NCBI GenBank assembly: GCA_024277875.1
Contig: JAJRUI010000149.1
Coordinates: 1 to 39,894 of the forward strand
From: Deferrisomatales bacterium
GTDB taxonomy: Bacteria > Desulfobacterota > Deferrisomatia > Deferrisomatales > Deferrisomataceae
Length of the DNA stretch: 39,894 nt
Reading direction: 5' to 3'
Under the pieces are notes generated by a model that was not told the DNA's origin, made no database searches, and saw nothing but the letters and a program-made list of their open reading frames with translations. This document shows positions 1 to 39,894 of this stretch, one piece after another. Position 1 is the stretch's first letter. Every line of letters begins with the position of its first letter. Position numbers and translations under genes: made by a program.

Positions 1-267
1 CTCACCGTGGACCTGGCGCGACCGGTGCTGCCCATCCGGGAGATCCTGGCCCTCCAGGTGGGCGACCTGATCCCCCTCGGCCAGGAGACCGGCGCACCCG
101 TGACGGTGTCCGTGGAGGGACGGCCCAAGTTCCGCGCCCGTTTTGGCGCGCGCAAAGGACGGCGCGCGGTCCGGATCCTGGCCCCCATCGAGGAGAGGGA
201 GCCCGACGAGGCCGGTGACGAGCCGGACGACTCGTTCGAACTCGTGCAAGGCGGGGCAGGGGCGTGA
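1..267 (+). CDS. fliM: Flagellar motor switch protein FliM, C-terminal part (5' truncated)
   Basis: The window opens inside this gene; only about 88 codons remain, ending in TGA. The visible part is a SpoA (surface presentation of antigens) domain: the run 'ILALQVGDLIPLG' followed by a V-x-V-E-G-x-P-K-F-R-A strand and a 'GRRAVRI' strand is the usual C-terminal fold of FliM that packs with FliN at the base of the flagellar C-ring. After the domain comes an acidic tail of about 25 residues. FliM receives phospho-CheY and controls rotor direction. A FliN/FliY-like gene follows 46 bases later in the same direction, the normal fliM-fliN order. A stand-alone SpoA protein cannot be excluded because the N-terminus is outside the window. 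Confidence 0.8.
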   Translation, partial: LTVDLARPVLPIREILALQVGDLIPLGQETGAPVTVSVEGRPKFRARFGARKGRRAVRILAPIEEREPDEAGDEPDDSFELVQGGAGA

Positions 268-313
268 CCCTGCGCACCCGCCCGGCCACCCCAACCCAAG
301 GCCAAGGCCCGCA

Positions 314-1324
314 ATGTCCGACATCCTGAGCCAGGAAGAGATCGACCGTCTGCTCAACGCCACCGGCGACGAAGCGCCTGCCGGGGCGGTGGACGACCTC
401 AGCCCTGCCGAAGTCGAGGCGGTGGAGAAGGTCACCCGGGTTTTCTTCGCATCGGCCAACTCCGCGCTGGCCGCGATGCTCGCCGTGGACGCGTCCGTGA
501 CCGAGGGGATCGGCCAGGCCGTGGACCTGGCCGATCTGGCGGGCGAGAAGGGGCTTCTGGCCCGCTTCCCGTTCCGGTCCGGCTTCCAGGGAGAAATGGC
601 GTTCCTCCTCCGGCACCGGGACGCGGGGGTTCTCGCCGACCTGATCCTCGGGGGGGACGGGGCCGAGAAGGACGCGTTGGACGAATCAGACCTGGACGCC
701 CTGAAGGAAGCCCTGACCCAGGTGGCCGGCAGCGGCGCCCCGACCATCTCCGCCACCCTGGGCCGGGAGGTGGGCTTCGCCACCCCCGAGGTGGCCGAGG
801 TGGACGCGGCCCAGTTGACCGAGGCCCTCCCGTGGGGACACGCGTTCCTCGGCGTGGGCAGCATCAAGGTGGCCGACGTCCTCGACGCCCCGTTGCGGCT
901 GCTGCTCCCGGTGGAGGTGGCGCGGGAGATCGCGGGGCTGCTGTCGGCGGACGACGGCGCCGAGCAGCCCCGCGAGGACTCACCCGCCCCCGCCGCCGAG
1001 CCCCCCCCGACCGCAGGCGGGACGCAGCCGGTCCGGACGGCGGTTCCTACGGACATCCGAAACATCGACCTCATCCTCGACATCGAGGTGGAGGCCATGG
1101 TGCGGCTGGGGGAGGCCCGGATGCCGCTCAGGGAGATCCAGCGCCTGCGACCCGGATCGATCATGGACCTGGACAAGGACACCGAGGCGCTGGTGGAGTT
1201 GGTGGTCAACGACCGGGTGTTGGCCAAGGGGGAGCTGGTCGTGGTGGGAACCGATCACTTTGCGCTGCGGATCACCGAGATTGAAGCCCCCTCAGAACGA
1301 ATCCGAAAACTCGGCCCCTCCTGA
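314..1324 (+). CDS. fliY: FliY-type flagellar motor switch protein (CheC-like plus FliN domain)
   Basis: 336 residues from ATG 314; an upstream in-frame extension exists, but 'MSDILSQEEIDRLL' is the classic CheY-P-binding N-terminus of FliM/FliY. Residues about 35-215 form a CheC-like domain, then comes a Pro/Ala/Glu-rich linker (about 218-242) and a C-terminal FliN SpoA domain ('IEVEAMVRLGEARMPLREI', then 'LVELVVNDRVLAKGELVVV'). This is the FliY layout known from Bacillus and Thermotoga, where the CheC domain dephosphorylates CheY-P. The second CheC signature is recognisable as D-x3-E-x2-T-x22-P, so the catalytic Asn is Thr; the first signature has lost both Glu and Asn. The protein is therefore probably structural in the C-ring rather than a phosphatase. 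It follows fliM and overlaps the PilZ gene downstream. Confidence 0.85.
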   Translation: MSDILSQEEIDRLLNATGDEAPAGAVDDLSPAEVEAVEKVTRVFFASANSALAAMLAVDASVTEGIGQAVDLADLAGEKGLLARFPFRSGFQGEMAFLLRHRDAGVLADLILGGDGAEKDALDESDLDALKEALTQVAGSGAPTISATLGREVGFATPEVAEVDAAQLTEALPWGHAFLGVGSIKVADVLDAPLRLLLPVEVAREIAGLLSADDGAEQPREDSPAPAAEPPPTAGGTQPVRTAVPTDIRNIDLILDIEVEAMVRLGEARMPLREIQRLRPGSIMDLDKDTEALVELVVNDRVLAKGELVVVGTDHFALRITEIEAPSERIRKLGPS

Positions 1325-2081
1325 CGCGCCCCCCTGGGCCGCCGAGATCGTCCAGGCCAGGGGCAGGGTCGTGGACGAGGCCGGCGGCCCCGTGCTCGAG
1401 ATCGTGTGCGTGGACGTCCGGGACGGCCAGGTGCTGATGGTACCGGTCCGGCAGCAACGAGCCCTTCCGGACCGGGCGGGCGGACGCGCGGTTCTCTCCG
1501 TGCCCACCCCGACCGGGGTGTTGGTCCTGCGGGGTACGCTGGCAGGTCCAGCCCCGTTCCAGATCAACCGGGTGGCCCACCAGGGGTACCGGCTGACGGT
1601 CCGGCCCGACGGGGTCGACCGGATGAACCAGCGGGCCCACTACCGGGTGGCCGTACCCCTCAAGGGCGAGTGGGCGGTACTCGACCCTCTGCTCGACGCC
1701 GAGACCCTCGGCCGGATGCGGGCCGGCCGCCCCACGGGGGAACCCGCGACCTGCCTGGAAAGGGTCGCCGCCCGCCTGGAGAAGGCGCGCAGGCCCTGCA
1801 TCCTGTACAACCTCAGCCTGGGCGGGGCCCAGCTGTCGGTGGCCTCCCCTGCGCCCGCCCCCGGCCAGACGGTCGTCCTGGACATCAAGTTCGGGCCGGG
1901 GGAGTTCCTGCGGGGCCTGACCGGGGAAGTGCTCGAAAGCAGACCAGAGGCCGCGGCCACGGCGTTCGACGCGCGGGTCCGCCTGCGGTTCCTGGGACTG
2001 TCTGCGCGGACCGAGAGCGCCCTGTCCCGCCAGATCACCCGCCTGCAGGTCGAGCTGCTCCAGAAAGGGGTGAAGGTGTAA
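1281..2081 (+). CDS. PilZ-domain c-di-GMP receptor, YcgR/flagellar-brake type
   Basis: About 266 residues from TTG 1281; a TTG at 1260 is also in frame and no start has a strong ribosome site, so the N-terminus is uncertain. The N-terminal ~100 residues look like the small beta-barrel that precedes PilZ in YcgR proteins. The PilZ domain has the two expected c-di-GMP contacts: R-x3-R in 'NQRAHYRV' and N-x-S-x-G-G in '[10 protein letters not shown]'. An unusual insertion of about 70 residues, rich in Arg, Glu and Leu, lies between them. The start overlaps the end of the FliY gene, so the gene is translationally coupled to the motor switch, and a role as a c-di-GMP-responsive motor brake is likely by context. 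The 3' end overlaps the convergent ispDF gene by 47 bases. Confidence 0.75.
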
Positions 2082-3237
2082 CGGCCAGGGCCACGGCGTG
2101 GGCCGAGAGCCCTTCCTCCCGGCCCTCGAACCCGAGCCCTTCGGTGGTGGTGGCCTTCACCGTGACGCCGCCAGGCCCGAGCCCCAGTGCTGCGGACAGG
2201 TTCCGCTCCATCCCGGCAACGTAGGGGGCCACCTTCGGCCGCTGGGCCACGAGGGTCGCGTCCACCCGCACCACCTCCCAGCCCCGCCCCCGGACCAGGG
2301 AGGCCACCCGCCGGAGCAGGTCCAGACTCGACGCTCCGGCCCACCGGGGATCGGTGTCGGGGAAGTGGCGCCCCAGGTCCCCCAGCCCGGCCGCGCCCAG
2401 GCACGCGTCGCACACCGCGTGGGCCAGCACGTCCGCGTCCGAGTGGCCGAGCAGGCCGCGGTCGTGGGGAACCTCGACCCCCCCCAGCACCAGGGGCCGG
2501 CCCGCGACGAGCCGGTGCACGTCGAACCCGTGGCCCACCGCCCACCCCCTGGCCAGGCCGGCCAGGCTCCGGGCCGCCTCCAGGTCCTCGGGCACGGTGA
2601 CCTTCAGGTTCCTGCCGTCCCCTGGCACGATCCGGGGCCGGCGGCCGAGGGCCTCCACGGCCGACGCCTCGTCGGTCACCGCAGCACCGCTGCGGCCCGC
2701 CTCTTCCATGGCGCGCTCGAGGAGCCCCAGGGGGAACACCTGGGGCGTCTGGGCACGCCACAGACCCGACCGGTCCACCGTGGCGGCCACCGCGCCGTGT
2801 TCGGCCCTCTTCAGGGTGTCCTGGCACGGCACCGCCAGCAGGGCACCGTCGGGCCGGGCCGCCGCGACCAGTTCGTCGAACCGGTCCACCGGCGGGAACG
2901 GCCGGACCCCGTCGTGCACGAATACCAGGTCGTCCGGGCCGCCGCCCCGGGCCGTCACGGCCTCCAGGCCGTTGCGCACCGAGTCCCGGCGCTCGGCGCC
3001 TCCCGGCACCACCGACACCAGCCCGCCGAGTCCCGCCCCCTGCACCAGGCCCCGCACCCGTTCCACCCGGTCGGCCGGTGCGGCCACCACCAGCCCCGCC
3101 CACCGGCCCCACCCGGCCAGGGACTCCAGCGTCCACACGAGAACGGGGCGGCCGCCCAGGTCCAGGAACTGCTTGGGCTCGGCCACCCCCATGCGCCGGC
3201 CCGCCCCCCCGGCCGGCACCAGGCACCAGACGTTCAC
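2035..3237 (-). CDS. ispDF: Bifunctional IspD/IspF enzyme of the MEP isoprenoid pathway
   Basis: 400 residues. The N-terminal half is IspD (2-C-methyl-D-erythritol 4-phosphate cytidylyltransferase): '[10 protein letters not shown]' with the downstream Lys of 'PKQFLDLGG' binds CTP, followed by 'VHDGVRPF' and '[11 protein letters not shown]'. From about residue 235 it is IspF (2,4-cyclodiphosphate synthase): 'GHGFDVHRL' and '[14 protein letters not shown]' carry the zinc-binding Asp and His residues, and '[13 protein letters not shown]' closes the active site. It carries out two non-consecutive MEP steps in the cytoplasm. I chose GTG 3237 because its first base precedes the upstream TGA in a 4-base GTGA overlap with a Shine-Dalgarno-like GGAG 9 bases away; GTG 3252 would add five residues. 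The 3' end overlaps the convergent PilZ gene by 47 bases. The carD-PIN/TRAM-ispDF order is a familiar cluster. Confidence 0.93.
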
Positions 3238-4262
3238 CCTCGCCGTCTCCACACCCTCCGGCGCTGGCCTCCGTCCCCCGCCTCGCCGGCCTGGTCCTTG
3301 GGCCGGGCGAAGATCATCCGGCCGGCCGTGGTTTGCAGTACCGACGTGACCACCGCCCTCACCGACTGGCCGAGGCGTTCACCGCCCCCCTCGACCACCA
3401 CCATGGTGCCGTCCTCGAGGTATCCGACCCCCTGGCCGGGCTCCTTGCCCTCCTTCTGGAGGGTGACTTGCAGTTCCTCCCCCGGCAGGACCACCGGTCG
3501 CAACGCGTGGGCGAGCTGGTTGATGTTCAGGACCCGGACGCCCTGGAGCTCAGCCACCTTGGTGAGGTTGAAATCGTTGGTGACCACGGTGGCGTGGGTG
3601 GCCTTGGCCAGGGCCACGATCTTCGCATCCACCTGTTTGATCCGTGGGAAATCCTGGTCGGTGATCCGGACCTCGATCCCTTCCATGCCCTGGAGCCGTT
3701 CCAGGATGCTCAGTCCCCGCCGGCCCCGGGCCCGGCGCAGGGGGTCCGAGCTGTCCGCGATCCCCTGAACCTCGTTGAGCACGAACTGGGGCACCACCAG
3801 GGGCCCGCCGATGAACCCCAGGTCCACCATGTCTGCCACCCGGCCGTCGATGATCGCCGAGGTGTCCAGGATCTTCGGGCTCGAGCTGGCCGCCACCCCT
3901 GTCTTGCCCGGCCCGCCCCGGATCGCCCGGATGCCCCGGGCGCCGGCCAGGACGCCCAGGTACACCAGGAGCGCCCCCACGGCCACCGACGTTGACACCG
4001 GCCGGTCGATCAGGCCGAAAACGGGCCGCGCCCACAGGGCTGCGAGCAGCCCGCCCAGGGCCCCGATCCCGCCGCCCAGCACCACGTAGGGGGGGGCCCG
4101 CAGCACCATCTGCTCCACCAGGAACAGGCCCAGAAACACGATCGCCCCGACCCCCGCCCCCACCAACCGGGCCTGGGGCCACGACACGAAACCGGGGCCC
4201 GCCAGGATCCCGGCGGCCAGGCACAGGATCAGGAGAAGTATCCGAAAGGTCCTCGGCCGCAA
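3234..4262 (-). CDS. Membrane-anchored PIN-TRAM domain protein (YacL family)
   Basis: 342 residues starting at TTG 4262, supported by GGAGG eight bases upstream. Residues about 5-110 contain four hydrophobic segments. Then follows a PIN nuclease-like domain beginning '[13 protein letters not shown]', with acidic residues spaced as in PIN folds ('NEV', '[10 protein letters not shown]', 'VVTNDFNL'), and a C-terminal TRAM domain ('GEELQVTL...[18 protein letters not shown]'), a predicted RNA-binding beta-barrel. This is the architecture of Bacillus YacL and its homologues; function is not firmly established, though RNA binding or cleavage at the membrane is the usual proposal. It lies three bases downstream of carD and overlaps ispDF by four bases, so the three genes should be one transcript. 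Confidence 0.9.
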
Positions 4263-4265
4263 AGC

Positions 4266-4766
4266 CTACCCCTCCGACGCGGAGACGTCCTGGAAGGCCG
4301 ACAGGATCTGGGCCTCCGCCTGGCTCGCCTGCTGGCCCCGGGCCACCGCGATCTCCTGGCTGAGAAGCTCCATCGCGGTGTTGAGCATGCGCTTCTCTCC
4401 GTAGGAAAGATTCTTGCCGGTGCGCAGCAGGTACAGGTCCCGCAGCACCTTGGCGATCTCCACCGCCGAACCGGTGCGGATCTTCTCGCTGTACTCCCGG
4501 AACCGCCGGTTCCAGGTCTGGCTGTCGCTCACCCGCTTGCGCTGTTTGAGCACCTCGAACACCCGGTCGACCTCGTCGTCGCAGATCACCCGGCGCAGCC
4601 CCACGTCCCCGCACTTGGTGACGGGCACGATGATCGTCATGTCACGGTCCAGGATGCGCATCACGTACACTTCCATGTCCCGCCCCATGATATCCCGGGT
4701 CTCGATCGCGGTAATCTCCCCCACTCCGTGGGCTGGATAGACCGCTTTGTCGCCGACGTCGAACAT
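4266..4766 (-). CDS. carD: CarD/CdnL family RNA polymerase-binding regulator
   Basis: 166 residues from ATG 4766, with AGGAGG seven bases upstream. The N-terminal 'FDVGDKAVYPAHGVGEI' is the CarD/TRCF-RID Tudor-like fold that binds the RNA polymerase beta subunit; the C-terminal helical half ('RRFREYSEKIRTG', 'AKVLRDLYLLRTGKNLSYGEKRML') is the DNA-contacting domain. In mycobacteria and Myxococcus this family stabilises open complexes at rRNA and other housekeeping promoters. Its length and full-length similarity fit the single-domain CdnL/CarD type. It is the first gene of the carD-PIN/TRAM-ispDF operon, divergent from the DUF362 gene. Confidence 0.95.
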   Translation of the reverse strand: MFDVGDKAVYPAHGVGEITAIETRDIMGRDMEVYVMRILDRDMTIIVPVTKCGDVGLRRVICDDEVDRVFEVLKQRKRVSDSQTWNRRFREYSEKIRTGSAVEIAKVLRDLYLLRTGKNLSYGEKRMLNTAMELLSQEIAVARGQQASQAEAQILSAFQDVSASEG

Positions 4767-4837
4767 GTGTGCCTCCTGGCTGGGCGCGTTCTTAAGCGCC
4801 GGTGGTTTCGGCCCCCGGCCCCGCCCGGCCCGGAGGG

Positions 4838-4865
4838 CTGGACGGCGAGAGTCCGCTTGTACTAG
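4838..4865 (+). promoter_or_regulatory. Possible sigma-70-type promoter for the DUF362 gene
   Basis: In the 139-base divergent gap between carD and the DUF362 gene, CTGGAC (4838-4843) and TACTAG (4860-4865) are separated by 16 bases and end 40 bases before the ATG. The -35 match is weak. A heptamer GAGTCCG occurs twice around the -10 (4849 and 4864 regions); whether it is an operator is unknown. Confidence 0.3.
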
Positions 4866-4905
4866 AGTCCGGCGGCGGCGCTCCCGAACAGCGAGGAGGA
4901 ACCCG

Positions 4906-6018
4906 ATGCCGTCACCGGTTTACGTTGCCAACCTGCGCACCACCGTCCGCCGCAACCTGCTCGACAAGGTGGAAGAACTGCTCGTGCGGGCCGGGGTGGA
5001 GGGCCGCGTGCGCAAGGGAGACCTCGTCGCGGTCAAACTCCACTTCGGCGAACTGGGCAACACCTCGTTCATCCGGCCGGTGTTCGTCCGGCGGGTGGTG
5101 GAGGTGCTCCGGGGCCTCGGGGCCAAGCCGTTCCTCACCGACGCCAACACCCTGTACGTGGGCGCCCGCTCCGACGCGGTGGGCCACCTGGAGACGGCCG
5201 TCCAGAACGGGTTCGCGTACGCCGTGGTGGGCGCCCCGATCCTGATCGCCGACGGGCTCAGGGGCAGCACCGGGGTCGAGGTCCCGGTGCCCGGCCGCCA
5301 CTTCCAGACCGTGTCGGTGGCAGCTGCCGTGGCCCAGGCCGACGCGCTCGTGGCCCTCACCCACTTCAAGGGGCACGAGCTGTCGGGGTTCGGCGGGGCG
5401 ATCAAAAACCTCGGCATGGGCTGTGCCACCCGGGAGGGGAAGCTCGCCCAGCACTCAAACGTCGCCCCGAAAGTGAAGAAAAAGCGGTGCGTCGCCTGCG
5501 GGGAGTGCGTCCCCTGGTGCGCCCAGGGCGCCATCACCGTCGACCGGGTCGCCCACATCGACCCCGACCGGTGCGTGGGCTGCGGCGAGTGCATCCTCAC
5601 CTGCCCCCAGGAGGCCATCCAGATCCAGTGGACCGAGGGCCCCAAAATCCTGCAAGAGAAGATGGCCGAGTACGCGTGCGGCGCCCTGCACGGCAAGGCC
5701 GACCGGTCCATCTTCCTGAACTTCGTGACCCAGGTGAGCCCGGCGTGCGACTGTTATGGCCACAACGACGCCCCGATCGTAGGGGACGTGGGGCTCGCCT
5801 CCTCGCCGGACCCGGTGGCCCTGGACCAGGCGTGCGCCGACCTGGTGAACGCGCAAGCGGGCAACCCCGCGTCCGTCCTCAAGGGCGGCCTGGAGCCCGG
5901 GGCCGACAAGTTCCGGGCCGTCTACCCCGAGATCGACTGGTCGGTCCAGCTCGACCACGCCGAACTGCTGGGGGTCGGTTCCCGCCAGTACGAGCGGATC
6001 GAGATCGACGGCGGGTAG
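4906..6018 (+). CDS. DUF362 domain protein with two [4Fe-4S] ferredoxin motifs
   Basis: 370 residues from ATG 4906, preceded by GAGGAGGA. Residues 1-185 and the C-terminal ~90 form the DUF362 domain, with typical runs such as 'VAVKLHFGELGNTSFIRP', 'DALVALTHFKGHELSGFGGA' and 'SSPDPVALDQACADLV'. Inserted between them are two 8Fe-type ferredoxin motifs: 'CVACGECVPWCAQ' (the fourth Cys is followed by Ala instead of Pro) and 'CVGCGECILTCPQ'. DUF362-ferredoxin proteins are widespread in anaerobes and are probably redox or metallocofactor maturation proteins, but no reaction is assigned with confidence. A further Cys pair, 'SPACDCYGHND', is typical of this subfamily. It stands alone, divergent from carD and convergent with the glycosyltransferase gene. 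Confidence 0.85.
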   Translation: MPSPVYVANLRTTVRRNLLDKVEELLVRAGVEGRVRKGDLVAVKLHFGELGNTSFIRPVFVRRVVEVLRGLGAKPFLTDANTLYVGARSDAVGHLETAVQNGFAYAVVGAPILIADGLRGSTGVEVPVPGRHFQTVSVAAAVAQADALVALTHFKGHELSGFGGAIKNLGMGCATREGKLAQHSNVAPKVKKKRCVACGECVPWCAQGAITVDRVAHIDPDRCVGCGECILTCPQEAIQIQWTEGPKILQEKMAEYACGALHGKADRSIFLNFVTQVSPACDCYGHNDAPIVGDVGLASSPDPVALDQACADLVNAQAGNPASVLKGGLEPGADKFRAVYPEIDWSVQLDHAELLGVGSRQYERIEIDGG

Positions 6019-6127
6019 CCCGCGGCCGGCCCGCAGCGTGAGCGCCATCCCGGCAGCCAGGACCGCGGCGAGCAGCCCGAGCCACCACCCGGCCGTGCGA
6101 CGGCGGTTCCCCCATCCCACCACGGCC

Positions 6128-7264
6128 TCACAGTTTACCCCATAACCGGCCGGTCTTCAAAAAAACCTCGTCTACGAACCCGTCGAACGCCGGCGCCCGG
6201 CAGTCCCAGCCGTATCGCGCCACGGCCCGCCTGAGGGCGTCGGGATCGAGACGCCGCTCGGAACCGTCCAGTAGCCGGGCCAGCCGGCCGGCCAGGTCGC
6301 CTTCCCCGTCGTACAGGCACGGGCCGTGGAGTTGCCCGGGCAGGACCTCCGGATAGGCCAGGGCCCTCGGCACCAGGGGGTGGGCCCCGGCGGCCACGGC
6401 CTCCACCACGCTGATCCCGAAGTTTTCCTGGCGGGCGGTGCTCACCACCACGTCGCACCGGGCCAGCAGGGCCGTGTATGCCTCCCGGTCGGGCAGGTAT
6501 CCCCACTGGACGACCCGGTCCGCCAACCTCCGGCGCGCCTGCGCGAACACCCGGGGAACCCGGCCGAACGACTCCCCGGCCACGGCCAGCCGGAACGGCA
6601 CCCCCCGGTCCGCCAGGCGGCCGAGCACCCGGAAGAACAGCTCGGGCGCCTTGTCGTGCTCCCACCGGTGGTTCCACAGGACCACGGGCGGCCCGCCGTC
6701 CGGTGGCTGCCGGGGCGGCAGGTCAGCGAGTTCGACCCCCAGGTGCAGCACCCGCGTCTTGCCCTGGACGGCCTCCAGCACGTCCGTGGGCCGGGCGTCC
6801 GGCATCCGGCGGACCAGAACGCCCATGGCACGGAAGAACGCCTCCCGCTGGAACGCGCTGTTGAACGCCACGGCGTCGGCCGCGGCCGCGCTAGCCAGGT
6901 TGGTGAACGCGTACTGGAGGTCCCGTTCCGGCGCTTCCTCCCCGGGCCGGTCGGGGTACGCCGCCTGGTTCTCGTGGAAGTACAGCGCGGCGGGTACCCG
7001 GGCGGGCAACAGCGCGCGCAGGTGGGCCAGGTCCAGCAGGCCCGTTGCAAACACCAGGTCGACCTCTTCCAGCCGGGGCGCCAGGTCCCGGGCGAACCGG
7101 AACGCGGCACCCCGCATCCGCCACTTCCAGAACCGGGCCGGCAGCGAGAACACCTCGATCCGGTGGCGGCTGGCCGCGGCCCACCCGTCGGCGAACGCCC
7201 GGTGGCTGCCCCCCCAGAACGGCTCCACCAACGCGACCCGCAACGGCTTCCCGACTCCGCCCAC
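6128..7264 (-). CDS. GTDC1/QTMAN-like glycosyltransferase (DUF3524 plus GT4)
   Basis: 378 residues from GTG 7264, chosen because AGGAG lies five bases upstream and the protein core begins at once; longer in-frame starts up to 7348 add an unconserved basic stretch. The N-terminal half is the DUF3524 domain: 'PFWGGSH' (about residue 15), 'LPARFWKWRMRG', 'LYFHENQ' (97-100 HENQ) and 'AVAFNSAFQREAF'. The C-terminal half is a GT4-type nucleotide-sugar domain: 'WNHRWEHDKAPE' (about 197), 'QWGYLPDREAY' and 'STARQENFGISVVEAV'. These motifs run in the same order in human GTDC1, identified as tRNA-queuosine alpha-mannosyltransferase. The similarity is strong over the full length, but the bacterial substrate is unproven; a queuosine-tRNA glycosylase role is inference. 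It is convergent with the DUF362 gene and divergent from fadD. Confidence 0.85.
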   Translation of the reverse strand: MGGVGKPLRVALVEPFWGGSHRAFADGWAAASRHRIEVFSLPARFWKWRMRGAAFRFARDLAPRLEEVDLVFATGLLDLAHLRALLPARVPAALYFHENQAAYPDRPGEEAPERDLQYAFTNLASAAAADAVAFNSAFQREAFFRAMGVLVRRMPDARPTDVLEAVQGKTRVLHLGVELADLPPRQPPDGGPPVVLWNHRWEHDKAPELFFRVLGRLADRGVPFRLAVAGESFGRVPRVFAQARRRLADRVVQWGYLPDREAYTALLARCDVVVSTARQENFGISVVEAVAAGAHPLVPRALAYPEVLPGQLHGPCLYDGEGDLAGRLARLLDGSERRLDPDALRRAVARYGWDCRAPAFDGFVDEVFLKTGRLWGKL

Positions 7265-7341
7265 GGCAGCTCCTCTCGCCCGCCTCCCAGCACCTCCAGG
7301 ATACCCCACCCAGCTATTCCAAACACGGTTCCTTTTTGCCC

Positions 7342-7370
7342 TTGACACGGCGGGCCCCTTTGCCTAGTCT
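7342..7370 (+). promoter_or_regulatory. sigma-70 promoter of the fadD operon
   Basis: Perfect -35 TTGACA (7342-7347), a 17-base spacer and TAGTCT (7365-7370) as -10, ending 33 bases before the GTG start of fadD. It is one of the few AT-leaning stretches in this gap. The FadR-type palindrome begins six bases after the -10 and would cover the transcription start. Confidence 0.75.
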
Positions 7371-7375
7371 TCGCC

Positions 7376-7391
7376 GAATGAACGCTCATTC
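7376..7391 (+). promoter_or_regulatory. FadR (TetR-type) operator palindrome in front of fadD
   Basis: GAATGAACGCTCATTC is an inverted repeat with perfect 6-base arms (GAATGA / TCATTC) and a 4-base centre. It matches the operator described for the TetR-family FadR of Bacillus (TGAATGA-N4-TCATTCA core). It sits between the -10 box and the ribosome site, an ideal position for repression relieved by long-chain acyl-CoA. The TetR gene two positions downstream (9199) is the obvious candidate regulator. Confidence 0.75.
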
Positions 7392-7403
7392 AGGAGGTGA
7401 CCC

Positions 7404-9215
7404 GTGACGATCCCCCAGCTGATCAGAGACCGACGCGACCGATGGGCGGACCAGCCGTGTCTGCAGACGAAGCGGGCCGGCACCTACCAGCCGATCACCT
7501 GGAGTGCGTTCTACGACCAGCTCCTCCGGGTGGCCCGGGCCCTGGTGGCCAGCGGCCTGGCCCCGGGGGACCGGGCCGCGATCCTCAGCCACACGCGGTT
7601 CGAGTGGGCGGTAGCGGACGGCGCGATCCTCACGGCCGGGGGCGTGAACGTGCCCCTGTACCCGACCCTCACCCGCCGGGAGGTGGGGAGCCTGCTCGAG
7701 CGCAGCGGCGCCAGGCTCCTGTTCGTCTCGGACCCGGAGCAGGTGGAGAAGTGCGCCCCCCTGCTCGACGAGGTGCCGGGGCTGGAGCGGATGGTGGTGT
7801 TCGAGTCGGCGGCGGCAGCGACGGCGGACGACCCGAGGATCGTATCCCTGGACGGGTTCGAGGGCGACGCGGGCCAGGTGGACCCGGCCGAGATCGACCG
7901 GCGCCTCGCCGCCGTGGCCGAGGACGACGTGGCCACGATCCTGTTCACGTCGGGCACCACGGGCGAACCCAAGGGCGTGCCCCTGACCCACCGGAACATC
8001 CTGTCCAACGTGGAGGCGTCCCTGGCCCACTTCGACATCGGCCCGGGGGACCTGTCCCTGGCCCACCTGCCCCTGGCCCACATCCTCGAACGCATGGCCG
8101 GCTACTACCTGATGCTATGGAGCGGGGCCACCATCGCGTACGCCGAGAGCATCCAGACCGTGGCCCAGGACATGGCCCAGGTCTCCCCCACCATCGCGGT
8201 CACCGTTCCCCGGATCTTCGAGAAGGTGTACGCGGGCATCCAGAACAAGGCGGCCGAGGCGCCCGGGCCGGTGCGGGCCCTGACGTTCTGGGCCCTGGGG
8301 GTGGCCCGGAAGGTCGGGGAGTTCCAGGCCGAAGGCCGGCCGTTGCCCGGTGGCCTCAAGCTCCAGTACGCCGTCGCGGACAAGCTCGTGTACGCCAAGG
8401 TGCGCGCCAAGCTCGGCGGCCGGATCCGGTTTTTCATCTCGGGGGGGGCGCCCCTGTCCCCCGAGCTGGGCAAGTTCTTCAACGCGATCGGGGTTCGGAT
8501 CTACGAGGGGTACGGACTCACCGAGACGTCCCCCGTGATCGCTGTGAACACCCCGGCCGCCAACCGGGTGGGCACGGTGGGCCGCCCGCTCCAGAACCTG
8601 GAGGTCCGGATCGCCGGGGACGGGGAGATCCTGGTCAAGGGCCCCAGCGTGTTCTCGGGGTACTACAACAACGAGGAGGCCACCCGGGAGGTGTTCACCG
8701 ACGACGGGTTCTTCATGACCGGCGACATCGGGGAGATCGACGCCGACGGCTTCCTCAAGATCACCGACCGGAAGAAGGACCTGATCGTCACGGCCGCGGG
8801 CAAGAACGTGGCCCCCCAGAAGATCGAGAACATCCTCAAGCTCAGCAAGTACATCGCGGACGCCATGCTCTACGGCGACCGCAAGAAGTTCATCTCCGCC
8901 CTGATCGTGCCCGACCCCGAGTGGCTCGCCCGGTACGTGGATTGGAAGAAGCTCCCGGGCGGTTCGGTGGAGGAGTGGATCGCCGACCCCCAGGTGGTGT
9001 CCTACTACGAGCGGCTGGTGGACGAGCTCCAGACCAAGGCGGAGCTGGCGTCCTACGAACGGGTGAAGAAGTTCGTGCTTCTGCCCCACGAGTTCTCGGC
9101 CGACGACGGGGAGGTGACGCCCACGATGAAGATGAAGCGCAAGGCGATCACCGCCCACCACCAGGACCGGCTCGACGCGTTGTACGAGGAGAACGGCGGT
9201 GGCACAGCCGGCTGA
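7404..9215 (+). CDS. fadD: Long-chain fatty acid-CoA ligase (AMP-forming)
   Basis: 603 residues from GTG 7404, with AGGAGGTGA four bases upstream. It activates long-chain fatty acids with ATP and CoA. The adenylate-forming family motifs are all present: P-loop 'TSGTTGEPKG' (about 182-191), 'FFISGGAPLS', 'YEGYGLTETSPV', 'FFMTGDIGEID' and 'ITDRKKDLIVTAAGKNVAPQKIE' with the C-terminal hinge. The length and the late 'TPTMKMKRK' motif place it with the FadD15/long-chain ligases of about 600 residues. It heads a beta-oxidation cluster and overlaps the downstream TetR gene by 17 bases, so enzyme and regulator are co-expressed from the FadR-controlled promoter. Confidence 0.95.
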   Translation: MTIPQLIRDRRDRWADQPCLQTKRAGTYQPITWSAFYDQLLRVARALVASGLAPGDRAAILSHTRFEWAVADGAILTAGGVNVPLYPTLTRREVGSLLERSGARLLFVSDPEQVEKCAPLLDEVPGLERMVVFESAAAATADDPRIVSLDGFEGDAGQVDPAEIDRRLAAVAEDDVATILFTSGTTGEPKGVPLTHRNILSNVEASLAHFDIGPGDLSLAHLPLAHILERMAGYYLMLWSGATIAYAESIQTVAQDMAQVSPTIAVTVPRIFEKVYAGIQNKAAEAPGPVRALTFWALGVARKVGEFQAEGRPLPGGLKLQYAVADKLVYAKVRAKLGGRIRFFISGGAPLSPELGKFFNAIGVRIYEGYGLTETSPVIAVNTPAANRVGTVGRPLQNLEVRIAGDGEILVKGPSVFSGYYNNEEATREVFTDDGFFMTGDIGEIDADGFLKITDRKKDLIVTAAGKNVAPQKIENILKLSKYIADAMLYGDRKKFISALIVPDPEWLARYVDWKKLPGGSVEEWIADPQVVSYYERLVDELQTKAELASYERVKKFVLLPHEFSADDGEVTPTMKMKRKAITAHHQDRLDALYEENGGGTAG

Positions 9216-9801
9216 CCGCCGCGCCGAACGGGAGAACCAGATCCTGCGGGCGGCGGTCCGGGCGTTCAGCCAGCACGGGTACCATGACTGCACCGTGGCC
9301 CGGGTGGCCCGGGAAGCCGGGGTGGCCGACGGCACCCTGTACCTGTACTTCCGGAGCAAGGAAGACCTGCTGGTCAGCGCGTTCCGGCACGTGCTCGAGG
9401 GGATCCTGGACCGCCTGGACCGGGAGATGTCCGCGGCCGCCGACCCGGTGGAACGGCTCCGGCGGCTGGTGGAACTCCACCTCCAGGTGATGGAGGACGA
9501 CCCGGAGCTGGCGTCGTTCCTGCAGTTCCAGCTCCGTCAGCCCGACCCGGCCATCCGCCGGGCGATCTCGGACCCGCTGCGGGCGTACGCCCGCAGGATC
9601 GAGCGCGCTGTGGACGACGGCAAGGCCAGCGGCGTGCTCCGGCCCGAGGTGCCCACCCGGGCGGTCCGGCGGGTGCTGTTCGGGGCCATCGACGAGACCG
9701 TGTCCGCGTGGCTCCTGCACGGCCGCGACTCCCCCCTGCGCGCCCGGGCCGGCCCGATCCTGGACATCGTCCTGAACGGCGTCCGGGCCCCCCGGACGTG
9801 A
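9199..9801 (+). CDS. fadR: TetR-family fatty acid regulator, FadR-like
   Basis: 200 residues from GTG 9199, inside the 3' end of fadD. The helix-turn-helix lies at about residues 31-57 ('TVARVAREAGVADGTLYLYF', followed by 'RSKEDLL'), and the C-terminal ligand domain has the Bacillus FadR/YsiA-like stretch 'LRRLVELHLQVMEDDPELA'. In that family acyl-CoA binding releases DNA. A matching palindrome lies at the fadD promoter, so autoregulation of the fadD-fadR unit is likely, and other fad promoters may be targets. The assignment to FadR rather than another TetR member rests on neighbours, operator sequence and the C-terminal domain, not on ligand data. Confidence 0.85.
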   Translation: MAQPADRRAERENQILRAAVRAFSQHGYHDCTVARVAREAGVADGTLYLYFRSKEDLLVSAFRHVLEGILDRLDREMSAAADPVERLRRLVELHLQVMEDDPELASFLQFQLRQPDPAIRRAISDPLRAYARRIERAVDDGKASGVLRPEVPTRAVRRVLFGAIDETVSAWLLHGRDSPLRARAGPILDIVLNGVRAPRT

Positions 9802-9869
9802 CCCCGTACGCTGCGCGCCGTCCGCGCGTTCGGACGCGCTTTCACTGAACCCCATCGAGGAGGAGTTCC

Positions 9870-12269
9870 ATGGCCCCAATCCGCAAGGCAGCCGTCCTGG
9901 GAGCCGGCGTGATGGGCAGCGCGATCGCCGCCCACCTGGCCAACGCCGGCATCCCCAGCCTGCTGCTCGACATCGTACCCCCCGAACCGACCGACGAGGA
10001 GCGGCGCAAGGGCCTCGACCTCGAAAGCCCTGAGGTGCGCAACCGCTTCGCCCGCAACGGGCTCAAGAACGCCCTCAAGGCGAGCCCGGCCGCATTCGCC
10101 CACAAGGACCTGGCCGCCCGGGTCACCCCGGGCAACTTCGAGGACGACTTGGAGAAGCTCTCGGACGTGGACTGGGTGGTCGAGGCCGTTGTGGAGCGCA
10201 TGGACATCAAGACGTCCCTGCTGTCCCGGGTGGCCGCGGTGCTGAAGCCCGGCGCCCTGCTCACCACCAACACCTCGGGCCTGTCGGTGAACGAGATGGC
10301 CGACGCCCTGCCCGAGGACCTGCGGCCGCGGTTCTTCGGCACCCACTTCTTCAACCCGCCCCGGTACATGTACCTGCTGGAACTGGTGCCCACCCGGGGC
10401 ACCGATCCCGGGGTGCTCGCGGCGTTCACCCGGTTCGCGGAAACGGTGCTGGGCAAGGGCGTGGTACTCGCCAAGGACACCCCCAACTTCGTGGCCAACC
10501 GGATCGGGGTGTTCTCGATGCTCTACGGCCTGCGGGCCATGGAGACCCACAGCCTCACCGTCGAGGAAGTGGACGCGATCACCGGCCCGGCCCTGGCCCG
10601 GCCCAAGTCGGCCACGTTCCGCACGGCCGACCTCGTGGGCCTCGACGTGCTGGCCCACGTGGCCCGCACCCAGTACGACGGGGACCCGGCCGACGAACGG
10701 CGCGAGGTGTTCGCGCCTCCGGCCTGGCTCGACAAGATGATCCAGGACGGCCGCATCGGCCAGAAGGCCGGGGCCGGGTTCTACAAGCGGGTCAAGGAGG
10801 GCGGCAAGAAGACGATCCTGGCCCTCGATCCCGCCACCGGGGAGTACCGGCCCAAGAAAAAACCCGGCTTCCCGGTGCTGGCCGAGGTCAAGGGGATGGA
10901 CGACCCGGCGGCCCGGGTGGCCCGGCTGGTCAAAGACAAGAGCCCGGCCGGGAAGTTCGCGTGGGACATCACGGCCGAGATCCTGCTGTACGCGGCCCGG
11001 CGGATCCCCGGCGTGGCCGACGACATCGTGAGCGTGGACCGGGCGATCCGGTGGGGCTTCGGGTGGGAGCTGGGCCCGTTCGAGATCTGGGATGCCCTGG
11101 GGGTAAAGGCGTCGGTGGACCGGATGCAGGCCGAGGGCCGGGACGTGCCCGAGGCCGTGCTGGCCCTGGCCGCGTCCGACGCTCCGTCGTTCTACCTGCG
11201 CGACGGCCTCACCACCCTGGCGTGGGACCTAGTGGCCCGAAAGCACGTGGCCGTTCCGGCCCGGCCCAAGGTGACCGTGCTCGCGGACCTCAAGCGGGTG
11301 GGGCGCACCCTGTTCGAGAACCCCGAGGCCAGCCTGATCGACCTCGGGGACGGGGTGGCGTGCCTGGAGTTCCACGCCAAGATGAACGCGATCGGCGCCG
11401 GCATCATCCAGGCGATCCACAAGAGCCTGGCCGAGGCCGGCACGTCGTTCGACGCCCTGGTGATCGGCAACCAGGGGGAGAACTTCTCGGTGGGCGCCAA
11501 CCTGATGCTGCTCCTGTTCGAGGCGCTCGAAGGCAACTTGCCCGAGATCAACGCCATGGTGGCCGCGTTCCAGAACGCCACCATGGCCCTGAAGTACGCG
11601 CCCGTGCCCGTGGTGGCCGCTCCGTTCGGCCGGGTGCTCGGCGGCGGCGCCGAGGTGGTGCTCCACAGCCACCGGGTCCAGGCGAGCCTCGAGACCTACA
11701 TGGGCCTGGTGGAGGTGGGCGTGGGCCTGCTGCCCGCGGGCGGAGGGACCAAGGAACTCCTGCTGCGGCGCATGGCGTCGTGCCCGCCGGGCGCCGACCC
11801 CCTGCCGTTCGTGCGCCAGGCGTTCGAGACGATCGCGATGGCCAAGGTGGGCCTGAGCGCCCGGGAGGCGTTCGACCTGGGGTTCCTGCGGCCGGGCGAC
11901 GGGATCACCCTGAACCGGGAGCACCTGATCACCGACGCCAAGCACGCGGCCCTCGACCTGCTGGAGACCGGGTGGCAGCCCCTCCAGCGGCCCGCCCGGG
12001 TCAAGGTGATGGGCCGGGACGGCCTCGGGACCATCCGGTCGATGCTGCACAACATGCAGGCGGGCCGCTACATCAGCGAGCACGACGCGGTGGTGGCCGG
12101 CAAGGTGGGCTGGGTGCTGTGCGGCGGCGAGGTGGACGGCGGCACCGAGGTGACCGAGGACTACCTGCTCGACCTGGAGCGCCGGGGGTTCGTGGAGTTG
12201 ATCGCCCAGCGCAAGACCCTGGAGCGGATCCAGCACATCCTGAAGACCGGCAAGCCGTTGCGGAACTGA
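9870..12269 (+). CDS. fadN: 3-hydroxyacyl-CoA dehydrogenase / enoyl-CoA hydratase (FadN type)
   Basis: 799 residues from ATG 9870, preceded by GAGGAGGAG. The domain order is dehydrogenase first, hydratase last, as in Bacillus FadN and unlike E. coli FadB. The NAD Rossmann motif '[17 protein letters not shown]' is at about residues 8-24; '[19 protein letters not shown]' holds the catalytic-region His, followed by '[14 protein letters not shown]'. A second dehydrogenase C-terminal repeat contains '[20 protein letters not shown]'. The hydratase/isomerase fold occupies about residues 490-720, with both expected Glu residues in '[10 protein letters not shown]' and '[16 protein letters not shown]'. 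It performs the two middle steps of beta-oxidation. The 68-base gap after fadR has a short GC hairpin near 9820-9838 and no clear promoter. Confidence 0.95.
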
Positions 12270-12336
12270 TCTTCGACCGCGGCCAGCACCTGGCCCGCGG
12301 ATGAACGAACCAACAGCCTCCGGAGGAGGAGATTCC

Positions 12337-13521
12337 ATGCGAGAAGCCGTGATCGCCGCCAGCGTGCGCACGCCGGTCGGCAAGGCGTTCAAGGGGGCCC
12401 TGGCAACCGTCCGGCCCGACGACCTGGCCGCGGTTGCCATCCGCGGCGTCCTGGAGCGGGTGCCCGGGCTCGACCCGGCCCAGGTGGACGACGTGATCCT
12501 GGGGTGTGCGTTCCCCGAGGCCGAGCAGGGCCTCAACGTGGCCCGGCTGGCAAGCCTTCTGGCCGGACTGCCCGACACCGTGCCCGGCCAGACCGTGAAC
12601 CGGTTCTGCTCGTCGGGCTTGCAGACGATCGCCCTGGCGGCCCAGACCGTGATGACCGGCATGGCCGACGTGGTCGTGGCCGGCGGGGTCGAGTCCATGA
12701 CCCGGGTGCCCATGACCGGCAACAAGCTGATGGTCAACATCGACCTGGTAGAGACCGTGCCCGACGCGTACCTGGGCATGGGGCTGACCGCCGAGAACGT
12801 GGCCGAGCGATTCGGCGTGAGCCGGGAGGACCAGGACCGGTTCGCTGTGGAGAGCCACGCCCGGGCCGTGGCTGCCCAGGAGGCCGGCCGCTTCGACGAC
12901 GAACTCGTGCCGGTGACGGTCACCCGGTACCGGCCGGGGCGGGACGGGAAATCCGACACCGACACGTTCGTGCACGCTGCGGACGAGGGCCCCCGGCCGG
13001 GCACCACGGTGGAGGTGCTGGCCAAACTACGCCCCGCGTTCCGCACCGGCGGAACCGTGACCGCGGGCAACTCGAGCCAGATGTCCGACGGCGCTGCCGC
13101 AGCCGTGGTGATGAGCGCCGGCCGGGCGCGGCAGCTGGGGGTCGAGCCCCTGGCCCGGTTCGTGTCGTTCGCCGCGGCCGGGGTGGATCCGGCGGTGATG
13201 GGCATCGGGCCGGTGGAGGCGATCCCCAAGGCCCTGAAGATCGCCGGCCTGGAACCCGGCGCGATCGACTTGGTGGAACTCAACGAGGCGTTCGCGAGCC
13301 AGGCCCTGGTCGTGATGCGCACCCTCGGCCTCGACCCCGAACGGGTCAACGTCAACGGCGGCGCGATCGCCCTGGGCCACCCCCTGGGATGCACCGGCGC
13401 CAAGCTCACCGCCACGCTGCTCCACGAGATGACCCGACGGGGCAGCCGGTACGGGGTGGTGAGCATGTGCATCGGCGGCGGCATGGGTGCTGCCGGCGTG
13501 TTCGAGAACCTGCGGCGCTGA
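12337..13521 (+). CDS. fadA: Acetyl-CoA acyltransferase (3-ketoacyl-CoA thiolase)
   Basis: 394 residues from ATG 12337, chosen over an in-frame ATG at 12301 because GGAGGAGGA lies just before it. Thiolase family landmarks: nucleophilic Cys91 in '[10 protein letters not shown]', '[11 protein letters not shown]', '[10 protein letters not shown]', the His motif '[17 protein letters not shown]' and the second active-site Cys in '[13 protein letters not shown]'. It cleaves 3-ketoacyl-CoA with CoA to acetyl-CoA and shortened acyl-CoA. It is the partner of the FadN-type enzyme immediately upstream. The gap between them holds a strong imperfect hairpin (CCGCGGCCAG / CTGGCCCGCGG, 12279-12300) that may affect mRNA processing. 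Confidence 0.95.
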
Positions 13522-13567
13522 TCAGCGCCGGACCTTCAACGTTCCCTTTCGATTCAAGGAGTTCGCC

Positions 13568-15340
13568 ATGTCCGACACCACCTACACCCGGGGCGGGGCG
13601 TTCCTCGTCCAGGACGCCGCCCCAGACGACGTGTTCACCCCCGAGGACCTCACGTCCGAACAGCTCCAGTTCGCCAAGACGGCCCGGGACTTCGTGGAGA
13701 ACGAGGTCCTGCCCCGGTCGGACGAGATCGAGGCCAAGGCCGAGGGCATCCTGCCCGAGCTGTTCCGGAAGGCCGGGGAGCTGGGCCTGCTGATGGCCGA
13801 CGTGCCCGAGGCCTACGGCGGCCTGGGCCTGGACAAGGCGTCCAGCGCCCTGGTCACCCAGAGCATGTCCGGCCAGGGCTCGTTCGCCGTGGCGTTCGGC
13901 GCCCACGTGGGCATCGGCACCCTGCCCCTGGTGTACTACGGAACCGAGGAACTCAAGCAGAAGTACCTGCCCGGCCTCGCCGACGGCACCAAGATCGGGT
14001 GTTACTGCCTGACCGAGCCGTCCGCCGGGTCGGACGCCCTGGCCGGCCGGACAAAGGCGGTCCTGAGCGACGACGGCAAGCACTACGTCGTCAACGGCAC
14101 CAAACAGTTCATCACCAACGGCGGGGTGGCCAGCGTGTTCACCCTGTTCGCCAAGGTGGACGGCGAGCAGTTCACCGGGTTCGTGTGCGACCGGGACACC
14201 CCGGGCCTGTCCATCGGGCCCGAGGAACACAAGATGGGCATCCACGGCTCGTCCACCACCACCGTGATCTTCGAGGACGCCCGGATCCCGGCGGAGAACG
14301 TGCTCGGGGAGATCGGCAAGGGCCACAAGATCGCGTTCAACATCCTGAACGTCGGCCGGTTCAAGCTGGGCGCCGCAGCCACGGGCGGCGCGTGGCGGGC
14401 CCTGGACGAGGCCCTGGCCTACGCCCTGGAGCGCAAGCAGTTCGGCAAGCGGCTGGTCGAGTTCGGGCTGATCCGGGAGAAGCTCGCCGAGATGTACGCC
14501 CGCACCTACGCGGCCGAGGCCATGGTGTACCGCACCGTCGGCCTGATCGACCAGCTCACCGCGACCGGGGACCACGGCCCCGAGGCAGCCCTGGCGTCCA
14601 TCGAGGAGTACAGCGTCGAGTGCGCCATGGTGAAGGTGTTCGGCAGCGAGGTGCTGGACTACGTGGTGGACGAGGCGGTGCAGATCTACGGCGGGTACGG
14701 GTACTGCGCCGAGTACCCGGCCGAGCGCCACTACCGGGACAGCCGGATCAACCGGATCTTCGAGGGGACCAACGAGATCAACCGGATGCTCGTGCCCGGG
14801 ATGCTCCTCCGGAAGGCGACCAAGGGGGAGATCCCCCTGTTCCAGGCGGCCAAGGCCCTGCAGGAGGAGCTGATGGGCATCCCCAGCCTGGACATGGACG
14901 CCGACCTGGGGCTCCTGGACGCCGAGAAGAAACTGGTGGCCAACCTCAAGAAGATCTGCCTGTTCGTGGCCGGGGTGGCCGCCCAGAAGTACGGCGCCAA
15001 ACTCGCCGACCAGCAGGCCGTGCTGGCCCGCCTGGCCGACCTGGCCATGCACGCGTACGCGGCCGAGTCCGCGGTGCTCCGGGTCTTGAAAGACGTGACC
15101 CGGCGGGGCGAGGACGCGGCGGCCGTGCCCGTGGCCGCGGCCCGGCTCACCTGCGAGCGGGCGGTCACCGAGGCCGAGGCTGCGGCCCGAGAGGCCCTGG
15201 CCGCGGTGGAGGCCGGCGACACCCTGTCCACCCTGCTGGCGGCCCTTCGCCGGCTCACCCGCCGCACCCCGGCCAACGCGGTGGCCCTGCGGGACACGAT
15301 CGCGGCCCGGTTCGTGGAGATGGAGCGGGTGGTTTCCTGA
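13568..15340 (+). CDS. fadE: Acyl-CoA dehydrogenase
   Basis: 590 residues from ATG 13568 with AAGGAG upstream. The longer type (about 590 rather than 380 residues) carries a helical C-terminal extension after the ordinary acyl-CoA dehydrogenase core, as in VLCAD-like enzymes. Core motifs: 'GCYCLTEPSAGSDA' and 'GTKQFITNGG' (FAD and substrate binding), 'ALERKQFGKRL', 'QIYGGYGY' and 'RIFEGTNEINRM', which supplies the catalytic Glu position. It catalyses FAD-linked alpha,beta-desaturation of acyl-CoA, the first beta-oxidation step. Electrons would normally pass to an electron-transfer flavoprotein, which is not encoded here. It is the last gene before a strong terminator, so fadD-fadR-fadN-fadA-fadE probably form one unit. 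Confidence 0.95.
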   Translation: MSDTTYTRGGAFLVQDAAPDDVFTPEDLTSEQLQFAKTARDFVENEVLPRSDEIEAKAEGILPELFRKAGELGLLMADVPEAYGGLGLDKASSALVTQSMSGQGSFAVAFGAHVGIGTLPLVYYGTEELKQKYLPGLADGTKIGCYCLTEPSAGSDALAGRTKAVLSDDGKHYVVNGTKQFITNGGVASVFTLFAKVDGEQFTGFVCDRDTPGLSIGPEEHKMGIHGSSTTTVIFEDARIPAENVLGEIGKGHKIAFNILNVGRFKLGAAATGGAWRALDEALAYALERKQFGKRLVEFGLIREKLAEMYARTYAAEAMVYRTVGLIDQLTATGDHGPEAALASIEEYSVECAMVKVFGSEVLDYVVDEAVQIYGGYGYCAEYPAERHYRDSRINRIFEGTNEINRMLVPGMLLRKATKGEIPLFQAAKALQEELMGIPSLDMDADLGLLDAEKKLVANLKKICLFVAGVAAQKYGAKLADQQAVLARLADLAMHAYAAESAVLRVLKDVTRRGEDAAAVPVAAARLTCERAVTEAEAAAREALAAVEAGDTLSTLLAALRRLTRRTPANAVALRDTIAARFVEMERVVS

Positions 15341-15350
15341 CCGGTCCTGC

Positions 15351-15388
15351 GCGGCGGCCCGGCCGGCACCGGGCCGCCGCTTTTTTTT
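15351..15388 (+). terminator. Rho-independent terminator after fadE
   Basis: A perfect 12-base-pair stem (GCGGCGGCCCGG with CCGGGCCGCCGC), a 6-base loop and eight consecutive T residues. It is the clearest intrinsic terminator in the window and separates the beta-oxidation operon from the lipase-fadL pair. Confidence 0.95.
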
Positions 15389-15404
15389 GCTGGAACCCGG
15401 GAAC

Positions 15405-15415
15405 AAACAATGTTT
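15405..15415 (+). promoter_or_regulatory. Possible operator ahead of the VolA-like lipase gene
   Basis: AAAC-AAT-GTTT is a perfect 4-base inverted repeat with a C before it, inside the only AT-rich stretch of this gap (TTTATATC follows). It resembles PsrA-type fatty-acid operators (CAAAC-N2-4-GTTTG), but only one half matches the outer base. A promoter must lie here because a terminator stands directly upstream; I could not fix -35/-10 boxes. Confidence 0.3.
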
Positions 15416-15468
15416 ATATCTGGCGAAATCGGTGTTCGGGTCCCCGAAACCATTGGAAGGAGGGAATC

Positions 15469-17445
15469 ATGAAGCGCAAGTTCCGGTTCCTCGCCGTCGT
15501 TGCGGCCGCGGCCGTGGGCCTGGGGGCGTGCGGGTCGCCGTCCAGCGACAACGTGGCCCCCCAGCCTCCGCTGAGCCCGGACGGCACCCTGAAAGTGTTC
15601 GCCCAGTACGACCCCACCAACGAGGTCCTGCCCCTGCCCAACGACCTGGTGTGGCTGGCCGGCGACGGGGACGGCACCGTGCAACTGCCCGCCGACCCGA
15701 ACGACTCCGAGGAACTCGCCCAGCTCAAGGCCCTGGTGAACGCCCTCGGCCTGCCCGGCCTGTCGCCCAACATGTTCCTGACCGTGCCGGTGACCGGCGA
15801 GGTGGACCTGGACACCCTGGAGCTGCGGCTGTTCAGCCTGAACATGCTGGAGGCGCCCCGGACCGAGGCCGATTTCGTGCTCGCCCAGGGGGACGGGGTG
15901 GTGAAGCTGCTGCCCAAGACGCCGTTGAGCCCGGGCGGCTACTACGCCGTGGCGGTGAAGACCGGCCTGGCCACCCCCACCGGGTACGAGGTGGGCGCGC
16001 CGGCCGTGATGAACGCGTTGAAGAGCACCGAGCCGTTCGCCGAGGACTCCAAATTTTACGCCCTGGAGGACCTGCGTGCCGCGTACAACGCGGAAGGCGC
16101 CGGGCTGTTCGCGGCCCTGGAGGCCAACTTCGGGTGGACCCGGGGAGACACCCTGCTGCTGTGGACGTTCCACACCGCGGACGAGACCCTGTCCCTCACA
16201 CCCACCGACCCGGAGGCCGGGACCCTGGCGTATGACGCGTTCGACGGCACCCTGGCCGGGTTCAAGATGCTGTCGGCCGGCACGGACACCACTCCCACCC
16301 TGGAGTGGATGAACCCGGCCGACGGTTCCTGGGGGAGCGCCCCTGCTGGGATTCCCGCCACCATGATCCCGGACCTCGAGAGTATCCCCCACGACGCCAT
16401 GGGCCTGGTGTACAACGGCCGGTTCCAGAGCCCGGACCTGGCCACGGCGTCGTCCGGGGAACCGGGAACCACCACGGTCCCGTTCGTGCTGGTCACCCCG
16501 GACAGCGAGACGTGCGGCGGCCCGTACGCGGTCGCGGTGTTCCAGCACGGGATCAACCGGAGCAAGAGCGACGCGTTCGCCCTGGCCAACGCCCTGGCAT
16601 CGGCCTGCGTGGCCACCCTGGCGCCCGACGCGCCCTACCACGGGGACCGGACGCCCGAGGGCTACGCGTCCGGCGAACTGTTCTTCACGTCCAACATGCT
16701 CCTGGACCGCCTGAACCTGTACCAGGCCGCCGTGGACCTGTGGGAGACGTTCGACCTGATCTACCCGGTGCCCGATTCCTCCTACGTCGGCATCGACCTC
16801 GACGGGGACGGAGAGGCCGACCTGGACGCGGACGCGACCCGGTTCGTGTCCCACTCCCTGGGGTCGATCATCGGGTCCGTGTTCCTGAGCCAGGACGACC
16901 GGCCCGAACGCATCCTGCTGTCCAGCCCGTCCGCCCAGCTCGGGTACGTGCTCGACCAGAGCCAGCTCGAGAGCGTGGCCGGCCTGCTGGAGGGGTTCGG
17001 GTACGAGCCGGGCACGGCCGACTACTACGTGTTCCTGAACCTGGTGCAGTGGCTGATGGACCCCACCGACGCGGCCTACACCGGCGTGGGCGACAACGGC
17101 GCCGACAAGGTCGCCGTGGTGTTCGCGTACGGCGACCCGGTCGTGACCGACAACGCCTCCCTCACCTTTGCGAGCGCCGCGGACCTGATGGACGAGGACG
17201 GCCCCGCCGTGATCGACCCGGCGGCCGACGAACCCCTCGAACTGGTGCTTCCAGGGGTGTACCAGTACGGCACGGCCGCCACGCCGGTGATCCACAGCTT
17301 CCTGCTCACCCCGTACCGTGAGGACAGCGACACGGGCGAGGTGTGGCCGCCGTACGCGGACTACGACGCGGCAGCCCAGCTCACGGCGTTCACGATCGCC
17401 CAGAACTACACAGCCGCGTTCTTTGCTCCGAGCACGCCCGAGTAG
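15469..17445 (+). CDS. VolA-like surface lipoprotein lipase/lysophospholipase
   Basis: 658 residues from ATG 15469 after GGAAGGAGGG. A lipoprotein signal peptide ends in the lipobox 'LGAC' with Cys21; the next residue is Gly, so no inner-membrane retention signal. The N-terminal ~250 residues resemble the 'virulence factor lipase' N-terminal domain with Ig-like strands ('LPLPNDLVWLA', 'TPLSPGGYYAVAVKTGL'). The C-terminal alpha/beta-hydrolase contains 'VAVFQHGINRSKSDAFALA' and the likely nucleophile elbow 'VSHSLGSIIG', in which the first Gly of G-x-S-x-G is Ser. Vibrio VolA has this architecture, is surface exposed and is encoded next to fadL; the same neighbour relation is seen here. The probable job is release of fatty acids from lysophospholipid or other lipids outside the cell. 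The exact substrate is unknown. Confidence 0.75.
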   Translation: MKRKFRFLAVVAAAAVGLGACGSPSSDNVAPQPPLSPDGTLKVFAQYDPTNEVLPLPNDLVWLAGDGDGTVQLPADPNDSEELAQLKALVNALGLPGLSPNMFLTVPVTGEVDLDTLELRLFSLNMLEAPRTEADFVLAQGDGVVKLLPKTPLSPGGYYAVAVKTGLATPTGYEVGAPAVMNALKSTEPFAEDSKFYALEDLRAAYNAEGAGLFAALEANFGWTRGDTLLLWTFHTADETLSLTPTDPEAGTLAYDAFDGTLAGFKMLSAGTDTTPTLEWMNPADGSWGSAPAGIPATMIPDLESIPHDAMGLVYNGRFQSPDLATASSGEPGTTTVPFVLVTPDSETCGGPYAVAVFQHGINRSKSDAFALANALASACVATLAPDAPYHGDRTPEGYASGELFFTSNMLLDRLNLYQAAVDLWETFDLIYPVPDSSYVGIDLDGDGEADLDADATRFVSHSLGSIIGSVFLSQDDRPERILLSSPSAQLGYVLDQSQLESVAGLLEGFGYEPGTADYYVFLNLVQWLMDPTDAAYTGVGDNGADKVAVVFAYGDPVVTDNASLTFASAADLMDEDGPAVIDPAADEPLELVLPGVYQYGTAATPVIHSFLLTPYREDSDTGEVWPPYADYDAAAQLTAFTIAQNYTAAFFAPSTPE

Positions 17446-17511
17446 CGCCCCTGCCGGGGACCAAGGATCGAAACCGACCCGAAAACAACGCTCCGGACAG
17501 GAGGACAGACC

Positions 17512-18804
17512 ATGAGAACCAAGCTCGCAGCCGTTGCCGCGCTGGCCGCTGTCGCGGCCCTGGCGCTGCCGGCCCACCCCGCCGGCTTCCACATCCGCGA
17601 ACAGGGCGCCAAGGCCATGGGAATGGCCAACGCGTTCGTGGCCCAGGCCGACGACCCCTCGGCCATCTTCTACAATCCGGCCGGGCTGGTGTTCCAGGAG
17701 GGAACCAAGGCCAGCCTCGGGGTCACGATCATCCAGGTGCCCGAGACCGAGTTCACCGGCAAAACCTGGGTGGGCGACCCCGACCTGCCGGGCGCCGAGG
17801 TGTCGGGCAAGCAGTCCGCCCGGCCGGACGTGTTCTTCCCGCCCAACATCTACGTGACCCACACGATGAAGGACAAGCCGTGGGCGTTCGGGATCGGGAT
17901 CAACTCCCTGTACCCCCTGGCCAAACGGTGGAACACCACCACCGCGTTCCGGGACGAGGTCAAGGAACTCGCGATCAAACCGATCAACGTGAACCCCACG
18001 GTCTCGTACCGGTACAAGAACTTCGGGTTCGCGTTCGGCCTCGACTACACCAAGGCCACCTTGTGGCTCGAGAACTCCCCCTACACCACGGTGTACGACG
18101 GCAACGGCGACCCGGTGAACCTGAACGTGGGCGACCTCGAGGTGGAGGGCGAGGGCGACGGCTGGGGCTGGAACGCGGGGTTCATGTGGCGGCCGTCGGA
18201 CGCGTGGTCCTTCGGCGTCAGCTACCGCAGCGAGATCACGCGCAAGGTGGACGACGGCGACGCGGACTTCCTGGTCAGCCAGCAGGCCCAGGACCTGCTG
18301 GGTCTGCCCAGCCACGTGAACACGGGCGGCGCCACCGAGATCACCCTGCCCGACACCCTCAGCCTCGCGGTGGCGTGGAAGCCGGTGCCGGCCCTGACCC
18401 TGGAGTTCGACGTGGACCGGTTCGGATGGAGTTCCTACGACGAGCTGACCCTGGAGTTCGACGACAACCCGGTGCTCACCGACTCCACGGACCCGAAGGA
18501 CTGGGAGGACACCTGGACCTACCGCCTGGGCGCGCAGTACGCCCTGACCGACTACTTCGACCTCCGGGCCGGATACGCGTACGACAACACCCCGGTGCCC
18601 GACGAGACCCTGGGCCCGGAACTGCCCGACGCGGACCGGCACAACCTGACCCTCGGGTTCGGGTTCCACTCGGACCGGGGGGCGGTGGACTTCGCGTACA
18701 TGGCGGTGCTGTTCAAGGACCGCTCCGTGACCAACGAGAAGCAGGACGGCGAGTACAAGAGCCAGGCCCACCTGTTCGGCCTCAACGTGACCTACAACTT
18801 ATGA
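17512..18804 (+). CDS. fadL: FadL-family outer membrane long-chain fatty acid channel
   Basis: 430 residues from ATG 17512 after CAGGAGGAC. A signal peptide ends around 'LPAHPA', so the mature protein starts near 'GFHIREQGAKAMGMANAF', the conserved FadL N-terminal hatch, followed by 'ADDPSAIFYNPAGLVF' with the family NPA motif. The remainder alternates amphipathic strands with loops as in the 14-stranded FadL/OmpP1/TodX barrel, and the chain ends in 'NVTYNL'. It moves hydrophobic substrates, usually long-chain fatty acids, across the outer membrane. It lies 66 bases after the VolA-like lipase with no promoter seen between, so a lipase-plus-channel operon is likely. Confidence 0.92.
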   Translation: MRTKLAAVAALAAVAALALPAHPAGFHIREQGAKAMGMANAFVAQADDPSAIFYNPAGLVFQEGTKASLGVTIIQVPETEFTGKTWVGDPDLPGAEVSGKQSARPDVFFPPNIYVTHTMKDKPWAFGIGINSLYPLAKRWNTTTAFRDEVKELAIKPINVNPTVSYRYKNFGFAFGLDYTKATLWLENSPYTTVYDGNGDPVNLNVGDLEVEGEGDGWGWNAGFMWRPSDAWSFGVSYRSEITRKVDDGDADFLVSQQAQDLLGLPSHVNTGGATEITLPDTLSLAVAWKPVPALTLEFDVDRFGWSSYDELTLEFDDNPVLTDSTDPKDWEDTWTYRLGAQYALTDYFDLRAGYAYDNTPVPDETLGPELPDADRHNLTLGFGFHSDRGAVDFAYMAVLFKDRSVTNEKQDGEYKSQAHLFGLNVTYNL

Positions 18805-18810
18805 CCCAGG

Positions 18811-18836
18811 GGCCCCGGGGCTTACGCCCCGGGGCC
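18811..18836 (+). terminator. Terminator hairpin after fadL
   Basis: A perfect 11-base-pair stem GGCCCCGGGGC / GCCCCGGGGCC with loop TTAC begins six bases after the fadL stop. The tail TTCCCCCCTTTCC is pyrimidine-rich but not a proper T run, so termination may be partial. Confidence 0.7.
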
Positions 18837-18857
18837 TTCCCCCCTTTCCGTCCCGAT

Positions 18858-18887
18858 TTGACCCCCGGCTTTCCCGTGTGGTACTGA
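18858..18887 (+). promoter_or_regulatory. Candidate promoter for iorAB
   Basis: TTGACC (18858-18863) and TACTGA (18882-18887) with an 18-base spacer lie just after the fadL terminator and about 70 bases before the iorA start. Both boxes are moderate matches to sigma-70 consensus. Confidence 0.4.
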
Positions 18888-18957
18888 AGGGCGCCCTCTG
18901 CGGCACGCCGGCTCCGCCGGCCCTGCCCGCCGGAGGTCCCTGCCTGGAGGTCCCCCG

Positions 18958-20919
18958 TTGCCCCTGTCCCAGCACCACCGTCCCCTGCCCTCGTTGCTGT
19001 CCGGAGTCGAGGCGTGCGCCCGCGGCGCCCTGGAGGCCGGGGTCCGCCTGGTCACCGGGTATCCGGGCACCCCGGCCACCCCGGCCGTGGAGTACCTGAT
19101 GGCCGCGGCCGGGGACGAGACTCGGGTCGAGTGGGCGGTGAACGAGAAGGTGGCCCTGGAGATCGCAGCCGGCCACAGCTGGTCGGGCCAGCGCAGCTTC
19201 GTGGCCATGAAGATGTCCGGGCTCAACGTGGCCAGCGACGCGCTCCTGTCGATCGTCGCGTCCGGCACCCGGGGCGGGCTGGTGGTGTACGTGGGCGACG
19301 ACCCGGGCATGTACTACGGCATGGTGGAGCAGGACTCCCGCCTCCTGGCCCGGCTGGCCGCGTGCCCGATGGTGGAGCCCGGCACCCCGGACGAGGGCCG
19401 GGAGATGGTCCGCCACGCGTTCGAGGTGTCAGAGGCCGAGGAGGTGCCGGTGCTGGTTCGCGGCACCACCACCACGGCCAACACCGTGGCCCGGGTCCGG
19501 CCGGGCCCGACCCACCGGGAACAGCGCAGGAGCGACTTCCCGTGGGACGTGGACCGGTACACCAAGGCCGGGGCGGGAAGGTGCCTGCGCCAGCACGCCG
19601 ACGCCCTGGCGCGGTTGTCCAGGGCTGCCGAGCGCCTGGACCGGTGGAACCGGCTGGAGCCGTCCGACTCGAGGCTCGGGGTGGTGGCCACCGCGTCGGT
19701 GTGGGGCTACGTGGAGGAGGCGCTGGAGGCCGCCTTCCCCGCAGGCCTCCGCCCCAACCTGCTCCGGCTGGGGGTGGTCCACCCCGTTCCGGAACGCCGG
19801 TTGCGCGAGTTCCTGGAGCGGTGCGACCGGGTCCTGGTGGTGGAGGAACTCGAACCCGTCGTGGAGGAGAAGGCCCGGGCCGTGGCGGGCAGCCTGGCCC
19901 ACCGCACTTCGGTGCTAGGCAAGGACGACGGGCTGGGCTCTCCCGTGGGAGACCTGGACCCGGACCGGGTCCGGGCGTTCCTGGCCGTCCTGGCCCAGGA
20001 ACCGGCCACTCAGGAACCGGCCACCCAGGAACCGGCCACCCAGGAACCGGCCACCCAGGAACCGGCCACCCAGGAACCGGCCACCCAGGAACCGGCCACC
20101 CAGGAACCGGCCACCCGGTGGGCGCCCCGGCTGCTCACCTTCTGCCCGGGGTGCCCCCACCGGTCCACCTACGTGGCCCTGGAGCGGGCGATCCACCGCG
20201 CCGGGATGGACAAGGACGAGGTGGTCGTCACCGGCGACGTGGGGTGCACGATCCTGGGGATGAACCCGCCCCACGGCCTGTGTCGTACCGAGGTGGCCAT
20301 GGGTTCGAGCATCGCCGTGGCCCAGGGCATCGCTTACGCAGACGCAGGACGGCCGGTGGTGGCCACCATCGGCGACAGCACGTTCTTCCACGCGGGCATC
20401 CCACCGCTGCTCAACGCGGCGGCCCAGGGGGTCGACCTGACCGTGATCGTCCTGGACAACGGGTACGCGTCCATGACCGGGTACCAGCCGTCCCTGGGGA
20501 GCTCGGGCACCCGGGAGACCGCGCCGCCCGTGCCGATGAGCATCGAGGAACTGGCCCGGGCCGCCCGGGTCCGCCGGGTCCGCAAGGCGTTCCCGTACTT
20601 CACGTCCCGCCTCAGCCGGGTCCTCGCCCAGGCCCTCACCTCCCCGGGGGTCCACGTGGTAATCGCCGAGGCGCCGTGCGTGGGACGGCTCGTGCGGCGG
20701 ACCGTGATCCCGTACCGGGTGCTGCCGGACCGGTGCCCGGGCGTGGGGCCGTGTCCGGCGCCGTGCATGGAGGCGGTCGGGTGTCCGGCCCTGGACGTGG
20801 ACGAACCCACCAGCAAGGCCGTGGTGGACCCAGCCCGGTGCCTGGGCTGCGGCCTGTGCGCGTCCGCGTGCCCGGCGGGCGCGATCCGCCGCCACCTGCG
20901 CGGCAGGAGGCGGACGTGA
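18958..20919 (+). CDS. iorA: Indolepyruvate:ferredoxin oxidoreductase alpha subunit
   Basis: 653 residues from TTG 18958, with GGAGG seven bases upstream. It oxidatively decarboxylates aryl-pyruvates (or related 2-oxoacids) to acyl-CoA, reducing ferredoxin; thiamine diphosphate is the cofactor. Seen: 'GYPGTPATPAVEYL' and 'NEKVALEIAAGHSWSG' in the N-terminal pyrimidine-binding domain, and the TPP/metal motif 'GDSTFFHAGIPPLLNA' followed by 'IVLDNGYASMTGYQPS'. A C-terminal ferredoxin domain has one canonical cluster 'CLGCGLCASACPAG' and one with wider spacing, C-x5-C-x3-C-x5-C-P. Between the two catalytic halves, at about residues 347-386, lies an eight-fold QEPAT repeat. It overlaps iorB by one base. 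The VOR or other 2-oxoacid enzyme families are less likely given subunit sizes and order. Confidence 0.93.
   Translation: MPLSQHHRPLPSLLSGVEACARGALEAGVRLVTGYPGTPATPAVEYLMAAAGDETRVEWAVNEKVALEIAAGHSWSGQRSFVAMKMSGLNVASDALLSIVASGTRGGLVVYVGDDPGMYYGMVEQDSRLLARLAACPMVEPGTPDEGREMVRHAFEVSEAEEVPVLVRGTTTTANTVARVRPGPTHREQRRSDFPWDVDRYTKAGAGRCLRQHADALARLSRAAERLDRWNRLEPSDSRLGVVATASVWGYVEEALEAAFPAGLRPNLLRLGVVHPVPERRLREFLERCDRVLVVEELEPVVEEKARAVAGSLAHRTSVLGKDDGLGSPVGDLDPDRVRAFLAVLAQEPATQEPATQEPATQEPATQEPATQEPATQEPATQEPATRWAPRLLTFCPGCPHRSTYVALERAIHRAGMDKDEVVVTGDVGCTILGMNPPHGLCRTEVAMGSSIAVAQGIAYADAGRPVVATIGDSTFFHAGIPPLLNAAAQGVDLTVIVLDNGYASMTGYQPSLGSSGTRETAPPVPMSIEELARAARVRRVRKAFPYFTSRLSRVLAQALTSPGVHVVIAEAPCVGRLVRRTVIPYRVLPDRCPGVGPCPAPCMEAVGCPALDVDEPTSKAVVDPARCLGCGLCASACPAGAIRRHLRGRRRT
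19996..20115 (+). repeat. In-frame 15-bp tandem repeat (8 copies) inside iorA
   Basis: Eight consecutive copies of CAGGAACCGGCCACC, each encoding Gln-Glu-Pro-Ala-Thr. Seven copies are identical; the first differs by one base (ACT instead of ACC). Such near-perfect identity indicates recent slippage or unequal exchange. The period is a multiple of three, so copy number can change without breaking the frame. It falls in the linker between the two catalytic halves. Confidence 0.98.
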
Positions 20920-21512
20920 TGCGGCTGGACGTGGTGGTGTCCGGGGTGGGCGGCCAGGGGGTGGTGACCCTCGCCAAAGTGCTGGCGGCGGCTGCGCTGC
21001 GGGAGGGGTACGACGCCCGGTTCCTGGCCCAGTCCGGCCTGGCCCAGCTGGGCTCCCCGGTGCTCGCCCACGTGCGGATCGGCACCCCGGCCGCAGGACC
21101 CAGCCCCAAGATCCCCCGCGGCGCGGCCCACCTGGCCGTGGGCCTGGAGCGCCTCGAGGCGGTGCGACTCGCGCCCCTGCTGCGGCCGGACGGGGTGGCC
21201 GTACTGTCGGACGAGCCTGTCCGGCCCTACGGCGCCCGGTTCCGGCCCGACGCGTACCCCGGCCGCGACCAGGTGGAACGGGCGTTCGGCGGGCGGCGGG
21301 TCCGGTGGGTCCCGGCCCACGAACTGGCCCGCCGCCACGGCCCCCCCGCCCTGGTGAGCGCGGTCATGCTGGGCGCCCTGGCCGGCGCGAGCCCCGTGGT
21401 GGAACGGGACCTGCTGGTCGCGTGCCTGCGGGAGGCCCGCCCCGGCCTGGCCGACGCCGAGGCCGAGGCGTTTTTCGAAGGCTACCAGGCGATCACCGGG
21501 CTGGACGCGTAA
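20919..21512 (+). CDS. iorB: Indolepyruvate:ferredoxin oxidoreductase beta subunit
   Basis: 197 residues from ATG 20919, which shares its first base with the iorA stop (TGATG), with AGGAGG in the iorA 3' end as ribosome site. The protein is the gamma-type POR domain: 'VVVSGVGGQGVVTLAKVLAAAA' at the N-terminus, then 'AQSGLAQLGSPVLAHVRIG' and a C-terminal 'FFEGYQAITG'. It pairs with IorA to form the 2-oxoacid:ferredoxin oxidoreductase. Its 3' end overlaps the convergent bioY gene by 20 bases. Confidence 0.93.
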   Translation: MRLDVVVSGVGGQGVVTLAKVLAAAALREGYDARFLAQSGLAQLGSPVLAHVRIGTPAAGPSPKIPRGAAHLAVGLERLEAVRLAPLLRPDGVAVLSDEPVRPYGARFRPDAYPGRDQVERAFGGRRVRWVPAHELARRHGPPALVSAVMLGALAGASPVVERDLLVACLREARPGLADAEAEAFFEGYQAITGLDA

Positions 21513-22071
21513 CCGTCCCCACCGCCCCGGCCGGCGCCAAGGCCCGGCGCACCGCCGGTGCCAGGGCCACGGCCAACCCGGCCTTGACCGCGTCCAGGGC
21601 CAGGTACCCCCCCAACCCCCACACCACTTTCGGGAACACGGCGGCCTTGTCCTGGAACACAGCCAGGTTGAGCCACAGGCCCAGGACGCCACACGCGTAC
21701 AGCACGGCCAGGCCGGCTGCCACGGCAACGCCGATCTTCGCCGCCCCCCTGCCCCGGCCGGCATGGACGATCATCGACACGGCCCACGCAGCCGCAGCGA
21801 ACCCCACCAGGAACCCGAACGTGGGCTGGAGCACGTAGGCGGGCCCGCCCCCCCGGGCGAACACCGGCAGGCCCAGCAGCCCGGCAGCCAGGTACGCGCC
21901 CTGGGCCAGGGCGGCCGCCCTGGGCCGGAGCACGGCACCACCGAGGAGCACCACCAGGGGCTGGAGAGTGAACGGCACGGGCTCGAGGGGTATCTTCAGG
22001 TGGGCCCCTGCCGCGGTGAGTGCGGCGAACAGGCCGGCGAGCACGATCTCTCGGGTGGGGATACGGGCCAA
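21493..22071 (-). CDS. bioY: Biotin transporter BioY (ECF S component)
   Basis: 192 residues from TTG 22071, chosen because GGAGG lies six bases upstream and the protein then has the usual BioY length; a start at 22143 would place the promoter inside the gene. About six hydrophobic segments are visible. Family features include 'KIPLEPVPFTLQPLVVLLGGAVL', 'GAYLAAGLLGLPVFARGGG' (both typical of BioY) and 'PTFGFLVGFAAAAW'. BioY is the membrane substrate-binding component for biotin uptake and can work with or without the ECF A/T module, which is not seen here. A BirA-type operator sits on its promoter. The 3' end overlaps iorB by 20 bases. Confidence 0.92.
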   Translation of the reverse strand: MARIPTREIVLAGLFAALTAAGAHLKIPLEPVPFTLQPLVVLLGGAVLRPRAAALAQGAYLAAGLLGLPVFARGGGPAYVLQPTFGFLVGFAAAAWAVSMIVHAGRGRGAAKIGVAVAAGLAVLYACGVLGLWLNLAVFQDKAAVFPKVVWGLGGYLALDAVKAGLAVALAPAVRRALAPAGAVGTVTRPAR

Positions 22072-22109
22072 CGGAAACCTCCGCGTCCAGGGGTACGGTC
22101 CAGACGCGG

Positions 22110-22139
22110 AGGATAGGAGACGGCCGGGCGCTTCGTCAA
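22110..22139 (-). promoter_or_regulatory. sigma-70 promoter of bioY
   Basis: On the minus strand TTGACG (complement of 22134-22139) and TATCCT (complement of 22110-22115) are separated by 18 bases. The -10 lies about 38 bases before the bioY TTG start. The -35 overlaps the downstream half of the BirA-like site. Confidence 0.65.
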
Positions 22140-22164
22140 CCAAATATACGCATATGGTTTACCA
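22133..22164 (-). promoter_or_regulatory. BirA-type biotin operator upstream of bioY
   Basis: Two half-sites, TCGTCAACC (22133-22141) and GGTTTACCA (22156-22164), are separated by 14 bases. Compared with the BirA consensus TTGTAAACC-N14/15-GGTTTACAA, they match 7 of 9 and 8 of 9 positions with correct spacing. Overlap with the -35 box implies repression by biotinyl-AMP-loaded BirA. No birA gene is in the window. Confidence 0.75.
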
Positions 22165-22345
22165 CTAAATCCAACGAAAGGATTGCCAAATCCTTGCCCT
22201 TCCCCTTGGGGAGTGCGGGGTGGGGGGCTGGTGGAGCGCCGGGTGCGGCCCCTTGATGCGCCGCGCCGTTCGAACGCCCGGATCGTCCCCGGACGCCAAG
22301 GGTTCCGCTGCGGGTCTTAGTAGTTTAGTAGTATCGATGGCACCG
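22165..22345. other. Non-coding gap between bioY control region and HD-GYP gene
   Basis: Upstream of the BirA site and downstream of the HD-GYP stop I see no gene. The stretch contains purine/pyrimidine-skewed sequence and a short AT-rich direct repeat TAGTAGTTTAGTAGTAT (22318-22334). The only ORFs here are low-complexity shadow frames. No terminator with a T run is visible. Confidence 0.5.
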
Positions 22346-23629
<1,284 letters not shown>

Positions 23630-23692
23630 GTCGCCCTCACCGCAAGACCGGTTCACCCCACCGGCTCCCTATCGGCCGGCGCGCCGCCCGGC

Positions 23693-23722
23693 TTGACACG
23701 CAGCCCGGGGCCGGGGTAGACA
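23693..23722 (+). promoter_or_regulatory. Candidate promoter for the TPR protein gene
   Basis: A perfect TTGACA (23693-23698), an 18-base spacer and TAGACA (23717-23722) lie in the gap divergent from the HD-GYP gene, 56 bases before the ATG. Confidence 0.55.
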
Positions 23723-23778
23723 CACAAGCCCCTGGAACCGAACCCCGCCCCGGGGCACCAGCCCCTCTGGGAGAGACC

Positions 23779-24381
23779 ATGGCCACCCGCAAGACCATCC
23801 GGATCGACCACGCGGTGATCGCCGCCGTGGGATGCCTGCTCCTTGGCTACGTCCTGGGAATCGTCACCGCCCTGCTGGTGCAGGACAGTCCCGCCCACAC
23901 GCCGGGCCCGGTGGCCCAGTCGGCCCCTGCGGTGTCGCCCCCGTCCGCCGCTCTCGGGAGCACCGCCGCCGAAATCCGGGAACTGCGCAACATCGTGGCG
24001 AACGACCCCGACAACTACGCTGCCTGGGTTCGTCTGGGCAACCAGTACTTCGACAGCGACCAGTTCATGGAAGCGATCGACGCGTACACCCGGGCCCTGG
24101 ACATCCAGGACGGGGACCCGAACGTGATCACGGACCGGGCGATCATGTACCGCCGGATCGGCGATTTCGACCGGGCCGTGGCCGAGCTTCGCCGGGCCGC
24201 CCAGGCAGACCCCCGCCACCTGAACAGCCTGTTGAACCTGGGAGTGGTGCTGCGTTACGACAAGCGCGACGTGGAAGGCGCGATCCGGGCGTGGGAGGCG
24301 TACCTGGAACGCAACCCCCCGCCCGAGATGGCGGCGAAGATCCGCTCCGAGGTGGAGACCCTGAAGAAACAGGGGCGGTAA
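23779..24381 (+). CDS. Membrane-anchored tetratricopeptide repeat protein
   Basis: 200 residues from ATG 23779 with GGGAGAG upstream. One N-terminal membrane segment at about residues 12-35 ('AVIAAVGCLLLGYVLGIV') is followed by a Pro/Ala/Ser-rich linker and three TPR units: 'NYAAWVRLGNQYFDSDQFMEA', 'NVITDRAIMYRRIGDFDRAV' and 'LNSLLNLGVVLRYDKRDVEGA'. The repeats face the periplasm by the positive-inside rule. Such proteins act as scaffolds; partner unknown. It ends 13 bases before the convergent thioesterase gene, with no room for a separate terminator. Confidence 0.85.
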   Translation: MATRKTIRIDHAVIAAVGCLLLGYVLGIVTALLVQDSPAHTPGPVAQSAPAVSPPSAALGSTAAEIRELRNIVANDPDNYAAWVRLGNQYFDSDQFMEAIDAYTRALDIQDGDPNVITDRAIMYRRIGDFDRAVAELRRAAQADPRHLNSLLNLGVVLRYDKRDVEGAIRAWEAYLERNPPPEMAAKIRSEVETLKKQGR

Positions 24382-24394
24382 GAACGCACCGCCG

Positions 24395-24802
24395 TCACAG
24401 GGTGAGCAGGGTCACGTAGCCGTGGGCCAACTGGCGGCCCTGGCCGTCACCGACGGAGACCAGCACGTGGCCCATCCGCCGCCCCATGCGCAGCACCTCG
24501 GCCGTGGCCGTGACCCGCTCCCCCATGCCTGCGGGCCGGAAGTAGTGGACCGAAAGCCCCTCGGTGGTCAGCTTGCGTCCCGAGGGCAGCAGCATCCCCG
24601 GAAAAAACGCCACCGTGTCCACCAGGGAACTCACCACCCCGCCGTGGAGCCCGCCCAGATAGTTGCCATGGCGCTCGTCCACGGTGACCGCGACAGCCGC
24701 CGTGCGTTCGGTCACCTCCAGCAGCTCGAGCCCCAGGTTCCGGACCAGCCCGATCTCCCGAAAGATCTCCAGGGCCCGCCGATACTGGTCAGTCCCGTCC
24801 AA
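24395..24802 (-). CDS. PaaI-like hotdog-fold acyl-CoA thioesterase
   Basis: 135 residues from TTG 24802, where GGGAGG lies six bases upstream; starts further upstream add an Arg/Gly-rich unconserved stretch. The hotdog fold is indicated by 'NYLGGLHGGVVSSLVDTVAF' (H-G-G-x4-L-x-D, the catalytic helix), 'LTTEGLSVHYFRPAGMGERV' and a final beta-strand run 'GHVLVSVGDGQGRQLAHGYV'. It probably hydrolyses a small or aromatic acyl-CoA; the specific substrate cannot be read. It lies 118 bases downstream of the hdrCB gene on the same strand and may belong to that transcript. Confidence 0.85.
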   Translation of the reverse strand: MDGTDQYRRALEIFREIGLVRNLGLELLEVTERTAAVAVTVDERHGNYLGGLHGGVVSSLVDTVAFFPGMLLPSGRKLTTEGLSVHYFRPAGMGERVTATAEVLRMGRRMGHVLVSVGDGQGRQLAHGYVTLLTL

Positions 24803-24920
24803 CGCTTCCCTCCCGGCGGCCGACCGGCCGCCCTGCAACGAACGACGAAGCCCCGCCGGGGCGGGGCCCGCCATCATCGGGCAGGAGGGGCCAAGAGCAC
24901 AAGGGGGAACCGGCCGGCGG

Positions 24921-26303
24921 TCAGGTCGCCCGGAGGGGCGCAGGATCCACCGCGGACAGGTCCAGCGCCGCAGCCTCGTCGGGCAGCCCCAGGGCCACGG
25001 CCGCGAGTTGGGTCACGTACACCACCGGGATCGTGAACCCGAGGTCTGCGGCCATCTCGGGCTGGCGCTCGTCCAGGTTCACCTGGCACAGGGGGCACGC
25101 CACCGCCACCAGGTCCGCGCCCCGCTCCCGGGCCTCCTTCAGGATCTCGGCGGTCAGGCGTTTCGCGATCGCCGTGTGGGAGATCGCGAGGCTTCCGCCG
25201 CAGCAGTCGGTCTTGCGGCCCCACGGGACCGGCTCGCCCCCCAGGGCGGCCACGAACCGGTCCATCGCGACGGGGTTCTCCACGTCCACGGGCCCCAGGC
25301 CGGTGTCGGCCGGGGGCCGGGTAAGCAGGCAGCCGTAGTAGCACGCGACCCGGAGTCCGTCCAGGGGGCGCTCCACCCGGTCGGTCCACCCGTCGGGTGC
25401 GACGTCCAGGAGCCCGTCCAGGGCGTTGAGCACCGCCACCCGGTCGCCGTAGGCGCGGCCGCCCATGGCCTCCTCGGCGCGACCGGCCAGGTCCCCGTCC
25501 TCCCGGTAGTGGCGCACGGCCGACCGGAGCCGGCCGTAACACGCGGCGCACGGGGCCACGACCCGGTCGAGCCCCATCTGCTCGACTGTGGACAGGTTCT
25601 GGAGCGGCAGGGTCACGGCGCGCACCGGGTCGGCGCCGTGGGCCGGGGTTGTGCCGCAGCAGGTCCACCCGGGGATCTCCACCAGATCCACCCCGATCGC
25701 GCCGGCCACCGCCCGGAACGACCGGTCGAACGCGACGCCCGTGGCGTGCAGGGAGCACCCGGGGTAGTAGGCGAGGCGGTGGGGTGCCGGCTCCACGGCT
25801 GCCACGCGCCGGGGCGGGCGGGCGAACTCCGGGGCGAGCCGGATCTTCCCCTTTCGGATCATCCGGAGGCCCATGTCCAGGTCCCGCAGGGGCTTGCCCT
25901 CCCGCAGGTTCAGCTCGCCCATCAGCCCCGCCTCGTACACCCGGCCGAACACCCGGATGTTGCGCAGGAACGCCTTGAAGAATCGGGCCGTCTCCGGCAC
26001 CGACGCGCGGTCCAGGGTCTCCTGGCGGAACCAGTCGATCACGGCCGGGATGTCCAGGGCGTGGGGGCACCGGGTGACGCAGGTCTGGCACTGGGTGCAC
26101 AGCCACACGGTGCGACTCGCGAGCACCTCGGGGTCGTCTTCCTGCACCGCCAGCATCACTTCGCTGGGCAGGAGGTCGAACTCCTCGGCCATCTCGCACC
26201 CGGCCGAGCACCGCTGGCACTGGTAGCACAGGTGCGCGTTCACCCCCGTGGCCCGTTCCACCCGGTCGGCCAGGGTTTCGTCGATCGTCGCGTTCGCGTT
26301 CAT
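24921..26303 (-). CDS. hdrCB: HdrC-HdrB fusion, heterodisulfide reductase-like
   Basis: 460 residues from ATG 26303 with GGAG five bases upstream. The N-terminal ~170 residues are HdrC-like with two [4Fe-4S] motifs, 'CYQCQRCSAGC' (followed by Glu, not Pro) and 'CTQCQTCVTRCP'. The rest is HdrB: two CCG domains, the first with 'YPGCSLHATG', 'WTCCGTTPAHG' and 'APCAACYG', the second with 'CYYGCLLTRPP', 'DCCGGSLAISH' and 'VACPLCQVN'. In methanogens HdrB holds two non-cubane clusters and reduces CoM-S-S-CoB. Here there is no sign of that substrate, and by context HdrCB is the electron path to or from MetFV. It is the fifth structural gene of the hdr-met operon. The fusion of the two subunits in C-then-B order is seen in the reading frame directly. 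Confidence 0.9.
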   Translation of the reverse strand: MNANATIDETLADRVERATGVNAHLCYQCQRCSAGCEMAEEFDLLPSEVMLAVQEDDPEVLASRTVWLCTQCQTCVTRCPHALDIPAVIDWFRQETLDRASVPETARFFKAFLRNIRVFGRVYEAGLMGELNLREGKPLRDLDMGLRMIRKGKIRLAPEFARPPRRVAAVEPAPHRLAYYPGCSLHATGVAFDRSFRAVAGAIGVDLVEIPGWTCCGTTPAHGADPVRAVTLPLQNLSTVEQMGLDRVVAPCAACYGRLRSAVRHYREDGDLAGRAEEAMGGRAYGDRVAVLNALDGLLDVAPDGWTDRVERPLDGLRVACYYGCLLTRPPADTGLGPVDVENPVAMDRFVAALGGEPVPWGRKTDCCGGSLAISHTAIAKRLTAEILKEARERGADLVAVACPLCQVNLDERQPEMAADLGFTIPVVYVTQLAAVALGLPDEAAALDLSAVDPAPLRAT

Positions 26304-26333
26304 CGTCTCTCCGTCGGAACCGGGGACCACGAC

Positions 26334-27323
26334 CTACCCCTCGGCCGCCGCGCCCAGGGGCTCGGGCCGGGGCAGGAGACCTGCGCCCTCCACGATCGGA
26401 CGCACCGCCTCTTCCCACTCGATCGCCATCACGTGGACGCCGGCCACCCCCGGGATCTCCCGCACCTGTTGGATCTGCTCGACGCACAGCCGGATGCCCT
26501 CGGCCCGCCACGCCTTCTGCCGCTCGGCCTTGTCGTCGATGCCCGCCCCGGCCGCGGTCATCCGTTCCACCACCTCGTCGGGCATGTCGATGCCGGGCAC
26601 GTTGTCGCGCATGTACTTGGCCATGCCGGGCCCCTTGAGCGGGCTCAGACCGGCCATCACGTGCACCTTGTCCAGGACGCCCAGGTCCCCCAGGCGGGCC
26701 ATGAACTCCCGGAACTTCTCCATGTTGTAGATACACTGGGTCTGGAGGAACTCGGCGCCGGCCCTCACCTTCTTCGCCACCCTGAACGGCCGGTACGCCA
26801 CAGGGTCGGCGAACGGGCTCTCCACCGCGCCCACGAAAAACCGCGGGGGGTCGCCTTCCAGGGCCTCGCCGTTGGCGAAGACCCCCTGGTCGCGCATCTC
26901 GGCCAGCAGTTTCACGAGCTGGATCGAGTCGATGTCCCACACGTTCTTGGCCGTCGGGTGGTTGCCGAACGTCTGGTGGTCGCCGGTGAGGCACAGCACG
27001 TTGCGGAGCCCCAGGGCCCACGCGCCGAGCAGGTCGGCCTGGATCGCCAGGCGGTTGCGGTCCCGGGTGGTCATCTGGACCACGGGTTCGAGCCCCTCGT
27101 CCCGGGCCAGGGCCGCCGCCGCGATGGACGACATCCGCACCACCGCGGTCTGGTTGTCGGTGATGTTCACGGCGTCCACCGAGCCGCGCAGCAGCCGGGC
27201 CTTGTCCCGAACTACTGCCGGGTCGGCCCCTTTCGGTGGCCCGAGTTCGCCGGTGACGGCAAAGCCGCCGGAGGACAGCACGCGGCTCAGGTTGGTCTCG
27301 ACGGTTCGGCTTTCGGGTGCCAT
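26334..27323 (-). CDS. metF: Methylene-tetrahydrofolate reductase catalytic subunit (MetF)
   Basis: 329 residues from ATG 27323 after AGGAGGAG. It has the MTHFR barrel: 'FAVTGELGPPKGADP' (the conserved early Glu), 'VDAVNITDNQTAVVRMSSI', 'NVLCLTGDHQTFGNHP' and 'GAEFLQTQCIYNMEKF'. The enzyme reduces 5,10-methylene-THF to 5-methyl-THF using FAD. The neighbouring MetV gene marks it as the type that lacks an NAD(P)H site of its own and receives electrons from iron-sulfur partners. The Hdr and MvhD genes around it suggest the hexameric complex described from Moorella. Confidence 0.92.
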   Translation of the reverse strand: MAPESRTVETNLSRVLSSGGFAVTGELGPPKGADPAVVRDKARLLRGSVDAVNITDNQTAVVRMSSIAAAALARDEGLEPVVQMTTRDRNRLAIQADLLGAWALGLRNVLCLTGDHQTFGNHPTAKNVWDIDSIQLVKLLAEMRDQGVFANGEALEGDPPRFFVGAVESPFADPVAYRPFRVAKKVRAGAEFLQTQCIYNMEKFREFMARLGDLGVLDKVHVMAGLSPLKGPGMAKYMRDNVPGIDMPDEVVERMTAAGAGIDDKAERQKAWRAEGIRLCVEQIQQVREIPGVAGVHVMAIEWEEAVRPIVEGAGLLPRPEPLGAAAEG

Positions 27324-27369
27324 GGGCTCCTCCTGGCGGTGGCGGTGGCTCATCCGGCGGGCAGGGGAC

Positions 27370-28062
27370 TCACGTCCCGGCCCCGTCCTGGGCGTCCCGG
27401 ACGAGGTCTTCGCGCACGATCCGGCCGGGCCCTCCGTCCCGGGCTGCCCGCCAGTTCTTGGGCTCGTGCACCTCGGCGAGCCGCTCCAACTCGCCCCGCG
27501 AGGTCAGCCGCTCCACGATCTCGTGCCACGCGCACGGGATCGCGTCGTCCACCTCGCACTTGCCGTCGTGGGACCCGCCGCACGGACCGTTGAGCAGGCT
27601 CTTGGAGCACCGGGCCACAGGGCAGATGCCGTCGGTGTAGTCCAGCACGCAGTCGCCACACCCGGCGCACCGCTCCTCCCACACCCCGTGCCGGGTGGGC
27701 AGCCCGTAGAACCGCGTGTCGAGCCCGGGCACCATCCGGGCCTCGGGGAACCGCTCCACGATCGCCTGGGCGCCCACCCCGCACCCCAGACTCACCACCA
27801 CGTCGGCCTGCCGGATCCGGTCGGCCGCGGTGTCCAGGTACTCCCACTCGCACTGGCGTTGCACCGTGAGGTGGGCAGCGTCGAGTTCGCGGCCGTCGAG
27901 CCGGGCTTTCATGCGCAGGGCGCTGGCCAGGATCTCGGCCTCCTTGTCCCCCCCGGCAAAGCACACGGTCACGCAGGTGCCGCACCCCAGGACCAGGGCC
28001 GTCTGGGCTCCGGCCGCCATCTCCAGGATCTTGGCCACGGGTTTCTGCTCGGCAACGATCAT
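27370..28062 (-). CDS. metV: MetV, zinc/iron-sulfur partner of MetF
   Basis: 230 residues from ATG 28062 with AGGAG upstream. It matches the 'MTHFR C-terminal' family MetV: N-terminal 'GCGTCVTVCFAGGDKE', a central 'VVSLGCGVGAQ', and a C-terminal Cys array starting 'CAGCGDCVLDYTDGICPVA' and continuing 'CSKSLLNGPCGGSHDGKCEV'. In acetogens MetV is obligatory for the MetFV-type methylene-THF reductase and carries [4Fe-4S] clusters and zinc. It lies between mvhD and metF, separated from each by about 30-46 bases. Confidence 0.92.
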   Translation of the reverse strand: MIVAEQKPVAKILEMAAGAQTALVLGCGTCVTVCFAGGDKEAEILASALRMKARLDGRELDAAHLTVQRQCEWEYLDTAADRIRQADVVVSLGCGVGAQAIVERFPEARMVPGLDTRFYGLPTRHGVWEERCAGCGDCVLDYTDGICPVARCSKSLLNGPCGGSHDGKCEVDDAIPCAWHEIVERLTSRGELERLAEVHEPKNWRAARDGGPGRIVREDLVRDAQDGAGT

Positions 28063-28092
28063 CGGCGTCTCCTGTGGGCGGCTGGCCCGGGC

Positions 28093-28554
28093 CTACCCGT
28101 CCGCGGCCTCGGCCGGGACCGGGCCGTCCGGTTCCGCCCCGGCCGGTCGGCCCAGGGGGTTGGGCCCCAGGGCCCGGACCTGTTCGGACATCTCGGTGCA
28201 CACCTCGGCGAACCGGGCCCCCTGGGCGCTGGACAGGTTGAACATCCGGACCCGCTGCCCCCCGAGCCCGATCTCGTCGAGCAGGGAGGCGGCGTACTGG
28301 ACACGGCGTGCTGCGTTCGTATTACCTTCCAGGTAATGGCAGTCGCCCTCCAGTCACCCGGCGACCATCACGCCGTCGGCGCCGTGCTCGAACGCGGCCA
28401 GCACGTGGGCCGCGTCCAGCTTGCCGGTGCACGGCAGGCGCACCACCCGGATTCCTTCCGGGTAATCCAGGCGCATCGCCCCGGCCAGGTCGGCCGCGCC
28501 GTACGCGCAGTGGATGCAGCAGAACGCCACGATTCCCGGTTCGAACTCACCCAT
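28093..28554 (-). CDS. mvhD: MvhD-family electron carrier read as a selenoprotein (in-frame TGA = Sec67)
   Basis: Read through the TGA at 28354-28356, the frame runs from ATG 28554 to TAG 28093 and gives 153 residues, the normal size of the MvhD/FlpD/FrhD family; stopping at TGA would give only 66. Family features lie on both sides of the TGA: 'FEPGIVAFCCIHCAYGAADL' with the Cys-Cys-x2-Cys cluster motif and 'RLPCTGKLD' before it; 'LEGDCHYLEGN' and 'GLGGQRVRMFNLSSAQGARF' after it. Sec67 falls at the first Cys of the family motif G-C-H-x-G-D-C-H-Y. MvhD carries a [2Fe-2S] centre and passes electrons to HdrA. A hairpin with bacterial SECIS geometry follows the TGA. The gene starts one base after the HdrA stop. 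A nonsense mutation is the alternative, but the intact downstream frame and hairpin argue against it. Confidence 0.88.
28321..28356 (-). promoter_or_regulatory. Bacterial SECIS-like hairpin after the mvhD UGA
   Basis: On the minus strand the UGA is followed after 16 bases by ATTACCT-GGA-AGGTAAT, a perfect 7-base-pair stem with a 3-base loop starting with GG (28321-28337). Known bacterial SECIS elements are short stem-loops within about 16-37 bases after UGA with a G among the first two loop bases. This fits. It lies inside coding sequence (His-Tyr-Leu-Glu-Gly-Asn), as required. Confidence 0.8.
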
Positions 28555-28555
28555 G

Positions 28556-31500
28556 TCAGCACCCTCCGCTCGCGGTGTTTTCGGTGCGGGTTCCCCTGTA
28601 CGGGGTGTGCCCCTCCAGCAGGCCGACCACTGCCGCGCCCACCTGGTCGTCGGTGAAGTGGGCCACCTGGATCGCGTTGGCCGGGCACGCCCCGGCGCAC
28701 ACTCCGCACCCGTGGCACGTGGCCGGTTCGATGTACGCCGCCCCGGCGATGCCCCCGGAACCGACCCGGTCGGCCCGCATCTCGGGCACCTCGTACGGGC
28801 ACACCCGGACGCAGGTCAGGCACCCGGCACACAGCTGCTCGTCCACCCGGGCCACTGCCCCCTCGGACCGCAGCCTCTCCTTGGACAGAACGGTCACCGC
28901 CCGGGCCGCGGCCGCCCGGGCCTGTGCCACGGACTCGCCCAGGAACTTGGGGTAGTGGGCCAGGCCGGCCAGGTACATCCCGTCGGACTGGAAGTCCACG
29001 GGCCGGAGCTTTACGTGGGCCTCCAGGAAGAACCCGTCCGCGTCCAAAGGCACCTTGAGGCGGGTCGCCAGATCCCGGCCGTCCTCCCGGGGCACCATGG
29101 GCTCGGCCAGCACCAGCATGCGGGGCCGCAGGGTGGCGGCCCGCCCCGTGGCCGCGTCCACGTAGTCCACCCGTACGCTGTTCCACTCCACCGACACCTC
29201 GGGCGGCCGGGCCTCGTCGTACCGCCGGAACCGCACCCCCCGGCGCCGGGCCTCGGTATAGAGCCGTTCCTTAAACCCGTAGGTGCGGACGTCCTTGTAC
29301 AGGATCGTGACCTCCGCGTCGGGCCGGAGTTCCTTGAGCACCAGCGCGTCCTTGATCGCCGTGGTGCAGCAGGTGCGGGCGCAGAACTTCTCGGCCGGCC
29401 CCACGCACAGGATCATCGCGACCCGGTCCGGCAGGGACCGGGCGGTCAGGCCGGGCGTGGCGTCGTGGCCGTTGCCCCCGGCCTTGCGGTACAGGAACTC
29501 CTCGAAGTCCAGGGCGGTCACGACGTCCGGGTGGCTGCCCAGGCCGTACTCCGGTCCCCGGTACTCCCGGGCTCCGGTGGCCACGATCACCACCCCGTGC
29601 TCGACCCGTACGATTTCACCGTCCGGCCGTTCCAGCACGCTCGTGAAGTTGCCCCGGAACCCGCCCGTCTCGGCCACCTCGGTGCCCTGGTACACCTGGA
29701 CGTTCGGGTGGGTGGCCGTCCGCCGGACCAGATCGTGGAGAAACCCGGCCGGGCTCTTGCCGCTCTCCAGGAACCGCACGCGCAGGAGGTTGCCTCCCAA
29801 CTCCGGGGTCTTCTCGACCAGGTGCACCGGGTAGCCTTGATCGGCCAGGTCCAGGGCCGCGGTCATGCCCGCCACCCCTCCCCCGATCACCAGGGCCGAT
29901 TTGCGCACCGGGAACTCCAGGGCGTTGATCGGCGCGAGCCGGGCGGCCCGGGCCACCGCAGCCCGCACGAGGTCCATGGCCTTCTCCGTGGCGCCCTCCC
30001 AGTCCCCGGCGTGCACCCACGAGCAGTGGTTGCGGATGTTGGCCATTTCGAACAGGGCCGGGTTCAGGCCGGCCGCGCGCACCGCGTCCTGGAACAGGGG
30101 TTCGTGGGTCCGGGGGCTGCACGACGCCACCACCACCCGGTTCAACCCCTGTTCCTTCACCGTCTCGGTGATGTGGACCACGGTGTCCTGGCTGCACGTG
30201 TACAGGTTGGCTTCGGCGTGGACCACGCCGGGCAGGCCGGAGACGTACTCGGCCACGGACGGTACGTCCAGGAAACCGCCGATGTTCGAACCGCAGTGGC
30301 ACACGAACACCCCGACCCGGGGCGGCTCCCCGGCCACGGCCCGTTCGGGCGGGAACGACGCCTCCACGGTCAGGGTGCCCCGGGCCGCGGCGAGCAGGGT
30401 TCCGGCCCTGCACGCGGCACCGCTGGCCTCCACCACGGTCTCGGGGATGTCCTTGGGCTCCCGGAACGGCCCGGCCACGTAGATCCCGGGCCGGCTCGAC
30501 GCCAGGGGCGCGAACAGACTCGTGTGACAGAACCCGTAGTCGTCCAGGGCCACCCCCAGCCGGCCGCCCAGCTCGCGTACGGCCGGGGAGATCTCCATGC
30601 CGACCGACAGCACCACCAGGTCGAACCGGTCCGTGTGCACCTTGCCGCCCTTCGCGGACCGCACCAGCAGGTCCCCGGTGGCCGGGTCCTCCAGGACCCG
30701 GGAGATCCGGCACCGCTCGTACCGGATCCCGTACTTGTCCCGGGCCCGGCGGTAGTATTCGTCGTACCCCTTGGAGAACGACCGGGTGTCCATGAAGAAC
30801 ACGGTCACCTCGGTGCCGGGCTCGTGTTCCACGGCCATGATCGCTTCCTTGGCCGCGTACATGCAGCACACGCTCGAACAGTAGTCGTGCTCCTGGTCCC
30901 GGCTGCCCACGCACTGGAGGAACGCGATCCGTTGCGGCGTGCGGCCGTCGCCGGGCCGGCGCACGTGGCCCTGGGTCGGGCCCGACGCCGACAGCATCCG
31001 CTCGAACTGCATCGCGGTGACCACGTTTGGGTACCGCCCGAACCCGTACTCCTGGCTCAGCCGGGCGTCGTAGAGCTCGTACCCGGGGGCGAGGACCACC
31101 GCGCCGACCGTGAGTTCCTCCTCGCCGGGCAACTCTTCGTGAACCACCGCACCGGCCTTGCACGCGTCCACGCACGCGTGGCACTCCGAACACACCCCGC
31201 ACGCCAGGCACCGGGCCGCCTCGGCCCGGGCCTCGTCCTCGGTGTATCCCAGGCTCACCTCGTCGAACGTCTCCCGCCGCTTGCCCGGGTCCAGGGTCTG
31301 GACCCCGAGCCGGCCCTGGCGCTGCAACTCGCCCCGCTCCACCCGCTCGAGGAGCTCCTCCTGGTCTATCTCGGCCACGGGGAGCCGGTCTCCCACCTCG
31401 GGCTCCAAGGTCTCGCCCCGCAGGAACGCGTGGATGCCCCGGGCCGCCTTGTGGCCGGATGCCACGGCCTCGATCACGTACGCCGTACCCGTGGTGCTGT

Positions 31501-33100
31501 CACCGGCCGCGAACAGGCCGGGCCGGGCCGTGGCGCAGGTCTCCGGGTCCACGGCCACCGTGTTCTGGGGCGTGACCTCCACCCCGGCGTCCTCGGGCAG
31601 GAACGCGAGCCCGGCCCGCTGTCCCACCGAGAAGATCACGTTGGTGCACGCCACCTCGTACTCCGAGCCCTCCACCGGCACCGGCCGGCGCCGACCATTC
31701 TCGTCGGGTTCGCCGGGGCGCATCTTCTGGAGCCGCACCCCCCGGACCCGGCCGTCCGGCCCGGCCAGCACCGCCACCGGGTTGGAGAAGAAGTGGAACG
31801 CGACCCCTTCCTCTTCCGCGTGCTCGATCTCCAGGGGGTCGGCCGACGCGTCGTCCCGGGACCGGCGGTAGTGCACCTCCACCTCGCTGCCCAGCCGCAC
31901 CGCGGTGCGCGCGCAGTCCATGGCCACGTTTCCTGCGCCCACCACCACCACCTTCTCGCCCAGTTCCGGCGGGTTGCCCAGGCGCACGTCCCGCAGGAAC
32001 GTGGTGTTGGTGAGCACCCCGGGCAGGTCCGCGCCGGGAATGGGCAGCCGGATCCCCTCGTGGGCGCCCACCGCCACCAGCACGGCAGAGAACCCCTCGG
32101 AGAACAGGGCGTCCACGTCGGTCACCGGGTGGTCGAGCTTCAACGCGACCCCGAGGTCCACGATCTCCCGGACCTCCCGGTCGATGATCGTGTCGGGCAG
32201 CCGGTACTCGGGCACGCCCACCCGCAACATCCCACCCGCCACGGGCAACGCCTCGAACACGGTGACCGCGTAGCCGCGCTGGCACAACTCCCGGGCTGCG
32301 GTGAGCCCGCACGGCCCTGCCCCGATCACGGCCACCCGCTCGTCGAACCGGCGCTCGGCCGGTTCGGGGGGCTCGTACGGCTGCTCGTACACCCAGTCGG
32401 TGACGAACCGTTTCAGCGCGCGGATGTCCAGGGCCTCGTCCACCTTGGCCCGGGTGCACGCGTCCTCGCACCGGTGGTTGCAGATCCGGCCGCAGATGCC
32501 GGGGAACGGGTTGTCGAGCTTGATCGTCCGGAGGGCGGCGTCGTAGTCGCCGTTGCGGATGTGGGCGATGTAGCCCTGGGCCCGCTGGCCGGCCGGGCAC
32601 GCGTCCCGGCACGGGCTGACCCCGCGCTTCTCGATCGCGTACGCATTGGGCACGGCCTGGGGGTACAGCTTGTGGGCGGCCTTCTGGCGGACGAGGCCCT
32701 CGTCGAACCGGCCCGGGATCTCCACCGGGCACACGGTCTCGCAGTCGCCGCACGCGGTGCACTTGTCCGGGTCGATGTACCGGGGGTTCCTGAGCAGGCG
32801 TACCCGGAAGTTCCCGGCCTCGCCCTCGAGGCCGCCGATCTCCACCCCGGTGAGGACGTCGATGTTCAGGTGCCGGCCCACGTCCACCAGCTTGGGGCTG
32901 ATGGTGCACATGGCGCAGTCGTTGGTCGGGAACGTCTTGTCCAACTGGGCCATGTGGCCGCCGATGGCGGTCTTCTTCTCGGCCAGGTAGACCTTGTACC
33001 CGCTCTCGGCCAGGTCCAGGGACGCCTGGATGCCCGCGATCCCGCCGCCGACCACCAGCACCGATCCCGTGACGTCGGCGTTGCCCGAAACCTCACCCAT
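28556..33100 (-). CDS. hdrA: HdrA-GltD-HdrA fusion flavoprotein (1514 residues)
   Basis: Starts at ATG 33100 with GAGGGG upstream; a longer frame to 33184 adds only an unconserved Arg-rich leader. Residues 13-160: HdrA FAD domain ('VLVVGGGIAGIQASLDLAES', 'TNDCAMCTISPKLVDVGRH') and ferredoxin motif 'CTACGDCETVCP'. Residues about 160-650: an inserted GltD/NfnB-type module ('CRDACPAGQRAQGYI', 'GICGRICNHRCEDAC', FAD site 'VAVIGAGPCGLTAA', second nucleotide site 'VVVVGAGNVAMDCARTA', 'FAAGDSTTG') ending in a Cys array 'CLACGVCSECHACVDAC'. Residues 660-905: the rest of the first HdrA unit. Residues 928-1514: a complete second HdrA ('VFVCHCGSNIGGFLDV', 'VASCSPRTHEPLF', 'ALVIGGGVAGMTAALDLA') with two C-terminal ferredoxin motifs ('CAGCLTCVRVCP', 'CHGCGVCAGACP'). 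It is the likely flavin-based electron-bifurcating core, with the GltD part as a candidate NAD(P)H site. Confidence 0.92.
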   Translation of the reverse strand: MGEVSGNADVTGSVLVVGGGIAGIQASLDLAESGYKVYLAEKKTAIGGHMAQLDKTFPTNDCAMCTISPKLVDVGRHLNIDVLTGVEIGGLEGEAGNFRVRLLRNPRYIDPDKCTACGDCETVCPVEIPGRFDEGLVRQKAAHKLYPQAVPNAYAIEKRGVSPCRDACPAGQRAQGYIAHIRNGDYDAALRTIKLDNPFPGICGRICNHRCEDACTRAKVDEALDIRALKRFVTDWVYEQPYEPPEPAERRFDERVAVIGAGPCGLTAARELCQRGYAVTVFEALPVAGGMLRVGVPEYRLPDTIIDREVREIVDLGVALKLDHPVTDVDALFSEGFSAVLVAVGAHEGIRLPIPGADLPGVLTNTTFLRDVRLGNPPELGEKVVVVGAGNVAMDCARTAVRLGSEVEVHYRRSRDDASADPLEIEHAEEEGVAFHFFSNPVAVLAGPDGRVRGVRLQKMRPGEPDENGRRRPVPVEGSEYEVACTNVIFSVGQRAGLAFLPEDAGVEVTPQNTVAVDPETCATARPGLFAAGDSTTGTAYVIEAVASGHKAARGIHAFLRGETLEPEVGDRLPVAEIDQEELLERVERGELQRQGRLGVQTLDPGKRRETFDEVSLGYTEDEARAEAARCLACGVCSECHACVDACKAGAVVHEELPGEEELTVGAVVLAPGYELYDARLSQEYGFGRYPNVVTAMQFERMLSASGPTQGHVRRPGDGRTPQRIAFLQCVGSRDQEHDYCSSVCCMYAAKEAIMAVEHEPGTEVTVFFMDTRSFSKGYDEYYRRARDKYGIRYERCRISRVLEDPATGDLLVRSAKGGKVHTDRFDLVVLSVGMEISPAVRELGGRLGVALDDYGFCHTSLFAPLASSRPGIYVAGPFREPKDIPETVVEASGAACRAGTLLAAARGTLTVEASFPPERAVAGEPPRVGVFVCHCGSNIGGFLDVPSVAEYVSGLPGVVHAEANLYTCSQDTVVHITETVKEQGLNRVVVASCSPRTHEPLFQDAVRAAGLNPALFEMANIRNHCSWVHAGDWEGATEKAMDLVRAAVARAARLAPINALEFPVRKSALVIGGGVAGMTAALDLADQGYPVHLVEKTPELGGNLLRVRFLESGKSPAGFLHDLVRRTATHPNVQVYQGTEVAETGGFRGNFTSVLERPDGEIVRVEHGVVIVATGAREYRGPEYGLGSHPDVVTALDFEEFLYRKAGGNGHDATPGLTARSLPDRVAMILCVGPAEKFCARTCCTTAIKDALVLKELRPDAEVTILYKDVRTYGFKERLYTEARRRGVRFRRYDEARPPEVSVEWNSVRVDYVDAATGRAATLRPRMLVLAEPMVPREDGRDLATRLKVPLDADGFFLEAHVKLRPVDFQSDGMYLAGLAHYPKFLGESVAQARAAAARAVTVLSKERLRSEGAVARVDEQLCAGCLTCVRVCPYEVPEMRADRVGSGGIAGAAYIEPATCHGCGVCAGACPANAIQVAHFTDDQVGAAVVGLLEGHTPYRGTRTENTASGGC

Positions 33101-33135
33101 GATCTTCCCCTCGGATGCGATCGAGATTCGCGCAA

Positions 33136-33251
33136 GCCGCAGAACGCGGCCTGCGGCGCCGCCCCGCCCCTGTTCCTGCTGCACGGCCCGGGGCAGGGCC
33201 CGTTGGCACGCCGCCGCGCGCGAACTCAGTGGCGTCCCACGCGCGGCGGCG
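33136..33251 (-). repeat. Two inverted repeats in the hdrA leader
   Basis: The 219-base gap between the receiver-like gene and hdrA holds GCCGCAG-N8-CTGCGGC (33136-33157) and a perfect 12-base inverted repeat CGCCGCCGCGCG / CGCGCGGCGGCG (33209-33220 with 33240-33251). No T run follows on the minus strand. They may fold the leader mRNA or mark RNA processing between the two genes. Confidence 0.6.
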
Positions 33252-33260
33252 GTGGCGTTC

Positions 33261-33289
33261 TAGCAGGTTGCGGAAAAAGCAACCTGCTA
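33261..33289 (-). repeat. REP-like palindrome between the receiver-like gene and hdrA
   Basis: A perfect 11-base inverted repeat TAGCAGGTTGC / GCAACCTGCTA with a 7-base A/G loop (T/C on the transcribed strand). Its AT-richer composition differs from its surroundings. From memory, closely similar GGTTGC-TTTTTCC-GCAACC palindromes are dispersed in intergenic regions of Geobacter-like genomes, so it may be a repetitive element rather than a local signal. Confidence 0.75.
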
Positions 33290-33319
33290 CGCGCCCCATG
33301 GACGGGGTCGTCCGGCATC

Positions 33320-33799
33320 CTAGACCCGCTTGGTGACGAACGAGTACTCGGGCACGGCCTCTCCGGCCGCCTCCCACGCCGCGTCCCGGGCCTCCTGGCG
33401 GTCCAGGTACGCGAACACCATGTTCTCGATCGCGTCGCTGGTGTAGTCGGTGGTGATCAGGTCGTCGGCCATGTCCAGGATCTCGATCCCCTCCTGGTAC
33501 CCGGTGCGGTACACCAGGGTGCTGGGGATCGGGAGCACCAGCATCACGCCGGTGCGGGTGGCCCGGAAGTCCTCCTGGATCAGTTCCATCAGGCCCGACC
33601 CGTCCGCTTCCCGGTACGGGAACGTGGTGTGGAGCAGCACCAGGGTGGGCCGGCGGCCCAGCACCGCGGCGCGACACGCGCCCACGTCGTGGACCTCCTC
33701 GATCCGCAGGCCCTGGCGGGCCCGGGACAGGATGCGCCGCAGGGAGCGGCTCCGGTTGCGGTCGGTGTCGATGATCATGACGTCGGCGTGGCGATCCAT
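33320..33799 (-). CDS. Degenerate receiver-domain protein at the head of the hdr-met operon
   Basis: 159 residues from ATG 33799 after AGGAGGATCCC. The fold looks like a CheY receiver: 'DVMIIDTDRNRSRSLRRIL' gives the acidic pocket (Asp11, Asp13), 'PTLVLLHTTFP' is the beta-3 strand, 'GVMLVLPIPS' beta-4 and 'DDLITTDYTSDAI' the beta-5 region. The phosphorylatable Asp is replaced by His57 and the conserved Lys of beta-5 is absent, so it should not be phosphorylated in the ordinary way. There is no output domain; a C-terminal helix of about 40 residues follows. It lies first after the sigma-54 promoter and before hdrA. Role unknown; protein-protein signalling to the Hdr complex or a regulatory adaptor are possibilities. 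Confidence 0.7.
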   Translation of the reverse strand: MDRHADVMIIDTDRNRSRSLRRILSRARQGLRIEEVHDVGACRAAVLGRRPTLVLLHTTFPYREADGSGLMELIQEDFRATRTGVMLVLPIPSTLVYRTGYQEGIEILDMADDLITTDYTSDAIENMVFAYLDRQEARDAAWEAAGEAVPEYSFVTKRV

Positions 33800-33851
33800 G
33801 GGATCCTCCTTCCCCGGGTCTGGCCCGGTGTGCCCGTTATGCCGACTTGAC

Positions 33852-33869
33852 TAGCAAGGGGCGGGCCAA
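33852..33869 (-). promoter_or_regulatory. sigma-54 (-24/-12) promoter of the receiver-hdr-met operon
   Basis: The minus strand reads TTGGCCCGCCCCTTGCTA, which fits the RpoN consensus TGGCACG-N4-TTGCW with exact GG-N10-GC spacing (GG = 33867-33866, GC = 33855-33854). The start of transcription would be near 33842, 43 bases before the receiver-like gene. An NtrC-type activator gene is the next gene upstream, which supports the call. Confidence 0.85.
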
Positions 33870-34102
33870 CGCCATAGCACACTGAAATCACTAAGAAACA
33901 ACGCACAAGACCACAGCTGCGCCGGTTCTTTTCCGCCGGGGCGGGGCAAAAAGCCCCGTCCCGACACGGCCCGCCCAACGCGCGGAGGCCGTCCGGAGCA
34001 AACAACACCCCTGATATCAACTGGTTATGTTCGTCGGGCTGGATTGGGGCGTTTTGCCCCGGGAGGCGCGGGCAGCCCCTGGGCCGGGGCAGAGTGCCCC
34101 TT
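33870..34102. repeat. Gap upstream of the sigma-54 promoter with three GGGGC-N-GCCCC hairpins
   Basis: No gene is seen. Three short hairpins of the same design occur: CGGGGC-AAAAA-GCCCCG (33942-33958), GGGGC-GTTTT-GCCCC (34046-34060) and GGGGCA-GAG-TGCCCC (34086-34100, directly after the NtrC-type gene stop). None has a T run on the minus strand. The AT-richer part 33870-33910 and the palindrome TGATATCA (34012-34019) are where an activator could bind, but I cannot identify its sites. Confidence 0.5.
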
Positions 34103-35431
34103 TCAGGCGAGGCCGAACCGTTTCATCTTGCGGTACAGGGTCTTTCGGTCGATCCCCAGCACCCGGGCCGCTTCGGTGCGCTGGCCGTCGCACGCCCGTA
34201 GCACCAGGTCCACGTGATCGCGCTCCAACTCTTCCAGGGTGGGGAACCGTTTGCGGTGACCGGGCCGGTTCTTCAGCAGATACGCGGGAAGGCTCGACGG
34301 TCGCAACGTGCTCGACTCTTCGATCAGGACCGCGCGTTGGATGATGTTCTCCAACTCCCGGATGTTGCCGGGAAAGTTGTAGCCCGACAGGACCGACAGG
34401 AACCCGGGCGCCACCTCCCGGATCGTCTTGTGCATCTTCGGGGCGTAACGCCCCACGAAGTGCCGCACCAGGTCGGGCAGGTCCTCCATCCGGTCCCGCA
34501 GGGGCGGCAGGTGGATCGGGAACACCGCGAGCCGGTAGTACAGGTCCTCCCGGAACTCGCCGGCGGCCACGGACTTCTCTAGGTCGGCGTTGGTGGCCGC
34601 GATGATCCGCACGTCCACCTTGCGGGCCGACGTCCCCCCCACCGGCTTGATCTCCCGTTCCTGGAGCACCCGCAGGAGCTTGGCCTGGGTCTCGGCACCG
34701 AGGTTGCCCACCTCGTCCAGGAAGAACGTGCCGCCGTTGGCCAGTTCGAACAGGCCGTGCTTGGGCGCGTGGGCGCCGGTGAACGCGCCCTTCACGTGGC
34801 CGAACAACTCGCTTTCCAGGAGGGGGCCGGCCAGCACCGAGCAGTCCACGGCCACGAACTCGGAGTCCTTGCGGCCGGAGAGCTGGTAGATCATCCGGGC
34901 CACCACCTCCTTGCCGGTGCCGCTCTCGCCGGTGATCAGCACGCTGGTGTCGGCGCCCGCCACCTTCTCGATCAGCGCGTTCACCTCCCGCATCCGGGGG
35001 CTCGCGCTGATCACGAACCGGCCGGACCGGGCCTCGAGCTGGCGGCGCAGCTGCTCGTTCTCGAACCGGAGACGGCGGCGCTCCTCGGCCCGGGCCGTTG
35101 TGATGCGCACCTCCTGGGGGGAGAATGGCTTGGGCAGGTAGTCGTACGCACCCAGCCGGAACGCCTTGAGCACGTTGTCGATGGACGGGTAGCCCGTGAT
35201 GATGATCACGATCACCTCGGGATCGAGCTCCCGCATCCGGACGAGCACCTCCATGCCGTCCAGCCCGGGCATCTTCAGGTCCAGGAACACCGCGTCGTAC
35301 GCGCCGGACTCGAAGCACTCCAGGCCCGACCGGCCGTCCGGACACGCGGTCACCTCGTGCCCCATCCTCTGGAGGGTCTTGGCCAGCCCTTCCCGGATCG
35401 AGCGCTCGTCGTCCACGATCAGGGTTCGCAC
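34103..35431 (-). CDS. NtrC-family sigma-54-dependent response regulator
   Basis: 442 residues from GTG 35431, overlapping the kinase gene by 13 bases. The receiver has phospho-acceptor Asp51 in 'AVFLDLKMPGLDG', plus 'IIITGY' and 'YDYLPKPFSP' with the conserved Lys. The AAA+ domain has Walker A 'GESGTGKE', the sigma-54 contact loop 'GAFTGA', Walker B 'GGTFFLDEVG' and 'LYYRLAVFPIHLPPLRDR'. A Fis-type helix-turn-helix ends the protein ('TEAARVLGIDRKTLYRKMKR'). It should activate RpoN promoters when phosphorylated. The only -24/-12 promoter I see is the next one downstream, in front of the hdr-met operon, so that is its likely target. Confidence 0.93.
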   Translation of the reverse strand: MRTLIVDDERSIREGLAKTLQRMGHEVTACPDGRSGLECFESGAYDAVFLDLKMPGLDGMEVLVRMRELDPEVIVIIITGYPSIDNVLKAFRLGAYDYLPKPFSPQEVRITTARAEERRRLRFENEQLRRQLEARSGRFVISASPRMREVNALIEKVAGADTSVLITGESGTGKEVVARMIYQLSGRKDSEFVAVDCSVLAGPLLESELFGHVKGAFTGAHAPKHGLFELANGGTFFLDEVGNLGAETQAKLLRVLQEREIKPVGGTSARKVDVRIIAATNADLEKSVAAGEFREDLYYRLAVFPIHLPPLRDRMEDLPDLVRHFVGRYAPKMHKTIREVAPGFLSVLSGYNFPGNIRELENIIQRAVLIEESSTLRPSSLPAYLLKNRPGHRKRFPTLEELERDHVDLVLRACDGQRTEAARVLGIDRKTLYRKMKRFGLA

Positions 35432-36924
35432 GACTCCCCCTCGGGCATCGGGAACACCACGGTGAACGTGGTCCCCCCTTCGGCCCCGTCCCCCACCCGG
35501 ATGTCGCCCCGGTGCATCCGCATGATATTGTAAGACAAGCTGAGCCCCAGGCCGGTGCCCCGGCCCGGCTCCTTGGTGGTGAAGAACGGCTCGAAGATCC
35601 GGGCCCGCACCGGCGGCGGCATGCCCGGGCCGGTGTCGGTGAACGACACCCACACCTCGCCACCCGACGCGTCACACCCCGACCGGAGCACCAGCCGCCC
35701 CTCCCCCTCCATCGCGTCCACCGCGTTGGTGACGATGTTGGTGAACACCTGCTTGATCTGGCTGGGGTTGCCCACGACCAGGGGCAGGTTGTCGGCCAGC
35801 GCCCGCTCCACCTCCACGTTGTGGAACAGGGCCTTGCCACCCAGCAGGGCCATGCACTGGTCCACGGCCGCGTTCAGGTCCACCGGCTCCTGGTACCGCC
35901 GGCGCTGGTGGGCGAAGTCGAGCAGGGAGTTGACGATCTCCTTGCACCGGCGGGCCTCCTGGACGATCCGGTCCATGTCTTCGCGCCGGGGATCGGAGAA
36001 GTCCATGTCCTCGAGCAACAGGCCGCCGAACAGCAGGATCCCGCCAAGGGGGTTGTTGATCTCGTGGGCCACCCCCGCGGCCAGCTTGCCCAGGGACGCC
36101 ATCTTGTCGGCGTGGATCAGTTGCATCTGCACCTCTTCCAGCCGGCGTTCCACCTCGGCCATCGGGCGCATGTCGCGCACGAACGTCACCGTGCCCGACT
36201 CCTGCCCGTCCTCGCCGTAGAGCAGGTGCATGGTGAGCCACACGGGCACCCGCTCCCGGGCCCGGGAGATCAGGATCGCCTCGTACCCGTCCAGAAACCC
36301 GGCGCCGCCGTGGTCGGCGGCCCGGGAGCGGTTCATCACCTCGTGGGCCGCGTTGCCCTCGTAGAACTCCTGGATGTACTTGCGGCCCACCACCTCGTCC
36401 TCGGAGAACCCGAGGAGTTCCCGTGCGCCCCGGTTGAACAGGGTGATCCTGCCCCGGGCGTCGGTGACGATGATCGGCTGGAGGGCCGGGGCGAGCACGC
36501 TGCGCAGGAACCGGGTCTCGGCGGCCAGGGCCGCCTGCCGGCCCGCACGGTCGGTCACGTCGGTCAGGTACGCGGCCACCAGCCGCCGTTTTTCGGACAG
36601 GCGGACGAGGATGAGGGACACCTCGATGTCCCGGCGCGGCCGCAGGGGGATCTCGAGGACCAGGTCGAGGTGGTCCCGGCCGGACGGCCGGGACCGGAGC
36701 TTCTGGACCGCCCGGTCCAGCCGCGCCCCGGCGTCGCCCAGGCAAAACCGGACGTCCTGGCCCGGGACCTGGTCCGGGGGCACGCCGGTCCACGCCGAGA
36801 ACGCCCGGTTCGCCCACCGGATCCGGCGGGTGCTCGGCGCGAACAGCACCACCGCCTGGTCCGCCTCTTCGAGCGCGGCGGTCAGGATGCGCAACAGCTG
36901 GCTGTCGGTGGGGCGGCCCGCCAT
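35419..36924 (-). CDS. PAS-domain sensor histidine kinase
   Basis: 501 residues from ATG 36924, chosen because GGGAG lies six bases upstream; an ATG two codons earlier is too close to that site. Two PAS domains are visible (about residues 12-120, 'TRRIRWANRAFSAWTGVPPD'; and 140-265, 'GRITLFNRGARELLGFSEDE'), then HisKA with the phosphorylated His in 'KLAAGVAHEINNPLGG' and an HATPase with 'NIVTNAVDAM', 'DTGPGMP' and 'GTGLGLSLSYNI'. No membrane segment is seen, so it senses a cytoplasmic signal. It is followed by its NtrC-type partner with a 13-base overlap. Neither PAS domain shows a Cys or His pattern that would reveal a cofactor. Confidence 0.92.
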   Translation of the reverse strand: MAGRPTDSQLLRILTAALEEADQAVVLFAPSTRRIRWANRAFSAWTGVPPDQVPGQDVRFCLGDAGARLDRAVQKLRSRPSGRDHLDLVLEIPLRPRRDIEVSLILVRLSEKRRLVAAYLTDVTDRAGRQAALAAETRFLRSVLAPALQPIIVTDARGRITLFNRGARELLGFSEDEVVGRKYIQEFYEGNAAHEVMNRSRAADHGGAGFLDGYEAILISRARERVPVWLTMHLLYGEDGQESGTVTFVRDMRPMAEVERRLEEVQMQLIHADKMASLGKLAAGVAHEINNPLGGILLFGGLLLEDMDFSDPRREDMDRIVQEARRCKEIVNSLLDFAHQRRRYQEPVDLNAAVDQCMALLGGKALFHNVEVERALADNLPLVVGNPSQIKQVFTNIVTNAVDAMEGEGRLVLRSGCDASGGEVWVSFTDTGPGMPPPVRARIFEPFFTTKEPGRGTGLGLSLSYNIMRMHRGDIRVGDGAEGGTTFTVVFPMPEGESCEP

Positions 36925-36936
36925 CGGCATCTCCCG

Positions 36937-36971
36937 AATCGGTGATCGGTGATCGGTGATCGGTAACCGGT
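36937..36971. repeat. 7-bp tandem repeat upstream of the kinase gene
   Basis: Five consecutive heptamers AATCGGT, GATCGGT (three times) and AACCGGT. It lies between the kinase start and its probable promoter, so it would be in the 5' leader of the kinase mRNA. Confidence 0.85.
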
Positions 36972-36976
36972 GATTC

Positions 36977-37006
36977 ATCTTGTGCAGATCGGATTGATCC
37001 TGTCAA
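36977..37006 (-). promoter_or_regulatory. Candidate promoter for the kinase-regulator pair
   Basis: The minus strand has TTGACA (complement of 37001-37006), an 18-base spacer and CAAGAT (complement of 36977-36982). The -35 is perfect and the -10 weak. The start of the kinase gene lies about 53 bases further on, behind the heptamer repeat. Confidence 0.45.
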
Positions 37007-37119
37007 ATACGAACCCGGGGTTTCCCGCACAGACGCGGTCGGCCGCCCCCGAGGCCCTCGACGCAGCCGGTCCGGCTGCCGTATGGTGGCCGCCCGGAAC
37101 CGAGCCCAGGAGTCGGCCG

Positions 37120-39681
37120 TTGTCCCCCGTGATCCCCCCCCTCCCCGTGGACGAGGCGGTGCCCCGCGTCCTGGACGCCCTGCGGGCCCGTGGAGCAGCC
37201 GTGGTGGTGTCCCCGCCGGGCAGCGGCAAGACCACCCGCTTGCCGCCGGCCGTGGTGGACGCAGGCCTGGCCGGGGACGGGGACTGCTGGGTGCTGGAAC
37301 CCCGCCGGATGGCGGCCCGGGCGGCGGCCCGGCGGGTGGCGGCCGAACGGGGCGGGCCCGTGGGCGGGTGGGCGGGCTACCAGGTGCGGTTCGACCGGAA
37401 AGCGTCCCGGCACACCCGGGTTCGGTTCGTGACCGACGGGGTGCTCACCGCCCGGCTCCAGGACGACCCGTTCCTGGAGGGCACCGGGGCCGTGGTGCTC
37501 GACGAGTTCCACGAACGGAGCCTGGAGGGCGACCTGGCCGTGGCGCTCCTGAACGAGGTGCGACGGGACGCCCGGCCCGACCTCAAGGTGCTGGTCCTGT
37601 CCGCCACCCTGGACCCGGAGCCGGTGGCCCGGTTCCTGGACGCCGAGGTGGTCCGGGCCGGGGGCCGGCCCCACCCCGTGGACCTGGTGTACCTGGACCG
37701 CCCCGACCCGCGCCCGCTCGCCGAGCGCACCGCGGCCGGGGTGCGGCGGGTCTGGGCGTTGCGCCCGGGGAGCTGCGGGGACGTGCTCGCGTTCCTGCCC
37801 GGCGCGGCCGCGATCCGGGCCACGGCCCACCGGCTCGAGGGCTGGGCCCGGCAGCGGGGCGTGGACGTCCGTCCCCTCCACGGCGACCTGCCGGCCCGCC
37901 GCCAGGACGCGGCCCTGGTTCCCGGAACCCGCCCCCGGGTGGTGCTGTCCACCAACGTGGCCGAGACGAGCGTCACCGTGGAGGGGGTCGCCGCGGTGGT
38001 GGACTCGGGCCTCGTCCGGGTTCTCCGGCACGACCCCTCCTCGGGCGTGGACCGGCTCGGGACCGAGCCCGTGAGCCGGGCCGCCGCGGACCAGCGGGCC
38101 GGCCGAGCCGGCCGAACCGGCCCCGGAGTGGCGCTTCGCCTGTGGACCCGCCACGACGACCGGGGCCGGGCCGAACGGGCCGAGCCCGAGATCTGCCGGG
38201 CCGACCTTGCGCCGGCTGTTCTCGAGATCCTGGCGTGGGGCCACCCGGACCCGGCCGGATTCCCGTGGTTCGAGGCTCCCGATCCGGACCGGCTCGCCGC
38301 TGCCGTGGACCTGTTGCGGCGGCTCGGCGCGGTGGACCCCCGGGGGGCGCTCACACCGGACGGCCGGGCCCTGCGCGGTCTTCCCCTGTCCCCCCGGGCC
38401 GGCCGGCTCGTGCTGGAGGCAGCCCGGCTGGGTCTCGCCCGGGAGGGCGCACGGATGGCGGCGCTCCTGGCCGAGCGGGACCTGTGGGCGCCGGGCCGGG
38501 CGTTCGGACCGGACCGTGCGCACCTGCCCACGGCAGACTCGGACCTGCTGCTCCGGGTCGAACTGCTGGAGGAGGCGGCCGGGTGCGGGTTCGATCCCGA
38601 CCGCCTGCAGGGGCTGGGCGTGGACCCGGGCGCGGCCAGGGCCGCGTGGCGGGCCGCGGGCCAGATCGAGCGGCTGGCCCGGAAGCTGGACACGGGCCGC
38701 CGGACGCGCCCGTCCAGCGGGCGGGAGGACGCCCTCCTACGCCTGGCCCTGGCCGCGTACCCCGACCGGGTGGCCCGGCGCCGGGCCGGCGGCGGCAACC
38801 GGTTCGTGCTGGCCGACGGCCGGGGCGCGGTGCTGGCCCGGGAGAGCGCCGTGCGGCACGCGCAGTTCCTGGTTGCGCTCCGGCTCGAGGCCGGCCGGCG
38901 GGGCGAGCGCGCCGAGGCGGTGATCCGGTGGGCCGGGCGGGTCGACCCGGCGTGGCTGTCCGGGCTGGAGACCCGGACCCGGACCGAGCTGGATCCCGGG
39001 ACCGGCCGGGTGGCCGCGTGGGAGGAGCAGCGCTACGGCGGCCTGGTGGTGGCCCGCCGGCCACGGCGGCCCGACCCGGACGCGGCCCGCCGCCTCCTGG
39101 TGGCCGCGGCCGCGGCCGACCCGGAAACGGCACTCGCCCCCGGCCGGGAGGTCCAGGGCCTCCTGGACCGGTGCCGGTTCCTGGCCCGTGTGTTGCCGGG
39201 GTGCGGCGTTCCGGCCTGGGACGCCGGCGACTGGGAGGCCGTGCTCCACCGGCTCGCCGCGGGCGCCGCGTCGCTCGGCGAACTGCGCCGCGCAGACCTG
39301 CTCGGGGCCGTCCGGGCGCACCTGGGCCGGAGCCTCCGGCTGCTCGACCAGGAGGCGCCGGACCGGATCCGGGTCCCCAGCGGCAGCCGGATCCGGGTGT
39401 CGTACCCGGCCGGCGGGCCGCCCGTGCTGGCCGTCCGGATCCAGGAGGTGTTCGGGTGGGCCGAAGGACCCCGGGTGGCCGGCGGCCGGATCACCGTGGT
39501 GCTCCACCTGCTCGGTCCCCACGGCCGGCCCCTCCAGGTAACCGCGGACCTCGAGAGCTTCTGGGAGAACACCTACCCCCAGGTGCGAAAGGAGATGCGG
39601 GGCCGGTACCCGAAGCACCGGTGGCCTGAAGACCCGCGGGCCGCCGCCCCGTCCCGGCGCACCACCAAACCGCGGCGTTGA
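37120..39681 (+). CDS. hrpB: ATP-dependent helicase HrpB
   Basis: 853 residues from TTG 37120, with AGGAG seven bases upstream; in-frame codons back to 36970 look non-coding and overlap the kinase promoter. It is a DEAH/RHA-type helicase: 'VVVSPPGSGKTTRLP' (Walker A), 'VLDEFHERSLEGDL' with the DEFH variant of motif II typical of HrpB, 'VLSATLD' (motif III), 'STNVAETSVTVEGV' and 'DQRAGRAGRTGPG' (motifs V and VI), followed by the helicase-associated and HrpB C-terminal domains, ending with 'LESFWENTYPQVRKEMRGRYPKHRWPEDP', a hallmark of HrpB. Its length is close to the E. coli protein. Its cellular role is poorly defined (RNA metabolism). It stands alone, divergent from the kinase gene. Confidence 0.95.
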   Translation: MSPVIPPLPVDEAVPRVLDALRARGAAVVVSPPGSGKTTRLPPAVVDAGLAGDGDCWVLEPRRMAARAAARRVAAERGGPVGGWAGYQVRFDRKASRHTRVRFVTDGVLTARLQDDPFLEGTGAVVLDEFHERSLEGDLAVALLNEVRRDARPDLKVLVLSATLDPEPVARFLDAEVVRAGGRPHPVDLVYLDRPDPRPLAERTAAGVRRVWALRPGSCGDVLAFLPGAAAIRATAHRLEGWARQRGVDVRPLHGDLPARRQDAALVPGTRPRVVLSTNVAETSVTVEGVAAVVDSGLVRVLRHDPSSGVDRLGTEPVSRAAADQRAGRAGRTGPGVALRLWTRHDDRGRAERAEPEICRADLAPAVLEILAWGHPDPAGFPWFEAPDPDRLAAAVDLLRRLGAVDPRGALTPDGRALRGLPLSPRAGRLVLEAARLGLAREGARMAALLAERDLWAPGRAFGPDRAHLPTADSDLLLRVELLEEAAGCGFDPDRLQGLGVDPGAARAAWRAAGQIERLARKLDTGRRTRPSSGREDALLRLALAAYPDRVARRRAGGGNRFVLADGRGAVLARESAVRHAQFLVALRLEAGRRGERAEAVIRWAGRVDPAWLSGLETRTRTELDPGTGRVAAWEEQRYGGLVVARRPRRPDPDAARRLLVAAAAADPETALAPGREVQGLLDRCRFLARVLPGCGVPAWDAGDWEAVLHRLAAGAASLGELRRADLLGAVRAHLGRSLRLLDQEAPDRIRVPSGSRIRVSYPAGGPPVLAVRIQEVFGWAEGPRVAGGRITVVLHLLGPHGRPLQVTADLESFWENTYPQVRKEMRGRYPKHRWPEDPRAAAPSRRTTKPRR

Positions 39682-39697
39682 CCGGCCCTGGACGCGC

Positions 39698-39727
39698 CGG
39701 AGGGGCCCCCGGCCGGGGGCCCCTCCG
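39698..39727. terminator. Strong hairpin between convergent hrpB and AOR-like genes
   Basis: A perfect 13-base-pair stem (CGGAGGGGCCCCC with GGGGGCCCCTCCG) with loop GGCC starts 17 bases after the hrpB stop. CAAAACG follows on the plus strand, so there is no T run there. It could end transcription from either side, helped by Rho. Confidence 0.6.
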
Positions 39728-39755
39728 CAAAACGTCCGGCCGCCTTTCCGGCAGC

Positions 39756-39894
39756 CTACTGCACGAAGTCGAACACCTGGTCGAGTTCTTCGTCGGGCAC
39801 CGTGAACACCGCGTTGTGCGGCGGCAGCGGCTCGGTGCGCATCCACTCCGGCAGCCGGTCGTCCGCCTCGGTGAACCCGGCCGCACGGTTCCAC
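39756..39894 (-). CDS. Aldehyde:ferredoxin oxidoreductase-like protein, C-terminal end (partial)
   Basis: The window ends inside this gene; 45 codons and the TAG stop (39758-39756) are visible. The peptide contains 'AAGFTEADDRLPEWM' and 'TEPLPPHNAVFTVPDEELD', matching the C-terminus of the tungsten-containing AOR family, where a G-F-T-x2-D-D-x-L-P motif is followed by E-P-L-P. The usual C-terminal 'YY-x-RGW' of standard AOR is absent; the ending '-DQVFDFVQ' suggests a divergent subgroup such as BamB-like enzymes, which I cannot decide from this fragment. Confidence 0.6.
   Translation of the reverse strand, partial: WNRAAGFTEADDRLPEWMRTEPLPPHNAVFTVPDEELDQVFDFVQ

Follow-up and report, generated by a model that had tools for sequence, protein, structure and literature searches.

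Introduction

Selenocysteine (Sec)-containing MvhD/VhuD proteins are listed in current selenoprotein tables (PMC13188914), and four Sec-MvhD genes have been reported in one Desulfobacterium genome (PMC2702500), which bears out the preliminary description of the present locus, according to which Sec-containing proteins of the MvhD/FrhD type were already known. In Desulfobacterium autotrophicum, the bacterial Sec-MvhD proteins MvhD1, MvhD2, MvhD3, and MvhD5 are encoded beside HdrA or HdrL, in one case together with sulfite-reduction genes (PMC2702500). In Moorella thermoacetica, the genes for MvhD, MetV, MetF, and HdrB/HdrC lie together with a gene for a large HdrA that carries a GltD insert, forming the MetVF-HdrABC-MvhD cluster (PMC9430772).

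Here, we analyzed a window of 39,894 nucleotides from a Deferrisomatales bacterium (assembly GCA_024277875.1, contig JAJRUI010000149.1, positions 1 to 39,894). Judged from its sequence and conservation, one gene of this window very probably encodes a Sec-containing MvhD subunit of a Moorella-type, Hdr-linked methylene-tetrahydrofolate (THF) reductase.

Results

Gene content and order of the operon

All genes of the operon are located on the (-) strand. They encode HdrA (about 1542 aa; 28556-33184), MvhD (28093-28554), MetV (27370-28062; PF12225, 3e-35), the methylene-THF reductase MetF (26334-27353; PF02219, 2.4e-33), and an HdrCB fusion with a 4Fe-4S dicluster and two CCG domains (24921-26330; PF02754, 2.8e-18, and Fer4 matches). 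Using hmmscan, HdrA was resolved into a Rossmann/Fer4 region, a GltD-like NAD(P)H/FAD domain, the HdrA body, a second HdrA-type unit, and a Fer4 pair, an architecture that agrees, like the approximate size, with that of Moorella HdrA (PMC9430772). By gene content, the operon is that of a Moorella-type Hdr methylene-THF reductase, with a predicted activity, and its setting is unlike that of the D. autotrophicum genes. In contrast to Moorella, HdrC and HdrB are fused, which matches a deep-sea Chloroflexi cluster (PMC5736913); hdrCB follows metF also in the order-mates.

Upstream on the same strand, a small ORF of 159 aa (33320-33799; no Pfam match) is syntenic in the order-mates with 48-70% identity, and it is preceded by genes for a sigma-54 response regulator (34103-35653; PF00158, PF00072) and a PAS histidine kinase (35419-36978; PF02518, PF00512), both of which are likewise syntenic and linked upstream. 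The order histidine kinase, sigma-54 regulator, small ORF, hdrA, mvhD, metV, metF, hdrCB results, and order-mates possessing an mvhD orthologue share it as far as the contigs reach. The kinase and the regulator (34103-36978), with their upstream position conserved in the order, may control the operon. MetV is about 65% identical to Chloroflexota proteins, compared with 47-48% for the Desulfobacterota compared. Because the operon (24921-33184) is closer to Chloroflexota than to these Desulfobacterota, its sequence suggests that it moved between phyla. At three loci (L145, L150, and L151, in genomes G003, G009, and G010), a Cys-only hdrA-mvhD-metV-metF-hdrCB set directly adjoins the Sec set; this neighboring copy is a possible selenium-independent backup.

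The flanking of mvhD by metV, metF, hdrA, and hdrCB, in conserved order, confirms the MetFV-Hdr setting that it had been assigned at the outset. A genuine Sec protein could, however, work outside the MetVF reaction with another partner, such as a distinct hydrogenase or formate dehydrogenase acting with HdrA. Proteins of this type can dock with more than one donor, VhuD for instance with both Vhu and Fdh (PMC6019823), and in Sporomusa MetVF and Hdr/MvhD failed to co-purify as a stable complex and were connected by pull-down only (PMC9430772). In that pull-down, however, it was MetF and HdrA that were retrieved with MvhD (PMC9430772), and hdrA and metV flank mvhD in all order-mates examined as well as in Chloroflexota. 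We consider service to another partner unlikely, and the assignment of MvhD to the Hdr-linked methylene-THF reductase is retained in the following.

The operon may not be the sole methylene-THF reductase of the organism, because the genome contains two additional MetV-like genes; a reading as the only one was not supported. CODH/ACS is present in the genome, while no dsrA gene, as a marker of sulfate reduction, was found over the cut-off. The (+) strand of the window contains a fatty-acid degradation set (7404-20919) with genes for an AMP-binding ligase, a TetR regulator, a 3HCDH/ECH fusion, a thiolase, an acyl-CoA dehydrogenase, a FadL-type porin, and a 2-oxoacid:ferredoxin oxidoreductase. 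In this organism, the pathway could operate in either direction, acetogenic or fatty-acid-oxidizing.

An in-frame TGA at a conserved cysteine position of mvhD

The mvhD reading frame extends from an ATG (28554-28552) to a TAG (28095-28093) on the (-) strand and, with TGA translated as Sec, encodes 153 aa; the TGA of codon 67 (28356-28354) is its sole internal stop. The profile search yielded a PF02662 (FlpD) match of 1.2e-47 with 161.4 bits, compared with a gathering score of 22.3, and residues 8-130 cover the entire profile (1-123 of 123), running across the TGA. The best match among solved VhuD/MvhD chains is 9sfi_K (9.1e-40). The preliminary description of an MvhD-family frame interrupted at codon 67 was thus correct.

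Residue 67 is specified by a Cys codon or TGA in 133 of 133 homologues covering the residue, and nearly all homologues without the hairpin described below use a Cys codon here, in accordance with the initial proposal that the TGA occupies a family Cys position. The motif proposed with it, GCHxGDCHY, has to be amended: the window gene reads G-U-LEGDCHY, and the form with 'H' belongs to a paralogous group, but Sec67 does lie inside the motif. Each homologue has Cys or Sec at residues 13, 16, 42, 67, and 72, and this conserved set is predicted to hold a [2Fe-2S] cluster. Twelve genomes of the order were searched, and an mvhD orthologue was found in nine, including the window's own, but not in G001, G002, and G004. 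All nine orthologues (9/9) contain TGA at codon 67 and an identical hairpin, and the order-mate proteins are 76-83% identical to the window protein.

A SECIS hairpin downstream of the TGA

In bacteria, SelB together with GTP and Sec-tRNA-Sec binds a hairpin just past the UGA, such that the ribosome inserts Sec and termination does not occur. The candidate bacterial SECIS hairpin of mvhD (28321-28337, (-) strand) was evaluated by folding and conservation. Its arms, ATTACCT (28337-28331) and AGGTAAT (28327-28321), form seven perfect pairs around the loop GGA (28330-28328); 16 bases separate the TGA from the hairpin and 23 nt the UGA from the loop. The perfect 7-bp stem with a GGA loop, sixteen bases past the TGA, had been noted before at these positions, and its linkage to TGA was found to extend across the phylum: in 395 phylum genomes, the pattern with TGA occurred at 98 sites in 76 genomes, whereas the pattern with a Cys codon (TGY) occurred at a single site.

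The hairpin codes for H-Y-L-E-G-N, using codons that are rare in this G+C-rich neighborhood (CAT, GGT, and AAT account for 6.5%, 6.9%, and 2.2% of their codon families, respectively). Given the amino acids and local codon usage, the joint probability of the five relevant codons in CAT-TAC-CTG-x-GGT-AAT is about 6e-5. Among the nine same-order mvhD genes, the hairpin codons are synonymously invariant in 6/6 cases, compared with 11/70 other amino-acid-invariant codons, and invariant codons with A or T as third base occur only in the hairpin. Sorted by class, the hairpin is present in 18 of 19 Sec67 genes (the exception is L051), 0 of 80 Sec16 genes, and 1 of 31 Cys/Cys genes. The 18-base hairpin word, when any base is allowed at one position of the Glu/Asp codon, also follows TGA67 in a Desulfobacterota paralogue of 44% identity (L026 and others).

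At two loci, L049:6167-6559 (TGT67) and L170 (G015:C543:3021-3056), a Cys67 codon is followed by the intact Sec hairpin. Both look like recent Sec-to-Cys conversions in which the SECIS was left over, as does the lone TGY site of the 395-genome scan. In Sec16 genes (e.g. L138, L142), the stretch after TGA16 has the hairpin word ACCTGGNAGGT in common with the stretch after TGA67. An Rfam gathering scan yielded no match; the search with Rfam SECIS_1 also yielded none here, but, because it gave no match in any control genome either, this result is uninformative.

Sec insertion in general competes with termination, and TGA67 might accordingly act as a regulatory early stop that yields a functional product of 66 residues, Sec read-through being rare or absent. 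Such a product would be devoid of residues 67 and 72, the positions that are Cys or Sec in all 133 covering homologues; moreover, the downstream frame is conserved and the hairpin is tied to TGA (98 TGA sites versus one TGY site), so that an early stop appears very improbable. That TGA is a true stop in a pseudogene or a sequencing error, the downstream frame being a relic, has next to no probability. The sole point in favor of this reading is that ORF callers would give two fragments. The conservation of the gene in several genera of the order already refutes it: nine species have the same TGA, with 76-83% protein identity to the window gene before as well as after this codon, and synonymous variation is lowest within the hairpin. 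Neither decay of the downstream frame nor loss of the SECIS, which the preliminary description had regarded as fatal to its reading, was found in close relatives. Sec insertion at codon 67 has the highest certainty that sequence evidence can give.

Sec machinery and further selenoprotein genes of the genome

The Sec reading also presupposes the respective machinery, and all four components named in this regard are encoded in the genome, i.e. selA (3.9e-171), selB (343 bits summed), selD (2.5e-110), and the tRNA-Sec gene selC (72.2 bits, anticodon TCA). The selD gene (L018, G000:C42:12346-13269) contains an in-frame TGA of its own, which is followed by the hairpin GTCCGAC-GGTCCT-GTCGGAC with 7 bp and a loop starting with GG; SelD is probably an independent second selenoprotein candidate. 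A second Sec-type mvhD of the same genome (L153, G000:C23:31907-32326) has its TGA at residue 16 and adjoins another hdrA.

Two alternative Sec sites

The distribution of Sec over residues 16 and 67 was compared in 131 distinct bacterial mvhD genes from loci that had been picked by similarity to one query. Sec16/Cys67 was found in 81 genes, Cys16/Sec67 in 19, Cys/Cys in 31, and Sec/Sec in none. Matches with '2 TGA' were considered as double-Sec genes and each was read; in each case the protein had Sec16 and Cys67, and the other TGA was located outside it or at its end. The MetFV-linked MvhD proteins of Desulfobacterota (e.g. L024, L025, L026) likewise contain Sec and are encoded adjacent to hdrA, metV, and metF, with 59-61% identity, but their Sec is at residue 16 and their Cys at 67, opposite to the window gene. 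With residues 16 and 67 masked, the well-supported branches of a tree required the Sec67 label to change at least four times, and the window gene grouped with Chloroflexota genes (100/96), apart from the Sec16 MetFV-linked Desulfobacterota genes.

The archaeal chain K of PDB 9sfi belongs to the same FrhD/MvhD/VhuD family (PF02662). It contains two non-standard residues (X), which align to residues 16 and 67 of the window protein, whereas the window gene has a single Sec with an adjacent in-frame hairpin; archaeal SECIS elements sit in the 3' UTR (PMC1088965). The X letters alone are no proof, but we read them as Sec in view of the multiple Sec residues reported for archaeal FrhD/VhuD (PMC13188914). 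We tentatively put forward that bacterial MvhD carries Sec at 16 or 67 but never at both, with repeated switches, and archaeal VhuD at both. Because the independent changes are few and the loci were chosen via one query, this is a lead and not a law. If true, a single cluster would have sites 16 and 67 as interchangeable partners, and the requirement of one in-frame hairpin per bacterial UGA may explain the restriction.

Discussion

Of the five invariant Cys/Sec positions of MvhD (13, 16, 42, 67, and 72), four would bind a [2Fe-2S] cluster in the proposed complex, and the protein would shuttle single electrons between the HdrA flavins and a partner protein. HdrA would additionally bind NADH through its GltD domain, and electrons would presumably flow from HdrA to HdrCB and on to MetV and MetF. 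Sec67 might tune the potential of the cluster or its resistance to oxidation. By analogy with MvhD of the methanogen complex, the subunit may be the site of electron entry, as the preliminary description had assumed.

Because Sec-MvhD, which also occurs in many anaerobic relatives, is an already listed selenoprotein family, the window gene only adds to it, in a known operon type, and the novelty is modest. The new detail is which of the two cysteine sites, 16 or 67, carries selenium. Automatic annotation will truncate the MvhD subunit, so that the selenoprotein is overlooked in most of an order, and the truncation also hides the likely selenium dependence of the methylene-THF reductase complex. 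The alternative Sec sites represent a natural experiment on the role of selenium in a [2Fe-2S]-bearing electron-transfer subunit of a complex of the flavin-bifurcating type.
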